DNA of 64,000 bases, from contig NZ_CP060397.1 of the NCBI RefSeq assembly GCF_015840715.1, forward strand, positions 3,430,686 through 3,494,685, given 5' to 3'. A program made the position numbers and the translations under genes. The DNA comes from Synechococcus sp. CBW1004. Its GTDB lineage: Bacteria > Cyanobacteriota > Cyanobacteriia > PCC-6307 > Cyanobiaceae. The notes under the pieces are model-generated. The model had not been told where the DNA came from and did no database searches. It saw nothing but the letters and a program-made list of their open reading frames with translations. This document shows positions 1 to 64,000 of this stretch, one piece after another (the stretch's first letter is position 1; each line of letters starts with the position of its first letter).

Positions 1-737
1 ATCGGGCCAGCTCCAGTGCCAAGAGCGGGGGCGGCGAGCCGGCCCTGCGCTCCCCGGCGGGCGGCCTGAGCCACTACCAGCTGCTCGAGATCTCCCCGCA
101 GGCGACGGCCGCCGAGCTGCGCCAGGCCTTCCGCCATCTCAGCAAGCGCTACCACCCCGACACCACCACCCTGCCGCCGGCGGAGGCCCGCGAGGCGTTC
201 ACCCGCCTGCGCCAGGCCTATGCGGTGCTGGCGGATCCCGACAGCCGCCGCGCCTATGACGCCGCCCTGCAGCGGCCTGCACCGCCGCTGGTGGTGGTGC
301 CGCCTCTCCCCACGGGCCCTGGCGCCGCCGCCAGACCGATCGGGGTGCGGCGCAGCCTCTCCGGGGGCGAATGGTTCGCGTTGGTGCTGCTCGGCCTGGC
401 GCTGGCCCTGAGTCTGGTGCTGGGGGTCGGCCTGGCCTGGGCCCGCGGCGCCGCCCTGATCACGCGCCCCAGCTGGTGGAGCGAGGCCACCGCCGTTCCG
501 GCTGCAGAGCGACTGGCCGCTCCCCCGTCGCTCCCGGCGTCGCCGGAGCCATCCGTCACCGCCCCCGCCCCGGCCTCCCTTCCGCACACCGTCCTCTCTC
601 AGCCAGCTCTCTCGCAGGCCGACCGCTCGCCGGGGGTCCGCTCGCAGACCCATGAGACCCCGCCGGAGGCGTCGCTCGCGCCTCTGTCACCCACCGCCGG
701 CTCTGCGGAATCTGACGGCATCGTGCAAGCTCCCTAG
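1..737 (+). CDS. J-domain (DnaJ-like) membrane protein, 5' partial
   Basis: The reading frame is already open at the window edge (first full codon at base 3), so the N-terminus is missing. The visible part begins with a J domain containing YHPD (the HPD tripeptide that stimulates Hsp70 ATPase) and a helix IV ending in ADPDSRRAYD. A single hydrophobic segment follows (about bases 369-456, WFALVLLGLALALSLVLGVG), then a Pro/Ala/Ser-rich tail. This suggests a co-chaperone anchored in a membrane with the J domain in the cytoplasm. It lacks the Gly/Phe and zinc-finger regions of true DnaJ, so it is a type III J protein whose client is unknown. Confidence 0.85.
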   Translation, partial: RASSSAKSGGGEPALRSPAGGLSHYQLLEISPQATAAELRQAFRHLSKRYHPDTTTLPPAEAREAFTRLRQAYAVLADPDSRRAYDAALQRPAPPLVVVPPLPTGPGAAARPIGVRRSLSGGEWFALVLLGLALALSLVLGVGLAWARGAALITRPSWWSEATAVPAAERLAAPPSLPASPEPSVTAPAPASLPHTVLSQPALSQADRSPGVRSQTHETPPEASLAPLSPTAGSAESDGIVQAP

Positions 738-754
738 ATCCTTCCGCCCCTCCG

Positions 755-1021
755 ATGGCGACCCTGCCGCCCGATCGCACTCCCCTCTATCACCACCCAC
801 TGCCGGCTCTGGAGGAGTGGCTGCGCGGTCTCGGCGCGCGCCAGCGCGGGACCCATGCGGCCATCTGGGATCTGCATCGGCCCCAGTGGAGCGCCACGAT
901 CGAACTGGCTGTGGAGGATCTGCAGGTGAGCTGGTATCACGACGGCCAGGAGCGCCTGCGCCACTTCCCCTATGGCCTGGCCCGCGCCGATGTGGAGGCG
1001 GCGATCCTCGCCGGTCCCTGA
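755..1021 (+). CDS. DUF3143 family protein
   Basis: An 88-residue protein starting at an ATG 17 bases after the J-protein stop, so probably cotranscribed with it. The opening TPLYHHPLPALEEWLRGLGA and the closing ADVEAAILAGP are hallmarks of the cyanobacterial DUF3143 family. There is no signal peptide or membrane segment. Function is unknown for the family. Its end converges on bioA with about 20 bases between the two stops and no obvious terminator. Confidence 0.8.
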   Translation: MATLPPDRTPLYHHPLPALEEWLRGLGARQRGTHAAIWDLHRPQWSATIELAVEDLQVSWYHDGQERLRHFPYGLARADVEAAILAGP

Positions 1022-1042
1022 GCCGCAGAGCCCGCCTGCCGT

Positions 1043-2533
1043 TCAGAGGCGATCCAGGGCGCGGGTGATCGCTCCGTAGCACTGCTCCAGCTGGCTGTCG
1101 CTGATGCACAGGGGGGGCAGCAGATACACCACCTGGCCGAGCGGCCGCAGGAACACCCCTTCCTCCAGCACCAGGCGCTGCAGGGTGGGGCCGAGGGGAT
1201 TGAGGTAGCCCTCCTCGCCGGACGCCAGGTTGAAGGCGGCGATGCTGCCGAGCAGACGTGGCCGTCGCACGGCCGGATGGCCGCTGAGGGCCTCGAGGTG
1301 GGGCCGGTGGCGATCTTCGATGCCGCGGTGGCGCTGCGGATCGGCCTCCAGCAGATCGAGGCTGGCGAGGGCGGCGGCACAGCCGAGTGGATTCGCCGTG
1401 AAGCTGTGCCCGTGATAGAAGGTGCGCGCTGGATTGCGGTCGACGAAGTCGCTGTAGATGCGCTCCGCCGCCAGGGTGACGCCCATCGGCAGGAAGCCGC
1501 CGGTGAGGCCCTTGGACAGGGCGATCAGATCGGGCTGGACGCCGGCGAGCCGGCTGGCGAACAGCTCGCCGCAGCGGCCGAAGCCCGTCATCACTTCATC
1601 GGCGATCAGCAGGGCGCCCGCCTGGCGCACCCGCCGCTCTACTTGCTGCAGAAAGGCGGGCCGCACCATCGCCATGCCGCCGGCTCCCTGCACCAGGGGT
1701 TCGAGGATCACCGCCGCCGTCGGCACCTCCAGCAGCTGCTCCAGCCTGGCCAGGGCCTCAGCCTCGCGGGCCTCCACCTCGGCGTCGCCCCACCAGGTGG
1801 CCGGCCAGGGGGCACGGGCCACCTCAAACAGCAGCGGCTCGAACGGCGCGCTGAACAGCGAGCGCTCCCCCACTGCCATCGCCCCGAAGGTGTCGCCGTG
1901 GTAAGCGCCGTCAAAGGCGATCAGTCGGGCCCTCGGGGTGCAGCGGTTGTGCCACCACTGCCAGGCGATCTTGAGCGCCACCTCGACGGCGGTGGAGCCG
2001 TTGTCGGAGAAGAACAGCCGCTCCAGGCCACTCAGGGCGCTGAGGCGCTCGGCCAGGCGCTCGGCGGCCGGATGGCGGAAATCGGCGAAGATCACCTGCT
2101 CGAGCTGCAGGGCCTGGGCGGCGATCGCCGCCGCGATCGTCGGCTCGCCATGGCCGTGCAGGGTCACCCACCAGCTGCTGATGGCGTCGATCAGCCGGCG
2201 GCCGTCGTCGAGCTCCAGCAGGGCTCCCTCGCCCCGCACCGCCCGGCGCGGCGGATCGGCGCTCGCCGGCTGGATGAAGGGGTGCCAGAGATGGGGATGC
2301 CAGAGCCTGGGCGCGGCGTCCTGCCGGTCCGATCCCGGCGTGTGGGTGCCATACGGGTGGCTTGTGGACTGGTCGATGGGGATGGCTGGCAGAGGGAGGC
2401 AGCGGTGGAGGCCCGTGCGTGGGTGCGGACCTGCGAGGGAAAGTGTGCCGCCACGGCACCGGCATGGGGGCAGGGCGCAGGCGCGACAGGCAGCCGTCAC
2501 GATGCGGTGGGCAGGCCCTGACAGGGTTGCCAT
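1043..2533 (-). CDS. bioA: adenosylmethionine-8-amino-7-oxononanoate aminotransferase
   Basis: BioA is the PLP-dependent class III aminotransferase that converts 8-amino-7-oxononanoate to 7,8-diaminononanoate, using S-adenosylmethionine as amino donor. Visible motifs are LWHPHLWHPF near the start of the catalytic domain, ISSWWVTLHGHGEP, IADEVMTGFGRCG (PLP-binding Asp) and LSKGLTGGFLPMG (Schiff-base Lys). The ATG at 2533 gives 496 residues, about 70 more than usual. The first roughly 80 residues are Cys/Arg/Pro-rich and do not look like BioA, so the true start may lie further in at a non-ATG codon. It is separated from the rest of the bio operon by a plus-strand gene. Confidence 0.9.
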   Translation of the reverse strand: MATLSGPAHRIVTAACRACALPPCRCRGGTLSLAGPHPRTGLHRCLPLPAIPIDQSTSHPYGTHTPGSDRQDAAPRLWHPHLWHPFIQPASADPPRRAVRGEGALLELDDGRRLIDAISSWWVTLHGHGEPTIAAAIAAQALQLEQVIFADFRHPAAERLAERLSALSGLERLFFSDNGSTAVEVALKIAWQWWHNRCTPRARLIAFDGAYHGDTFGAMAVGERSLFSAPFEPLLFEVARAPWPATWWGDAEVEAREAEALARLEQLLEVPTAAVILEPLVQGAGGMAMVRPAFLQQVERRVRQAGALLIADEVMTGFGRCGELFASRLAGVQPDLIALSKGLTGGFLPMGVTLAAERIYSDFVDRNPARTFYHGHSFTANPLGCAAALASLDLLEADPQRHRGIEDRHRPHLEALSGHPAVRRPRLLGSIAAFNLASGEEGYLNPLGPTLQRLVLEEGVFLRPLGQVVYLLPPLCISDSQLEQCYGAITRALDRL

Positions 2534-2566
2534 GATGGGGTCGGCCGATCGGATCCGGAGACGTCC

Positions 2567-2821
2567 GTGTCCAAGCGTTTCCTCCAACCGCATGAGCTGA
2601 CGCGGCGATCCCGCTCCGACCGGGGCTGGGGTCCCTACGAGCAATTCGCCGACGGCCAGTGGCAGGACATCCGGGTGACCCTGGAGCGCCAGGGCTGGAA
2701 CTGCACCCAGATCGAGATGCTGCACGATCAGCTGCGTCAGGGCTGGCCCCTGCCGATGGCCAAGCACAACGTCGCCGCCATGACCGGCCACTGCCCGCTG
2801 CGCTCCCGCCATCCCGGCTGA
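2567..2821 (+). CDS. small conserved hypothetical protein
   Basis: An 84-residue frame starting at a GTG. It is hydrophilic, with Trp-rich stretches (RGWGPYEQF, GQWQDIRVTLERQGWN, QLRQGWPLPMAKHN) and no signal peptide or membrane span. It sits between bioA and the bioF-to-bioD operon on the opposite strand; antisense frames there look like noise, which supports this strand. I do not recognise a domain. The spaced Trp residues and ordered helical pattern suggest a real small folded protein rather than a random frame. It is divergent from bioA with only about 33 bases between the proposed starts. Confidence 0.55.
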   Translation: MSKRFLQPHELTRRSRSDRGWGPYEQFADGQWQDIRVTLERQGWNCTQIEMLHDQLRQGWPLPMAKHNVAAMTGHCPLRSRHPG

Positions 2822-2915
2822 CTGCGCCAGTCGGCTGCAGCGCTGGTGGAGGACGCGGCGCGATCAGCTGCGCCGGAGCTCTGCCCTGCCGCCGGAGGAT
2901 CCGGAGCCGGATGGC

Positions 2916-3071
2916 TCAGCGGCAGATATCGGAGTCGCGCTCGCGCTGGATCGCCAGGGGACCGCAGTTCACCCACTCGACCACCTTGACCTCGATGTCG
3001 GTGAACAACACCAGGATGCCGCCGCAGAGAAGGGCAACGGCCCCGCCGACCAGAAGATGCGTTTTGCTCAT
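2916..3071 (-). CDS. 51-residue membrane protein coupled to bioD
   Basis: The ATG of this frame overlaps the bioD stop in an ATGA arrangement, which usually means translational coupling. The product starts MSKTHLLVGGAVALLCGGIL, one clear hydrophobic helix of about 18 residues, followed by a short charged tail VEWVNCGPLAIQRERDSDIC with two Cys. It is therefore a single-pass membrane or secreted micropeptide. No function is recognised. Its position as last gene of the bioF-bioK-bioC-bioD operon suggests expression with biotin synthesis, but that does not prove a role in it. Confidence 0.6.
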   Translation of the reverse strand: MSKTHLLVGGAVALLCGGILVLFTDIEVKVVEWVNCGPLAIQRERDSDICR

Positions 3072-3712
3072 GCCTGCAGCCTATGGGCCAGGGCGCTGCC
3101 GTGCCACCGCCCGGCCAGTGAGGCGGCGTCGAGGCGCTCCAGCGGCGGCAGCTCCAGCAGCACCGGCACGCCGCCCAGCTCGGTGAGGGTGCGGGGATTG
3201 TCGGCGTGGAGGGGGCCGTTGAGCACCAGGCCCAGCACCGGAATGCTCCGTCGCTCCAGGACCTCCAGCGACAGCAGCGTGTGGTTGAGCGTGCCCAGGC
3301 CGCTGCGGGCCACCAGCAGCACCGGCAGGCGCCAGTGGGCGATCTGCTCAATCTGCAGCCAGTCGCGCCGCAGCGGCACGAGCAGCCCCCCCGCTGTCTC
3401 CACCACCAGCGGGCCCGGGACCTGCTCGAGGGTCGGCAGCTCCAGCTTCTGTCGATCGATCCGCACCCCCTCCCGCTCGGCGGCCCAGTGGGGGGAGACC
3501 GGCGCCTCGAAGCGGTAGGCCTCCGGCAGCAGCCGTTCCGGCGGCAGGTTCAGCAGCCGCTGCACCCGGCCGCTGTCGCCCCCCTCCTCAAGGCCGCTCT
3601 GCACCGGCTTCCAATAGGTGGCGCCCAGGCCCTGAACCACCAGGGCGCTCACCACGGTCTTGCCGACGTCGGTGTCCGTGCCGACGATCACCAGTCGCGG
3701 ACCGGGGGCCAT
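3068..3712 (-). CDS. bioD: dethiobiotin synthetase
   Basis: BioD closes the ureido ring of dethiobiotin from 7,8-diaminononanoate, CO2 and ATP. The N-terminus carries the P-loop GTDTDVGKT (residues 11-19), followed by ATYWKPVQSGLEEGGDS, which matches the family's WKPVQTG segment, and VVETAGGLLVPL, the BioD version of the ExAGG motif. Length, 214 residues, is normal. It lies in the minus-strand run bioF-bioK-bioC-bioD, about 35 bases after bioC, and overlaps the next small ORF by four bases. Confidence 0.93.
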   Translation of the reverse strand: MAPGPRLVIVGTDTDVGKTVVSALVVQGLGATYWKPVQSGLEEGGDSGRVQRLLNLPPERLLPEAYRFEAPVSPHWAAEREGVRIDRQKLELPTLEQVPGPLVVETAGGLLVPLRRDWLQIEQIAHWRLPVLLVARSGLGTLNHTLLSLEVLERRSIPVLGLVLNGPLHADNPRTLTELGGVPVLLELPPLERLDAASLAGRWHGSALAHRLQA

Positions 3713-3747
3713 GCTGCGCTCCTGCCTTGTGGTTCAGCGGCGGCACC

Positions 3748-4812
3748 CTATGGCCGCCGCTGGCCGATCAGCAGCAGCACCTCCCAGGTGAGCGGGCTGG
3801 TGGCGGGCCAGTGGGCCAGGAGGCGGCGCAGTTGGATCGGTGTGAGGGGGCTGCGGCGGCTGGCGCCGGCGCCCAGGCGCTGCAGATGGCGGAGTGTCGG
3901 CAGGCCCCCCTGGTGGTGGCGCGTGAAGCGCAGCCTCTGGGCGTGTCGCAGGCTCAGACCACTGGCCTCCGCGGCCTGCAGAAGGCCTGCAGCGTCGGGC
4001 AGGGGCAGGGCCGTGCAGGGCACATCGGCGTGCTCGGCGGCACGATGCCACTGGGGGAAGCTGCCGGCGGTGGGCAGCGCCAGCACCAGCCAGCCTCCGG
4101 ATGCGAGGCCGCGGCACCACAGGCCCAGGGTCCGGATCGGCTCGTTCAGCCACTGCAGCGCGAAGCTGGAGGCCAGCAGGGAAGCGTTCTGCAGGTCTTC
4201 GGGCAGGCCGTCGTTGAGATCCCAGAGCCGGCCCAGGGGGTCGTTCTCCGCGAGGACGTCCCCGTTCGCAGGGAGCGGCCCCGGAGAAAGGAGTTGCTCG
4301 GGTGCCAGCTGGTGTTGGGGCCCAGGGTGGTGCCAGGGGCCGGTGGCGAGGGGATTGCGCCCCAGCAGCTCCGGGCAGAGATCCAGCTGCAGCGGCGGCC
4401 GCTGGTTCAGCTGGCGGTGGTGGCGCTGCAGGGCGCGGCTGAGGAGTCCGGTGCCCGCCCCCAGATCGGCGCAGGGACCATCCGGAAGCGGCAGATCGGC
4501 GCAGTGACGGGCCAGCCGCCAGGCCATCGCCTGCTGCAGCAAGGCCTCCTGATCGTATTGAGGGGCACCGCGGCCGAAGCTCTGCCGCACCCGCTGGCTG
4601 AAGGCAAGGGCCGCGCTGTCCCCGCCATCACCGCTCCGGTCACCGCCGCTCTGGTTCAACCTGTTCAGCTCAGCGCTGCTGTCGCCGCCGCCCGGGGCGC
4701 TGCAGGCGCTGCCAGCAGAGTCGCCGTGGGGCGTGGGGTCGTCACGGGCGGGACAGGGGGCGCCGTCGGGGTGGATGGCGCGGTGGAGGTCGGGGGGGGC
4801 CGGGATGCTCAT
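3748..4812 (-). CDS. bioC: malonyl-ACP O-methyltransferase BioC
   Basis: BioC methylates malonyl-ACP so that fatty acid synthesis can build the pimeloyl chain. The segment VRQSFGRGAPQYDQEALLQQ (about residues 75-94) is the characteristic BioC entry, followed by the SAM-binding loop CADLGAGTGLLSRAL at about 114-128. The ATG at 4812 overlaps the bioK stop as ATGA. This start gives 354 residues, with a roughly 70-residue Gly/Ser/Asp-rich leader that other BioC proteins lack; the catalytic part alone is near the usual 260 or so. Context between bioK and bioD supports the assignment over a generic methyltransferase. Confidence 0.85.
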   Translation of the reverse strand: MSIPAPPDLHRAIHPDGAPCPARDDPTPHGDSAGSACSAPGGGDSSAELNRLNQSGGDRSGDGGDSAALAFSQRVRQSFGRGAPQYDQEALLQQAMAWRLARHCADLPLPDGPCADLGAGTGLLSRALQRHHRQLNQRPPLQLDLCPELLGRNPLATGPWHHPGPQHQLAPEQLLSPGPLPANGDVLAENDPLGRLWDLNDGLPEDLQNASLLASSFALQWLNEPIRTLGLWCRGLASGGWLVLALPTAGSFPQWHRAAEHADVPCTALPLPDAAGLLQAAEASGLSLRHAQRLRFTRHHQGGLPTLRHLQRLGAGASRRSPLTPIQLRRLLAHWPATSPLTWEVLLLIGQRRP

Positions 4813-5555
4813 CACGCCTCCAGGTTCTGCAGCCAGGCCATCACCTCCGCCACCAGCCCTGGCTGCAGCAGGCAGTGCCCCGCCTTCTCCAGGGTCAGCC
4901 ACTGCAGCGGGTGCCGCCGCGTCTCCAGATCGCGCCGCAGCAGGGCGCGCGCCTCGGGCACGACGATGCGGTCCTGGGCGGCCTCCACCACCAGCACCGG
5001 GATGCCGTCGGGGAAGCCGGCGGGAAGCCCCTCGGTGCGGCCCAGCAGCTCCAGGTCCTGGCGGAGGCGCTGGCGCTGGAGTGTGCCCAGGGGGCCGTCG
5101 GCGGGGCCGGGCAGCAGCAGCGCCGGGTCCTCCGGGGCGGCCGCCTGCGCCATGAAGCTTTGCAGCATGGCCCGCGCCGTCAGGGGCTCGTTCAGCTGGG
5201 CGGCCATGCCCTCGAGGGCGGTCCGCAGGCGGCGTCCCGGCGCTCCGGGAGGCACGAATCGCCCGAAGCTCGCGAGCAGCACCACGGCGTCGGCCGCCGC
5301 GAGCAGCTCCGCGTTCAGCAGGTGCGGGCCCATCGAATGGCCGATCAGCACGCGCCGTCCGGCGTCCTGCCAGCCGGGCAGGAACGGTTCGGCCTCGCCA
5401 TAGCCCCGCTCGCCGCTCTGCCAGCTCCAGCCGGAGCGGGCGAAGGCTGTCCGCCAGGGATCCCAGTGGTGCGCCTGGCCATTCCAGCCATGCATCGCGA
5501 TCACCTGCAGCGGTGCCTGCGGGGTGAGGGCCTGAATTGACGAGGTCGGATGCAT
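4812..5555 (-). CDS. bioK: pimeloyl-ACP methyl ester esterase, BioK/BioH-type alpha/beta hydrolase
   Basis: A 247-residue alpha/beta hydrolase. MHGWNGQAHHWDPW forms the oxyanion-hole region, RVLIGHSMGPHLL holds the nucleophile Ser (GHSMG), DRIVVPEARAL the acid and KAGHCLL the His. In the biotin pathway this enzyme would cleave the methyl ester of pimeloyl-ACP after BioC-primed elongation. Marine Synechococcus and Prochlorococcus use a non-homologous-context esterase called BioK in this operon position, so bioK is the most likely name; BioH is the functional equivalent. The start at 5555 lies 28 bases after the bioF stop. Confidence 0.78.
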   Translation of the reverse strand: MHPTSSIQALTPQAPLQVIAMHGWNGQAHHWDPWRTAFARSGWSWQSGERGYGEAEPFLPGWQDAGRRVLIGHSMGPHLLNAELLAAADAVVLLASFGRFVPPGAPGRRLRTALEGMAAQLNEPLTARAMLQSFMAQAAAPEDPALLLPGPADGPLGTLQRQRLRQDLELLGRTEGLPAGFPDGIPVLVVEAAQDRIVVPEARALLRRDLETRRHPLQWLTLEKAGHCLLQPGLVAEVMAWLQNLEA

Positions 5556-5583
5556 CGTGGGCAGAGGACCTGGCGAGGGCGGT

Positions 5584-6909
5584 TCAGCTGCTGGCATGGG
5601 TCGACAGGCGCGAGCAGGGAGGCCCCAGGGCCTTGAGCAGCCGCTCCAGCGTCCCCAGGGGAAGATCCTGGCGCAGCACCAGACGCAGACGGGCGGTGCC
5701 CTCCGGCACTGTCGGCGGCCGGATCGCCACGGTGAGCAGGCCGGCCCCCTCGAGCCGTTGCTGCAGCGCCAGGGCTTCGGCGTCGCCGCCCACCAGCAGC
5801 GGGAGCACCGGACCCTCTCCCGGTGGCCGCGGCCAGCCGGCGGTCTCAAGGGCGTCGCGCCAGCGCCGGGCTCGCTCCAGCAGTGCTTCGCACGGAGGTG
5901 CCGCTGCTGATCCGTCCCTGGCGGGCAGGGGTTCCTGTGGACTGGGTGCGGGATCCTCCGGGTTCTGCTGCCGCAGCCAGCGCAGCGCCGCCAGGGCGCC
6001 CGCGGCCAGGGGCGGTGCCAGGGCGGTGCTGTAGCGGAAGGCGCCGCAGTGCTGCAGCAGCCAGTCCCCCAGCAGGGCATCGCCGGCCAGGAAGGCGCCG
6101 CCGCTGCCGAAGGCCTTGCCGAAGGTGCCGCTCAGCAGGGTGTGGTCGCGCAGCTCCTGCGGCAGCTCAGCGCTGAGGCCGCGGCCGCCCACTCCCAGCA
6201 CCCCCAGGGCGTGGGCCTCATCCACCAGCAGCAGGGCGCCGTGCTCGGCGCACAGAGCGGCCAGCCGCGGCAGATCCGGGCTGGTGCCCTCCATGCTGTA
6301 CAGACTCTCGACCAGCACCAGAAGGCGCTGCATCGGGTCGCCCCGCCGTGCGTCTCGCAGGCGTTGCTCGAGGTCACCGGCATCGTTGTGGCGAAAGCGC
6401 TTGAGCCGGGCGCCGCTGGCCCGCACCCCCATCAGCAGCGAGTGATGGATGAGGCGATCGGCCAGCACCAGGCTGTGGCGATCCGCGAGGGCGGTGACGG
6501 CGCCGAGGTTCGCCTGGAAGCCGCTGGGGAACAGCAGCACCCGCTGGCGGCCGAGCCAGGCGGCCAGCTCCTCTTCCAGCTGCAGGTGCACGGGTCGGGT
6601 GCCGCTGATCAACCGCGAGGCGCCTGCACCCAGACCGCTCCGTTCCAGCTCGGCGGCAGCCGCCGCCAGCACGGCAGGGTGGCGGCTGAGGCCGAGGTAG
6701 TCGTTGCTGGCCAGATCCAGCAGGGGGGCGGCGCCGATGCCCTGGGGATCGGACGGCGTGCAGGGGGTGGGCTGCAGCAGGGTGCCGGCCGCAGGTGCGA
6801 ACGACAGCAGGCTGCGGCGGCGTGCGGGGGGGAGCTGGGCGAGTTGTTCGCGCAGCTGCTGGCGCCAGAGCGCCGCGGTGGCTGCTGCCGCTGGAGACTC
6901 TCTGGACAT
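5584..6909 (-). CDS. bioF: 8-amino-7-oxononanoate synthase
   Basis: BioF condenses pimeloyl-ACP with L-alanine using PLP. Motifs: LLDLASNDYLGLSRHPAV near the N-terminal third, GASRLISGTRPVHLQLEEEL, LLVDEAHALGVLGVGGRGL (PLP-contacting Asp/His) and SGTFGKAFGSGGAFLAG with the Schiff-base Lys. The ATG at 6909 gives 441 residues, slightly longer than the usual 380-400 because of an Ala-rich N-terminus and an insertion rich in Pro/Glu before the C-terminal domain. It is the first gene of the minus-strand bio operon. The 190 bases upstream hold no recognisable gene and presumably the promoter. Confidence 0.93.
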   Translation of the reverse strand: MSRESPAAAATAALWRQQLREQLAQLPPARRRSLLSFAPAAGTLLQPTPCTPSDPQGIGAAPLLDLASNDYLGLSRHPAVLAAAAAELERSGLGAGASRLISGTRPVHLQLEEELAAWLGRQRVLLFPSGFQANLGAVTALADRHSLVLADRLIHHSLLMGVRASGARLKRFRHNDAGDLEQRLRDARRGDPMQRLLVLVESLYSMEGTSPDLPRLAALCAEHGALLLVDEAHALGVLGVGGRGLSAELPQELRDHTLLSGTFGKAFGSGGAFLAGDALLGDWLLQHCGAFRYSTALAPPLAAGALAALRWLRQQNPEDPAPSPQEPLPARDGSAAAPPCEALLERARRWRDALETAGWPRPPGEGPVLPLLVGGDAEALALQQRLEGAGLLTVAIRPPTVPEGTARLRLVLRQDLPLGTLERLLKALGPPCSRLSTHASS

Positions 6910-7102
6910 CGCGGCAATTCCTCGCGACTGCTGTTCAGTCTGGTGCCTGGTCCATGGGCCCAGGCGGTATGGCGCTACGGAGCTGGCGGCCCCCTGGCCC
7001 CTGGCCAGTCCTCCGGGCAAGATGCAGGCGGGCGCACCGGGCATCACGCCTGTGGAGGACTGCTTGCCGTTGGGACGTGGCAGAAGGATGCGCTCTCCTG
7101 GT

Positions 7103-7396
7103 TCAGCTCTGTGCCTGCATCGCGATGCTCACCGCCATGTTGGGCTGTAGGGATTCACCTCAACGCTCTGTATCTGCGGCCGCAGCACCAGGTCCATGTC
7201 CTCCATCGGGATCGCTCCCAGCAGCATCTCGTTGCCGAGCACCATCGCGCCGCTCCAGCTCGCTCAGCTGCAGCAGGATCGCCAGATGCTCCGGGATGCA
7301 CAGATGCACGGCGCCGCTGTCCGCCAGGGCCGACACCTCCACGGCGTCCAGCTCGGGCCGGCTGGGGTTCAGAAGCGTGAAGCGGCCGCGGATCAA
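7103..7396 (-). pseudogene. clan AA aspartic protease, internally deleted and frameshifted
   Basis: The start encodes MIRGRFTLLNPSRPELDAVE then VSALADSGAVHLCIPEHLAI, the DTG-like active-site region (here ADSGA) of the small retropepsin-like protease family of cyanobacteria. Immediately after LQLSELERR the frame is lost. Shifting frame, the downstream bases read AMVLGNEMLLGAIPMEDMDL followed by VNPYSPNMA and a stop at 7103, which is the C-terminal flap and end of the same family. About 35-40 codons between the halves are missing and the join is out of frame near 7250. The gene is therefore a deletion remnant; the loss size is estimated from memory of the family. Confidence 0.7.
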
Positions 7397-7551
7397 ACCC
7401 GTGCACCGATACTGAGTTGAATGCTAGCGAGACTGTTCCCGGAGGCTGTCGCGGGTCAGGACATGGGCTGCCGTCCAGCGTGCCGCTCCATTTCCCCAGG
7501 TTCATAGCCAAGCCTGCAGTGGAGGCCGCAGCTGGGTTCACGCCTGACAGA

Positions 7552-8235
7552 TCACACCGCCCAGATCTCCACCAGCTCCAGCCGCAGCCCCGGGAAGCCG
7601 TCGCCGCCCTCCAGCGCGCTCGGCTGCTCAAGGCGCTCGGAGTCCAGCGCCGCGCCGCCCGCCGCAGCCGGCGCCGGGACGCCGGAGCCCCGCCAGATCT
7701 CCACCGCACGCTGCTCGGGGTGGATCAGCCAGCCCAGCCTGTCGCCGTTGGCAATGTAGGCGCTCATCTTGCGGCGCAGGGCGCTGATGCCGCGCGGCCC
7801 TTCGTCGCTGGCGCTGGCCAGTTCGATCACCAGATCGGGGCAGAGCGGCGGGAAGCCGCGGCGCTGCTCGGGCGTGAGGGCCTGCCAGCGCTCTTGCCGC
7901 ACGGCGCTGGCGTCGGGGCTGAGCACCGAGCCATCGCCCAGGCGAAAGCCGCTGGAGCTGTCGAAGACGATCCAGCCGCCCTGATGATTGGCCCAGGTCT
8001 GCAGCTGAAAGGTGAGCTGGGTGTTCCGGGCCCCGGTGTCGCCTCCAGTCGGTGTCATCTCGATCAGGTGGCCCTCGGCCGACAGCTCCAGAACCGCATC
8101 GGGGTTGGCCTCGCACAGCTGGGCGAACTGCTCCGGCGTGAACCGCAGCCCTTCACGGAGTTCGCGCGGCAGGGTGAGCTCGCAGGGCAGCGTTGGCTCA
8201 GGCGGCAGGCTGGGCGAAAGCGGCAGCGTGACCAT
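7552..8235 (-). CDS. Uma2 family (DUF820) putative endonuclease
   Basis: A 227-residue protein of the Uma2/DUF820 restriction-endonuclease-like fold, very common and repeated in cyanobacteria. The family landmarks are LRFTPEQFAQLCEANPDAVL then LELSAEGHLIEMTPTGGDTG, GFRLGDGSVLSPDASAVRQE (catalytic Asp region), CPDLVIELASASDEG and a Lys in ALRRKMSAYIANG, ending in LGWLIHPEQRAVEIWR. The true targets of these proteins are unknown. The ATG at 8235 is chosen because the family normally begins shortly before such a segment. The neighbour just downstream is the protease remnant, so this stretch may be a small patch of mobile or decaying accessory genes. Confidence 0.85.
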   Translation of the reverse strand: MVTLPLSPSLPPEPTLPCELTLPRELREGLRFTPEQFAQLCEANPDAVLELSAEGHLIEMTPTGGDTGARNTQLTFQLQTWANHQGGWIVFDSSSGFRLGDGSVLSPDASAVRQERWQALTPEQRRGFPPLCPDLVIELASASDEGPRGISALRRKMSAYIANGDRLGWLIHPEQRAVEIWRGSGVPAPAAAGGAALDSERLEQPSALEGGDGFPGLRLELVEIWAV

Positions 8236-8379
8236 GACCCTGCGGGGACTGGAGCAGGTTGACTCTAGGGAGGCTTCCCAGGCCGGGACGCGGATGTCCC
8301 GAAGGGGCACTGCGTGGGGGTGGCTGCGGGCTTGATGGGATGCAGCGTCCTCCCCACCGTCAGCCCATAGGATCGGCCC

Positions 8380-11232
8380 ATGCCCGAGCAGGACACCACC
8401 GGCACCGTGCCGCCCCTCGGGCAGCTGTTCCCCTTTCCGCTCGATGGTTTCCAGCTGGAGGCGATCGATGCGCTCAACCAGGGCCATTCGGTGGTGGTCA
8501 GTGCCCCCACCGGTTCCGGCAAGACGCTGGTGGGCGAATACGCCATCCACCGCGCCCTGGCCCATGGCCGCCGCGTCTTCTATACGACGCCGCTGAAGGC
8601 CCTCTCCAACCAGAAGCTGCGCGATTTCCGCGAGCAGTTCGGGGCCGAGCGCGTCGGCCTGCTCACCGGTGACCTCAGCCTCAATCGCGAGGCCCAGGTG
8701 GTGGTGATGACCACCGAGATCTTCCGCAACATGCTCTATGCGGAGATCGATCACCCCGACAACGATCCGCTCGTCGATGTCGAGGCGGTGGTGCTTGACG
8801 AGTGCCACTACATGAACGATTCCCAGCGCGGCACCGTCTGGGAGGAATCGATCATTCACTGCCCCTCCACCATCCAGCTGGTGGCCCTCTCGGCCACGGT
8901 CGCCAACGCCGGGCAGCTCACCGACTGGCTGGAGCGGGTGCATGGCCCCACCCGGCTGGTGTGGAGCGATTTCCGGCCGGTGCCGCTGGCCTTCAGCTTC
9001 TGCAGCGCCAAGGGCCTGCATCCGCTGCTCAACGACGAGGGCACAGGGCTGCATCCCAACTGCAAGGTCTGGCGCCCTCCCAAGACCACCCGCCGCAAGG
9101 GCCCGAAGCTCCCCAAACCGCCCCAGCCGGAGGCGCCGCCGATCGGCTTCGTGGTGGCGCAGATGGCGGATCGGCAGATGCTGCCGGCGATCTATTTCAT
9201 CTTCAGCCGCCGCGGCTGCGACAAGGCTCTGCGGGATCTCTCCAAGGCCTCGTTGGTGACGCCCGAGGAGCAGGCGCGCATCCGCGCCCGTCTCGAGGCG
9301 TTTGTGGCCACCGCACCCGAGGCGGTGCGTGAGGGCGGCCACGCCGACGCGTTGCTGCGCGGCATCGCCGCCCACCACGCCGGGGTGCTGCCGGCCTGGA
9401 AGGAGCTGATCGAGGAGCTGTTCCAGCAGGGCCTGATCAAGGTGGTGTTCGCCACCGAAACCCTGGCGGCGGGCATCAACATGCCGGCACGCACCACCGT
9501 GATCTCAGCGCTCTCCAAGCGCACCGAGCGCGGCCACCGGCCGCTGATGGGCAGCGAGTTCCTGCAGATGGCGGGCCGTGCCGGCCGCCGCGGCCTCGAC
9601 ACCCAGGGCTACGTGGTGACGGTGCAGAGTCGCTTCGAAGGCGTGCGCGAGGCGGGCCAGCTGGCCCTGGCGCCGGCCGATCCGCTGGTGAGCCAGTTCA
9701 CCCCCAGCTACGGCATGGTGCTCAACCTGCTGCAGCGCTACGACCTGGCCAAGGCGCGCGAGCTGGTGGAACGCAGCTTCGGCCGCTACCTGGCCAGCCT
9801 CGATCTGGCCGAAGATGAGGCCCGCATCGCCGAGCTCGTCGCCCAGTTCGATCGCCTCTCCTCCACCGCCGGCGACATCCCCTGGGAGGAGCTGGAGGAC
9901 TACGAGAAGCGCCGCGGCCACCTGCGCGAGGCACTCCGCCTGCTGCGCATCCTGCAGCAGCAGGCCGAGGAGACGGTCGCCCACGAGCTCACCCTGGCGC
10001 TGCAGTTCGCCAGCGAGGGCACCCTGGTGAGCCTGCGCTGCCCGCAGCTGCGCAGCCGCGTCACCCCTGCGGTGATCGCCGCCAAGGTGCCGGGGCCAGG
10101 GCAGTTCCCGCTGCTGCTCTGCCTCACCGATGAGAACGTCTGGATCCTGCTGCCCTGCAGCGCCGTGGTGGCCCTGCACGCCGAGCTGGCCTGTCTGCAG
10201 GTGAAGCAGCTCGACCCGCCGGAGCTGCAGCACGTCGGTGAGCTGCGCCACGGCGACAACGCCAGCGGCGGCATGGCCCTGGCGGTGGCGTCGCTGGCTC
10301 GCCGCCATGACATGCACACCCCCCGCTACGACCTGCAGGAGGAGGTGCGCCAGCAGGCCGAGCAGGTCCGGTTGCTCGAGGATGAGCTGGAGGCCCATCC
10401 CGCCCACGGCTGGGGCGATCGCAAGCAGCTGCGCAAGCAGCAGCGCCGCATGGAGGAGCTGCACGACGAGATCGAGGAGCGGCGCCGGCTGCTGCATCAC
10501 CGCTCCAACCGCCACTGGGACACGGTGCTGCAGCTGATCGAGGTGCTGCGCGTGTTCGGTGCCCTGGCCGGCGACGACGGCCTCGAGCCCACCGAGGTGG
10601 GCCGCACGGTGATGGCCCTGCGCGGCGACAACGAGCTGTGGCTGGGGCTGGCGCTGATGAGCGGCCATCTCGATGAGCTCAGCCCCTCGGAGCTGGCGGC
10701 GGTGCTGGAGGCGATCTCCACCGAGGTGAACCGCCTCGATCTGTGGTGCGCCTGGCAGCCGCCGGCGGCGGTGGAGGAGGCGATGCACGACCTGCGCGGC
10801 CTGCGCCGCGAGCTGGGGCGCCAGCAGGAGCGCCGCGGCCTGGTGATCCCGATCTGGTGGGAGCCGGAACTCACCGGCCTGGTGCATGCCTGGGCCGAGG
10901 GGGCCAGCTGGAGTGAGCTGATCGCCTCCACCTCGCTCGATGAGGGCGACGTGGTGCGGGTGATGCGCCGCACGGTGGACCTGCTGGCCCAGCTGCCCTA
11001 TGCCGAGGTGATCAGCGAGCAGCTGCGCACCAAGGCCCGCAAGGCCCTGAGGGCGATCAACCGCTTCCCGGTGTGCGAGCTGGAGGATCTGCTCCCGAAG
11101 GGGCAGAACGGCAATGGCGTCGCGCCGGAGCAGGCACAGGGTCAGGAGGCGGTGTCGGCCTCGATGGCTGGCTCTGGAGTCCTCCCGCAGGACGCTGACT
11201 CCGCGGCGGGAGACGCCCCCGCCACCCTCTGA
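8380..11232 (+). CDS. Ski2-like DEAD/DEAH-box RNA helicase with DSHCT domain
   Basis: A 950-residue superfamily 2 helicase. Motifs in order: SAPTGSGKTLVGEYAI (motif I), DECHYMND (motif II, DExH type), VALSATVANA (motif III), VFATETLAAGINMPARTTV (motif V) and QMAGRAGRRGLDTQG (motif VI). A C-terminal DSHCT-like region (LEPTEVGRTVMALRGDNELW onward) matches Ski2/Mtr4 proteins and the plant plastid helicase ISE2. A charged coiled-coil stretch (about 660-720) precedes it. Likely role is RNA remodelling or turnover. It stands alone, convergent with the penicillin-binding protein downstream. Confidence 0.9.
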   Translation: MPEQDTTGTVPPLGQLFPFPLDGFQLEAIDALNQGHSVVVSAPTGSGKTLVGEYAIHRALAHGRRVFYTTPLKALSNQKLRDFREQFGAERVGLLTGDLSLNREAQVVVMTTEIFRNMLYAEIDHPDNDPLVDVEAVVLDECHYMNDSQRGTVWEESIIHCPSTIQLVALSATVANAGQLTDWLERVHGPTRLVWSDFRPVPLAFSFCSAKGLHPLLNDEGTGLHPNCKVWRPPKTTRRKGPKLPKPPQPEAPPIGFVVAQMADRQMLPAIYFIFSRRGCDKALRDLSKASLVTPEEQARIRARLEAFVATAPEAVREGGHADALLRGIAAHHAGVLPAWKELIEELFQQGLIKVVFATETLAAGINMPARTTVISALSKRTERGHRPLMGSEFLQMAGRAGRRGLDTQGYVVTVQSRFEGVREAGQLALAPADPLVSQFTPSYGMVLNLLQRYDLAKARELVERSFGRYLASLDLAEDEARIAELVAQFDRLSSTAGDIPWEELEDYEKRRGHLREALRLLRILQQQAEETVAHELTLALQFASEGTLVSLRCPQLRSRVTPAVIAAKVPGPGQFPLLLCLTDENVWILLPCSAVVALHAELACLQVKQLDPPELQHVGELRHGDNASGGMALAVASLARRHDMHTPRYDLQEEVRQQAEQVRLLEDELEAHPAHGWGDRKQLRKQQRRMEELHDEIEERRRLLHHRSNRHWDTVLQLIEVLRVFGALAGDDGLEPTEVGRTVMALRGDNELWLGLALMSGHLDELSPSELAAVLEAISTEVNRLDLWCAWQPPAAVEEAMHDLRGLRRELGRQQERRGLVIPIWWEPELTGLVHAWAEGASWSELIASTSLDEGDVVRVMRRTVDLLAQLPYAEVISEQLRTKARKALRAINRFPVCELEDLLPKGQNGNGVAPEQAQGQEAVSASMAGSGVLPQDADSAAGDAPATL

Positions 11233-11339
11233 TTCCGGAGGGGGCGACGTTTCGACGTCTCAAGCCATCGATCCTGTGTCTTGCCACAACGGACGCGGAT
11301 GGGCTGGCACGCCGCGCTGCGGCCTCAGGCGACCCGGGC

Positions 11340-13871
11340 TCACACCTGGCGCATGAACTGCCCCCACAGTTCGGCGGCCAGGGCGCCGGCGGAGGCTTCG
11401 GCGGGGCTGCTGTCGTCGTTGCCCAGCCACACGCCGGTGAGGATGCCCTTGCTGGGCGAGTAGCCGATGAACCAGGCGTCGCGGCCATCGTTGGTGGTGC
11501 CGGTCTTGCCGCGGGCATCGGCCACCACCGCAGCGTTGCGGCCGGTGCCGACCTCCACCGCCCGCCGCAGCATGGCGTCCATCTGAGCGGCGATCTCCGG
11601 GGCGAGCAGCTGCTGCGGTTTCTCTGGCAGGGGCTCGAAGATGCCGTGGCTGGGGCAGCTGTTGAGGGCCAGCTCCGAGCGGCAGATGGCGAGGTCGTAG
11701 ATCCGCTCGACGCCATGCATCGGCACGGTGCGGCCGCCGTTGCCCACCACCGCGAAGGCGCGCGCCATCTCATAGAGGAGCACCTCATTGCCGCCCAGCA
11801 CCATGCTCGGATCCGGCTGCAGGTGGGGTGAGGAGATGCCGAGCCGGCGGGCCATGGCGATCACCTCGTCGAAGCCCACCCGATCGGCCAGATGCAGCGC
11901 CACCGGGTTTTCGGAATAGGCCAGACCATCGCTCATGCTCATCGCCGCCTCCCCCCGCAGGCAGCCGCTCTCCAGCTGAAAGATCGGGGCGCACGACATG
12001 CTGTCGCCGGGCTTCACCCCCTGCTCGAGCGCCGCCAGATAGGTGAACAGCTTGAAGGTGGAGCCGGGCTGCCGCAGCGACTGGACGCGATCAAACCTGT
12101 AGTCGCCGCCGCCCACGTAGGCCAGGATCTTTCCGGTACGGAGATCGAGGCTGATCAGGGCGGCCTGGTGCACGCCGAGCGGCCGGGCCTCGCTCTCGAG
12201 AAACTGCTGCACGCTGCGCTGGGCCAGCGCCTGCAGCTCCGGGTCGATCGTGGCGACGACGTGATAGTTGCCGCCTTCCCGGCTGGGGTCGATGTTGAGC
12301 GAGAAGCGCTGCCCCTCGATCTCCCACATTGCGTAGTCGCTGAAGAAGGGATAGCTCACCCAGCGCGACTGCTGGCAGGCGGCAGCATCGAAGATCAGCG
12401 GGCTGCGCACCGCATCGCGGTACTGCTCGCGGTTGAGATAGCCCTCCTCGAGCATGCGGCGCAGCACCAGATCGCGGCGCAGCTTCGGTGTCCACACCTG
12501 TTCATCCGGCAGCGGGGTTTCCGCTCTGCCGGTCTTCTGTTCGCGCGCCAGCCGCCGCGCCCGCAGCTCACTGGGGCCGGGGGCGCAGATGTTGTAGCCG
12601 TTCGGGCTCGGCAGTAACCCCACCAGGTAGGCCGCTTCGCTGGCATTGAGCTGGCGCGCCGATTTGCGGAAATAGAGCTGAGACGCCTGCTCGAAGCCCT
12701 CGGTTCCCAGGCCCAGAAAGGCGCGGTCGAGATAGAGCTTGAGGATCTCGCTCTTGTTGAAGCGGGTCTCCAGCTGCCACGACACCGGCAGCTCGCGGAT
12801 CTTGCGCGCCAGCACGCCCCAGCGGGTCGGGTCGCCGTTGGCATCGGTCTCGGGCGTGCTCACCCAGGGCCAGATCGACTGCGGATTGCCGCTCTTCACC
12901 CACGGGACCACCATGCGCGCCACCTGCTGGGTGAGGCCGCTGCCGCCGCCGCTGCGCCGCACCAGCGAGCGCAGGGTGCCGCCGATGTCGAGGCCGCTGT
13001 TCCAGCCGAAGCGCGCATCCTCCGAGGCCAGCAGCGCCTGGCGCAGCACCAGCGGATAGTCCTCCAGGGTCGGCAGGGCGGTGGCGGCCCCTTCGCGCGA
13101 ATCGATGCGCCGTCCGTCGGCCGCCACGATCTTCACCGGCCCGCCGATGAAGTCCACCCGGGAGCCGCCGGTGATCGTGCTCAGCAGCAGCAGGCCGCCG
13201 ATCACCGCACCTGATCCCACCAGCGAGGCCAGGCCCACCCCATGCACCAGCTGCTCCCAGGGGCTGCGCGGATAGTGGTACCGCAGGCTGGGCGCCTCGC
13301 GCAGGGGCGAGCCGAGCTGCACCTCGTCGCCATGGCGCAGGCCGATGGCGCGGAGGCGGCGGTCGTGTCGGTAGAGGCCGTTGGCGGAGTTGAAGTCCTC
13401 CAGCAGCCAGTCGCGGTCCCGGGGGCGCTCCTTCTCGACGAAGGCATGCACGCGGCTCACCCCCTGGCCGCGGGCCACCAGCTCACAGGTCGGATCGCGG
13501 CCGATGCGCACCCGCTCCTCCCCGAGCGGCAGCGCCTGCAGGCGCTGCCCTCCCTGCCAGAGCTCCAGCCGGGCCGTGCTGTGGTGGGCCCAGCGCCACA
13601 GGCGCTGGGCCGCCGCCAGGCGCGAGGATCCATCGCCCTGGAGCAGCTCCCGCCAGGGCGATGGATCCGCCAGGGAGCGTCCGGCGTCCGCCACGCCGGG
13701 GCCTCCAGACGCGGCGGTGCCGAGGGCGTCACCGTGGTGGTTGGGCTGGTCGTCGTGCTGCTGTGGCTGCCCTTCGCCTCCGCTTCGGGTGTGCGGCGCC
13801 CGGGTGCGGCCGGAGGGAACCGGGAGGTCCGTGCCGGCTGACTCCGGCAACTCCGACTCCCGCGCCGCCAT
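11340..13871 (-). CDS. class A penicillin-binding protein with N-terminal FHA domain
   Basis: An 843-residue bifunctional peptidoglycan synthase. An FHA phosphothreonine-binding domain lies at about 100-200 (VRIGRDPTCELVARGQGVSR, NSANGLYRHDRRL), a membrane helix at 212-235, then a GT51 transglycosylase domain with catalytic Glu in LLASEDARFGW (E284). The transpeptidase domain has STFK (604-607), SEN (653-655) and KTGT (789-792), all intact. The cytoplasmic FHA domain implies control of cell-wall synthesis by a Ser/Thr kinase; a kinase, phosphatase and second FHA protein are encoded just across on the other strand. The ATG at 13871 leaves about 54 bases before the divergent gene. Confidence 0.9.
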   Translation of the reverse strand: MAARESELPESAGTDLPVPSGRTRAPHTRSGGEGQPQQHDDQPNHHGDALGTAASGGPGVADAGRSLADPSPWRELLQGDGSSRLAAAQRLWRWAHHSTARLELWQGGQRLQALPLGEERVRIGRDPTCELVARGQGVSRVHAFVEKERPRDRDWLLEDFNSANGLYRHDRRLRAIGLRHGDEVQLGSPLREAPSLRYHYPRSPWEQLVHGVGLASLVGSGAVIGGLLLLSTITGGSRVDFIGGPVKIVAADGRRIDSREGAATALPTLEDYPLVLRQALLASEDARFGWNSGLDIGGTLRSLVRRSGGGSGLTQQVARMVVPWVKSGNPQSIWPWVSTPETDANGDPTRWGVLARKIRELPVSWQLETRFNKSEILKLYLDRAFLGLGTEGFEQASQLYFRKSARQLNASEAAYLVGLLPSPNGYNICAPGPSELRARRLAREQKTGRAETPLPDEQVWTPKLRRDLVLRRMLEEGYLNREQYRDAVRSPLIFDAAACQQSRWVSYPFFSDYAMWEIEGQRFSLNIDPSREGGNYHVVATIDPELQALAQRSVQQFLESEARPLGVHQAALISLDLRTGKILAYVGGGDYRFDRVQSLRQPGSTFKLFTYLAALEQGVKPGDSMSCAPIFQLESGCLRGEAAMSMSDGLAYSENPVALHLADRVGFDEVIAMARRLGISSPHLQPDPSMVLGGNEVLLYEMARAFAVVGNGGRTVPMHGVERIYDLAICRSELALNSCPSHGIFEPLPEKPQQLLAPEIAAQMDAMLRRAVEVGTGRNAAVVADARGKTGTTNDGRDAWFIGYSPSKGILTGVWLGNDDSSPAEASAGALAAELWGQFMRQV

Positions 13872-13925
13872 CCCTGCTGTCCTGTGTGCCGTTGGGCTGT
13901 TGCCATAGGCTACGGCCTGCAATCG

Positions 13926-14243
13926 GTGGGTCCAGAGGTGGAACAACGGCGCGATCCCTGGGCGCCCTTCCGGTTGTGGGTGGCCCTGACGATCGCTCTG
14001 TTCGCGCTTCGTGCCGTTTCGATCACCGCTCCCTTCGCCTGGCTGCGCGCGCTCGCCTCGATCCCCGGCTGGGTGCTGCTGCTGATGGTGATGGTGGCGC
14101 TTCTGCTGGCCAGCATCGCCCTGCTGTTCCCGGCCCGGATCGTTCCCTGGCGCGAGGGTGAGGCCGGTCTCTGGGCGGAGATCAGCGAGGACTGGCGCCA
14201 TCGCTGGCGCCGCGGTTCCGGGCGCCGGGGGGGCGGCCGATGA
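13926..14243 (+). CDS. small two-helix membrane protein upstream of FHA gene
   Basis: Reading from a GTG at 13926 gives about 105 residues starting GPEVEQRRDPWAPFRLWVAL. Two hydrophobic helices are visible, LWVALTIALFALRAVSI and PGWVLLLMVMVALLLASIAL, followed by a basic Trp/Arg-rich tail (WAEISEDWRHRWRRGSGRR). An earlier GTG at 13884 is possible, but it would leave only 12 bases to the divergent gene. Its stop overlaps the next start as ATGA, so it is coupled to the FHA protein. Family not recognised; a membrane partner of the signalling block is plausible from position only. Confidence 0.65.
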   Translation: MGPEVEQRRDPWAPFRLWVALTIALFALRAVSITAPFAWLRALASIPGWVLLLMVMVALLLASIALLFPARIVPWREGEAGLWAEISEDWRHRWRRGSGRRGGGR

Positions 14244-15109
14244 GTGGCGGGGCCCGGCTGGTGCTGCTCAGCGACCCCTCCAAGGTGGCGCCGCTGCATC
14301 CGTCCCGGCCGCACACGATCGGTCGGGAGGCCAGCAACCTGCTCTCCATGCCCACCACCGATGGAGTGGCGCCGCATCACGCCGTGGTGCGCTGCTCGCG
14401 CGCGCACGGCTGGCTGGTCTGCGACTGGGGCAGCCCGCAGGGCACCTGGCTGGAGGGGCAACGCATCCGCCACTGCCGCCCCCTTTCCGATGGCGATCAC
14501 ATCCAGCTGGGTCCGGAGGGCCCGGTGCTGGTGTTCCAGCTCCAGCCGCCGCCCGCCGCGGGCCGGCCCGCACCCGGGTCTGCAGATGCACCGCAGACGC
14601 CATCGGCGTCTGCCCGCACCGCCTCCGGGCCCAGGCAGGCGGTTTCGCCGCCCGCCACGGGGATGCCGCCTCCCGCTGCGGCCAGGCCGGCGGAGCGTCC
14701 GGTGATCACGCCAGCCCCTGCGCCGGGCCGGGCCGGCTCAGCAGCGGCGAGCCCCTCCGTTGTCCGCCCGGTCGCGGCGCCCCTGGCCTTCGCCGGCCGC
14801 CCCATTCCCCTCGAGCAGATCCGCTCCGCCCACGTGCAGAGCCGCGCCCGCTTCCCCCACAGCTTCAGCTGGTGGGTGCTGATCAGCCTCGGCGGCCTGG
14901 TGCTGCTGCCCTGGCCCTTCCTGTTCTGGCCCCTGGAGATCGCAGCGCTGGTGGCCTGGATCCTGCTCGGCTCACGCAAGGAGCATGTGCTGACGGTCAC
15001 CCTGCGCGATGGCATGGCCCACCGCCACAGCTTCGCCAACAGGATCACCGCCCTGAGCCATCGCAACGGCATCCGCGCTGCCATCGGCCAGAGCCTGGAG
15101 CGCGGCTGA
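14240..15109 (+). CDS. FHA-domain membrane protein
   Basis: A 289-residue protein. Residues 5-101 form an FHA domain: HTIGREASNLLSMP holds the Arg and Ser that bind phosphothreonine, HHAVVRC and GTWLEGQRIR complete the fold. A long Pro/Ala linker (about 102-200) leads to a C-terminal hydrophobic pair, WWVLISLGGLVLLPWPFLFW and LEIAALVAWILLG. The FHA domain would face the cytoplasm and recognise proteins phosphorylated by the kinase encoded next. It overlaps the preceding small membrane gene by four bases and lies 80 bases before the kinase. Confidence 0.82.
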   Translation: MSGGARLVLLSDPSKVAPLHPSRPHTIGREASNLLSMPTTDGVAPHHAVVRCSRAHGWLVCDWGSPQGTWLEGQRIRHCRPLSDGDHIQLGPEGPVLVFQLQPPPAAGRPAPGSADAPQTPSASARTASGPRQAVSPPATGMPPPAAARPAERPVITPAPAPGRAGSAAASPSVVRPVAAPLAFAGRPIPLEQIRSAHVQSRARFPHSFSWWVLISLGGLVLLPWPFLFWPLEIAALVAWILLGSRKEHVLTVTLRDGMAHRHSFANRITALSHRNGIRAAIGQSLERG

Positions 15110-15189
15110 GTGGTGGGATTCTCTCCGCGCGTCACCGCCCTGCGTCGCATCGCGCGCGACACCCTTCACCGTCACGATCCCTCGCTGCC

Positions 15190-16533
15190 ATGAACGCGAT
15201 GTTCCGCGAGGGAGCCGACCTCGCCTTCAGCAGCACCTCCAGCCCCGCCCGGGTGATCCGCTGCCTCGGCGGCGGCGGCCAGGGCCAGGTGTTCGAGGTG
15301 GCCTTCGCCGGCGAACCGATGGCCATGAAGTGGTACTTCCCCAGCTGCCTGCAGCGGGATCCCGGCCTGCGCGAGCGGCTGCGCAACAGCATCCGCACCG
15401 CCAGCCCCAATGCCAGCTTCCTGTGGCCGATCGTGCTGCTGCAGCCCACGCCCCAGTGCCAGGCGGAGCTGCGCATCCCCGCCGGAAGTTTCGGCTACAT
15501 GATGAAGCTCAGGCCGCCGGAGTTCGTGGGGGCGGTGGACCATGGCGCCGGGCGTCTTGCGATCAGCCTGCGGGCAGTGCTGCGCGCCTGTTTCCTGCTG
15601 GCGGAAGCCTTCCATGCGCTGCACAGCAAGGGCCTCTGCTACAAGGACATCTCGCTGGGCAATCTCTTCCTCGATCCCGCCAGCGGTCGCATCCTGATCT
15701 GCGATAACGACAATGTCGATGTCAACGGCTCTGCGCTCGCGGGTGTCAAGGGAACGCCTGGATTCATGGCCCCGGAAGTGCTGCTCGGTCGCGCCACCCC
15801 CGGCACCCAGAGCGATCTCTTTTCCCTGGCGGTGCTGCTGTTTCGCCTGCTCACCCGCCACGATCCCTACCGCGGCCGCCTCGAACTGCTGATCCGCTGC
15901 CTCGATGAACCGGCGCGGCTGCGTCTTTATGGCGAGGATCCGGTGTTCATCTTCAGCGAGGACGATGGCCGCAACCGTCCCGATCCGCTCGAGCATCCGG
16001 CGCCGCTGCTCACCTGGCCGATCTATCCGCCTCCGCTGCAGCAGCTGTTCCAGCGCAGTCTCGGGGTGGGCGCCAGGCAGCCCTCCCAGCGGGCCTACAC
16101 CGGCGAATGGATGAAGGCCCTGGCCCGCACGCTCGATCAGCGCCGCTTCTGCCCCCACTGCCGGCAGGAGGTGTTCCCGGAGCCGGGGCAACCGGGCCAG
16201 TGCTGGGCCTGCGGCGGCAGCTTCCCCGCCGGTCCGCGTCTGCTCGCCCCAGCCGCGGTGGTGGCGGCGGCGCCGGAGAACGAACTGCATCGCCACCACT
16301 TCGATCCGCTCGCGGCCGAACGAATCGATGCGCCGCTCGGCCGCATCGTCACCCATCCTTCGGATCGCGATCTGCAAGGGCTTGAGAACCTCACCACGCA
16401 CCCCTGGCGCCTGGAGCTCCGCGGCGGCGAGACGCTGGAGCTGCCACCGGGAAAGCGCTGTAATCTCGCCACTCTCGGGTGCGTTCACACCCCCCTGGGC
16501 CGTGTGACTCTGGAGCGCTCAGGGGAGCGCTGA
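15190..16533 (+). CDS. Ser/Thr protein kinase-like protein with C-terminal zinc ribbon
   Basis: A 447-residue protein kinase. Gly-rich loop GGGGQGQVFEV (27-37), ATP-binding Lys in MAMKW (K47), catalytic loop YKDISLGNLF (K152, D153, N158), metal-binding region CDNDN in place of DFG (172-174) and APE at 194-196. After the kinase fold, CPHC (321-324) and CWAC (338-341) form a four-cysteine zinc ribbon, and a small beta-rich C-terminal domain follows. Kinases of this shape occur in the TerY-P triads beside vWA and PP2C proteins, which is exactly the order here. DND instead of DFG is unusual but keeps an acidic residue. Confidence 0.82.
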   Translation: MNAMFREGADLAFSSTSSPARVIRCLGGGGQGQVFEVAFAGEPMAMKWYFPSCLQRDPGLRERLRNSIRTASPNASFLWPIVLLQPTPQCQAELRIPAGSFGYMMKLRPPEFVGAVDHGAGRLAISLRAVLRACFLLAEAFHALHSKGLCYKDISLGNLFLDPASGRILICDNDNVDVNGSALAGVKGTPGFMAPEVLLGRATPGTQSDLFSLAVLLFRLLTRHDPYRGRLELLIRCLDEPARLRLYGEDPVFIFSEDDGRNRPDPLEHPAPLLTWPIYPPPLQQLFQRSLGVGARQPSQRAYTGEWMKALARTLDQRRFCPHCRQEVFPEPGQPGQCWACGGSFPAGPRLLAPAAVVAAAPENELHRHHFDPLAAERIDAPLGRIVTHPSDRDLQGLENLTTHPWRLELRGGETLELPPGKRCNLATLGCVHTPLGRVTLERSGER

Positions 16534-16604
16534 ATCATCGGCTGTCCCCTGGTTGATGCCGCGCGATTCTTCATCCTTCAAGCCTGTTTTTCGCCGCCTT
16601 GCTG

Positions 16605-17393
16605 ATGGCTTTTCCAGACGTTCAGCTCTCCCGCCGTCCCCTCCATTTCATCTATCTGTGCGACTGCTCCGGCTCGATGCTGGCGGGCGGCAAGATGCAG
16701 GCGCTCAATCAGGCCATCCGCCAGTCGCTGCCCGCGATGGTGGAGGTGGGTCGCCAGAACCCCGAGGCGCGCCTGCTGGTGCGGGTGCTCGGTTTCGGCA
16801 GCGAGGCCCGCTGGCACCTCGCCGAGCCCACGCCGGTGGAGCAGGTGCCGCAGCTGTGGGTGGACCTGCAGGCCGGGGGGATGACGGCCATGGGATCCGC
16901 GCTTGAGCAGCTGGCGGCGGTGCTGCGGACGCCGCCGATGGAGCAGCGGGCCCTGCCGCCGGTGCTGGTGCTGATCTCCGATGGTGCCCCCACCGATGGC
17001 TTCGAGCGGGGTCTGGCCACCCTGATGGCCGAGCCCTGGGCGAAGAAGGCGGTGCGTCTGGCGATCGCCATCGGCCATGACGCCGATCTGGAGGTGCTGC
17101 AGCAGTTCATCGGTCCGGAGCCCGGCGGGTCCGGTGGGTCCTGGGCTGGGCCCGACGGCGACCGCCTGCCCGGTCAGCCGGCCCGGCCCGGCGCCCGGCC
17201 GCTGCAGGCCAACGACAGCGGCACCCTGGCCCGCTACATCCAGTGGGCCTCCACCGCCGTGGTCGGGGCCGCCTCCCAGCCCCGCAGCCAGCCCGGTGGC
17301 GCCGTGGCGGGCAACGTGCCCTTGCCCGACCTGCCGCCCACCTGGATCGACCCGGTCGATTCCGCCGGCCTCGACGCCCGCCAGGTCTGGTGA
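16605..17393 (+). CDS. TerY-like von Willebrand factor A domain protein
   Basis: A 262-residue vWA protein. The metal-ion-dependent adhesion site is intact: DCSGSM (D20, S22, S24), T94 in GGMTAMGSAL and SDGAPTD (D126 and nearby). There is no signal peptide, so it is cytoplasmic, as TerY-type proteins are. The ATG at 16605 was chosen over an upstream TTG (16599). Its stop overlaps the phosphatase start (GTGA). With the kinase before and PP2C after, it forms a three-gene phosphorylation module in which the vWA protein is thought to act as metal-dependent scaffold or substrate; that role is inferred from the family. Confidence 0.85.
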   Translation: MAFPDVQLSRRPLHFIYLCDCSGSMLAGGKMQALNQAIRQSLPAMVEVGRQNPEARLLVRVLGFGSEARWHLAEPTPVEQVPQLWVDLQAGGMTAMGSALEQLAAVLRTPPMEQRALPPVLVLISDGAPTDGFERGLATLMAEPWAKKAVRLAIAIGHDADLEVLQQFIGPEPGGSGGSWAGPDGDRLPGQPARPGARPLQANDSGTLARYIQWASTAVVGAASQPRSQPGGAVAGNVPLPDLPPTWIDPVDSAGLDARQVW

Positions 17394-19651
17394 ACCACTG
17401 GATCCGCCCCAGCTGCGACAGCCGCACCGGTGCCTCCCATCTGCGACGCGGCGCCCCCTGCCAGGACGCCAGCGGCTTCGCCGGCTTCCGGGATGCCGCC
17501 GGCACTCCCGTTCAGGTTCTGGTGGTCTCCGACGGCCACGGCGGCTCCCGTTATGTGCGCAGCGATGTGGGAGCCCGGCTGGCCTGTGAGGTGGCGTTGC
17601 GCACGGTGGAGGAGACCCTGCGCACCAGCCGCACTGGCCAGGCCGGCAGTGAATCCGAGTGGCGGCAGTGGTTGGCCGAAACCCTGCCCCAGGCGATCGT
17701 CGAGGCCTGGCTGGAGGAGGTGCAACGCCACTGGCAGGCCCAGGGCCCCCAGGGCTCCGAGTCTGTCCCCGCATCGCTCCCCGCGTTGGCCGCCGGCTCG
17801 GCCGAGGCAGCGGCGGCTGCGTCACCTGCGGGCTTCTCCCCCATCCCCTATGGGGCAACGCTGGGCCTGCTGGTGCTCACCCCCCGCTGGTGGGGCTACA
17901 CCGGCTTGGGCGACTGGGATCTGGTGCGGATCGAGGCCGCCGGCGAGGGGCGGCTGATCAGCGAGGAATCCGAGGCCGGCGGCGGTAGCGAGGCCACCTA
18001 CAGCCTCTGCATGCAGGGTGCCGCCCGGTACTTCGCGCCCCGCACGGCTCTGCTGCCCCTGACGGTCGATACCGCGCCGTTCGCATTGCTGCTGTGCAGC
18101 GATGGCCTGCGCAAGTCCTGTGGCAGCGACGCCGATTTTCTGACCCTCTGCCGCTATCTGGTGGGGCTTGCGCCGGCTGCGGATCAGGCCGTCTCCGCCG
18201 AGCTGGCCGAGGCCCTCGATCACATCAGCCGCCAGGGCAGCGGCGACGACATCAGCGTCGCGCTGGCCAGCTGGGCTGCGGCGGGTCAGGCCGCGGGCTG
18301 GCCCGGGCCGGGCCGGAGTCTGCCGCCGCGGTTGGTGCAGCCGGCGCCTGAGGTGGTCTCCGGGCTCCCGGTCGATGCGGCGGCGGCGGACGGTGTGGTG
18401 GCAGCGGGGTTGGGGGCGACCTCACCTTCGGAAGGCACGAGTGGGGTCGGGGTCGCCGCTCCCCTTCCTGGAGCGGCAACGGGAGCTTCGGCGCCGCCGA
18501 TCGCCTCCCGCCGCGTCGGACCCACCTCCAGCGGGCCCCAGCCGGCTGCTGGCCGTCGGCCCAGCTCTTCTGTTCACCGGCGGGGGCGCCAGCGGGTCGT
18601 GGTGGCACTGGTGCTGCTGGGCCTGGGTGGTGCCGGACTGGTGATCGCCGCCGTCCTGGGTCGCGGGCCGCTCGCCGGCCGCCGTGAGCCGGCATCCCTC
18701 GTCCTGACGTCCCGGCAGCGCAGCGACCTGCAGCGGCAGGTGGCCCTCCTCTGCGACTCGGCAGCGGTTCCAGGTGGCGGGCAGGAGCCCGCCGGCGAGG
18801 CGCTGGAACGCGGGACGGCCGCCGGCCGGGGTGCCGATGCAGCCCGCAGCGGGATCGCCTCCGCCGGTCGGGGACCTGCCCCGGTGGCAGGCAGTTCGGC
18901 AGCGACCGGGGCTCCACCGTCTCCGGGCCGGCAGCCCGCCGCGACAACCACCGGGAGGATTGCCGGCACACCTGCCACCACCGGGTCCGGGGACGTTGCG
19001 AAAGGAAGCACCGTTCCCCCCCGATCGGGGATGGCCCAGGGAGCCGCTGGGCCGCTGCGCTCCACCGCTGAACCCGCCACCCCTGTCGCCGGCGCGCTCT
19101 CCAGCGGCGCAACCGCTGCGGCCAGGCCTCCCGATCCCCAGCGCCTGCAGCGCATCGCCGCCACCCTGGCAGCCCGCGCCAGCATCTTCCAGCGGCTGGA
19201 GCGAGGCGAGCCCGCGCGGGTGACCACCGCGCTGAGCCAGAGCCAGGCCGATCCCCTCACGGCTCTGATCGCCTACAGCGCCACCGATCCCACCCTGCGG
19301 CCCGTGCCGCCGCCGCCGGAGCGCACGGGATGGTGGTCCTCCCTGGGGCGACATGCCGCCGGCCTGCTGCCGTTCGCGACCCGTCCGGGCGGGAGCTCCC
19401 TCGAGGCCGCTTCCCCCGTGGCGGAGCTGGGGGCCTGCCCTGAACTCACCCAGGCGTTGCGGGCCGCCTGGCAGCGTCAGGACTCCCCCGGAGCGGTGCA
19501 GAGCCCGGCAGCCCCCTCGCCAGCTGCGGTTCCGCTCCGGGCCGGAGGCGACGGTCGTGCTCCTTCCGGGCAGTCCGGACCGGCCGGCGCGCCTCGTGCT
19601 GCTGCGGCCAGGATGCCGGCGTCTCCGGATCCAGGCGCGTCCTCCCGCTGA
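17390..19651 (+). CDS. PP2C-family protein phosphatase, membrane-anchored
   Basis: A 753-residue protein starting at a GTG that overlaps the vWA stop. The N-terminal 295 residues are a PP2C domain: CQDASGF (first metal Asp), VVSDGHGG (48-52), LLLCSDGLRK (about 235-242) and GSGDDISVAL (283-292). A Pro/Ala/Ser-rich linker leads to one transmembrane helix (VVVALVLLGLGGAGLVIAAV, about 403-422). The remaining roughly 330 residues, outside the membrane by this topology, are low-complexity with a short folded region rich in Arg and Leu. It would reverse phosphorylation by the adjacent kinase. Nothing recognised in the outer part. Confidence 0.85.
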   Translation: MNHWIRPSCDSRTGASHLRRGAPCQDASGFAGFRDAAGTPVQVLVVSDGHGGSRYVRSDVGARLACEVALRTVEETLRTSRTGQAGSESEWRQWLAETLPQAIVEAWLEEVQRHWQAQGPQGSESVPASLPALAAGSAEAAAAASPAGFSPIPYGATLGLLVLTPRWWGYTGLGDWDLVRIEAAGEGRLISEESEAGGGSEATYSLCMQGAARYFAPRTALLPLTVDTAPFALLLCSDGLRKSCGSDADFLTLCRYLVGLAPAADQAVSAELAEALDHISRQGSGDDISVALASWAAAGQAAGWPGPGRSLPPRLVQPAPEVVSGLPVDAAAADGVVAAGLGATSPSEGTSGVGVAAPLPGAATGASAPPIASRRVGPTSSGPQPAAGRRPSSSVHRRGRQRVVVALVLLGLGGAGLVIAAVLGRGPLAGRREPASLVLTSRQRSDLQRQVALLCDSAAVPGGGQEPAGEALERGTAAGRGADAARSGIASAGRGPAPVAGSSAATGAPPSPGRQPAATTTGRIAGTPATTGSGDVAKGSTVPPRSGMAQGAAGPLRSTAEPATPVAGALSSGATAAARPPDPQRLQRIAATLAARASIFQRLERGEPARVTTALSQSQADPLTALIAYSATDPTLRPVPPPPERTGWWSSLGRHAAGLLPFATRPGGSSLEAASPVAELGACPELTQALRAAWQRQDSPGAVQSPAAPSPAAVPLRAGGDGRAPSGQSGPAGAPRAAAARMPASPDPGASSR

Positions 19652-19755
19652 TCAGGGCCGTTGCCTTCGGCCGTGGGTTCAACCCACGCCAAGCGACAGC
19701 ATGGGCGGCGTGCCGGCGTCGGTTCCACACGTCGCGGACGCCTCCCCTTCCCCCG

Positions 19756-20481
19756 ATGACCCTGCAGCTGCTGCTCGACACCGCCGATCCCGCCGCCTGG
19801 AAGGCCTGGCTGCCGAGCGGGCTGTTCCGTGGGGTGACCACCAATCCCACCCTGCTGCGGCGCGCCGGCCGGCCCTGCAGTCTCGAGAGCCTGCAGGATC
19901 TGGCCCATCAGGCGTTCTCCCTTGGGGCCCGGGAGCTGCATCTGCAGACCTGGGGCGCTGATGTCGAGGCGGCCACGGCAACGGGCCTGGCGCTCGGGGC
20001 GATCGATCCGGCGCGGGTGCTGGTCAAGGTGCCGCTCACCCGCCGCGGCGCCGAGGCGGCCCGGCGGCTGATCGAGGCGGGGCTGCCCGTCACCTTCACC
20101 GCCTGCTACGAGCCGCATCAGGTGCTGATCGCGGCCGCCCTGGGAGCCCGTTATGTGGCGCCCTATCTGGGGCGGATCAGCGACAGCGGCCGCGATGGCC
20201 ACGCCGAGCTGATCGCGATGCAGCGCTGCCTCGATGGGGTGGGCACCGGCACGCGCCTGCTGGTCGCCAGCCTGCGCCACCCGGACGATCTTGCCCGCCT
20301 GGCCGCCGCCGGCATGGGCACCTTCACCCTCGGCCCGGATCTGGCCGCCGCCCTGTTCGCCAGCGAGGCCACCGCCGCTGCAGCGGCGCAATTTGAAAAG
20401 GACGCGGCAGCGGCGCAATTTGAAAAGGATGCGGCAGCGGCGCAGTTTGACTGCGACACCGCAGCGGCGCCGGTGCCATGA
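19756..20481 (+). CDS. small transaldolase / fructose-6-phosphate aldolase-like protein
   Basis: A 241-residue TIM-barrel protein of the short transaldolase group. LLLDTADPAAWKAWLPSGLF, GVTTNPTLL (26-34) and ARVLVKVPLTRRG with the Schiff-base Lys (K91) are diagnostic, as is PVTFTACYEPHQVLIAAALG then GARYVAPYLGRISDSG. It would transfer or cleave dihydroxyacetone units of sugar phosphates; whether transaldolase or F6P aldolase cannot be told. The last 30 residues are an Ala-rich tail built of three copies of AAAAQFEKD, encoded by a 27-base tandem repeat, not part of the enzyme fold. Confidence 0.82.
   Translation: MTLQLLLDTADPAAWKAWLPSGLFRGVTTNPTLLRRAGRPCSLESLQDLAHQAFSLGARELHLQTWGADVEAATATGLALGAIDPARVLVKVPLTRRGAEAARRLIEAGLPVTFTACYEPHQVLIAAALGARYVAPYLGRISDSGRDGHAELIAMQRCLDGVGTGTRLLVASLRHPDDLARLAAAGMGTFTLGPDLAAALFASEATAAAAAQFEKDAAAAQFEKDAAAAQFDCDTAAAPVP
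20377..20457 (+). repeat. three tandem 27-base units inside the transaldolase-like gene
   Basis: Units at 20377-20403, 20404-20430 and 20431-20457, each nine codons reading AAAAQFEKD; the third has diverged to AAAAQFDCD. The period is a multiple of three, so the frame is kept. Confidence 0.9.
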
Positions 20482-20772
20482 GAGTTCGCTGCGAGGTGCC
20501 CTCTCCCCCGGTCCCGATCAGCGGAGGGCGCCGCCACGCCATCGCCGTGGATGGGTCGTGGTTGGGCTGTGATCGCGGTCCGCATGGAACCCGATGCGCC
20601 CGTTGAACCCTCGAGCCCTGCACCCGGTGGGAACGGCGTGACGATGGTGGCGCGGACCATCGCGGCGGAGCCGCCGCCGCCGCTGAAGTGATGCTGATCA
20701 GACCTGCCCTGGAGGCCCATGCGGCGTGCGTGCTCCCCCCGCTGATGTGGGATCCATCGAGAGCGGCCAAGC

Positions 20773-20805
20773 AAAAACCCCTCCCTGGCACAGGCCGGGG
20801 AGGGG
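20773..20805 (-). terminator. rho-independent terminator after PSRP-3
   Basis: On the minus strand CCCCTCCCCGGCC pairs with the CCAGGGAGGGG side and is followed by TTTTTG. It begins about 27 bases beyond the PSRP-3 stop, in the correct orientation. Confidence 0.8.
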
Positions 20806-20831
20806 CTGGGGGCTTGCCTGGGCTGCCTGGA

Positions 20832-22198
<1,367 letters not shown>

Positions 22199-22261
22199 GG
22201 CTCAGGTCCCTGTACGGCGGGCCGAAGCCCAACCCTGAAGCCCCAGGGGCCTGAGCTCCCC

Positions 22262-23590
22262 TCAGCGCTCCATCGCCGCGACGCTCTTGAGGGCCGCGGC
22301 GGTCAGGTTTTCGTGGCCGTGCTCGCTCACCGCCACGTCGTCCTCGATGCGAATGCCGATGCCCTTCCAGCGCTCGTCGATCGCCGGCTGGCCTTCCGGC
22401 ACCGCCAGCCGGTCGCTCACATAGAGGCCCGGCTCGACGGTGAGCACCATGCCCGGCTCCAGCACCACCGGGTGCTCGCCGAGCCGGTAGGCGCCGACAT
22501 CGTGAACATCCAGCCCCAGCCAGTGGCCGGTGCGGTGCATGTACAGGTGCCGGTAGGCGCCCTGCTCGATGATTCCGTCGCGTTCGCCGCAGAGAAGCCC
22601 CAGCTCCAGCAGGCCCTCGACCAGCACCCCGACGGCGGTTGCATGGACCCCCTCGGCGGTCTGGCCCGGGCCCACCGCCGCCACCGCCGCCTCCTGCGCC
22701 GCCAGCACCAGCTCGTAGAGGGCCCGCTGCTCGCCTGTGAAGCGGCCGTTGATCGGGAAGGTGCGGGTGATGTCGCCGTTGTAGTAGTCGCTCAGGGAGC
22801 AACCGGCGTCGATCAGCAACAGGTCGCCGTCTTTCAGGCTGGCGTTGTTCGCCGTGTAGTGCAGCACGCAGGCGTTGTCGCCACCCGCGACGATCGAGCC
22901 GTAGGCCGGGCCGCGGGCGCCCTGCTCGAGGAAGTGCTGCTCGATCACCGCCTGCACCTGCCGTTCGCTCAGCCCCGGCCGCACCACCCGCCGGGCCAGC
23001 TCGTGGGCCTCGGCGGAGATGCGGGCGGCCTCGCGCAGGCGCTCCAGCTCCTCGGGCGCCTTGCGCAGGCGCATGTCATGCAGGAGCGGGCAGGGCGACA
23101 CCAGGCCGAGGGCGGCATGGCCGCTGCGGGGGGCGCGGTCCAGCTGGCGCCCCCAGGCCTGCAGCACCAGCGGTTCCACCTCGGGGTGACGGCCGACGCG
23201 GAAGGCGATGCCCTCGGCGCCGTCGAGATAGCCGCTGAGGCGCTCGGCCAGCTCGCTGCGGGGGTGGGCCAGATCAGCGCCGAAGCGCTGCACCGCCCCT
23301 TCGACGCCCCAGCGGAACCCGTTCCAGACCTCGGCGCTCGGATCGCGCGGCTCGACGAACAGCACGAACGGGTTGTCCGGCTGATGGGGCAGGAACAGAG
23401 CCACCGCTCCGGGCTCATCGAAGCCGGTGAGATACCAGAAGTCGCTGTTCTGGCGGAAGGCATGCTCCACGTCGGCGTGGTGCGTCACCAGCGGCGCCGC
23501 CGGAATCACCGCGGCCGCACCGCCCAGGCGCCGCAGGAACTCGGCCCGTCGCTGCGCCAGGAGCTGCGGATCGATCAGGGTCTGGGACAT
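22262..23590 (-). CDS. pepP: Xaa-Pro aminopeptidase (aminopeptidase P)
   Basis: A 442-residue M24B metallopeptidase that removes an N-terminal residue preceding proline. The N-terminal domain has DVEHAFRQNSDFWYLTGFDE then EPGAVALFLP, typical of PepP. The catalytic domain keeps all five metal ligands: LLIDAGC, NGDITRTFP, HRTGHWLGLDVHD, MVLTVEPGLY and GIRIEDD. Length is normal. It is convergent with the HAD gene (63 bases between stops). Cytoplasmic, no signal peptide. Confidence 0.93.
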   Translation of the reverse strand: MSQTLIDPQLLAQRRAEFLRRLGGAAAVIPAAPLVTHHADVEHAFRQNSDFWYLTGFDEPGAVALFLPHQPDNPFVLFVEPRDPSAEVWNGFRWGVEGAVQRFGADLAHPRSELAERLSGYLDGAEGIAFRVGRHPEVEPLVLQAWGRQLDRAPRSGHAALGLVSPCPLLHDMRLRKAPEELERLREAARISAEAHELARRVVRPGLSERQVQAVIEQHFLEQGARGPAYGSIVAGGDNACVLHYTANNASLKDGDLLLIDAGCSLSDYYNGDITRTFPINGRFTGEQRALYELVLAAQEAAVAAVGPGQTAEGVHATAVGVLVEGLLELGLLCGERDGIIEQGAYRHLYMHRTGHWLGLDVHDVGAYRLGEHPVVLEPGMVLTVEPGLYVSDRLAVPEGQPAIDERWKGIGIRIEDDVAVSEHGHENLTAAALKSVAAMER

Positions 23591-24009
23591 GGCGGCCGCC
23601 CGGGGGACACGGACAGAGATCAGATACAGCGAGAAGATGGCACAGCCGCTTGAATGCAGGTGATCGGCCGCACCGCTTCTCCCATTCCTTCAGCCCTGTC
23701 CGCTCTGCGCCGGATCACCTGCCGCCACCGCTGGTGGGGGACACCGCCGCGCCCCCCCGCCTGCCCCGCTGACGCCAGGTGGGATTCGGGACGCACCCAC
23801 CCGTCGGCTGAGGAACACCGGCAGCGGGACTGGTGGCATCGCGGCCTGCAGGCCTCCGCGTGGGGTTGTCGTTGCGCGGGCTGCCGTGACCTCCGCCCAG
23901 GCCGCTGCCCCGGCGTGCCGGATGGTCCTTCACGCGTCGCCGGGCGCCCTGTGCCTCCGCCGCCAGCACGACGCCCTGCGCGATTCACGCGTGTCGGAGC
24001 GATGCCCCG
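23591..24009. other. 419-base gap upstream of CNNM-type gene
   Basis: Lies between the divergent pepP start and the CNNM-type gene. It contains an open frame of 119 codons on the plus strand (23654-24013) that is Arg/Pro/Ala-rich and resembles no protein I know; its stop overlaps the next ATG. It presumably contains the promoters of the two divergent genes. Confidence 0.5.
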
Positions 24010-25038
24010 ATGAATGACGTGTTGCTCCTGGTGCTGGTGGTGGCCCTGATGCTGGGCGGTTCCTTCCTTTGCTCCGGCGTCGAGGCGGCCCTGCTCACGG
24101 TCAACCCGGTCAAGGTGCATGAGCTGGCGGGCCGTCCGCGGCCGGTGGGCGGCGCCAGATCGCTGGAGCGGCTCCGTCAGAAGCTCGGGCGCACCCTGGC
24201 CGTGGTGGTGATCGCCAACAACGTCTTCAACATCTTCGGCAGCCTGATGGTGGGTGGCTTCGCCGCCTCGGTCTTCGCCACCCATGGTGTGAGAGGCCCG
24301 GCGCTGGCCCTCTTCTCGATCGGGCTCACCGTGCTGCTGATCCTGCTGGGCGAGATCCTGCCCAAGGCGATCGCCAGCAAGCTGGCTCTGCCCGTTGCCC
24401 TGGCCACGGCGCCGGCGCTGGAGCTGTTCCAGAAGCTGATGCTGCCGGTGGTGCTGCTGCTCGAGCGCCTCCTGCCGGCGATCACCGCCGAGAACGAGAT
24501 CAGCACCGACGAGAACGAGATCCGCCTGCTGGCAAGGCTGGGCTCCCAGAAGGGCCAGATCGAGGCCGATGAGGCGGCGATGATCGCCAAGGTGTTCCAG
24601 CTCAACGACCTCACCGCCCGCGATCTGATGGTGCCGAGGGTGTCGGCTCCCACCCTCGATGGCGCAGACAGCCTCGAGAGCCAGCGCACCACCCTTCTCC
24701 GCCACGCAGCCCCCTGGTGGGTGGTGCTCGGAGAGGAGGTGGATGAGGTGCTCGGTGTCGCCAGCCGTGAGCGCCTGCTCAGCGATCTGCTCGACGGCCG
24801 CGGCGCCAGCCCGGTGGCTGCCCTCAGTCAGCCGGTGGAGTTTGTCCCGGAGATGATCCGCGCCGACCGGCTGCTCACCAGCTTCCGCCGCAACAGCAGT
24901 GGCGTGCGTGTGGTGGTCGATGAATTCGGCGGCTTCGTCGGGGTGGTGGGGCCCGAGGCCGTGCTGGCGGTGCTGGCGGGCTGGAGACGGACCGGCCGGA
25001 GCGGCAGCGAGCCCGGCGAGTCCGCGGTGGTCCCATGA
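24010..25038 (+). CDS. CNNM (DUF21)/CBS-domain membrane protein
   Basis: A 342-residue protein with a DUF21 transmembrane domain: MNDVLLLVLVVALMLGGSFL, then GVEAALLTVNPVKVHELA, LAVVVIANNVFNIFGSLMVG and VLLILLGEILPKAIASKLAL, the conserved E-I-L-P-K segment of CNNM/CorC proteins. A CBS pair follows (ARDLMVPRVSAPTLDG; VVVDEFGGFVGVV). The C-terminal CorC_HlyC domain is absent. Relatives are linked to magnesium or other divalent cation transport. It overlaps the next gene as ATGA, so it is cotranscribed with the GTPase. Confidence 0.85.
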   Translation: MNDVLLLVLVVALMLGGSFLCSGVEAALLTVNPVKVHELAGRPRPVGGARSLERLRQKLGRTLAVVVIANNVFNIFGSLMVGGFAASVFATHGVRGPALALFSIGLTVLLILLGEILPKAIASKLALPVALATAPALELFQKLMLPVVLLLERLLPAITAENEISTDENEIRLLARLGSQKGQIEADEAAMIAKVFQLNDLTARDLMVPRVSAPTLDGADSLESQRTTLLRHAAPWWVVLGEEVDEVLGVASRERLLSDLLDGRGASPVAALSQPVEFVPEMIRADRLLTSFRRNSSGVRVVVDEFGGFVGVVGPEAVLAVLAGWRRTGRSGSEPGESAVVP

Positions 25039-26597
25039 GCCCCAGACCGCAGCCCCATGATCCCCGGCCGGAGAAGGACACGGCTGGCCGTCGGCCCCGA
25101 TCGGCCACGCCGGAGGCGAGGCTGCCTTCCCTCTCCTCGCCCGCTGGGACTGGCGCTGCGTCGGCCTGGCTCGCTGAGGGAGCCGGCTGGGCCCGCTCCG
25201 GCCGCTTCGGCGTGGATGGACACTCGCGGAGCGATGCAGTCGCCCCCCCTCCGACGCCCGAGCGCATCGCTCTGCTGCTGCGCCGCTGGCGCGCCGAACT
25301 GGCGCTCAGCCCCCGTGAGGCCTCCCTGCTCGGACCGGAGCTCGCCAGCCTCGACCGGCAGCTGCAGCGGCTGGGCGAACGTCGCATGCGGGTGGCGGTC
25401 TTCGGCCGGGTGGGCGTCGGGAAGTCGAGCCTGCTCAACGCCCTGCTCGGGCAGGAGCACTTCGCCACCGATGTGGCCCATGGCTGCACTCGCCGCCAGC
25501 AGGCCCAGCCCTGGCTGGAGGCGATTGGCGGTCTGAGGCGGGTGGAGCTGGTCGACACTCCCGGCATCGATGAGATCGCCGCGGGGGGTCGCGCCCGGCT
25601 GGCAGCGCGGGTGGCCCTGGGGGCCGATCTGGTGCTGCTGGTGCTCGACGCCGATCTCAGCCGCGTCGAGCTGGAGGCGCTGAAGCAGCTGCTGGCCTTC
25701 GGCAAGCCGCTGCTGCTGGTGCTCAACCGCAGCGACTGCTGGCCCGCAGGCGAGCTGGAGGCGTTGCTCGCCAGCATCCGGCGCCGTCTGCCGCCCGCCG
25801 CGAGGGATCTGAACCTGATCGCGGTGGCGGCGGCGCCGCGCCGCGCCCGCCTGCGCGACGACGGACGGGTGCGCAGCGAACCGGAGCCTCCCCGGATCGA
25901 GCCGCTGCGCCAGGAGCTGCAGACCGTGCTGAAGCGGCGGGGAGAGCTGCTCCTGGCCCTGCAGACCCTGCGGGCCGCCGATCGCTTCAGCACGTCCCTG
26001 CATCGTCAGCGCCTGCGCCTGGGACGCCGCCGCGCCGAGGCGCTGATCGGTCAGTTCGCCGCCCTCAAGGCCACGGGGGTGGCCGCCAATCCGCTGCCGC
26101 TGCTGGATCTGGCCGGTGGCGTCGCCTGCGACAGCGCCCTGGTGCTGCAGCTCTGCCAGCTCTACGGCCTGCCGATGACCCGTTCGGCGGCCAGGGAGCT
26201 GCTCACCCGGCTGTCGGGCCACAACGCCCTGCTGGGGGGCGCCCAGCTGGCCATCCAGCTGCTGCTGGGCGGGGTGCGTCAGCTGCTGCTGCTGGCGGCC
26301 CCCGTGAGCGGCGGCCTCAGCCTGGCGCCGGCGGCGCCGGTGGCCCTGGCCCAGGCGGCCCTGGCGGTCGCCACCACCCGCCGCACCGGCCGGCTGGCGG
26401 CGTTGGCGCTGCTGCGCAGCGCGCGCTCGGCCGGCCAGCCCGGTGCCCTGCTGCGGCGCCTGGCCCAGCAGGATCCCCGCGTCCGCCCCTGGTTGGTGGA
26501 GGCCCCTGCGGAGCCGTCAGCGGCACGTCCCTCACGCCAGGGCTCCCAAGGACGCCGCAACGGCATGGAGCGCTGGCCAGAGGCGCTGCGCTCCTGA
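25035..26597 (+). CDS. GTPase with C-terminal DUF697 membrane-associated domain
   Basis: A 520-residue TRAFAC-class GTPase. RVAVFGRVGVGKSSLLNALL (G1), VDTPGIDE (G3) and LVLNRSDCW (G4, NRSD for NKxD) are present. The second half (GVAANPLPLLDLAGGVACDS onward, with LLLGGVRQLLLLAAPVSGGL) is the hydrophobic DUF697 region typical of cyanobacterial Era-like membrane-associated GTPases. The N-terminal 75 residues are Arg/Pro/Ser-rich and disordered. The gene overlaps CNNM by four bases and nadD by one (TGATG). Function unknown. Confidence 0.85.
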   Translation: MSPRPQPHDPRPEKDTAGRRPRSATPEARLPSLSSPAGTGAASAWLAEGAGWARSGRFGVDGHSRSDAVAPPPTPERIALLLRRWRAELALSPREASLLGPELASLDRQLQRLGERRMRVAVFGRVGVGKSSLLNALLGQEHFATDVAHGCTRRQQAQPWLEAIGGLRRVELVDTPGIDEIAAGGRARLAARVALGADLVLLVLDADLSRVELEALKQLLAFGKPLLLVLNRSDCWPAGELEALLASIRRRLPPAARDLNLIAVAAAPRRARLRDDGRVRSEPEPPRIEPLRQELQTVLKRRGELLLALQTLRAADRFSTSLHRQRLRLGRRRAEALIGQFAALKATGVAANPLPLLDLAGGVACDSALVLQLCQLYGLPMTRSAARELLTRLSGHNALLGGAQLAIQLLLGGVRQLLLLAAPVSGGLSLAPAAPVALAQAALAVATTRRTGRLAALALLRSARSAGQPGALLRRLAQQDPRVRPWLVEAPAEPSAARPSRQGSQGRRNGMERWPEALRS

Positions 26598-27244
26598 TGA
26601 CGCCCACGCCGCGGCTGCTGTCTGACCCCGCTGCTGCGGACAGGCTGCCGATCGCCCTGTTCGGCACCAGCGCCGATCCGCCCACCCATGGCCACCGGGC
26701 CCTGCTGGAAGGGCTGCTGCAGCTCTATCCACGGGTGGCCACCTGGGCCAGCGACAACCCGCTCAAGCAGCACAAAGCCCCCCTGGAACTGCGCATGGCG
26801 CTGCTCGGAGCCCTGGTGGAGGCCATCGGCGATCCGCGCCTCAGCCTCGAGCAGTCGCTCAGCAGCCCCTGGACGATGGAAACCCTGGCCCGCGCCCGCC
26901 AGCGCTGGCCCCAGTGCCAGCCGGTGTTTGTGATCGGCAGCGATCTGGCGGCCCAGGTGCCGCGCTGGCGTGGCGCCGCCCAGTGGCTGCCGGGCTGCCG
27001 GCTGGCGATCGCTCCCCGCCAGGGCTGGCTGCTGCAGGAGGAGGAGCTGCGGCGGCTGCGTCAGCTGGGGGCCGGGATTGAGATCCTGCGCCTTCAGATC
27101 CCGGCCACGGCCAGCTCCGGGGTGCGGGCCGCTCCGGCGCCGGAGCAGGTGCCGGCGGAACTGCATCCGCTGCTGCGCAGGCATGATCCCTACGGCCTGC
27201 TGTCGCCCGGATGCGCCTCGCCCTCGCCCAGCTCGATGCCCTGA
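26597..27244 (+). CDS. nadD: nicotinate-nucleotide adenylyltransferase
   Basis: A 215-residue nucleotidylyltransferase. ALFGTSADPPTHGHRALLEG is the family motif GGTFDPxHxGH with several substitutions but with the two His retained; WASDNPLKQHKAPLELRMAL binds the mononucleotide and FVIGSDLAAQVPRW fits NadD. The C-terminal motif ISSTxIR appears as ATASSGVRAA. It adenylates nicotinate mononucleotide to deamido-NAD, the substrate of the next gene. It overlaps nadE by 34 bases. Confidence 0.85.
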   Translation: MTPTPRLLSDPAAADRLPIALFGTSADPPTHGHRALLEGLLQLYPRVATWASDNPLKQHKAPLELRMALLGALVEAIGDPRLSLEQSLSSPWTMETLARARQRWPQCQPVFVIGSDLAAQVPRWRGAAQWLPGCRLAIAPRQGWLLQEEELRRLRQLGAGIEILRLQIPATASSGVRAAPAPEQVPAELHPLLRRHDPYGLLSPGCASPSPSSMP

Positions 27245-29079
27245 TCGGCGATCTCGAGGGGAATGCTGAGCGGATTCTGCGGGCGGGCCTGCAGGCGGCG
27301 GAACAGGGGGCCGAGCTGCTGCTGACGCCCGAGCTGTCGCTATGGGGCTATCCGCCGCGCGATCTGCTGCTGCGCCCGGCCCTGGTGGAGCGCCAGAACG
27401 ACGGGCTGCAGGCTCTGGCCGAGGGGCTGCCGGCGGGGATGGCGGTGCTGGTGGGGATGGCCGAGCCGGTGCCGGGCGGCGGCAGCCCCGGCCTGTGGAA
27501 CGCCATGGCCATGGTGCGTGCTGGCGGCTGGCAGGTGGTGGCGCGCAAGCGCCTGCTGCCCAGCTACGACGTCTTCGATGAGAGCCGCTATTTCCTGGCC
27601 GGACAGCAGCCGGCCGTGCTGGAGCTGGGCCAGCGACCCGGCGGCGGATCCTGGCGACTGGGGCTGAGCATCTGCGAGGACCTGTGGGTGGAGCAGGAGC
27701 TGCAGACGCAGCGAGTGGCCGGTGTCGATCCGATCGGCGAGCTGGCTCAGCTGGATGTGGATCTGCTGCTGAACCTGTCCGCGTCTCCCTATGGCCGCGG
27801 CAAGCATGCGCTGCGCAGGCAGCTGGGGCAGCGCGCCGCCAGCCGGGCCGGCTGCCCGCTGGTGTATGTGAACCAGGTGGGCGGCAATGACGAGCTGGTG
27901 TTCGACGGCGCCAGTTTCGTGGTCGATGCCGATGGCACGCTGCTCGGCCAGGGGCCCGTCTGCAGGGAGGCGCTGCTGCTCTGGGATGCCGCTGATCCCC
28001 GCGGCTCCTGGCGGCAGCTGCCGCTGGACAGGAGATCCCAGGAGGCTGGACCGTCGGATCGACTGGCAGCGGGTGCTTTGCGCCAGACGCAGCCTGAGGC
28101 GTCATCCACGATCACGGCTGCCACCAGCTCTGTTGGATCGACCGGCGGCGGCGGCGTGCAGGGAGGCCAGCCAGGCGTCGCGCCGCCGCTTGCCGTGCCC
28201 CCGGAGATGGAGCAGCTGCTGCGGGCCCTGGTGCTGGGGGTGGGCGATTACGCCCGCAAGTGTGGCTTTCAGGGAGCGCTGCTGGGCCTGAGTGGCGGCA
28301 TCGATTCGGCCCTGGTGGCGGTGATCGCCGCAGCAGCCCTGGGCGCGGATCGGGTCAAGGCCCTGCGGCTGCCGTCCCCCTGGAGTTCACAGGGGTCCCT
28401 GGAGGATGCCCAGGCCCTGGCCGATCGCCTCGGGCTCGACCTGCAGACCGTGCCGATCGCCCCGCTGATGCACAGCTTCGATCAGGCCCTGACGCCGGTA
28501 CTGGAGCAGGAGCCCAGTGGCGTGACGGCGGAGAATCTGCAGTCGCGCATCCGCGGCACGCTGTTGATGGCCCTGGCCAATCAGCAGGGACGGCTGCTGC
28601 TCTCCACCGGCAACAAATCGGAACTGGCGGTGGGCTACTGCACCCTCTACGGCGACATGAACGGCGGCCTGGCGGTGATCGGCGATCTGTACAAGACCAC
28701 CGTGTTCACTCTGTGCGACTGGATCGACAGCCCCGAATCAGCAGGCTGCCGCCAGGATCTGGGCCTGCCGCCCGATGGCGAACTGATCGGCAGGGCGATC
28801 CGCACCAAGCCCCCCAGCGCCGAGCTGCGCCCCGATCAGAAGGACAGTGATTCGCTGCCCGACTACGCCGTGCTCGATCCGCTGCTGAGGCGGATCATCG
28901 AGGGGATGCAGACCCCCGAACAGCTGATCACTGGAGGAGCCGATCCGGCCCTGGCTGAGCGGGTTCAAGGACTGCTGCGCCGCGCCGAGTTCAAGCGTCG
29001 TCAGGCGCCGCCGGTGCTCAAGATCAGCAGCCGTTCGTTTGGAGGCGGGTGGCGGATGCCGATTGCGGGGGTGGGGTGA
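27211..29079 (+). CDS. nadE: glutamine-dependent NAD+ synthetase
   Basis: A 622-residue two-domain enzyme. The N-terminal nitrilase-type glutaminase (about 1-265) has the Glu-Lys-Cys triad: LLTPELSLWGYPPRDLLLRP, ARKRLLPSYDVFDESRYF and LGLSICEDLW. A variable Ser/Gly-rich linker (about 270-325) follows. The synthetase domain has LGLSGGIDSALVAVIAAAAL (ATP-binding SGGxDS), STGNKSELAVGYCTLYGDMN and a C-terminal KISSRSFGGGWRMPI. It amidates deamido-NAD to NAD. The start at 27211 lies inside nadD. Confidence 0.93.
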   Translation: MRLALAQLDALIGDLEGNAERILRAGLQAAEQGAELLLTPELSLWGYPPRDLLLRPALVERQNDGLQALAEGLPAGMAVLVGMAEPVPGGGSPGLWNAMAMVRAGGWQVVARKRLLPSYDVFDESRYFLAGQQPAVLELGQRPGGGSWRLGLSICEDLWVEQELQTQRVAGVDPIGELAQLDVDLLLNLSASPYGRGKHALRRQLGQRAASRAGCPLVYVNQVGGNDELVFDGASFVVDADGTLLGQGPVCREALLLWDAADPRGSWRQLPLDRRSQEAGPSDRLAAGALRQTQPEASSTITAATSSVGSTGGGGVQGGQPGVAPPLAVPPEMEQLLRALVLGVGDYARKCGFQGALLGLSGGIDSALVAVIAAAALGADRVKALRLPSPWSSQGSLEDAQALADRLGLDLQTVPIAPLMHSFDQALTPVLEQEPSGVTAENLQSRIRGTLLMALANQQGRLLLSTGNKSELAVGYCTLYGDMNGGLAVIGDLYKTTVFTLCDWIDSPESAGCRQDLGLPPDGELIGRAIRTKPPSAELRPDQKDSDSLPDYAVLDPLLRRIIEGMQTPEQLITGGADPALAERVQGLLRRAEFKRRQAPPVLKISSRSFGGGWRMPIAGVG

Positions 29080-29090
29080 AATGAAGAGGC

Positions 29091-29130
29091 CTCATCTGGG
29101 TTCGATGACTGAACTCGTAACCCAGATGAG
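29091..29130. terminator. 12-base-pair hairpin between convergent genes
   Basis: CTCATCTGGGTT (29091-29102) and AACCCAGATGAG (29119-29130) are perfect inverted repeats with a 16-base loop. It lies 11 bases after nadE and 10 bases after the end of the convergent secreted-protein gene. There is no T-run, so termination is likely but not certain. Confidence 0.55.
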
Positions 29131-29139
29131 CCTGCCGAC

Positions 29140-30180
29140 TCATGCGCTGACAGGATTGGTGCGCGACACCTGGATGCGCTTTCGCATTTTACGGCTGGCA
29201 CTGAAGGCGACACCTGCTCCAAGAATGGGCAGCGGCCCAGGTACAGGCGTCGCCCCGGCAAGGTCGGCAACGAGGGGGCCACCAGGAGAAGTGAAAGGCA
29301 AAGCAGAAGCCGCCCCAGTGGCGGTGTTAATCGAATACCAATTGCCGGCTGCATTAGTGGCAAAGAGGGTGGGGCCTCCACTAAAAGCAATTTGGACGTT
29401 TTCTGATAAGCCAGTTGAAACAGGATTGATAATGGGAGAAAGTGTTCCACCGTTGGTGAAATTTTGGATATTGTATTTGTAGAAAAGTCGATCATTTGCG
29501 GTAACGCCATACAGGCCGCCAGCGCTATCAATTGCAATGTCTCCATAGGCACTTGTGGCGATCGAAGGAGCACCACCGAGCGTCATGGAATCAGGGAGGA
29601 AATTATTAAACTGCCCTGCAGTAGGAAGGGCACCGTTGTATAAGATAGGGATCTTGTAAATGGTATTGGTGGTATTCTTGATGGCATAAATAGAGCCATT
29701 GAAGAAAGCTGCACCAGCAAGACCATTGTTAGTACTGGTGGCAGTATTAACTGTGTTGCTCAATGTGCCAATCGTGCCCCACTGGGGAGTGCCGCTAGCT
29801 AGTGAAACATAGTTAACTTTGATTGCTCCGTTGTTGACTGGAGTTCCGTTGGTGCCGCTAAAGTTGTTATCGAAGAAAAAGATGGTTTTGTTGGCGGCAT
29901 CGTAAGAAAATCCATTGACCGAAGCCTGAGTGCAGGCTGCAGCAGAACAAACAAGACCATTGTTGGAATTGCTTGAACTGGAAAAAGTGGCCGTATTTGA
30001 TGCTACTGTGTAAGTGGTAAGTTTGAATGGTTGGCTGGTTCCTTGAGCTTCAATAGCATAAAATGTACCTGAAACAGAAGGTACCGCTTTTGCGGGCTGG
30101 CCAAGTGCCGACATGGCAATGCAGCTTGCGAGGGTGCCAGCTGCAATCAGCAGATGATTCTTGAGCTTCGGAGACGCCAT
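29140..30180 (-). CDS. secreted protein with PEP-CTERM-like sorting signal
   Basis: A 346-residue exported protein. It has an N-terminal signal peptide (KNHLLIAAGTLASCIAMSAL ending near GQPAKAVPS) and an Asn/Thr/Gly/Ser-rich beta-type body that resembles a repeat-propeller (FSYDAANKTIFFFDNN, GLYGVTANDRLFYKYN). The C-terminus is TPVPGPLPILGAGVAFSASR then RKMRKRIQ: a VPGPLP motif, short hydrophobic segment and basic tail, the cyanobacterial version of PEP-CTERM signals cleaved by exosortase. The gene is distinctly AT-richer than its neighbours, which suggests acquisition. Function unknown. Confidence 0.75.
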   Translation of the reverse strand: MASPKLKNHLLIAAGTLASCIAMSALGQPAKAVPSVSGTFYAIEAQGTSQPFKLTTYTVASNTATFSSSSNSNNGLVCSAAACTQASVNGFSYDAANKTIFFFDNNFSGTNGTPVNNGAIKVNYVSLASGTPQWGTIGTLSNTVNTATSTNNGLAGAAFFNGSIYAIKNTTNTIYKIPILYNGALPTAGQFNNFLPDSMTLGGAPSIATSAYGDIAIDSAGGLYGVTANDRLFYKYNIQNFTNGGTLSPIINPVSTGLSENVQIAFSGGPTLFATNAAGNWYSINTATGAASALPFTSPGGPLVADLAGATPVPGPLPILGAGVAFSASRKMRKRIQVSRTNPVSA

Positions 30181-30398
30181 TGATCTTTCTACTCTCGATC
30201 TTATGCTAGCTCATGCATTGCACTGCTGAGGTGTCCTGTCAGAAAATTCACGTGCAGGACGTGGCTGGGGCGGCTGCTAACGGGTCTCATTCTGTGTCCA
30301 ATGGTATGCGTGGAGGTCTTGAGGGCTCTGGTTCATCCCCGCGAGATCTCGTCAAGGCTGCTGGTGTGAGCTCAGGTAGGAGCACCGGTCTTCTCTCT

Positions 30399-30442
30399 GT
30401 GTCCAAAAGCGCCGTTGCAGGTGTCCAAAAGCGCCGTTGCAG
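30399..30442 (+). repeat. 22-base tandem duplication
   Basis: The unit GTGTCCAAAAGCGCCGTTGC plus AG occurs at 30399-30420 and again at 30421-30442 without a mismatch. Confidence 0.9.
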
Positions 30443-30640
30443 CAGCCGATCTCGATCAGATCGGCTTTCTCAAGGCCATTCCAGATCAACGGATGCGGAG
30501 TGAGCTGCAATTCCCTCGTCTGCTGAGGCTGCCAGGGGCGGAAAGTCCTGCGCTTCTACATGCCCATTATCTTGCCAAGATCCATTGCAGTCACAGGGAT
30601 CTGGGCAGATTCGGTGGGGGCTGTGGAGAACGCGGCTGCT
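30430..30640 (+). pseudogene. possible ISAs1-type transposase N-terminal remnant
   Basis: The frame reads AAADLDQIGFLKAIPDQRMR, similar in pattern to the IPDxR-M-R start of ISAs1/H-repeat transposases, then loses likeness, with SHRDLGRF further on recalling the SLRDLERF segment. Frameshifts would be needed to join the parts. Weak call from pattern only. Confidence 0.3.
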
Positions 30641-30868
30641 GATCTATGCGCAACAGCCTCCTACTTCAGCTTTGGGAGGACCTTCTGGTCGAACATCGTC
30701 AGCCGTTACTGGGAATTGGCATCGTAGGCGGCCCTGCACCAGCGGGCTACCTGCTCAGAAATAGGCCCGCTTTCGGCAGTTGTACCCGTTCAGGGGGCGG
30801 AAAAGTCCAGCGCGAACTAAAGCCCTGCTGAACCCTTGACGGGAGCCTGATTGCCGGTTGCATCTCAG

Positions 30869-31165
30869 TCAGAGACCACCTGTGATGAGCAGGCCAACTG
30901 CCGGGATTCCTGACGCGGGCACCGTGACCTGGGCGACAACGCGGTGGTTGCCGTCGTCCGTCTCAATCGTTGAGCTCCGCGGGGTTTTGCCGTCACAGAC
31001 CAACTCATTCAGACCGTCTGGCCCACCTGGGATCTGGCCGATCATCCAGGCCTGGAGCACCTGGCCGAACTCCTGCAGATGAGTCTTATGCACAGGTAGA
31101 GGAAGGTGGTATCCGACGGCCAGCGCTTGAGGGCCAGGCCCTGCGCTTGGTTCAGTACCTCCCAA
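30869..31165 (-). pseudogene. ISAs1-family transposase internal fragment
   Basis: On the minus strand THLQEFGQVLQAWMIGQIPG then NELVCDGKTPRSSTIETDDG and HRVVAQVT match the central part of ISAs1-type transposases, where VCDGKTLRGS is the usual form and holds the first catalytic Asp. The frame stops soon after and neither end of a transposase is present. It is a decayed remnant with no likely product. Confidence 0.6.
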
Positions 31166-31201
31166 GGTCTGCCTAAAAGTGTGACCATGTCGAGCTCAAT
31201 C

Positions 31202-31207
31202 TAGTTA
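31202..31207 (+). repeat. target-site duplication, left copy (TAGTTA)
   Basis: TAGTTA directly precedes the left inverted repeat of the IS5-type element; the same six bases follow its right end at 32926-32931. Confidence 0.75.
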
Positions 31208-32925
31208 GGGCTTCCTGAGAAAGTGAGAGGGAGGTCAAGCTGTCAAAGAGCCGAGCCTGAGTGAGGCGGAGACTGGCCGTTCATGTGGGGCTGAGATGAG
31301 TGCTCACACACACGAATGGGGACCCCTTGCCTGGTTGATTGCACAGGAGAAGTTGCAGCCAGGACGCAAAAAGAACAAAAAGAAGCTCCAGCAGCTTCTC
31401 GAGGTTCATCACCAGAATATTGAGTGCAATGGTTGAACCCTGGGTCACAGCGAGCTTCTCACGAATCAGGCCCAGTCCAAAACGCCTCTTGCCTTGGCCG
31501 ATCTTGCCTTCAACGGCATTCCTTTGGCGCTGGTCATCGATGAACTGCTGCTTCTCGGCAGCCACCAATTCAGGATCGTTCTTCGGCCGTCCAAGTCGCG
31601 GGCCACTCAAACGGATTCCATGGCGCTGGCAGAAGGCACGGTTCGATCTTGTGCGGTAGATCTGGTCAGCACAAATCACCATCGGATAGTGACCATGGCG
31701 ACGCCGATAGGAAATCGCTTGACCCTTGAGGTCTTCTCCTTCGTTGTAGGGGTCATAACTCAGGCGATCGAGGAAGGTGAATCCCTCGCCGGTGACAGAG
31801 ATTGAGATCTTGGCTCCGAACTCAACATTGCAACGAGCTTTCCCGCGGACAATCGGCCTGATATGTGCCTGGCAGAGGCTGACGATGCGATCTGGGATGC
31901 TTCTGCTGTCTGCGTGATAGAGAATAGTCTGCTGGCGGACCAGCTCGCTGATCACCAGCAACTTCCGGTAGATATGCCGTCCGGCGGCCAGAAGGCTGCC
32001 ACCACAGGCGATCAGGGCGTCAACGCTTGCCAGATTCCGCTTGAGGTGACCAAGCTGCTGCTTGATCGCTTTGCGGATCTTGCTGATCCTTGGCTTCTTC
32101 TTTTTGGCCACTGCAAGAAACTGCTGCCTCGCCTTTTTGCGGTGTGTACGCGGCTTGTAGCCGAAGCGTTCCCTGACCTGGGGATGCATCGCATCAATCA
32201 GGATCTCAGTCACCTCCCTGGCTTCATTGAGCAGGGATAGATCGGTGGGATGACGGATATCCACCGGCGCACAGGTGGCATCGATCAAGAGTGAACCCTG
32301 ATTCGGCTGCTTCTGCAAGGATGGCTTTGGTTGGTCGGGAGGACTGGTCGATCCGCCACTGCCGTCGTCATCCCCTGTGCCCTGGGGATCTGATGAGCGA
32401 ATCATTTTCAGGCCGTGGCGCACAATCCTTTCATTGCATTCATTCACAATCGCTTCTGGCAAGCGCTTGCGGAAATACACCATCATCGATGGATCAAACG
32501 GCGCCGAAGACTGGAACGCTTCCAAGCCAATGAAAAACTGGAGATAGGGGTTTTCCTTGATCTGCTCCACCAGTTCTTCATCCGTGAGCCCGAGACGGGT
32601 CTTGATGATCAAGGCACCCAGTGCCATGCGAAAGGGTTTTGCCGGTGCTCCAAAGCCCTTACAGAATTGCGCTGCGTAGTCGTCCTCCAGTTCATCCCAC
32701 GGAATGAGCTCAGCCAGCTTGATCCACCGATTATCACCGGAGAGTTTGCCGCCAAACGGCAGGAAGAAGTCTTCGAACGAGAGCTGATAACGATGCTCAC
32801 GCCGATACATGTGGAAAACTCCGGACCGCTTTTGGGCTCAGATCAGCCCTTTCACGCACATTTTACCGTCAGAAACTGCCGAGATCCATTGCACTGCAGT
32901 GGATCTGCCCTTATTCAGGAAGCCC
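31208..32925 (-). mobile_element. complete IS5-type insertion sequence
   Basis: The 1718-base element has ends GGGCTTCCTGAGAAAG at the left (31208-31223) and, as reverse complement, GGGCTTCCTGAATAAG at the right (32910-32925): 16 bases with two mismatches. It is flanked by TAGTTA direct repeats. It carries one intact transposase on the minus strand. On its right it abuts, on the minus strand, the TAA stop of an ISAs1-type remnant, so it inserted into older IS material. Confidence 0.85.
31281..32810 (-). CDS. IS5-family transposase
   Basis: A 509-residue transposase, the only gene of the element. The N-terminal DUF772-like region is FRMALGALIIKTRLGLTDEE then ENPYLQFFIGLEAFQ, and the DDE core shows LLIDATCAPVDIRHPTDLSL, VICADQIYRTRSNRAFCQRH and QRNAVEGKIGQGKRRFGLGL with the final Glu. 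A basic segment with KKKKPRISKIRKAIKQQLGH lies between. All three acidic residues appear intact, so the element may still be active. Confidence 0.9.
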   Translation of the reverse strand: MYRREHRYQLSFEDFFLPFGGKLSGDNRWIKLAELIPWDELEDDYAAQFCKGFGAPAKPFRMALGALIIKTRLGLTDEELVEQIKENPYLQFFIGLEAFQSSAPFDPSMMVYFRKRLPEAIVNECNERIVRHGLKMIRSSDPQGTGDDDGSGGSTSPPDQPKPSLQKQPNQGSLLIDATCAPVDIRHPTDLSLLNEAREVTEILIDAMHPQVRERFGYKPRTHRKKARQQFLAVAKKKKPRISKIRKAIKQQLGHLKRNLASVDALIACGGSLLAAGRHIYRKLLVISELVRQQTILYHADSRSIPDRIVSLCQAHIRPIVRGKARCNVEFGAKISISVTGEGFTFLDRLSYDPYNEGEDLKGQAISYRRRHGHYPMVICADQIYRTRSNRAFCQRHGIRLSGPRLGRPKNDPELVAAEKQQFIDDQRQRNAVEGKIGQGKRRFGLGLIREKLAVTQGSTIALNILVMNLEKLLELLFVLFASWLQLLLCNQPGKGSPFVCVSTHLSPT

Positions 32926-32931
32926 TAGTTA
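32926..32931 (+). repeat. target-site duplication, right copy (TAGTTA)
   Basis: Matches the six bases directly left of the element at 31202-31207. Confidence 0.75.
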
Positions 32932-33140
32932 CCACGCCTTCCAGGCCAGCATTCCTTGGATGTCGTAGGGCAAGTCCCGGAGCCCTTGCCGGATCGAGCG
33001 GTAGCCACCACGCAGCAGGTTCATTCACGATGGTCTGCAAGAAGGCAAAGACCGCTGCCCCGAGGCGGTTGGCGAAGCGGTGATCGTCCTCACCCAGCTT
33101 GGGAATCACGAGCCATCAGGGCCCACTTGGCTCTACAGGG
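32932..33140 (-). pseudogene. ISAs1-family transposase C-terminal fragment
   Basis: Minus-strand frames read KLGEDDHRFANRLGAAVFAF then LQTIV, and after a one-base frame change NLLRGGYRSIRQGLRDLPYD then IQGMLAW before a TAA at the IS5 junction. This is the C-terminal end of an ISAs1-type transposase (usual form QLGEDAHRYANR...LRRGGYRSIRQGLREL). At least one indel separates the two pieces and the rest of the gene is missing. Because the C-terminus here lies at higher coordinates than the central fragment at 30869-31165, the two remnants cannot be one element split by the IS5 insertion. Confidence 0.65.
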
Positions 33141-33334
33141 GCTGAAGCCCGAGTAGGCAGCTCAACAGGAAGCTGCAGCATGACCACACCCACCCACTCT
33201 CATAAAGCCTGGACCAATAAAGGAGATCACATCACTTTCGCCAAACACTTAACGGGCTGAAGGCGAGGCGGTGTGATAAGTCCACCGCAGTCCGAGATTG
33301 AAGTCGTACGCATAAGCATCACAGCGTCGTCAGC
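33141..33334. other. gap before oxygenase gene, nothing seen
   Basis: With the ISAs1 fragment this forms a roughly 400-base gene-free stretch. No frame, hairpin or repeat of note was recognised. Confidence 0.5.
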
Positions 33335-34213
33335 TCAGCGATTAATAGTGTGATGCCTCCGCTCTTTGGTCGGCTTAATAATAAAATCTTCCCAGCATGG
33401 CTTGCTGTCTATTTCAATTTCATGAAACCACAGATTGCCGTACAGCTGTGTCCGCTGAGTGCGCAGATGATCATAACTCGCCTTGATAGCGTGCAGTGAT
33501 GAATTGGTAGGCGCAAATATGATTATCGAATTGTTTTTCGTCTGCCTAAACACTGTATTGCACCAGTCCCAGGGAACCCAGCATCGGTCCTGCATTGGGT
33601 TGCCTTCCCAATAACACTGGATGTATCGAAACTCATCTTTAAAGACCATGTATTGAGTGTGATAATTAATGAGCTCGCTATCGCCGGAGGGATTAATGTT
33701 GACCATGTACGTTAGGGCTTTTCTTCGGATGTCCGGATGTGGGCTGATCTCGTAACCGTCCAGATATTTGTGTAACCCTGAATCCCTGAATGTCAGACCA
33801 TAATTAACGTCAAACTTCTTGGCGCATGAGGAGAAAAAGTATTCTGACCCGAAAAAGTGAACTAATGAAGTGAGCAAACTAGATTCAATTTTGCGCATTC
33901 GATAGGTGATCCCAAAACCTTCGCAAGTTGTTACATTGCCACATTCCTGAATATTCTTTCGTGATCTCCAGCTTAGATAAGTCTTCTCGTCTGTTGTGCA
34001 CCCCGGGAATTCTATTGCCTCGTATCCGGCATCGGAAAGAGATCCAAGGAGTTCAACATCGCCTGTCGATCTTGGGAGATTAATTTGCGGCTCGTTTAGA
34101 ATGCCGTCAAGGTCATGGGGCTCAAGGATGTTCTCAATATACAAGTGTGGAAATGGAAATTTCTTTATCGGAGTCGAATTGATCTTTTCTATGATGTAGG
34201 CAAAGCGACTCAT
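33335..34213 (-). CDS. 2OG-Fe(II) oxygenase-like protein
   Basis: About 292 residues from the ATG at 34213 (an upstream ATG at 34255 would add 14). FPFPHLYIENILEPHDLDGI is a typical opening of this oxygenase type. The iron ligands are likely His and Asp in GYEISPHPDIRRKALTYMVN (HxD) and His in NSSLHAIKA, with a 2OG-binding Arg/Lys nearby; the fold is that of prolyl-hydroxylase-like dioxygenases found in polysaccharide and secondary metabolite islands. Codon use is AT-rich, unlike the core. Substrate unknown. Confidence 0.75.
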   Translation of the reverse strand: MSRFAYIIEKINSTPIKKFPFPHLYIENILEPHDLDGILNEPQINLPRSTGDVELLGSLSDAGYEAIEFPGCTTDEKTYLSWRSRKNIQECGNVTTCEGFGITYRMRKIESSLLTSLVHFFGSEYFFSSCAKKFDVNYGLTFRDSGLHKYLDGYEISPHPDIRRKALTYMVNINPSGDSELINYHTQYMVFKDEFRYIQCYWEGNPMQDRCWVPWDWCNTVFRQTKNNSIIIFAPTNSSLHAIKASYDHLRTQRTQLYGNLWFHEIEIDSKPCWEDFIIKPTKERRHHTINR

Positions 34214-35443
34214 CTTAGGGGCGCATTGATTTGGCGATTTTAGCACAATGCCCATGATCAGCGTGCATGGTCATCGACTGAAACTCTTTCTGTAACGCTC
34301 CTTGGAGCGTAAGCGATTCTGCTGCGCCTCACCATCTCGCGAGAGAATGGCACTGTGGTCGCAGATGTGACGAGTCCCTATGTCCAGTAGGCTATAGATT
34401 ATTGGAGATTATGCGCATTCCACGGCCCAAATGCTCACCAAGCTCGAATGCTCTCTGGCTGAGATGGAGGCAGGTATGCCTCGGAATTCGCTGGTCGTAG
34501 TAACGTCATTTTTCCCACGACGAGCTACAGGGTGGCTGCAGGGCCTATGAGAAGTCAGGCAGGGCTCAGTGCCAACCTAGTCCCCTGGTGATTGGCTAGA
34601 GCTCACCGAAGCGGAAGTCATTCAAGGCAATCCTGGCTAGTACGAATGGGATCTGATCGATGTTGACCTTGCAGCCGGTATGGAAGCCTTCTCGGCGCTG
34701 GGTGTCGCGTGCGCAGTGCCAGGGGTCTTTAAATCTCCATCAATCACGACTCGGCTGTAGCCGAGCATGGTCGCTGATGTGCAAGCTACTGTAGTGGTAA
34801 CGGGTTTCGGTTACACGCTCGCAGTCGCGACTCCTCTAGCAGCGGACTGTGAGAAATGTGACACGATTGGGGAATTTTAGGCCAACCACTCTGGGGGTGT
34901 TCATGCCCAGCAGATCACTGATCTTCGATCAGCACGCCCAACAGGGAAGGAAGCAGCACCCATCCGGGGACAGATGGCATGGGCAGGCTGAAATGGCTTG
35001 CTGCGCCTTTATCGGCAACAAACTCCTATGATACGAATGGGTTTCAGCTGACGTCCATCTTGACTGTATATGGAATCAGAACTGCCAGCCAACTCTCTAC
35101 TCAACTTGAGTGCAAATTGTGCCCTTGCTAGCACACATGCGTTTAACTATGGCAGATCGTCGAGCTAAAACAGGCTTAATTATTGCATGTAGTCTGCTGA
35201 TCCGCTATGCACTAAAGCCACTCATTCCATTGCCTTGCGACTGTCTATTAAGGCTCGAGACAGCGTATTGCGTTTATTCACGTGATTGCGAGACTTATAC
35301 GCCATTGGCTATCGGACGACTATTCGAGTTGTATTATTATCGTCAATCCTCTAGGTGGCCTTAATTCATTGGTTGCGCCAACACACTGCATGACCCCATC
35401 TCTTTTATTGATTGCTTTTTAAGTCGATCCCACGATCTGTACA
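34214..35443. other. 1.2-kb gene-poor stretch
   Basis: No convincing gene on either strand. Open frames of 60 and 84 codons (34849-35031, 35110-35364) have no recognisable features. A perfect hairpin ACGCTCC/GGAGCGT occurs at about 34294-34309. A stretch near 34590-34740 reads like a decayed coding sequence (LELTEAEVIQGNPG, stop, YEWDLIDVDLAAGMEAFSAL), which I could not identify. Confidence 0.5.
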
Positions 35444-36115
35444 ATGACCTTATCACCTGAGTCGGGTATTGAGTCTTCGAGCTCTACCCCTAATTGCATA
35501 AAGCTATGCATTGTCAGTCATGGCGGCTCAGGCTCCACCATGCTAATTAACTTTCTGGGAAGCTATACGCAAACCAATCAGCCCAATAGCATGCACGATG
35601 GCTTAAAGCATTGCAACTCTCCAGATCATCCGATGCTGGCAAGATTAAATCCAAATAGATATATCTACTGCTACGATGATCCCCGAGTGACCGTCCTATC
35701 TCTATTTAGGCGAAGGCTTGCCGAGGGAATGCAGTTCAAGCTCCGTCACTTTTCAGATGATATTGTCCATTATCGACTTCTTGCTGAAACTCTCAAGCCC
35801 AGGGTTCGGAGTCTCGCGGATTTCTTCGATCTAGGGTATGACTGCTTTGGTATTAATGCTTTCTGGCAGAATTGGACACATGGGCCTGTCGGCCGCCCTA
35901 TCTTGTATGTTAGGTATAGCCAAATCTGGGAGTCTCTGCCTCTCATACTTGACTTTGCTGGTGTGGATCAGCAGTATTTGTCTAAATTCCCAAAGCGCCA
36001 AGTTCGTGCATCAAATCTTTCCGATATCACAGAAGAGCAGTTTCGAATATTAGATCGCATCTACGGGCAAACTGTTGCTGAGATGTCGCGCCTGCCCGCG
36101 TGCTACCAGCTCTAA
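35444..36115 (+). CDS. sulfotransferase-like protein
   Basis: A 223-residue protein. LCIVSHGGSGSTMLINFLGS near residues 22-41 has the form of the PAPS 5'-phosphate-binding loop of sulfotransferases; NRYIYCYDDPRVTVLSLFRR resembles the 3'-phosphate-binding region, and YVRYSQIWESLPLILDFAGV the later part. It would modify a surface sugar or small molecule with sulfate. It is shorter than typical sulfotransferases and divergent, so the donor could differ. AT-rich, alone on the plus strand. Confidence 0.65.
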   Translation: MTLSPESGIESSSSTPNCIKLCIVSHGGSGSTMLINFLGSYTQTNQPNSMHDGLKHCNSPDHPMLARLNPNRYIYCYDDPRVTVLSLFRRRLAEGMQFKLRHFSDDIVHYRLLAETLKPRVRSLADFFDLGYDCFGINAFWQNWTHGPVGRPILYVRYSQIWESLPLILDFAGVDQQYLSKFPKRQVRASNLSDITEEQFRILDRIYGQTVAEMSRLPACYQL

Positions 36116-36560
36116 ACATCGCCACCAGTGGTGTTTTGGTTAACCTTCGTGCAGTGCCTTTGATTCTGTAATATTCATGTTTTAGTTGCACATCTAAGAT
36201 TCGCTAGCATGCTGTTCTCGCCCGCGCCCGGATCACTCGGCGAGAAGAACGACTTGCCGAATCGAATGGCCTCCATTCTACTTTGTCCGCCATGGCATCT
36301 CAGGAATTAGTCACTGAATTTTGAGCTTCATCGCACAGCCCTGGCTACGCCGGGGCTGTGGCCCAGGGGCTTTGCACCACTGTTGGGGACGCCAGCTTCC
36401 GGTTCCAGCGATCTCACCAGTAGGAACCGAGAACAGCTACTGGATGAGGGGCAGGCAAGCGTCCTGGCTGACTTCCTCATGGCGGTTGGAGCCCAACATC
36501 GATCGGGCTTGGTGCCGACGCCGGAGAGCTTCAGTGGCTCAGCACATCCGAGGCGGTAAC
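36116..36560. other. 445-base gap left of the IS3-type element
   Basis: The first part is AT-rich and empty. From about 36330 the sequence is GC-richer with an open frame (NREQLLDEGQASVLADFLMA, to about 36560) that ends at the IS edge. It may be the scrap of a gene cut by the insertion, but I could not identify it. Confidence 0.4.
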
Positions 36561-36590
36561 TGCCAGGAAAGATGACGCCCCTGCCGCCGT

Positions 36591-37675
36591 TCAGGCAGCC
36601 ATCGCCAATGTAGCCGGAGTGATGCCGTTTTCTGGTGGTGGCGGATTGATCCAGACCACCTCCGGTTGATGCCAACAGCGAATGCTGCGGCTCCAACGAC
36701 GCGGGTGCAGCTGGCGGGCCTGTTCGTAGACCTCAGCCCGTTGGCGAGCAATGGAGACAGCCCGGCCGGTGTGTCGCTGAACAGGTGTCACGAACCGGAT
36801 GCCGCTGTGGCGGTGCCGCTCGTTGTACCAGTCCACGAACGTCATCACCCAGCGGCAGGCGTCGGCCTGGCTGGGGAAGGGGCGCCTTGGGTAGTCCGGC
36901 CGGTATTTCACCGTCCGGAACAGCGACTCCGAGAAGGGGTTGTCGTTGCTCACCCTCGGCCTGGAGAAGGATCTGAGCACACCCAGCTCCTCCAGGCGGC
37001 TTTCCAGCGTGGCGGCCCGCATGGCATTGCCGTTGTCGGCATGGAGGATCAAGGGCTGAGGGCGTCGGCGACTGATGCGCTCCCGCAGGCAGGCTCGGCT
37101 GACGAGATCAGCCGCGATCTGGGCGTCTTCCCGTTCAGCGACATCCCAGGCCACGATCTTGCGGCTCCATACATCGACCACCAGATAGAGGTAGAGCCAG
37201 ATGCCCCGGACTTGGTGGGCAGGTAGGTGATGTCCCAGCTCCAGACCTGATTCGGCCCGTCAGCCCTCAAGCGCGGAACAGGACGCGGCTCCTGCGGAGG
37301 GCGGGCTCGGCCGCGGCGGTGCGCCTGCCCATGGGCGTGGAGCACGCGGTAAAAACTGCGCTCTGAACCGATGTAGAGCCCCCTGTCCGCCAGTATCGGC
37401 ACGATCTGTCCCGGCGGCAGAGCAGCAAATTCCGGTTCGTTGCAGGTCAGCAGGATCCGCTGACGCTCCTCGTCCGTGAGGCGATGAGACACGTGGCGTG
37501 GACTGCCTTTACGGCGATCCAGGCCGCCCCCATCACCGGTGAACTGACGCCTCCAGCGCTGCAGGGTCGTCAGACCCACGCCCAGCAGCTCGGCGATCTG
37601 GCAGGCCCGTGCGCCAGCTTCCATACCGGCATCGAGGATGTCCAGGGCCTTGCGCCGATCCTCGGGCGAGGTCAA
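36591..37675 (-). pseudogene. IS3-family orfB transposase, frameshifted
   Basis: The first part has a helix-turn-helix (CQIAELLGVGLTTLQRWRRQ) and the start of the integrase core, ending in VWSWDITYLPTK, which holds the first catalytic Asp. The expected continuation (VRGIWLYLYL) is lost because one base is missing near 37210-37212. In the next frame the protein resumes VVDVWSRKIVAWDVAERED then LILHADNGNAM and NPFSESLFRTVKY, holding the second Asp and the Glu. No single frame has the whole DDE triad. Overlaps orfA by four bases at 37672-37675. Confidence 0.85.
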
Positions 37676-38178
37676 TCCGCCTCGTCCTCTCCCCAGTAAG
37701 CCTGGATCTTTTTTGAGGCGATCAGCAGTGCCGCCGCCTCCGCCAGGGCTTTGTCCTTGCGGCGCAGCTCCTGCTGCAGGCGTTTGATCTCCCGCTGATC
37801 AGCCTGGTGGCGCTTCTCGAGGTCCTTCTGCTCGGCCATCGTCAGCAGCGGCTGTGCGTTGGCATCCTCGGCCGCCTGTCGCCAGCGGTCCACCTGCTCG
37901 GGGAACAGGCCCCGCTCGCGGCAATAGGCCGCAAGCTCGGTGCCGTTGAGCCCCGCAGTCTCCAGGACCACGGTGAACTTGTCGCTGGAGCCCCAACCCT
38001 CGGGATCCTTCTGGCTGGCGGGCACCACCTCCCCCTGCAGGCGCCAGGCCTTGCGCCACTTGTAGAGGGTGATCACGTGGATACCCAGCTCGGCTGAGAT
38101 CTGGGCCACGCTCTGCCGGTGCGGCGGCCCCATCCGACGACGGACATCAGCCTTGACGGCCTCGCTGTAACGACGCAT
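37672..38178 (-). CDS. IS3-family orfA transposase subunit
   Basis: A 168-residue protein, the DNA-binding part of IS3-type transposases. A helix-turn-helix is seen in SVAQISAELGIHVITLYKWR (about 23-42) and a long Gln/Lys/Glu coiled coil in DLEKRHQADQREIKRLQQEL (about 120-150), the leucine-zipper-like part used for dimerisation. It ends with an ATGA overlap to orfB rather than a visible slippery heptamer. Confidence 0.85.
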   Translation of the reverse strand: MRRYSEAVKADVRRRMGPPHRQSVAQISAELGIHVITLYKWRKAWRLQGEVVPASQKDPEGWGSSDKFTVVLETAGLNGTELAAYCRERGLFPEQVDRWRQAAEDANAQPLLTMAEQKDLEKRHQADQREIKRLQQELRRKDKALAEAAALLIASKKIQAYWGEDEAD

Positions 38179-38441
38179 CGCTCTGTTCCATCAAGCCCCC
38201 TGGTGGTGAAAGTGGTCCCGATGGAGAGGCGTCATCTTTCCTGGCAGAGGGGGAGGCCCGCAGTGATAGCTGCGCGGGGGACTTATGGGCAACACGCTTT
38301 TCGCCAGATGAGTCTCAGTCCACATGAGAACCAGCATAACGACACACTGTCTTGCGGATTATCTCATTTGCAATGACGTATGATCTTTTGTCGGCATGAT
38401 AATTTCTTGGCTGTACCTCCCAATCTGATTGCCATTGGTCC

Positions 38442-39161
38442 ATGAGTCGACGCCAACGATCGCTCCCGAAAGTCGCTGTTATTACTCCGTATCTGCGCAA
38501 AGATCTTGACTATCTAAGGCAATGCCACCAAAGTGTTCTTGATCAAGAGGAAGCTTGTTGGCATGTGATTGTCGCAGATGGTGAATCGATTGATGAAATT
38601 GATCACTGGGATGCGCACCATGTCGTGCTGCCAGTTCGCCATCATGATATTGGTTCTACTCCTCGCTTGATAGGTAGCTTCCACGCCATCGGACTTGGCG
38701 TGGAGGCAGTCGCTTTTCTGGATGCTGATAACTGGTATGCTCCCAACCACATCAGCGGACTGCTCACCGCGCTCCGCGCGAAGAATGCTTCCTTTGCGTC
38801 CAGTAATCGTCTTTTGTGCCGCGTTGATGGGACAGCGATGGCATCCTGTCCCATCACTAATCCCTCCCGTTTTATCGATACGAACTGCATGCTCTTCGGC
38901 CGTGGTGCATTTCACTTGTTGCATCATTGGGTGTTGATGCCTGACTACGGTCACCTCATTGGAGATCGCATTATGTTGTACCATCTTCGTCAGTCTGGAG
39001 TATCTCATGTGCACTTAGACAGCCCAAGCGTTAATTACCGCTGCGGTAAGGAAGGGCTTTATCACCTACTCGGTGAAGCGATTCCCGAAGGAGTGAGTCA
39101 GCGTCCCGATTATGAACGCTCCTTTCAGAGGTGGATTAAAGATGGTTTTCCGCCCCTCTGA
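38442..39161 (+). CDS. family 2 glycosyltransferase-like protein
   Basis: A 239-residue GT-A-fold protein. KVAVITPYLRKDLDYLRQCH then QSVLDQEEACWHVIVADGES is the nucleotide-sugar domain, and VEAVAFLDADNWYAPNHISG carries the DAD motif (DxD) that binds the metal-nucleotide. ISHVHL-like later parts are present. It probably adds a sugar to a surface glycan. The start is an ATG preceded by AT-rich sequence. The next gene (also a glycosyltransferase) begins about 115 bases on, on the same strand. Confidence 0.82.
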   Translation: MSRRQRSLPKVAVITPYLRKDLDYLRQCHQSVLDQEEACWHVIVADGESIDEIDHWDAHHVVLPVRHHDIGSTPRLIGSFHAIGLGVEAVAFLDADNWYAPNHISGLLTALRAKNASFASSNRLLCRVDGTAMASCPITNPSRFIDTNCMLFGRGAFHLLHHWVLMPDYGHLIGDRIMLYHLRQSGVSHVHLDSPSVNYRCGKEGLYHLLGEAIPEGVSQRPDYERSFQRWIKDGFPPL

Positions 39162-39275
39162 TAAGACTAGGGTCTCAATGCTTCTATAGAAATAACTTGT
39201 CATGATATGCAGCTTTTATTCTGGAGTTATGGTTAAACCTATTTGCTCAGTGATCAATCCATTAGCTCGCGAATA

Positions 39276-40151
39276 ATGATAGCGAGTGGAGCCCGTACTC
39301 CTTCCTTCCAATCGTTCGTATCCTATCAGAAATTATCCGATCCTACGCCTTATCACCCTATGGATATTCAACCTCAAGGCAGGTCCGACACACAACTCAC
39401 GCGGGGCGATGATCTTTTTGTGAATGTTCATATGTTTTGGGCTTATGGTGACTTTTCGACTTTGGAGCGGTTGGCCGCGACAAGCTTTATTCGCCATGGT
39501 TATCATCTAACTATATGGACATATGGAGATATCAAGAATATTCCAGTAGGCGCCAGTCAGTGTGATGCAAGAGAGATCGTTCCCGAAAATCATGTCTTTG
39601 TATGTGGCCGAGGCTCCTATGCAGCCTTTTCAGATTTATTTCGCTACACACTTCTTTCGCAAAGAGGTGGCCTGTGGTCCGACACTGATGTGATATGTCT
39701 GATACCAATGAGTCAGTTTATGGAGAATCATAGTCTCCCTTTTGTGGTTCAGGAGATGGTTAGTGAAACGGCCCTACAAGTCAATAACAATCTGATTTAT
39801 CACCCAAGCCCAAGCGCAGGTGATCTCGTCGATCTAGCCTGTGCGATCAGCCAGCGGTTTAAGCCTGAAAAACTGAAGTGGGGTGATTGTGGACCGAAGT
39901 TGTTAACAGCTCTGGTCAATACATATCCACATCTATCACCACTAACTATGCCCCCTAGCTTTGCAAATCCAGTTGCATGGAATAATTGCCCTCATCAACT
40001 CCTAGATGAGACAGCTGTGCTCCCTCAGGAAACACGGTTTCTACATTGCTTCAATGAGATGTGGCGCCGATCAGGCGTTGATAAAGACATGCGATATCCG
40101 TCTAATTCTATCTTGGGGCGCCTTTGCTCTGAGCTTCAGGACTTCTTTTGA
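39276..40151 (+). CDS. DxD-type glycosyltransferase (capsular sugar / GT32-like)
   Basis: About 291 residues. VNVHMFWAYGDFSTLERLAA and YAAFSDLFRYTLLSQRGGLW then SDTDVICLIP match glycosyltransferases with the sugar-binding DxD region, where the Gly-Gly-Leu-Trp-Ser-Asp-Thr-Asp segment is the key motif. LGRLCSELQDFF ends the protein. An ATG at 39360 would also be possible, and an in-frame TTG at 39243 is less likely. It follows the GT2 gene, so it may act on the same glycan. Confidence 0.72.
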   Translation: MIASGARTPSFQSFVSYQKLSDPTPYHPMDIQPQGRSDTQLTRGDDLFVNVHMFWAYGDFSTLERLAATSFIRHGYHLTIWTYGDIKNIPVGASQCDAREIVPENHVFVCGRGSYAAFSDLFRYTLLSQRGGLWSDTDVICLIPMSQFMENHSLPFVVQEMVSETALQVNNNLIYHPSPSAGDLVDLACAISQRFKPEKLKWGDCGPKLLTALVNTYPHLSPLTMPPSFANPVAWNNCPHQLLDETAVLPQETRFLHCFNEMWRRSGVDKDMRYPSNSILGRLCSELQDFF

Positions 40152-40228
40152 CGAAAGCTGGCGATTCGTGGGTAAAGTCACAAGCGTAACGGTACATAAT
40201 AAGTGGAGCTTGGATTTCAGCGATCGAA

Positions 40229-41047
40229 CTATTTGGCGCTGAGAAATGCCATCACTCTTCTTCTGAAGGCTTCATTTGCTGCAACAGCAAGCTGCAAGTA
40301 GCGAGAAGTCTTGCTGGGCATTTCAGTGAGTCTTGTCTTTTCGATCGTTGCCTTAAGATTGGATGGACTTGTGTAAGCCACGGGCCATGGGTAATGATAA
40401 TGTGCACTTGAAAAAGGCACACAGATGACGCGTTTGCCTAAGAGGCTGCCCCAATACATGCCATGGTAGCTATTTGTAACCAAGATGTCCGTCTTGGCAA
40501 TAAACTCTATTGCGGCAGATGGCTTGCACTTCCTGTTTATCAGTCGTTTATAGGGTAAGCCTGGGCCAAGTCTGACGTCATTATGCTCAAAGATCGAAAT
40601 TCCGTGGCCTCGGCGCCATCCATGACTGGCAACGAATGACTCAATGAGTTTGCAACTGGCACACGGTACGAATTGTAGGCTATCTGTAAAGGTGCGAATG
40701 CCTACTAGATGCGACGGAGAGAAATCATCTCTGCCAAGAGGGGGGCCTGCTTCTTCTAGAGGCAAGTAGCCTTTGATGCGATTCTCATGACGGCGCTCAC
40801 CTACACCCCACCAGATGACCTTGCTCGGCTTCCTTTCAAGAAGTCGTGAGCGATAGAGATCAAACCATGGCATCATCAGCCCACCTCCACCAACAATGAC
40901 GTGATCGCATCTTTCGATTCTATTGATAGCGTCTTCACTGCAGATATCAGCAATCACGTGCGCCCCCCATTCCCAGTAACGGTAAGGACCTGAGAGATAA
41001 TCGCCAATATTCCGGTCAATACGATGAATAAACCATAGTCGGCTCAT
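40229..41047 (-). CDS. polysaccharide pyruvyltransferase-like protein
   Basis: A 272-residue protein. The start MSRLWFIHRIDRNIGDYLSG, then DHVIVGGGGLMMPWFDLYRS and TDILVTNSYHGMYWGSLLGK then RVICVPF are the recognisable segments of the CsaB/pyruvyltransferase family, whose members add ketal pyruvate to polysaccharides or act on nucleotide sugars. The start overlaps the stop of the gene upstream as ATGA, so the two are cotranscribed. AT-rich. Confidence 0.72.
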   Translation of the reverse strand: MSRLWFIHRIDRNIGDYLSGPYRYWEWGAHVIADICSEDAINRIERCDHVIVGGGGLMMPWFDLYRSRLLERKPSKVIWWGVGERRHENRIKGYLPLEEAGPPLGRDDFSPSHLVGIRTFTDSLQFVPCASCKLIESFVASHGWRRGHGISIFEHNDVRLGPGLPYKRLINRKCKPSAAIEFIAKTDILVTNSYHGMYWGSLLGKRVICVPFSSAHYHYPWPVAYTSPSNLKATIEKTRLTEMPSKTSRYLQLAVAANEAFRRRVMAFLSAK

Positions 41048-41778
41048 GGTCGCAAAACCTCGTTTGAGTATGCTAGTTCTTTTTGAGCCTTAGACAGCTC
41101 ATAGACATAGTCTGAAAGCGAGGTCAGTTCCGCTTTACAACCCTTTGCTTGCCGTCCAAGTTTTATCACCTCTTCGGAGCTGAGTAAGTCAGTGATTGCG
41201 GAAGCTCCTCGGACAGCAAGTCTCTCATGCTCAAGTATCCTTATCTTGGATTCTCCAAGTAGAGTCCGAAGGCGAAGGCACTCGAATTTATGTGATACAA
41301 TGCGTGCTAGGCAAAGTCTGTCTAGAGAAAGAGCTTCGATGTCTGTTTTGCAATTGACTCCAAAGAATCTATTTGGATATTCAGCGGCGATGGCACCATG
41401 CCTGAGTCGTTCATACCACTTAAGAACGCCTTGATCCTTTAACATGCTGGCAAGAATCTGTTCGTTTGGGCGCCAGGGAAAAATGAAGATACATTCGGGA
41501 AACATCATCGAAAGCGATTCGACAAACCACAGCAATGGATAGCTTTGGTCAATGTATACATGACCTCTTTCGTTGGCTTCTCGATACTTCGTGGCAATTG
41601 TTGAGTAAACTCTCTCGTTAAGCGGACATCCTGAAATGGCTGCTAGCGCTGTTGGCTCTAGAGTCTTAGGATCTTCGACGCCGCCCATTAAGTCTGTTGC
41701 GGCTTCAAAGCTGCACATTGTTCTGCAGAGCAAATGTGCTTCGCTTCTTTCCGTGGCAACTATAAAGACTGACTTCAT
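41044..41778 (-). CDS. sulfotransferase-like protein
   Basis: A 244-residue protein beginning MKSVFIVATERSEAHLLCRT, which follows the pattern of the sulfotransferase PAPS-binding loop (usually ...RSGSHLL), here with Glu and Ala in place of Gly and Ser. ECIFIFPWRPNEQILASMLK resembles the 3'-phosphate binding region. It precedes the pyruvyltransferase-like gene, overlapping by four bases, and probably acts on the same surface polymer. The changed P-loop residues make activity uncertain. Confidence 0.6.
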   Translation of the reverse strand: MKSVFIVATERSEAHLLCRTMCSFEAATDLMGGVEDPKTLEPTALAAISGCPLNERVYSTIATKYREANERGHVYIDQSYPLLWFVESLSMMFPECIFIFPWRPNEQILASMLKDQGVLKWYERLRHGAIAAEYPNRFFGVNCKTDIEALSLDRLCLARIVSHKFECLRLRTLLGESKIRILEHERLAVRGASAITDLLSSEEVIKLGRQAKGCKAELTSLSDYVYELSKAQKELAYSNEVLRP

Positions 41779-42472
41779 GATCTCAGCGCTTCACTTCTTG
41801 AGGATAGGCGGAATTATTTTGCTTATTTTGGCTTTCCCGGGTGACTTTCTCTCTGCTCGTGTAGATGCTGCTGGAATGCTTCCACCATTGAATTGCGTTG
41901 ATGTTATGGGGCGCTTCTTTTGTTCGCATCTATTTTGCTCAGTCAGCTTAACTGTAGCACGATAGCTGAGAAGGCTCCTGCCATCTCAGCCTCACGGAAA
42001 ACTCACCTGATGAGACTCATGCCATTAGCTTGATGGCGAATGGCTCCGTAGATGGTTCAGGGTAGATGAATCATGAGACACGGACCCTTATCTGTCGCTG
42101 TTAGCACACGGGTTGCGCCTGGCGGAATCGCGACCTCACTTGTCCCAACCGCCGCTTTCTGCAGTGGTTCTCTCTGAAGGTCTTTCTCTGGGAGATCACT
42201 GAAGCGCGGTTGCGACCCGTTTCCCGTATTCTGGTTTTGTCTCTGCTTCTGGTGGCGGTTGTCGTGATCCTCAGACGTTGCCATCGCCTGCGGGATCCAT
42301 ATCGTTTTGCCTATCCGTCGACTTCGGCTTGGTGTCCATTGGAACTGGGCCAGGCGTTGCTTGTCATGTATCTAGTGGTCGGCATCCATGTCGACAACGG
42401 TCTGCTGGGCGTTTGAATATTTGCAGCCGGGGTTTGATCATTTTGTTTTGCACTCGCGATTGCCGCTTTATA
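41779..42472. other. 694-base gap without a confirmed gene
   Basis: On the plus strand an open frame from an ATG at 41776 gives 62 residues starting MISALHFLRIGGIILLILAF, but it overlaps the divergent start of the sulfotransferase-like gene and cannot be confirmed. On the minus strand a 75-codon frame (42057-42284) is Gln/Asn/Thr-rich. I recognise neither. The gap presumably holds the promoter of the divergent gene pair. Confidence 0.45.
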
Positions 42473-43588
42473 ATGAAGCTGTTTGCGCGATGTATTGCGT
42501 CTTGGGCTTTTCTGCTGAAGAGTCAATGTTTGCCATGCAAGTCTGAGTGTCATGGCTTTTCTATCGCTCGTCTTCTGCTGGCATCTAGTCTTTATTGCAG
42601 CAGCGTATTGTTTTCATGCCATATGCCTTTTGCTCCTGCGAATTCTATGGGTGCCTTACCGTTGCATCGTGGGTATACTTTGCCACCGACCCTCCCTTCT
42701 GGCTTGCGTGTTGTGCTTGAGAACCTCTCTGGCGAGATGCCACTTGTTGCCACTTTGCTGTGTCGCAATGAGATCGATATTATCCGAGCCAATCTTGACT
42801 TTCACTTTGCTCTGGGTGTAGACGCTTTCATTGTTACCGACAATGCATCGATTGATGGCACTTATGAGCTTTTAGAGGCCTACGCCGAGACCCGCCCATT
42901 GATTTTAATACGAGAATCAGAATTAACTCACGATCAAGGGCGCTGGGTCACGACTATGGCGGCTCTTGCACAAGCAGAATTTGGTCCATGCTGGTTGATT
43001 CATACGGACGCTGATGAGTTCTGGCTTCCCGATACGGGCAATCTGCGCAACTATTTCATGGCTGTGCCATCTGCCCTGCAGGCGTTAAGTGTGTCACGGA
43101 ATAATATGCTACCGCCTTTGCCTTTCAGTTCTTCCCCGGAGTCTATTTTCTATTTGAGCATGATCATACAAGATACGCAGTCGCTCAATTCCCTGGGTCG
43201 CCCCCTGCCCGGGAAGATCTGTCATCGCTCACATCAATTCGTCACGGTGGGAGATGGTAATCATCATATCTCTATTGATGGGGCCGTGATTCGGCCTGCC
43301 TCTGCGGAAGGACTTCAAATTATTCATTATCCCGTGCGCAGCCTTTCTCAATTAGAGCGTAAGATTCGTGATGGCTCTGCGGCTTTGGCTCGCAATCCTG
43401 ATCTGCCGGCTTCGTGTGGTGCTACCTGGAGGGTGCTGGGTGAGACGCTTCGTCGTGAGGGGACTCTGATGCCTTATTACCAGTCGCTGATCCCATCAAA
43501 GGATGAGCTTTCTTCGCTCATTGCCTCAGGTCGCTACCGATATCAGTTGCGAGTTCGGGACATCATTGAGGCTGCTCGGACTTCTTGA
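42473..43588 (+). CDS. family 2 / family 92-like glycosyltransferase
   Basis: About 371 residues from the ATG at 42473. After an N-terminal hydrophobic part (RLLLASSLYCSSVLFSCHMP) the transferase domain begins MPLVATLLCRNEIDIIRANL then ALGVDAFIVTDNASIDGTYE, with the metal-binding Asp cluster in WLIHTDADEFWLPD. HISIDGAVIRPASAEGLQII follows. The pattern is that of cyanobacterial glycosyltransferases with the DADEFW motif. The start is uncertain because no strong ribosome site is seen; the domain itself is secure. Confidence 0.78.
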   Translation: MKLFARCIASWAFLLKSQCLPCKSECHGFSIARLLLASSLYCSSVLFSCHMPFAPANSMGALPLHRGYTLPPTLPSGLRVVLENLSGEMPLVATLLCRNEIDIIRANLDFHFALGVDAFIVTDNASIDGTYELLEAYAETRPLILIRESELTHDQGRWVTTMAALAQAEFGPCWLIHTDADEFWLPDTGNLRNYFMAVPSALQALSVSRNNMLPPLPFSSSPESIFYLSMIIQDTQSLNSLGRPLPGKICHRSHQFVTVGDGNHHISIDGAVIRPASAEGLQIIHYPVRSLSQLERKIRDGSAALARNPDLPASCGATWRVLGETLRREGTLMPYYQSLIPSKDELSSLIASGRYRYQLRVRDIIEAARTS

Positions 43589-43860
43589 CTTGATCATCTT
43601 GCTTTGAAGTTGTTGGCGTTTTGCGTTGTTGTCTTTCTGCTTGTTTCTGGTAAGGCGTATCGGGTTGCGCATCTTTGTTGTGATGAGTTTTGAGTTTTCG
43701 TCTTCGGGTGTCAAGATTGCATGTTCACTGATTCCCTTCATCGCTTTGCTGACCTGATAGGGCGCCAGCGTTCTGATGTCTGAAGTGCATCTTATCTGCT
43801 CTGCCGCTGTAGGATTCCTGGATATGCACGACTGGATCAATGGGTATTTCGCTCCCTCCC

Positions 43861-44973
43861 ATGGCATCCATCGGCGTCCCCACCGAGATCAAGCGCGACG
43901 AGCAGCGGGTGGCGCTCACCCCAGATGCCGTCCGTGAGCTGGTGGGCCAGGGGATGGAGGTGCGCATTCAGGAGGGTGCCGGCCTCGGTGCCGGCCTGAC
44001 TGATGAGGCCTATCGCGCTGCCGGCGCCCGGCTGGTTAGCCGCGAGCAGGCCTGGGATGCCCATCTGGTGGTGAAGGTGAAGGAGCCGCAGCCCGAGGAG
44101 TTCACCTTCCTGCGGCCCGATCTGGTGCTGTTCACCTACCTGCACCTGGCCGCCTATCCCCATGTGGGCCGTGCCCTGCTGGAGGCCGGGACCACCGCGC
44201 TCGCCTACGAGACGGTGCAGCTCGAGGACGGCAGCCTGCCCCTGCTGGCGCCGATGAGCGAGGTGGCGGGACGCCTGGCGGCCCAGGTGGGTGCCCGGCT
44301 GCTGGAGAAACCCCAGGGCGGCCGCGGTGTGTTGATCGGCGGCTGCACCGGTGTGCAGCCGGCCCGCGTGGTGGTGCTCGGCGCCGGCAGTGTCGGCTGG
44401 AATGCCGCTCGCCTGGCCGCCGCCATGGATGCGGAGGTGTTCCTGCTCGATCGCTCTCCCCAGCGCCTGCGTGAGCTGGAGGCCGACCGTCGCGGCCGCC
44501 TGGTGAGCCTGGTGAGCAGCGGCAGCCTGATCGAGCGGCTGGTGCCCACGGCTGATCTGCTGATCGGTGCCGTGCTGCTGCCCGGCGGTCGCGCACCAAC
44601 GCTGGTGAGCGAGGATCTGGTGCAACGCATGCGCCCCGGCTCGGTGATCGTCGATGTGGCGATCGATCAGGGTGGCTGCATCGCCACCAGCCGCGAGACC
44701 AGCCACACCGATCCGGTGTTCACGCTGCATGGGGTGCAGCACTACGCCGTCGGCAACATGCCCGGTGCTGTGCCCTTCACCTCCACCGAGGCGCTGGTCA
44801 GCGTCACCCTGCCCTACATCCAGGTAATGGCCGGCCGGGGTCTGATCGAGGCGGTCACCGATCGGCCCGAACTGCTGTCAGGTCTGAACACCGTCGATGG
44901 CGCCGTCTGCCATCCCGGTGTGGCAAAGGCCCTGGGGGTGCCCACCCGCCATCCGATGGCCTGCCTGCGCTGA
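43861..44973 (+). CDS. ald: alanine dehydrogenase
   Basis: A 370-residue NAD-dependent alanine dehydrogenase interconverting L-alanine and pyruvate plus ammonia. IGVPTEIKRDEQRVALTPDA (N-terminus), LVVKVKEPQPEEF and LVLFTYLHLAAY (catalytic region), GGCTGVQPARVVVLGAGSVG (NAD-binding GxGxxG) and HTDPVFTLHGVQHYAVGNMP then PGAVPFTST are characteristic. Length is usual. It marks the return of GC-rich core codon use after the island. Convergent with the DUF3326 gene, 10 bases apart. Confidence 0.93.
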   Translation: MASIGVPTEIKRDEQRVALTPDAVRELVGQGMEVRIQEGAGLGAGLTDEAYRAAGARLVSREQAWDAHLVVKVKEPQPEEFTFLRPDLVLFTYLHLAAYPHVGRALLEAGTTALAYETVQLEDGSLPLLAPMSEVAGRLAAQVGARLLEKPQGGRGVLIGGCTGVQPARVVVLGAGSVGWNAARLAAAMDAEVFLLDRSPQRLRELEADRRGRLVSLVSSGSLIERLVPTADLLIGAVLLPGGRAPTLVSEDLVQRMRPGSVIVDVAIDQGGCIATSRETSHTDPVFTLHGVQHYAVGNMPGAVPFTSTEALVSVTLPYIQVMAGRGLIEAVTDRPELLSGLNTVDGAVCHPGVAKALGVPTRHPMACLR

Positions 44974-44983
44974 AGGCTGCGGC

Positions 44984-46036
44984 TCAGGTGGTGGCCGCTG
45001 CGTTGCTCAACGGCCGCCGCAGGCTCGCCGGATCGATCCCCTCCCGCAACGCCAGTACCAGCCCGGCGGCCTCGGCGTAGGAGCGGGCGTGCGTCGCCTC
45101 CAGGCCCAGGGCCTCGGCCGTGACCTCCAGCAGACAGGGGTTGTCCACCGCGATCAGCGGCACGCCGCGCTCCGCGCAGGCCAGCACCGCTGCCCCGCCC
45201 ATGGCGCCTGCGGGTGCCACCACGGCACCCAGGTCGCGGCCATGCAGCCATCCCGGACCTGGTGCATCCACGGCCCGCAGATCCGGGGCGCGGCTGAGAC
45301 CCACCAGCACGCACGGCAGGAAGGTATGGCCCAGCTCCTCGGCAGCCGCTCTCGGGTCGAGATCGGGGTCGAGGGGCGGCGGCTCCAGCGCCGGTGCATG
45401 GGCACAGGGGATGCCCAGGTGCTGCACCAGCAGGTGGCTGATCACCGCTTCGGCACCGGCGAGGGCATCAACGCCTGATCCACTCCGGTAGGCCGCCAGG
45501 GCCTCGCTGTCCGGGTCATCGGGGAAGCGGGCCACCACGGCGATGGCGGTGGCACCGGCCGCCACCAGCCGCTCACCGGCGCGCAGCAGGGCGTCGGGAC
45601 GGACGATCGTGCCCCAGCTGCTGCCGCTCTCGGCCAGCTGCAGGCTCACGCCCAGCGGCGCGTCGCTCTGCAGGATCGGCCCGATCCGCAGGCCCAGGCT
45701 GGCCCTGCAGGCATCGATCACCTGGCGGTGGCGCAGCAGCAGCTCTGGTTCGATCCCGGCATCGAACAGCACCCCGATGCGCTGGCTGGCGCGGGGGGCC
45801 AGGGCCAGCTGCCCGGCCGCGAAGCGATCGAGGGCCCAGCCTTCCACGTAGTGGATGCGCCGGTCGCTCCAGTAGAGGGAGGCTGCATTCATCACGTTGG
45901 GATGGGTGATCAGGCAGCCGCTGGCGCCTGCCAGCAAGCGCGCGGCCGGCAGCCCATCACCGGCATAACCGCCCAGCTCGCAGCCGATGCCGGTGGGGAT
46001 CACCAGCAGGGTGGGCAGGGAAGGTGTCTCTGCCAT
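44984..46036 (-). CDS. DUF3326 family protein
   Basis: A 350-residue protein of the DUF3326 family, conserved in cyanobacteria and plants and of unknown function. PTLLVIPTGIGCELGGYAGD, LITHPNVMNAASLYWSDRRI then HYVEGWALDRF and DLGAVVAPAGAMGGAAVLAC are typical. GCELGGYAGD and a Rossmann-like repeat suggest a metabolic or racemase-like fold, which is only an impression. The start overlaps the upstream small gene's stop (TAATG), so the two are cotranscribed. Confidence 0.85.
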   Translation of the reverse strand: MAETPSLPTLLVIPTGIGCELGGYAGDGLPAARLLAGASGCLITHPNVMNAASLYWSDRRIHYVEGWALDRFAAGQLALAPRASQRIGVLFDAGIEPELLLRHRQVIDACRASLGLRIGPILQSDAPLGVSLQLAESGSSWGTIVRPDALLRAGERLVAAGATAIAVVARFPDDPDSEALAAYRSGSGVDALAGAEAVISHLLVQHLGIPCAHAPALEPPPLDPDLDPRAAAEELGHTFLPCVLVGLSRAPDLRAVDAPGPGWLHGRDLGAVVAPAGAMGGAAVLACAERGVPLIAVDNPCLLEVTAEALGLEATHARSYAEAAGLVLALREGIDPASLRRPLSNAAATT

Positions 46037-46506
46037 TACTGCGCCTCGCTACCCGAAGCGTTTCCGTGTTCCTGCGGCCGGGGGGGCGCTGTGTTCGTGG
46101 CTGGATCGCCGGCAAGGCCTGCCGCTGCTGCCACGCGGTGCAGGCCGATGCCTTCGATCCGCAGCCCGTGATGTGGATCGATGCCGGTGATCGCCCAGCG
46201 CAGCGGCTCGGCGCCCGGATGCCCCAGCGTGTCGAGATGGCCGGCCATGGCCAGCTGCAGCTCGCTCAGGGAGGGGGGCGATCCAGGGGCGCCGGCGCGC
46301 GGAGAGGCACCTTCGCAGGGTTCCGGGTGATCCGGATCGGCCCCGCTCAGGCCTGCAGTACCCGCAGGTGGCTCCTGCGGGCCCGCATCACTGTCACGCT
46401 CGGACGCCATCCGGGTCTCGGTGGTGCAGGATCCGCCGTCAGTCCCCACCGGTCGGCTGCCGGGCTGGAGCCAGAAGGCAAAGGGAATCAGCCTCAGCGC
46501 CTGCAT
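46036..46506 (-). CDS. conserved cyanobacterial hypothetical protein
   Basis: A 156-residue protein from the ATG at 46506. The opening MQALRLIPFAFWLQPGSRPV and the second conserved part LQLAMAGHLDTLGHPGAEPL then RWAITGIDPHHGLRIEGIGL look folded; between them lies a Gly/Glu/Pro-rich linker and after them a Pro/Gln/Gly tail. No domain recognised. It overlaps DUF3326 by one base (TAATG) and follows the ferredoxin gene by about 50 bases, so ferredoxin, this gene and DUF3326 may form one minus-strand operon. Confidence 0.65.
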   Translation of the reverse strand: MQALRLIPFAFWLQPGSRPVGTDGGSCTTETRMASERDSDAGPQEPPAGTAGLSGADPDHPEPCEGASPRAGAPGSPPSLSELQLAMAGHLDTLGHPGAEPLRWAITGIDPHHGLRIEGIGLHRVAAAAGLAGDPATNTAPPRPQEHGNASGSEAQ

Positions 46507-46558
46507 CCCTGGAGGCAGAGCGCTGGTTGTTGGATCGGCGTGGCCGAGGGCCGCTCGT

Positions 46559-46912
46559 TCACTTCTGGTACTGGCCGAACTGGGCCTCGTACAGGGCATC
46601 CTCCTGGCCTGCCAGCACGTCAAGGTCGCTGCGGGGATAGGCGACACACAGCAGCGCGTAGCCCTGCTCCTGCAGCTCCGCCTTGACGCCCATGGCGTCG
46701 GGCTGATGCACCGTGCCGCTGCGCACCATGGCGGCGCAGGTGGTGCACACCCCCGAGCAGCAGGAGCTCGGCAGCATCACCCCGGCCGCCTCGGCGGCCG
46801 CCAGCACCGTCTGATCGGCGCGGCCGCCGAAGCTGTGTTCCACCCCGTTGATGGTGGCCTTGATCTGGAAGGTGGGCGCGTCGGACACCGGGTTGTCGTC
46901 TCTGGGGACCAT
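46559..46912 (-). CDS. [2Fe-2S] ferredoxin
   Basis: A 117-residue plant-type ferredoxin. The cluster ligands are SSCCSGVCTTCAAM (Cys-x4-Cys-x2-Cys) plus LLCVAYP for the fourth Cys. TVLAAAEAAGVMLP precedes them. The first 15 residues (MVPRDDNPVSDAP) are an added hydrophilic leader. It would carry electrons from photosystem I or similar donors, but cannot be told apart from other ferredoxins by motif alone. Divergent from OCP. Confidence 0.88.
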   Translation of the reverse strand: MVPRDDNPVSDAPTFQIKATINGVEHSFGGRADQTVLAAAEAAGVMLPSSCCSGVCTTCAAMVRSGTVHQPDAMGVKAELQEQGYALLCVAYPRSDLDVLAGQEDALYEAQFGQYQK

Positions 46913-47151
46913 CTTCCCTGACCGCGGGGTGAACGGCCTGCGGCGCCGGGGTCGGGAGCGCCCGTGGGGCACCGATCAAGGCGCGATCCGCCTCGCAGAG
47001 TGCTGCCCCCGGGCTTGCCGCTCGGCCGGCCATGCAGAGCCCGGATCCCGCGGCATCGCGGTGCCGCAGAGACGCAGCAACTCCGCTGCCCCGCCAGCGG
47101 AACGCTCGCCGCCTGTTAGAGTTTGTTACGAAAATCTTGACGTGTGCCCAG
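46913..47151. promoter_or_regulatory. divergent promoter region, ferredoxin / OCP
   Basis: A 239-base region between two divergent genes. The part nearest OCP (47115-47140, TTAGAGTTTGTTACGAAAAT) is a strikingly AT-rich block in otherwise GC-rich DNA, as expected for a promoter. No regulator site was recognised. Confidence 0.4.
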
Positions 47152-48108
47152 ATGTTCACTCTTGACAGGGCGACACGCATTTTTCCTGAGACCCGCTCGG
47201 CCGATGCGGTGCCCGCGTTGACGGCCCGCTTCCAGCTCCTGAGCGCCGAGGATCAGCTGGCGCTGATCTGGTTCGCCTACTTGGAGATGGGCAAGACCAT
47301 CACCATCGCCGCGCCGGGTGCCGCGCGCATGCAGTTCGCCGAGCCGGTGCTCACCCGCATCCGCGCCATGAACTTCGCGGAGCAGAGCCAGGTCATGTGT
47401 GATCTGGCCAATCACGCCAACACCGAGATCGGGCGCTGGTATGCCTCGTGGTCGGTGAACATCAAGCTTGGCTTCTGGTATCAGCTCGGGGTGTGGATGG
47501 AGCAGGGCATCGTCGCCCCCATTCCCGAGGGTTATCAGCTCTCAGCCAACGCAGCTGCCGTGCTCACCTCGCTGAAGGTGATCGACAAGGGCCAGCAGAT
47601 CACCGTGCTGCGTAATTTTGTCGTCGACATGGGTTATGACCCTGACAAGATCGACGCCTCCACGCGGGTGAGCGAGCCCGTGGTGGCCCCTACCGCTCCG
47701 GAGCAGCGGGCGAAGGTCTCAATCGAGGGCATCAGCAATGCCACGGTCGAGAGCTACATGAACCTGCTCAACGCCAACGACTTCGACAACCTGATCGATC
47801 TGTTTCTGCCCGACGGCGCCCTGCAGCCGCCGTTCCAGCGCCCGATCGTCGGTCGTGAGGCCGTGCTGCGCTTCTTCCGCGAAGACTGCCAGAACCTGGT
47901 GCTGATTCCGGAACGGGGCGTGAGTGAACCCTCCGACGGTGGTTTCACCCAGATCAAGGTCACCGGCAAGGTGCAGACGCCCTGGTTCGGAGCCGGCGTG
48001 GGCATGAATGTGGCCTGGCGTTTCCTGCTGGATCCGGAGCAGAAGATCTATTTCGTCGCCATTGATCTGCTGGCTTCTCCGGCCGATCTGCTCCAGTTCG
48101 CCCGTTGA
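47152..48108 (+). CDS. orange carotenoid protein
   Basis: A 318-residue photoactive quencher. The N-terminal carotenoid domain has SAEDQLALIWFAYLEMGKTI (W40 region) and WSVNIKLGFWYQLG (W109); the C-terminal NTF2-like domain has NLLNANDFDNLIDLF (Y202 just before) and KVQTPWFGAGVGMNVAWRFL (W289). These match the Tyr/Trp that hold the ketocarotenoid in Synechocystis OCP (Y201, W288). On strong blue-green light it binds the phycobilisome core and drains excess energy. The next gene makes the ketocarotenoid and the one after is its recovery factor. The symbol ocp is often used. Confidence 0.96.
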   Translation: MFTLDRATRIFPETRSADAVPALTARFQLLSAEDQLALIWFAYLEMGKTITIAAPGAARMQFAEPVLTRIRAMNFAEQSQVMCDLANHANTEIGRWYASWSVNIKLGFWYQLGVWMEQGIVAPIPEGYQLSANAAAVLTSLKVIDKGQQITVLRNFVVDMGYDPDKIDASTRVSEPVVAPTAPEQRAKVSIEGISNATVESYMNLLNANDFDNLIDLFLPDGALQPPFQRPIVGREAVLRFFREDCQNLVLIPERGVSEPSDGGFTQIKVTGKVQTPWFGAGVGMNVAWRFLLDPEQKIYFVAIDLLASPADLLQFAR

Positions 48109-48932
48109 GCGGATGCCGCACCCTGTCGGCACTGGAGCACACGCCACCCCCCGGTGAGCCTCGCTTCTTTCCGCAGGGTCTTCTCTGGGCGCTGGCGATC
48201 GTGACGGCCTGGGTCGTCAGCCTGCTCATGCTCCTGGTGCTGCCGCTTCAGGGGCCAGGGCTGCCGCCGCTGGCGTGGCTGCCGCTGATCCTGATCCGGA
48301 CCTTTCTGCAGACGGGCCTGTTCATCGTCGGGCACGACGCCATGCATGGCTCCCTGCTGCCCGCATCAACGCGCTGGAATGAGCGGATCGGGCGTCTGGT
48401 GCTCGCCCTCTATGCAGGACTGCCCTGGGAGCCCTCCTGCCGCAAGCACCACAACCATCACCAGGCTCCCGGCAGCCTCCTGGATCCGGATCATCAGGGC
48501 GCCCGGCCAGGGGGGCCGGTGCGCTGGTACGGGAGGTTCATGGCCTCCTATCTGAGCGTCAACCAGCTGGCCGGCCTGATCGGGGCCTGGCTGGTGGCGC
48601 TGCTGCTGCTGCGTCCGCTCACCCCCCATCCGCTGGCAGGCCTGCTGCTGGTCTGGATCCTGCCGCTGGTGCTCAGTTCCCTGCAGCTGTTTGTGGTCGG
48701 CACCTATCTGCCCCATCGGCAGGGGGAGGGCCGCAGCGTCGATCGCCACCGTGCGGCCAGCCTGCCGTGGCCGGAAACCCTCTCCTTACTGGCCTGTTAT
48801 CACTTCGGCTACCACTGGGAGCATCACCGCCATCCCCAGCTGCCCTGGTACAGCCTGCCGGCCGCACGACGGTTGATGACGGTTCCAGGCGGCGGGCCCT
48901 CTCCGCTCGCGCCGCTCGTGAGCCGCCGATAG
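48105..48932 (+). CDS. crtW: beta-carotene ketolase
   Basis: A 275-residue membrane enzyme that adds 4-keto groups to beta-carotene, giving echinenone and canthaxanthin, the OCP pigments. Three His clusters bind the di-iron centre: VGHDAMHGS, CRKHHNHHQAPGS and HWEHHRHPQLPW. Four hydrophobic helices are visible (GLLWALAIVTAWVVSLLMLL, WLPLILIRTFLQTGLFIV, LAGLIGAWLVALLLL, LLLVWILPLVLSSLQLFVVG). The start is a TTG that overlaps the OCP stop (TTGA), consistent with cotranslation; no ATG is in frame nearby. Confidence 0.9.
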   Translation: MSGCRTLSALEHTPPPGEPRFFPQGLLWALAIVTAWVVSLLMLLVLPLQGPGLPPLAWLPLILIRTFLQTGLFIVGHDAMHGSLLPASTRWNERIGRLVLALYAGLPWEPSCRKHHNHHQAPGSLLDPDHQGARPGGPVRWYGRFMASYLSVNQLAGLIGAWLVALLLLRPLTPHPLAGLLLVWILPLVLSSLQLFVVGTYLPHRQGEGRSVDRHRAASLPWPETLSLLACYHFGYHWEHHRHPQLPWYSLPAARRLMTVPGGGPSPLAPLVSRR

Positions 48933-48959
48933 CTTCGCCGCACGCCGATCGGTCAGGAC

Positions 48960-49289
48960 ATGATGGACGCGGAGCTGGCCGGCTGGACGGTCGAGGAGCA
49001 GGATCTCGCCCGCGCGGTCTTCGAGCGCGCCCACAGCCGAGAGGTGGATGTGCTGATCGACAGATTGCGCCGTCAGGTGTCGGCGCTCTCGAGCGCCGAG
49101 CAGATCTGGGAGCTGCATGACTTTCTCAGCCTGCAGCGCCATGCGATCGAGGGGCGGTTGGAGTTCCGCCTTGACGGGCTGCTGTTCGTCTTCGCCGGAT
49201 TCGTCCGGGACGGGCTGATCAGCCTGGAGGAACTGGAGGGTCTGTCCGGCGACAAACGGGCCAAGATCAGCGCCATGGCTCGCTTCTGA
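48960..49289 (+). CDS. fluorescence recovery protein
   Basis: A 109-residue all-helical dimer-forming protein that speeds return of activated OCP to the orange form. The whole sequence lines up with Synechocystis FRP: IWELHDFLSLQRHAIEG (W50, H53, D54, R60 in both when counted from the first ATG), FVFAGFVRDGLISLEELE and a KISAMARF C-terminus. Those residues form the OCP-binding site. Two ATGs in a row (48960, 48963); the first keeps the numbering. It closes the OCP-crtW-FRP cluster, about 28 bases after crtW. Symbol frp is used in the literature. Confidence 0.93.
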   Translation: MMDAELAGWTVEEQDLARAVFERAHSREVDVLIDRLRRQVSALSSAEQIWELHDFLSLQRHAIEGRLEFRLDGLLFVFAGFVRDGLISLEELEGLSGDKRAKISAMARF

Positions 49290-49317
49290 ACGTCCTCCGG
49301 GAACCCTCCAGGGCCCA

Positions 49318-50091
49318 TCACCCCAGTGCCTGCCAATCGGATGGGTGGGGCGCCAGGTATTCCGGGGGTGTCCCTGCTTCCGACGCCGGCGCGGTCAGTA
49401 CCAGATCGAGGCTGATCGAGAGGCGGTTGTCGTCGGGATCCTCGTTCTCCAGCACGGCGTGATCGACGCTGGAGGGGAACAACACCAGCCGGCCCGCCTG
49501 CGGGGCGACATCGAACCAGGGGGCGTTCCAGCGGGCGGCGGTGGCGGCGTCCGGGCGGATCGGCCCGTCATGGCCCACCGCCAGGCCCGGCACCAGCTCG
49601 TTGGGCTGGTGCGGCGGGAAGAAACGCAGGCAACCACTGCGGCCGCTGCCGTCGCCGTTGAGGTAGATCACGGCGCTCAGGTGGGCGTTGGGATGGTGGT
49701 GGCGGCCCACCACCTGGCCGAACGCGCTCACCACCGGCCAGCAACGCTGGATGTGCAGGGCGACCCGGGATCGATCGAAGCCCAGTCCCTCCAGGTAGGC
49801 ATGGGCATGACTGCTCACGGCTGTGAGCAGCGGCGCGAAGACGGGGTGCCGGTGCAGCTGCCAGACACCGTTGAGATCGCCGGTCCAGGCGCAGCCGGGA
49901 TCGGGATTCGAGGCCGCTCCATCCTGCAGCTCGCCGATCGCCTGCATCTGCAGCGCCGTGTCGAGCGGGTCGCATGGCAGTTGCACCAGGCCCAGCGCCA
50001 GCGGGAACAGGGGCTGGAGTTGAAGGGCGCCCCCGGGCAGTGGGAGCGGCGGCGGCGTGGGCATCGGTGGCGGCAGCAGCGCCTGCAGCAT
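49318..50091 (-). CDS. putative 2OG-Fe(II) oxygenase (TIGR02466-like)
   Basis: A 257-residue protein. VVGRHHHPNAHLSAVIYLNG includes the HxxxxH-type iron ligand region, followed by GRLVLFPSSVDHAVLENEDP (distal His) and RLSISLDLVL. This arrangement fits the TIGR02466 group of putative 2OG oxygenases in cyanobacteria. The first 40 residues are Pro-rich and may be disordered. Substrate unknown. Convergent with FRP, 28 bases between stops. Confidence 0.75.
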   Translation of the reverse strand: MLQALLPPPMPTPPPLPLPGGALQLQPLFPLALGLVQLPCDPLDTALQMQAIGELQDGAASNPDPGCAWTGDLNGVWQLHRHPVFAPLLTAVSSHAHAYLEGLGFDRSRVALHIQRCWPVVSAFGQVVGRHHHPNAHLSAVIYLNGDGSGRSGCLRFFPPHQPNELVPGLAVGHDGPIRPDAATAARWNAPWFDVAPQAGRLVLFPSSVDHAVLENEDPDDNRLSISLDLVLTAPASEAGTPPEYLAPHPSDWQALG

Positions 50092-50146
50092 TGCGCACGG
50101 CAGGGTCGTCGCCTAGCCAACAGAACGGAAACCGCGCCTGCCCAAC

Positions 50147-50177
50147 AAAAAACTGCTCCCCCCGGAGGGAGGAGCAG
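50147..50177 (-). terminator. terminator of the ATP synthase operon
   Basis: On the minus strand CTGCTCCTCCCTCC pairs with GGGGGGAGCAG, followed by TTTTTTG. It lies about 47 bases after atpG and before the oxygenase start. Confidence 0.88.
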
Positions 50178-50223
50178 CTGAGCAGGACCTGGAACCCAGA
50201 CGAGCCGGTTCGCAGGGGCAGAA

Positions 50224-51174
50224 TCACATCGCGGAGGCGCCACCCACCACTTCCAGGATTTCCTGGGTGATGGCCGCCTGGCGGGCTTTGTTGTAATCGA
50301 GCGTCAGCGTCTTGGCGAGTGCCTTGGCGTTGTCGCTGGCGTTGTTCATGGCCGTCATCCGGCTCGCCAGTTCACTGGCGGCGGCTTCCTGGAGGGAGCG
50401 CAGCAGCTGGTTGGACAGATACAGGGGCAGGAGGGCATTGAGCAACTGCTCCGGGTTCTGCTCGAACACGAAATCGGACTGCAGCGGTGCCTGGCTGCTC
50501 TCCACCTTGCCCACTTCGACGCCAAGGCGGCCGTCGCGGGTGATCAGGCGGAAGATCTCATCGTCCTCCACGGCGATGCCCTGGGGATCGAGGGGAAGCA
50601 GGGTCTGCACCACGGGTTGAGAGCTCACCAGGTTGATGAACTTGGTGTAGATGATCTCGACCCGATCGGTGCTGCCGGAGAGGAATTCAGCCAGCACCTC
50701 ATTGGCGATCTGGTTGGCTTCCGCGGCTGTGGGCACCTGCTCGAGGCCGGTGAAGGTGGCCCGGATCTTGTACTGGGAGGCGCGGTTCTGGAAATAGGTG
50801 ATGGCCTTGCGGCCCATCAGCACCAGATCCACCTCATAGCCCTGACCCTTGAGTTCAGCGAAACGCTGCTCGGTGCGCTTGATGATGTTGGCGTTGTAGC
50901 CGCCACACAGACCCCGATCACCGGTGACCGCCAGCAGGGTGATGGTCTGCACCTCACGCTGATCGAGCAGCGGGGCGTCGGCGATCTCGAAACGCATGCG
51001 GGTCTGCAGGTTCTGCAGCACCCGCGCCAGCCTGTCGGCAAAGGGGCGGCTGCGGAGAACCTGTTCCTGGGCCCGCCGCACCTTGGCGGCGGCCACCAGA
51101 CGCATGGCCTCGGTGATCTTGCGGGTGTTCTTGACCGAACTGATCCGGTCGCGGATCTCCTTGAGATTGGCCAT
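50224..51174 (-). CDS. atpG: ATP synthase F1 subunit gamma
   Basis: A 316-residue central stalk subunit that rotates inside the alpha-beta hexamer. [20 protein letters not shown] then [15 protein letters not shown] opens, [20 protein letters not shown] is the central conserved segment, and [20 protein letters not shown] then VGGASAM closes. The phototroph-specific insertion is indicated by the length. Last gene of the operon, 12 bases after atpA, with a terminator following. Confidence 0.95.
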
Positions 51175-51186
51175 TTAGGGTTGACC

Positions 51187-52791
<1,605 letters not shown>

Positions 52792-53340
52792 CTAGCTGAC
52801 CCTGGCCAGCTCGAGACCCAGGCGTCGGACCTGGCCGGCCAGGCTGGCGTCGATCACCTTGGAGCCGACGCTGAGCACGAAACCACCGATCAGGGCAGGA
52901 TCCACCTTCTGCTGGATCTCCACCTTGCGGGTGCCGGCCACGACGCGGGCCTTCTCGCCGATCTGGCTCTGCTGCTCTTCGCTGAGCGGCACGGCGGACG
53001 TGACGGTGGCCAGCGCGATGTCGTTCTGATCGCGGTAGAGCTCCAGCACGCGGTTGAGCACGTCATCCAGCAGCGAAATCCGCTGGCGGTCAGCCAGCAG
53101 ACGCAGCAGATTCAGGAGGCTGGGGGCGAGTTCGGAGCCGAACAGCCGTTCGAGCGCGGCTTTCTTGCCTTCGACCTCGAGCACCGGCGAGGACATGGCA
53201 TGCCTGAGTTCAGGCGAGCTCTCCCACAGGTGGAGCAGCGAGCGCACCTGCTCGATGACCTGCTCGGTTTCGCCACGGCTCTCGGTGACCTGCAGGAAGG
53301 CCTCGGCCCAGGGAGAGGTGATGGTGTTGAGGAGCGGCAT
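52792..53340 (-). CDS. atpH: ATP synthase F1 subunit delta
   Basis: A 182-residue peripheral-stalk subunit that joins the F1 head to the b/b' dimer. AEAFLQVTESRGETEQVIEQ, ALERLFGSELAPSLLNLLRL and the C-terminal VDPALIGGFVLSVGSKVIDA then SLAGQVRRLGLELARVS are typical of OSCP/delta. Its start overlaps the atpF stop (53340). Confidence 0.93.
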   Translation of the reverse strand: MPLLNTITSPWAEAFLQVTESRGETEQVIEQVRSLLHLWESSPELRHAMSSPVLEVEGKKAALERLFGSELAPSLLNLLRLLADRQRISLLDDVLNRVLELYRDQNDIALATVTSAVPLSEEQQSQIGEKARVVAGTRKVEIQQKVDPALIGGFVLSVGSKVIDASLAGQVRRLGLELARVS

Positions 53341-53870
53341 CAGGCATTCCCCAGGGATTGGATGGACTGGTCGATGAGACGGGTCTGCGCCTCATCATTG
53401 AGGCGGCCCGGCAGGGTGGCGAGCGCTTTCTCGATGGCCAGGCGGGCGGCCTCGCGGCGCAGCTGGGCGGTGACGCGGGCGGCCTCGGAATCGAGATCGG
53501 AAGCAGAGGCCTGCTTGATGCGGGCCATTTCCTCAACCGTGCGCTTCTCGCTCTCGAGACGGATGGCCTGGGCGCGTGCCTGACCGTCGGCGCGGATCCG
53601 CTCGGCCCGGGCCTGGGAGTCGGCCAGGCCGTTCTGCACCTCGGCGAGGGCGGCGGCAGCGGCGGCGAGCCGATCTTCAGCGTCCTTGAGGTCGGCCAGG
53701 ATCGCGGCCCGGCGACGTTCGAGGATCCCGCCAAGGAAACCGCGCAGGAACCACACAAGACCGGCGATCACGATCGCCAGGTTGATGATGTTGGTCTCGA
53801 ACGGGTTGAAATTCAGACCGAAACCGCCGTGGGAGCCCAGCAGCGGGACCAGGGGAGACAGGGGGACCAT
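53340..53870 (-). CDS. atpF: ATP synthase F0 subunit b
   Basis: A 176-residue subunit. A single N-terminal membrane helix (FETNIINLAIVIAGLVWFLR then GFLGGILERRRAAI) is followed by a long charged coiled coil (LAAAAAALAEVQNGLADSQA onward) with many Arg, Glu and Ala. It dimerises with b' to form the stator. The start lies two bases after the b' stop. Confidence 0.95.
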   Translation of the reverse strand: MVPLSPLVPLLGSHGGFGLNFNPFETNIINLAIVIAGLVWFLRGFLGGILERRRAAILADLKDAEDRLAAAAAALAEVQNGLADSQARAERIRADGQARAQAIRLESEKRTVEEMARIKQASASDLDSEAARVTAQLRREAARLAIEKALATLPGRLNDEAQTRLIDQSIQSLGNA

Positions 53871-53872
53871 GG

Positions 53873-54343
53873 TCAGGATGCGGAGAGGAGACGGTCGACG
53901 ATCTGGGTGGCGAGCTGACTGGCATCGCCACTCAGCTGTTGCAGAGCGGTTGTGCGCTGACTGTCGATTTCGCGACGGGCCTGCTCACGGCTGGCGTTCG
54001 ACTCGGCGGTGGCCACCGCCAGAGCCTCGCGGTACAGGCGGTCGGATTCCTGTTCGGCCTCGAGGATCAGCTTCTGGGAGAGCTGGCGCGCTTCCTTGAG
54101 CTGCTCCTTGAGTTCAGCTTCGAGCCTCTCGGCCTGGGCCAGCTTCTGCTTGGCTTCGGCCCGGCTGGTGGCGATGTAGCCCTCACGGTCCTCGACGGCT
54201 TTGCCGACGGGGCGGAAGAACAGGGAATTGAGGATGAAGGTGAGGATCACCACCTGCAGCGCCATCAGAGGCAGGGTGGCGTCGAGGTCGAAGAGACCTC
54301 CCTCCTTTGCGCCTGCTTCGGCAAGCAGTAGCCAGCTGGTCAT
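53873..54343 (-). CDS. atpG': ATP synthase F0 subunit b' (second b-type)
   Basis: A 156-residue subunit found in phototrophs. The membrane helix is [20 protein letters not shown], followed by [20 protein letters not shown] and a coiled coil rich in Glu, Ala and Gln. It pairs with b as the heterodimeric peripheral stalk. It comes after atpE across a 249-base gap that holds no gene, only a small hairpin (CTCGTG/CACGAG near 54483-54498). Confidence 0.93.
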
Positions 54344-54592
54344 GGGACGGGATGGCGGGCGGGTGGTGCTGGAAGGAAAGGCAGAAAGGCTGGAGCGACG
54401 GCAATCGCTCTGCGATCAGCGCAGGCTGATCGGCTGGTTGGATCGTTGGCGAAGCTTTGGCTGGAAAGCTCACCCGGCGCGTCTCGTGGTCACGAGTTCA
54501 CCGAGGCGGAGTTCAGCAGCTTCCGGTCACTGGCTGGGGCAGACCCGGCCCCCGACAGGGGACCGGATCCTCTCCAGTGGACGACGACAGCC

Positions 54593-54925
<333 letters not shown>

Positions 54926-55003
54926 TCAGGAATGGGCCCGGACTGGTCCGGACCTGCGCGCGACTGAGTTTGCCAGAGAGGGTGACCTCCCCGGCGACAG
55001 ACA

Positions 55004-55732
55004 TCAGTGGTGTTCTTCGTGCACCGCTTCGCCGATGTAGTAAGCGGCAAGGGTGGCGAAGATCAGGGCCTGAATAGCGCTGGTGAACAGTCCCAGGAAC
55101 ATGGCCGGAAGGGGCACGATCAGGGGAACCAGGAACGCCAGCACAGCAACCACCAGTTCGTCAGCGAGGATGTTGCCGAACAGACGGAAGGACAGTGACA
55201 GAGGCTTCGTGAAGTCCTCGACGATCTTGAATGGCAGCATGATCGGAGTCGGCTCCACGTAGTACTCGAAGTAACGGAAGCCTTTCCGGCTCAGGCCGGC
55301 ATAGAAGTAAGCCAGAGACACCAGCAGCGCCAGGGCGATGGTGGTGTTGATGTCGGCTGTGGGAGCGCCCAGCTCACCACTGGGGAGATGGATGATCTTC
55401 CAGGGAATCAGGGCGCCGCCCCAGTTGCTGACGAAGATGAACAGGAACAGAGTGCCGATGAAAGGCAGCCAGTCGCGATAAGCCTTTTCGCCGATCTGCT
55501 CACGGGCGAGATCGCGCACGTAATCCCAGAGAAACTCCAGCAGGTTCTGCACGCCGGAGGGATCACGCTCCATCTTGCGAGTGCCGACGATGACCACCGC
55601 CAGCAAGGCACCGATGACGACCCAGGAGCTCAGGAAGACCTGGCCATGAATCTTGAGATTGCCGAGCTGCCAGTAGAGGTGCTGGCCGACTTCGAGCTCG
55701 GCGAAGGGGAGGGAGAGGGGCAACGGAACCAT
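55004..55732 (-). CDS. atpB: ATP synthase F0 subunit a
   Basis: A 242-residue subunit with five or six membrane helices. [60 protein letters not shown] (essential Arg in SFRLFGN) and [20 protein letters not shown] are characteristic. It forms the half-channels that pass protons to the c ring. 162 bases before atpE. Confidence 0.96.
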
Positions 55733-55809
55733 CGCGTTGAGTGTCCTGGGTGGATCCTGAGGAAACGGGCTGGGCCGGAGGCCCGATCAGGGAGGAACTC
55801 CCTCGATGC

Positions 55810-56175
55810 TCAGCGATCCAGGTAGGCCTGAACCAGCAGAGCGGGTTTGTAGAGCAGGAAGCCCACGAGGGCGGGAACAAGCTCGAGGCCGGGGATCCGG
55901 GCACTGGCGAGAACCAGCACAACCGGAACCAGAAGCTGGATCTTGCCGACCGAGCGTCGATCACCGCCGAGGCGGGCCACGCTGCGGGCCAGAAGCACCA
56001 GGTACAGAAGTCCTGCCACGGCTCCCACCAGCAGGCTGAGAGCCGCCGGGAGGTCGAACAGTAACCAGCAGACCGGTACGGCAGTCAGACTCGCCAGGAG
56101 GGTGGAGACAAGCAGCCGGCGCCGGAGGCGCTGGAAATGCTCCATTCCGTTGGAGAGATCTTCCGTGCTGCCCAT
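55810..56175 (-). CDS. atp1: ATP synthase operon gene 1 (UncI/Atp1-like)
   Basis: About 121 residues from the ATG at 56175, which has a GAAGG ribosome site four bases upstream. Four hydrophobic helices: VSTLLASLTAVPVCWLLF, LPAALSLLVGAVAGLLYLVL, IQLLVPVVLVLASARIPGLE and VPALVGFLLYKPALL. It is the usual first gene of cyanobacterial atp operons and is thought to help place the c ring or carry magnesium. The frame stays open upstream to 56409 (Asp/Ser/Glu-rich, unlike the family), so a longer form cannot be ruled out. Confidence 0.8.
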   Translation of the reverse strand: MGSTEDLSNGMEHFQRLRRRLLVSTLLASLTAVPVCWLLFDLPAALSLLVGAVAGLLYLVLLARSVARLGGDRRSVGKIQLLVPVVLVLASARIPGLELVPALVGFLLYKPALLVQAYLDR

Positions 56176-56489
56176 GGCACCTTCGCCCTCGGGCGCAGGC
56201 GCTGGACGGCTGACGTCCATCGCTGCCGTGATCTGATCAGGGACTCCTGGTGAGGCGTCGCTGGACCCAGGCGATTCGAGGGAAGCTTGGGCGGACAGGC
56301 CGCCGTGCTCGTGCTCGTTGGTGGAGGCGTCGGACTGCTCCTGATGCCCCTTCCCTTCAGGCTTCTCCCCCTGGGGGGAAGGACAAGCCGTCAGAGAGGG
56401 CATGGACAACCGTCGCGATTCGGTCTAGGCGGCGTGAGGTTATCACGCAGCGTTACGCATCCCTGACCGACAGGGCTTGCGGCTGTAGC
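56176..56489. other. 314-base gap upstream of atp1
   Basis: Contains the open but poorly protein-like upstream extension of atp1 and, next to the methyltransferase stop, about 80 bases with no feature. It probably holds the promoter of the ATP synthase operon. Confidence 0.5.
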
Positions 56490-57707
56490 TCAGACGGTCA
56501 CCGGCAGCAGCACGGCCTGATCGCGCAGCCGCCGGATCCCGGCGATCCGCTCCTCGGGGCTGAGCTCCACTGGAAGCTGCCCCAGCGGGGTGCCGGCCGG
56601 AGCCGCCTCCATCGCCTGCACCAGCGCCACGTCGGCGGGTTCGAGGCTGAGGGGCTGCAGATCCGGACCGAGAAGAGAGGTGGAGGGCCAGCCCCAGAGG
56701 CAGCGGTTGCGCTCGCCGGCCAGGGCCAGCAGCGCCGCACCGTCGTCTTCCGGCCGCTGCGGCAGGGGCGGGCGGGCCAGTAAGAATTCGAAGTGACTGA
56801 TGTCGGGGTCCAGCTCTTCCACAAGCTGCCAGCGCTGTCGGTCGTTCAGGCCACGGGCCCGTTCCAGGAGCGGCCCCTGAAGCAACCGGGCCGGATCCCA
56901 GACCTGCGGATTGGAGAACCCGGCGAACTCCAGCCCGCTCTGGTCGATGAAGGCGAACAGGCGCTCGAGGTTGTAGCTGGTTTCCTGCGGATGCAGGTAC
57001 ATGTCGGCGAAGTTCGCGTCCGCCGCCGTATCGAGCGCCCAGCGCTGCTCATGGTTGTGGCGCAGCCGGTTCTCCGCCGGAAGGACCTCGAACAGCTGGC
57101 GGCCGAGCCGCAGGCCCTCTCCGCCTGTTCCCGCGCCGAGGAGCTCCAGGGCCCGCTGGGTCCGGTGGATCTCCCAGCGCCCGCCGTCGGCGTACAGAAA
57201 CAGGTGCAGCACCCCCCCGGGCGCGAGCCTGGCCGCCAGAGCCCGCAGGCCCGCCTCCGGCTCACGCAGATGGTGGAGCACCCCCACCGAGTTGATGTAG
57301 TCGAACTCCCCTTCGCCCTCCAGATCGAGCAGGCTTCGCTGCTCGATCCTCAGCTCCTCCACGCAGGCGGCTGCCCCGGAGCGTCGCAGCCGTTCCCGTG
57401 CCACCTCCAGGGCGCCGGCGCTGATGTCCACGGCCAGCAGGCGCGAGCCCGGATTGAGATGGCAGAGGTAATCGCTGCTCACGCCGGTGCCGCAGCCGGC
57501 ATCGAGGATCCGCCAGCGGCGGGGGGCCGGGGGGAGGGATCCGAGGGCGGCGGCCCGGGCGCTGTCGACGCACCAGCGCCAGTTGTATCCGGGGGGAGGC
57601 CCGTCCTGAAGCGGATCCCCGGGATAGGGGAAGCGGTCGTAGAAGGCACTCACGACCGGGGTGGCGGCGTCGCTGGGCGGCGGCGGCGGGGTGGAGGAAG
57701 ACGTCAT
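56490..57707 (-). CDS. class I SAM-dependent methyltransferase
   Basis: A 405-residue protein. FYDRFPYPGDPLQDGPPPGY then NWRWCVDSAR leads to the SAM loop WRILDAGCGTGVSSDYLCHL (about 66-85), LLAVDISAGALEVARERL (acidic ribose-binding Asp) and FDYINSVGVLHHLREPEAGL. The C-terminal half (HFEFLLARPPLPQRPEDDG onward) is a second domain without a known name. Substrate unknown. It lies between the atp operon and divergent apcE, with about 150 bases between the starts. Confidence 0.85.
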   Translation of the reverse strand: MTSSSTPPPPPSDAATPVVSAFYDRFPYPGDPLQDGPPPGYNWRWCVDSARAAALGSLPPAPRRWRILDAGCGTGVSSDYLCHLNPGSRLLAVDISAGALEVARERLRRSGAAACVEELRIEQRSLLDLEGEGEFDYINSVGVLHHLREPEAGLRALAARLAPGGVLHLFLYADGGRWEIHRTQRALELLGAGTGGEGLRLGRQLFEVLPAENRLRHNHEQRWALDTAADANFADMYLHPQETSYNLERLFAFIDQSGLEFAGFSNPQVWDPARLLQGPLLERARGLNDRQRWQLVEELDPDISHFEFLLARPPLPQRPEDDGAALLALAGERNRCLWGWPSTSLLGPDLQPLSLEPADVALVQAMEAAPAGTPLGQLPVELSPEERIAGIRRLRDQAVLLPVTV

Positions 57708-57859
57708 CGGAGCGGGAGGGGCGACCGTGCCGCGAGCATTTCATGCGACCAGCCGGGCCGCCGCGCCATCCCTCGGAGAGGCTGCAAACATTTGTTCATG
57801 GCCCCCCGGAGGCCTGTGGGGACAGCCGTAACGTGCCCAGGCCCGGCTCGCTCTCGTCC

Positions 57860-60800
57860 ATGACCGTGACCGCCAGCAGCGGCAGTACCAGGGTCGCCCC
57901 CCAGCTCTACGACACCCTGCCGCTCTCCAGCGTCCGTCAGGCTGAGCAGCAGGACCGTTTCCCGGATGGCGGGGAACTCGACTCCCTGATCACGTTCTTC
58001 CAGAGCGGTCGCGTCCGGGTCCTTGCTGCCCAGCGCCTCTCGGCCAATTCCGCGGCCATCGTCGCCCGGGCCGCCAATCGCATCTTCTCGGGCGGCACAC
58101 CCCTCTCTTACCTCGACTCGCCCCTGCCGGGCAGCGCCGGCGCCGACGGTACGCCTCTGGCCGCCGACCAGGCCGCCTTCCAGCGCTCGGTGCAGACGTT
58201 CGCAGGCGCCACCGGCAGTCGCGGCAACCTGTTCACGCGTCTGCTGGAGGGCGCCGGTGGTGATGCCGATGTGAGGGTGGTGCTGCCCACCGGGTTCAGT
58301 CCGATTGCGGTCGGCCGCTACGGCACCGAGCGGATGAAGAAGTCGATCCGCGACCTCGCCTGGTTCCTGCGCTACGTCGGCTATTCCATCGTCGCCGGCG
58401 ACCCCAGCATCCTGTCCGTCAACACCCGTGGGCTGCGGGACGTCCTCGAGAAGGCCTGTTCGCTGGCGGCCACCAACGTGGCTCTGCAGGAGATGCGGGC
58501 CGCCGCCGCCGGCCTGCTGCGCGATGAGCCCGAAGCCCGTCAGCTGGTGGTGGACGCGTTCAACGTGCTGCTCAAGGAGCTGGAGATTCCAACCCCGTCG
58601 GCCCGGCAGCGTCTCGGCAGCCCGGTGAATCAGGGCCTGCAGCTGCCGGCGATCTACGCCCTGGCGGCTGATGGCGCCCAGCGGTTCATCATGCGGCCGC
58701 GGATGTCCGGCGCCCAGAAAGCGGAGGTGGTGCGCGCCGCCTATCGCCAGGTGTTCGAGCGCGACATCGCCAAGGCCTACTCGCAGGTGGTCTGCCCGGT
58801 GGAGGCCACCCAGGTGCGCCAGGGGCAGATCTCGATGCGTGAATTCATTCGCGCCCTTGGCCGCAGCAACGAATATCGCCGCCAGTTCTACGGTCGTTTC
58901 GTCAACAGCCGGGTGGTCGAGCTGGCGTTCCGCCATTTCCTTGGCCGCGGCATCAGCTCCCGGGAGGAGTTCACCCACTACTTCGACATCGTTTCTTCCA
59001 AGGGCCTGGGCGGACTCGTTGACGCACTGGTCGATTCGATGGAATATGCACGCGTTTTCGGAGAGGAGACCGTCCCCTATCTGCGCGATCTTGGCGAGGA
59101 GGCTCAGGAGAGCGCCGGCTGGGGTTCCAACCGCAAGCTGTTCCGCTACAGCGCTCCATTTGAAGGTGCACCCCAGTACGTCACCCTCTACGCCTCCTAT
59201 CGCCAGCCTTACGCCGATCAGCATCCCTACGGCGGCGGCAACGATCCGATCGCGCTCAACTACGGCGCCATTTTCCCGTCGGGCACCGCATCGGTCGCCA
59301 CGCGTCCCGCTCCGATCCGCTACGACAGCCGCCGCATCCTGATCGGCAACGGGATTCGTCAGCCCGGGCCGATGAACAGCGCCCAGTTCCGCAGCTCCAC
59401 CCCTCGGCGGGTCGGGCCCAAGGTGCTGCGTCTGCAGCAGATCGCCACAGGCGGCAACTCCGTTCCTCGCCGAGGTGGCCAACCGAGCGTGCGCGGCAGT
59501 GAATCAGCCACCCAGGCCGTCATCCGCGGCGTCTACGTTCAGATTCTCGGCAACACCGGGTATGCCGGTGAGCGCAACACGGTCGAGGAGATCAAGCTCG
59601 AGAACGGAGACATCAGTCTGCGCGAGTTCGTGCGTCAGGTGGCCCGCTCCGACGCCTTCCGCCGGCGCTACTGGAGCGGTCTCTACATCTGCAAGGCGAT
59701 CGAGATCATGCATCGCCGCATCCTCGGTCGCCCCACCTTCGGTCGCTGGGAGATTGACTCTTATTTCGATATTGCCGCCCGCAAAGGCTTCTATGGCGTC
59801 GTCGACGCGCTGATCAACAGCCGTGAATACAACGAGGCCTTCGGTGAGGACACCGTCCCCTACGAGCGCTTCCTCACCCCGGCTGACCGGAACTGCCGTC
59901 GCCTCCCAGGCCTTGTCCGCCCCTTCGATGCTCGTGCTGTCGCCGACCTGACGCCCCAGCAGCGTCCCGATGTGCCGCGTCCGAATCAGCTCCGCACCGT
60001 GGCGGATGTGGTTAACCGCAACCTGCCCGATCGCCGTCAGGTGATCCGCGGCACCTGGACCGCTTCGATCGGCGATGGGCAGATGTCCACGGCTCCCACT
60101 GCTCCGAACTCCGGTCCCACCACCCTCAGGCAGCCCCCTGCTCCGACCCGCTTCTGGAGTCAGCCTGCTGCCACTCCTTCGGTTCCTTACACCCGACCCG
60201 GGATCACGCCGAGCGCTTCGCCGGTCTCTGCTCCTGCCGCCGCTGCCCCGCTCACCATCGGTGGCTGGACTGCAGCCGTCAGCCGCGGTCTCAGTGCTGC
60301 CGCCGCGGAGCAGCCGGGAGCGCCCATGGTGCGTGCGCTGCGTGCGGGCACACCCAGGGCCCTGGGCCGCCGCCAGAGCCTCGGCAGACCCGTGCAGCTT
60401 CTCACCGACCCGAGCGAGGCTCAGCTGACCGAGGTGATCGAGGCCAGCTACCGCCAGCTCCTCAACCGACCGCCCCTCGCGATCGAGCGTCTCGGTGACG
60501 CCGAATCTCAGCTTCGCAACGGTGTGCTGACCGTTTCCGATTTCATCGGCCAGATCGCCGGCAGCGAGATGTTCCAGGCCCGCCTTCAGCGCATGGCTCC
60601 CCTCCGTGCCGCCACAGCCGCTTACCTTGCCCTGCTTGGCCGTGCCGCCCAGCCTGCCGAGGTCAGCCGTTTCCTGGCCCGACGGGCGACAGCCGGTCAG
60701 CGTGCCGCTCTGGAGGATCTGCTCGCCAGCCGCGAGTACGCCACCAGCTTCGGACGCGACACCGTGCCCTATCTGCGCGGTCTCGGCACCCTGGAGGGCC

Positions 60801-60883
60801 AGCCCCTCTCCACGGTCAACCGCACGGCCCAGTTGTATGGCGGCAACGCCGCCCTCAATCCCCCCATTCGCGAAGCCCTCTGA
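57860..60883 (+). CDS. apcE: phycobilisome core-membrane linker (ApcE, LCM)
   Basis: A 1007-residue protein that anchors the phycobilisome to the thylakoid and is the terminal energy emitter. The N-terminal phycobiliprotein-like domain (1-240) has DLAWFLRYVGYSIVAGDPSI and the bilin-binding Cys at GLRDVLEKACSLAATNVALQ (C200). Three linker repeats follow: about 265-430, 540-700 and 850-1000 (FYGRFVNSRVVELAFRHFLG, YWSGLYICKAIEIMHRRILG, APLRAATAAYLALLGRAAQP). Three repeats fit a tricylindrical core. Ser/Pro/Thr-rich arms separate the repeats. It is followed by its own terminator. Confidence 0.96.
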   Translation: MTVTASSGSTRVAPQLYDTLPLSSVRQAEQQDRFPDGGELDSLITFFQSGRVRVLAAQRLSANSAAIVARAANRIFSGGTPLSYLDSPLPGSAGADGTPLAADQAAFQRSVQTFAGATGSRGNLFTRLLEGAGGDADVRVVLPTGFSPIAVGRYGTERMKKSIRDLAWFLRYVGYSIVAGDPSILSVNTRGLRDVLEKACSLAATNVALQEMRAAAAGLLRDEPEARQLVVDAFNVLLKELEIPTPSARQRLGSPVNQGLQLPAIYALAADGAQRFIMRPRMSGAQKAEVVRAAYRQVFERDIAKAYSQVVCPVEATQVRQGQISMREFIRALGRSNEYRRQFYGRFVNSRVVELAFRHFLGRGISSREEFTHYFDIVSSKGLGGLVDALVDSMEYARVFGEETVPYLRDLGEEAQESAGWGSNRKLFRYSAPFEGAPQYVTLYASYRQPYADQHPYGGGNDPIALNYGAIFPSGTASVATRPAPIRYDSRRILIGNGIRQPGPMNSAQFRSSTPRRVGPKVLRLQQIATGGNSVPRRGGQPSVRGSESATQAVIRGVYVQILGNTGYAGERNTVEEIKLENGDISLREFVRQVARSDAFRRRYWSGLYICKAIEIMHRRILGRPTFGRWEIDSYFDIAARKGFYGVVDALINSREYNEAFGEDTVPYERFLTPADRNCRRLPGLVRPFDARAVADLTPQQRPDVPRPNQLRTVADVVNRNLPDRRQVIRGTWTASIGDGQMSTAPTAPNSGPTTLRQPPAPTRFWSQPAATPSVPYTRPGITPSASPVSAPAAAAPLTIGGWTAAVSRGLSAAAAEQPGAPMVRALRAGTPRALGRRQSLGRPVQLLTDPSEAQLTEVIEASYRQLLNRPPLAIERLGDAESQLRNGVLTVSDFIGQIAGSEMFQARLQRMAPLRAATAAYLALLGRAAQPAEVSRFLARRATAGQRAALEDLLASREYATSFGRDTVPYLRGLGTLEGQPLSTVNRTAQLYGGNAALNPPIREAL

Positions 60884-61319
60884 TCGGAGCCTTCTCTGAA
60901 CAGAGCGCTCTGCAGCTGCATTGCCATCTGCTGTCGCAGTTGAGGTCGATCCAGACGTCAAAGCGCTGTATTCCTCCCGGAGCCCTTGATGCGGCTCCGG
61001 GTTTTTTCATGTCAAGACATTGCGATTCGGGCGTTCATTGCGCCTCAAAAGTGTTGTGCCAAGCCCGTTGCCAAACGCCTCGGCGGCGCAGAACTATTCC
61101 CGCTTCGCTGGCGCTCGCCACTGTCAAGAACTGCAGTGAAAGCCTTTGCAGGCCAAGGGTTTTCAATCAGTCCGCTGCCGTGAAGATCTGTTACCGGGCT
61201 TCGGTCGACAGCAGAGCGCTGGCGCAGAATGTCTCGGCGGTCGAACCCCACGGCCAACCCCTTACCCACCGGATGCCGGTCACCTTCAACGGCGACCGCT
61301 TGTTTCGAGGCAGAACTGC
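60884..61319. other. 436-base gap between apcE and apcA
   Basis: Holds the apcE terminator at its left and then about 300 bases that presumably contain the promoter and leader of apcA-apcB-apcC. No gene; open frames here are short and unlike any protein. Confidence 0.6.
60976..61007 (+). terminator. rho-independent terminator after apcE
   Basis: CCCGGAGCC (60976-60984) pairs with GGCTCCGGG (60993-61001), followed by six T. About 93 bases after the apcE stop. Confidence 0.92.
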
Positions 61320-61805
61320 ATGAGCATCGTCTCCAACTCGATCATCAACGCGGACGCCGAAGCCCGCTACCTCAGCCCTGGCGAACTCGACCAGATCAAG
61401 TCGTTCGTGGCTGGCGGACAGCGTCGCCTCCGCGTCGCCCAGGTCCTGGCCGAAAGCCGGGAGCGCATTGTCAAGCAGGCCGGCGGCCAGCTGTTCCAGA
61501 AGCGCCCTGACGTCATCTCCCCCGGCGGCAACGCCTACGGCGAGGAGATGACCGCCAGCTGCCTCCGGGACATGGATTACTACCTGCGCCTGGTCACCTA
61601 CGGCGTCGTCGCTGGCGACGTGACCCCGATCGAAGAGATCGGTATCATCGGTGCCCGTGAGATGTACCGCGCCCTGGGTACTCCTCTGGAAGCGATGGCG
61701 GAAGCCGTCCGCGAGATGAAGAACGTGGCCACCAGCATCCTCACCGGCGCTGACGCCGAGGAAGCCGGTTTCTACTTCGACTACGTCGTCGGCGCCCTCT
61801 CCTGA
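61320..61805 (+). CDS. apcA: allophycocyanin alpha chain
   Basis: A 161-residue phycobiliprotein of the phycobilisome core. [40 protein letters not shown], the chromophore-attaching Cys in [20 protein letters not shown] (Cys81) and [20 protein letters not shown] are clear. The GLxxL-type end is [11 protein letters not shown]. It pairs with ApcB. Located 43 bases before apcB on the same strand. Confidence 0.97.
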
Positions 61806-61847
61806 GGTCTTCCCCCTTTCTCCTCCATCGCCTCTCTCTCAGGATCC

Positions 61848-62333
61848 ATGCAAGACGCCATCACCAACGTCATCAATCAGGCCGACGTCCAGGGCCTGTA
61901 CCTGGACCCCGGCGCCATGGGGCGCCTCGAGCAGTACTTCGCCAGTGGTGAACTGCGCGTCCGTGCCGCTGCCACCATCAGCGCCAATGCCTCGGCCATC
62001 ATCAAGGAAGCCGTCGCCAAGTCGCTGCTCTATTCGGACATCACCCGTCCGGGCGGCAACATGTACACCACCCGTCGCTATGCGGCCTGCATCCGCGACC
62101 TGGATTACTACCTGCGCTACGCCACCTACGCGATGCTCGCTGGTGACACCTCGATCCTCGACGAGCGTGTGCTCAACGGCCTCAAGGAGACCTACAACTC
62201 CCTGGGCGTGCCCATCGGTGCCACGGTGCAGTCGATCCAGGCCATGAAGGAGGCCACTGCTGCTCTGGTCGGTCCTGATGCCGGTCGTGAAATGGGCGTC
62301 TATTTCGACTACATCTGCTCGGGTCTCGGCTGA
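61848..62333 (+). CDS. apcB: allophycocyanin beta chain
   Basis: A 161-residue partner of Apc[41 protein letters not shown], the bilin Cys in [20 protein letters not shown] and [11 protein letters not shown] are typical. In the family an Asn near position 71-72 (GGNMYTTRR) is methylated, which is present here. Forms the alpha-beta hexamer discs of the core. Confidence 0.97.
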
Positions 62334-62366
62334 TCCCAACCGTTATCCCTGAGAGGAGTCGTCCCC

Positions 62367-62567
62367 ATGCGCCTGTTCAAGATCACAGCCTGCATTCCCT
62401 GCCCTGAGAAGGTTCGCACCCAACGTGAACTGCAGAACACCTACTTCACCAAGTGGGTTCCCTATTCCAGCTGGTTCGCGGAACAGCAGCGGATCATGAA
62501 GCAGGGGGGCAAGATTCTCAAGGTGGAACTGGCGACCGGTCGTCGGCAGCAAAGCTGCGGCAACTGA
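62367..62567 (+). CDS. apcC: phycobilisome small core linker (LC, ApcC)
   Basis: A 66-residue linker. MRLFKITACIPCPEKVRTQR and ELQNTYFTKWVPYSSWFAEQ then QRIMKQGGKILKVELATG match ApcC (7.8 kDa). It caps core cylinders. Last gene of the apcA-apcB-apcC run, 33 bases after apcB, with a ribosome site GAGAGGAG upstream. Confidence 0.95.
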   Translation: MRLFKITACIPCPEKVRTQRELQNTYFTKWVPYSSWFAEQQRIMKQGGKILKVELATGRRQQSCGN

Positions 62568-63193
62568 TCTGCTTCGACCTCGTCTCTGGATCGGCCATTC
62601 AGGCTTTGAGCTGATTGGTCGATCCTCGGCGTCTTCCCCGGCTCCGCCGGGTTTTTTTATGCTTCGCGCTCGTGGCCGCGTCCCTCCGTGCGCCTCCCGC
62701 GGCCCGAGGCCCCCGAGGGAAGCCTCGCCTCCCGTTCCCCGGTGACCATGCCTGGCCCGCCGTGATCCCGCCGCGGCGGGTAGGGGTGGCGAGAGCCGTC
62801 AGGGAATGGCCGCCGATGGTGGCACCTGGGGCCTGCCTCTCCGCCCATCTCGCCGGTTCTCTGGCGACGCGGCTTCCATGGGTGGCCGCTCCTCCTGATG
62901 GCCCCTGACCCAGCCTCAGCGACTGCGCGAGAGCCTGCCGCTGTGCCTCCTGACGTCGTCTTGATCCGCCTTCTGCGCCGGACAGCCAGCCTGGAAGCCC
63001 GGGGATCCTTCGCTGGGCTGGTCGCGATCCGTCTCTGAAGGTGCTGCATCGTGTCGCTGGTCACCACAAGTGGATCCGGTTCGTGATGGAGCGTCGGGGC
63101 CTGCCGGACGTGTCCGATCGCTCCGCTTCTCTCGACAAAGGGCGCCGCAGACGGCTCAATGGAACGATGGTCGTCCCCGTTCCTCCGGCCTCG
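62568..63193. other. 626-base gap between apcC and ftsW
   Basis: Contains the apcC terminator and then about 530 bases of GC-rich sequence. Open frames exist on both strands but none looks like a protein; the shortest of note encodes 46 residues from an ATG near 62898. Probably intergenic, including the ftsW promoter. Confidence 0.55.
62637..62658 (+). terminator. rho-independent terminator after apcC
   Basis: CCCGGC and GCCGGG enclose a four-base loop (TCCG), followed by seven T. About 70 bases after the apcC stop. Confidence 0.88.
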
Positions 63194-64000
63194 ATGTCCA
63201 CCTCCACCCGAGCCTTGCCGGTTGACGCCGACGCCGTCTCCGGACGTCGGCGCGGCATCCTTCCCCTGCCCTGGAGTCTCTGGCCAGCGGAGGCCCGTCT
63301 GCTGCTCGGCCTGGTGGCCCTCTGGAGCTGTTTCGGGCTGTTGGTGCTCACCTCGGCCAGCTGGTTCGTGGCGGATCGCGAGATGGGGGATGCCGCCTTC
63401 TACCTGAAGCGTCAGCTGATCTGGCTGATCGCCAGCTGGGGTCTGTTGCTGCTGGCGATCCGCAACACGATGCGGCGCTGGCTGCATCTGGCGGCCCCGG
63501 CCCTGCTGATCGGCATGGCCCTGATCGCCGCCACTCTGGTGATCGGCAGCACGGTGAACGGAGCCAGTCGCTGGCTGGTGATCGGGCCCCTGCAGATTCA
63601 GCCCACGGAGCTGATCAAGCCCTTCATCGTGCTGCAGGGTGCGGTGCTCTTCTCGCACTGGCGCCGGATCGCCAAAGACCAGAAACTCCTCTGGCTTGCC
63701 ATCTTCGGAGCCGTGATGCTGCTGATCCTCAAGCAGCCCAATCTCAGCACCGCAGCGCTGATAGGCCTGCTGCTCTGGCTGATGGCTCTGGCCGGCGGCC
63801 TGCCCCTCGTCCTGCTCCTCGGGGCTGCCGGTGGAGGTGGACTGCTCGGGACGTTCAGCATCATGGTGAACGAATATCAGCGCCTGCGCGTCACCTCGTT
63901 CCTTGACCCCTGGCGTGATCAACAGGGAGACGGCTACCAGCTGGTGCAGAGCCTGCTGGCGATCGGTTCCGGTGGCCCCCTGGGCCAGGGGTTCGGTCTC
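63194..64000 (+). CDS. ftsW: cell division lipid II polymerase FtsW, 3' partial
   Basis: A SEDS-family membrane protein running off the window; 269 residues are visible. Helices include LLLGLVALWSCFGLLVLTSA, LIWLIASWGLLLLAIR, LLIGMALIAATLVIG and LLIGLLLWLMALAGGLPLVL-type segments. The conserved GASRWLVIGPLQIQPTELIK and FLDPWRDQQGDGYQLVQSLL then AIGSGGPLGQGFGL are hallmarks, with the PTE motif near the catalytic side. FtsW is preferred over RodA because of DPWRDxxGDGYQ. The start is uncertain: ATG at 63167 is also in frame. Confidence 0.88.
   Translation, partial: MSTSTRALPVDADAVSGRRRGILPLPWSLWPAEARLLLGLVALWSCFGLLVLTSASWFVADREMGDAAFYLKRQLIWLIASWGLLLLAIRNTMRRWLHLAAPALLIGMALIAATLVIGSTVNGASRWLVIGPLQIQPTELIKPFIVLQGAVLFSHWRRIAKDQKLLWLAIFGAVMLLILKQPNLSTAALIGLLLWLMALAGGLPLVLLLGAAGGGGLLGTFSIMVNEYQRLRVTSFLDPWRDQQGDGYQLVQSLLAIGSGGPLGQGFGL

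Follow-up and report, generated by a model that had tools for sequence, protein, structure and literature searches.

The question raised by this locus is why a gene for a peptidoglycan synthase should face a group of signalling genes on the opposite strand, and whether the two sides constitute a single inherited switch whose output is cell-wall synthesis. Within the window, by which is meant the whole stretch of 64,000 nucleotides that was analysed, the original prediction had recognised four consecutive plus-strand genes encoding an FHA protein, a zinc-ribbon kinase, a vWA protein with an intact MIDAS and a PP2C phosphatase with a membrane helix. Each of these four assignments held, but a fifth plus-strand gene at around 13938-14243 had been missed, and the layout is consequently that of a class A penicillin-binding protein (PBP) on the minus strand facing five plus-strand genes:

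11340 to 13871 (frame open to 14201), minus strand: class A FHA-PBP ('type A'), assigned from Pfam matches and invariant FHA residues.
13872 to 13937, no strand: divergent intergenic stretch between the PBP and the plus-strand genes, defined by the start positions.
13938 to 14243 (about), plus strand: small membrane protein without a Pfam family, the orthologues of which adjoin other genes of the block.
14240 to 15109, plus strand: FHA-membrane protein, assigned from Pfam, an orthologue model and fold matches.
15190 to 16533, plus strand: divergent Ser/Thr-type kinase with a C-terminal zinc ribbon, assigned from Pfam and alignment.
16150 to 16212, plus strand: the four-cysteine zinc ribbon of the kinase (residues 321-341), marked by invariant cysteines.
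16605 to 17393 (alternative start TTG 16599), plus strand: TerY-like vWA protein with an intact MIDAS, assigned from Pfam and alignment.
17390 to 19651, plus strand: PP2C-type phosphatase with a C-terminal membrane helix and a predicted extracytoplasmic tail (PP2C_2, E 4e-26; invariant catalytic motifs).
18590 to 19651, plus strand: membrane helix (residues 401-426) and two-cysteine tail of the phosphatase, located by hydrophobic segment, tail profile and orthologue model.

The presence on the opposite strand of a class A PBP carrying an FHA domain, as originally proposed, was confirmed by Pfam matches to Transgly, Transpeptidase and FHA, and the type A architecture comprises an N-terminal cytoplasmic FHA domain, one membrane helix, a transglycosylase domain and a transpeptidase domain. 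SED, LTQQ-like, SxxK, SEN and KTG sequences, the transglycosylase/transpeptidase motifs of class A PBPs, were seen by eye in the window protein, with the Transgly motif deviating in places from its usual spelling. The PBP start was judged likeliest to be the ATG at 13871, which, taken with a start for the small gene at 13938, gives a divergent gap of 66 bases in place of the 54 first reported. As its relatives align from residue 3, the vWA start was placed at the ATG at 16605, probably correctly. Overlaps of 4 bases occur at two junctions, between the small gene and the FHA gene and between the vWA and PP2C genes. Beyond the block, a DEAD/DSHCT helicase (window 8380-11232) adjoins the PBP; as none of the fetched relatives has it next to the module, it was rejected as a member of the block and regarded as a chance neighbour. 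A transaldolase-like protein (window 19756-20481) bears near-identical AAAAQFEKD repeats in its C-terminal part.

Identification of the kinase was based on a Pfam Pkinase match (residues 136-229, E 2.8e-15) and on the retention of K47, D153 and D172, the glycine-rich loop, K47, the KD(I/V)S..N catalytic loop (KDIS..N in the window) and D172 being invariant in 21 orthologues except at the I/V position; the ribbon cysteines C321, C324, C338 and C341 were likewise invariant in the 21 aligned kinases. The only hydrophobic stretch (residues 123-141) falls inside the kinase domain, and no Pfam match to PASTA was found in the protein. Where DFG is usual the window kinase reads DND, a substitution that had been put forward as a sign of an inactive enzyme. 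This proposal was rejected: DND is present in 36/36 relatives' kinases, a 37th fragment (L067) representing the second part of a split gene, while Escherichia coli YegI has DSD at the equivalent position of the profile alignment (E 8.3e-7), so that the motif is a trait of this kind of kinase and not decay. Loci from named records were left out of that count, ILICDNDN having been a search pattern and DND therefore partly guaranteed; kinases found by profile outside the family (L166-L169) likewise read DNDN. The neighbouring vWA protein (Pfam VWA, E 1.7e-5) retains the MIDAS residues D22, S24, S26, T96 and D128, invariant in 17 aligned sequences, and the PP2C catalytic motifs were invariant in 30.

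Together these three genes make up a combination reportedly described by Anantharaman et al. in 2012 as the TerY-P triad, and the original recognition of that triad was sound: a MIDAS-intact vWA, a PP2C and a kinase with a C-terminal zinc ribbon are encoded together here too. In the excerpted text of PMC11090510 the triad consists of a TerY-like vWA, a PP2C and a Ser/Thr kinase with a C-terminal zinc ribbon, and in that source and in excerpts of PMC10889362 TerY-P and TerY-P-like modules figure as metal-sensing, stress or antiphage systems. The present block differs in adding an FHA class A PBP, an FHA-membrane protein and a small membrane protein, in the membrane helix and predicted extracytoplasmic tail of its PP2C, and in that, unlike TerY-P, no ter genes or nucleases were recognised among the module genes.

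The distribution of the genes was then the principal evidence bearing on whether the PBP belongs with the triad. Kinase orthologues were found in 37/201 Cyanobiaceae genomes, one further genome (G171) having been left out as it gave only a distant match (E 1.1e-6), and the vWA gene was found in the same 37. When the FHA-helix part of the PBP was used as query, 100 genomes matched with a clear gap in strength, 35 at E<=1.7e-41 and the rest at 2.3e-19 or weaker and located elsewhere. The 35 carriers of the type A FHA-PBP so defined all lie inside the 37 kinase and vWA carriers, and the type occurs in 0/164 genomes without the triad. Both triad carriers lacking it, G029 and G120, are Prochlorococcus, the latter genome being 74% complete with a contig that ends near the kinase. 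A Fisher test on the 201 genomes gave p 4e-37, a value that greatly overstates the independent evidence because the genomes are related; there are only about three clear contrasts independent of one another (g1, g30 and g34).

The original expectation that a five-gene order including the FHA-PBP would be conserved in relatives was upheld, and extends to six genes: order and strands were kept in 33/36 relatives fetched, in a 34th (G182) the block is broken across two contig ends with its parts in keeping, and the remaining two hold kinase, vWA and PP2C only. These last three genes lie together on one contig in 35/36 relatives and are split between contigs in one. All six genes were present in 50/56 named Cyanobiaceae loci, a count not independent of the preceding one since many of the genomes are the same; five of the other six loci are cut by contig ends, and the sixth, L105 (Prochlorococcus sp. 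MIT 0701), is truly without the PBP, the small gene and the FHA-membrane gene. One record titled as a Bifidobacterium breve metagenome-assembled genome (MAG; L113) holds a cyanobacterial six-gene module, and its label is therefore probably wrong or its bin contaminated.

In most relatives the module occupies the same chromosomal site, close to PSRP-3, HAD and PepP, and in 12/12 chosen module-less relatives the stretch examined (12.5-16 kb) had these three flanking genes together and 0 of the six. In genus g34, to which G101 belongs, the other listed members lack the triad, and PSRP-3, HAD and PepP do not adjoin the G101 module. The G101 kinase falls within genus g9 (support 96/85), as does its PBP (support 95/94, in a tree of 27/35 sequences, the rest having been dropped by a motif filter), and its PepP groups with g34 (100/100). 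Horizontal transfer of the whole block into G101 would be the simplest reading of these trees. The six genes are thus inherited, lost and transferred as one unit in some picocyanobacteria, and the notion that the PBP is a chance neighbour was rejected on the strength of the co-occurrence in 201 genomes and the joint transfer into G101.

Such co-inheritance, co-loss and co-transfer with the FHA-PBP suggests that the switch may control wall construction, and the link that had originally been proposed is to that extent supported in part. With moderate confidence, the six genes are regarded as a single inherited switch of TerY-P type, the output of which is a class A peptidoglycan synthase reading phosphothreonine through its cytoplasmic FHA domain. 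In such a switch the cytosolic zinc-ribbon kinase would phosphorylate a threonine on itself or on a partner (the vWA protein, the FHA-membrane protein or the small membrane protein), and the FHA domain of the PBP would dock on the phosphorylated site, thereby recruiting or switching the synthase. The FHA-membrane protein might compete for, or present, the same phosphosite, and the membrane-anchored PP2C would remove the phosphate when its wall-facing two-cysteine tail senses a wall or redox signal. Of this scheme, the data show the domains, their intact motifs and the inheritance, loss and transfer of the genes together; we infer the phosphosite, the direction of regulation, the signal and the effect on peptidoglycan. 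The triad itself is already known as TerY-P; it is the dedicated pairing with a wall synthase that is new, and literature searches, conducted mainly on open-access text without supplements, found no description of a TerY-P triad tied to an FHA-PBP.

The extent to which an FHA-PBP requires this particular triad was approached through the FHA and kinase repertoires of individual genomes. Three FHA matches were found in each of 6/6 module-bearing genomes tested, namely two module proteins and a second FHA-PBP encoded elsewhere, and the single FHA match in each of 5/5 module-less genomes tested was this second FHA-PBP. As these were the only FHA matches in the six genomes, any phosphothreonine mark recognised there by FHA domains would be relayed mainly to class A PBPs. 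The second protein has the same FHA, transglycosylase and transpeptidase domains but differs in its FHA-helix part (31-46% identical, for full-length rows of the second type) and in occurring without the triad. Both FHA matches in G029 sit in one FHA-ABC transporter, and in L105 (1852-12035) the sole FHA matches of the genome are two within one FHA-ABC transporter, the gene for which lies some 4.8 kb from that of the kinase; trypsin/TPR proteins are encoded between the two genes and after them.

These repertoires lend some credence to an alternative that is nevertheless considered unlikely, in which the FHA-PBP obeys another Ser/Thr kinase, the triad has other targets, and the genes are kept together for shared regulation only. 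The paralogous FHA-PBP is common in genomes without the triad, a kinase-family match besides the triad kinase was found in 12/12 genomes tested (some of them weak), and the two observations together indicate that FHA-PBPs need not depend on this triad. In the window's own genome (G000, near 310 kb; L163:8043-10451) the second FHA-PBP has BioY and a DUF697 GTPase as its neighbours, and no kinase was found next to it among nine ORFs scanned. Against this alternative stands the behaviour of the type A protein itself, absent from every one of the triad-less genomes and moved with the triad into G101.

Rather less probable still is a second alternative, that the block is a TerY-P stress or anti-phage cassette, with the triad as a sensor of metal or infection and the PBP as its effector or guarded target under stress, not as part of routine wall growth. 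It draws on the roles given to TerY-P and TerY-P-like modules in the parts of the literature cited above (PMC11090510, PMC10889362), on kinase matches to the PADLOC models mad6 (1.9e-19) and PD-T4-6 (2.1e-14), and on the patchy distribution of a module transferred at least once. Those PADLOC matches are confined, however, to the kinase domain, accompanied by a weak TerY match (0.0018) and by none for the other block proteins; the fixed site near PSRP-3, HAD and PepP in most relatives is unlike a defence island, and the helicase next to the window module recurs beside it in none of the fetched relatives.

A phosphothreonine-binding FHA domain carries the signature GR, SxxH and N-G, and the type A FHA domain agrees with it in 34/34 aligned sequences, G234, R235, S249, R250, H252, N274 and G275 (numbered from the ORF start at 14201) being invariant. 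The FHA-membrane protein consists of an FHA domain, a proline-rich linker and a membrane hairpin inside a DUF6232-like domain, the match to DUF6232 being weak (E<=1 in 12/29 members). Its L101 orthologue was modelled with a mean pLDDT of 82.9 and gave FHA domains as fold matches. In this second FHA domain Gly and His are invariant, Arg varies in a few orthologues, and many have D, Q or T at the position of the usual Asn (Q in the window), so that phosphothreonine binding seems doubtful in many species. The small membrane protein has two hydrophobic segments, is conserved beside other block genes, and matched no Pfam family. That the FHA domains are phosphate-independent scaffolds, tethering the PBP to the small and FHA-membrane proteins in a complex at the membrane to which the kinase and phosphatase are peripheral, could explain the missing Asn but is very improbable given the whole phosphothreonine-binding set kept in the PBP.

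The two-cysteine tail of the phosphatase is a feature new here. Beyond the catalytic domain lies a membrane helix, corresponding to the hydrophobic segment at residues 401-426 in the window, and thereafter some 100-150 residues that usually include two cysteines; since the protein has a single helix, the tail would be extracytoplasmic. A profile of the tail scored at least 20 bits in 48/53 named Cyanobiaceae PP2Cs, 12 of the 48 being seeds of the profile, as against 0/19 outside the family; contig ends truncate the PP2Cs of L051, L074 and L094. In the first genome set the tail was present in 32/36, the exceptions being one protein truncated at a contig end, G101 and the two genomes without the PBP. 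Among the named loci it was missing from L064 (G101; PBP present), L100 (PBP present, with an odd long frame) and the Prochlorococcus loci L105 and L110. A strict pairing of tail and PBP was rejected, L064 and L100 carrying the PBP without a tail match. The window tail has both cysteines but is lengthened by low-complexity sequence and scored 19.9 bits only. Pfam searches of the tail returned no convincing family; the L101 model showed a helical domain past the membrane helix (approximately residues 360-450; block pLDDT 89-96), and a fold search with the PP2C model gave PP2C domains in the 50 matches listed, which are uninformative on the tail.

Comparison with two further systems helps to define what has been added to the triad. 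In E. coli, yegL, pphC (yegK) and yegI also encode a vWA, a PP2C and a kinase near each other; YegI matched the kinase profile as noted above, with DxD replacing DFG, and the vWA matched at E 1e-5. The E. coli locus differs in having no FHA protein or PBP among its annotated neighbours, and the PP2C similarity is very weak. The actinobacterial pknB-pknA-pbpA-rodA-pstP-fhaB-fhaA locus, tied to wall growth and division, resembles the present block in bringing together a kinase, a PP2C, two FHA proteins and a penicillin-binding protein, and comprises a PASTA receptor kinase, separate FHA proteins, PbpA and RodA, in the excerpted text of its description (PMC6554272). The block has instead a soluble TerY-P-type kinase, a vWA protein and an FHA domain fused to a class A PBP. 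PbpA is a class B PBP, and a scan of the block proteins and the two proteins next to them revealed no RodA. The actinobacterial case does show that wall growth can be governed from a locus that combines a kinase, a PP2C, FHA proteins and a PBP. The block is not a member of the PknB/PstP wall cluster, there being no PASTA kinase, no RodA and a PBP of class A, and the two were likely assembled independently. A bolder, and distinctly tentative, extension of the proposed switch would be that the triad has been turned into a membrane-bound wall sensor, in which a disulfide-stapled helical domain of the phosphatase, not the kinase, does the sensing, phosphothreonine gating of the class A PBP is the output, and the whole is a second, independently assembled equivalent of PknB/PstP/FHA/PBP.

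Should the wall-synthase switch prove correct, the TerY-P triad, the substrate and output of which are poorly known, would gain a concrete partner, and cyanobacteria would gain a way of controlling wall synthesis by phosphorylation, on a par with the kinase systems found in Gram-positive bacteria. The search for the signal has a defined starting point in the phosphatase tail, and deletion and transfer tests should be clean because this is a small module that moves as a unit and that close relatives lack.

Relatives of the kinase outside the family occur in Chloroflexi, Methylococcales, Desulfobacterales, Firmicutes and other cyanobacteria, with vWA and PP2C genes nearby in 19/24 loci. A PBP match was absent from 23/24 of these loci, several of them cut short, and the single match (L144), a weak one of 62 bits, lies at a distance of about 6 kb. 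Across the class the kinase profile matched 18/388 genomes, nine of them outside the family, and no PBP was found near the kinase in those nine. FHA proteins as general partners of the triad were mostly rejected, a home-made FHA profile giving clear matches in 2/24 outside named loci (L125, of which L164 is a duplicate, and L143), a count to be read with several loci being short and divergent domains possibly being missed; weak matches (28-32 bits) were recorded in three further cyanobacterial loci, L167-L169. In three loci of Chloroflexi type (L128:4595-6661, L131:4433-6991 and L135:9284-11992) a second gene matching the kinase profile directly follows the first. In L125, from a Pegethrix bostrychoides MAG (1213-10323), an L,D-transpeptidase (YkuD), an FHA protein and an FHA-PrsW intramembrane protease lie between the PP2C and the kinase, a single case that hints at a different wall enzyme placed beside FHA readers.
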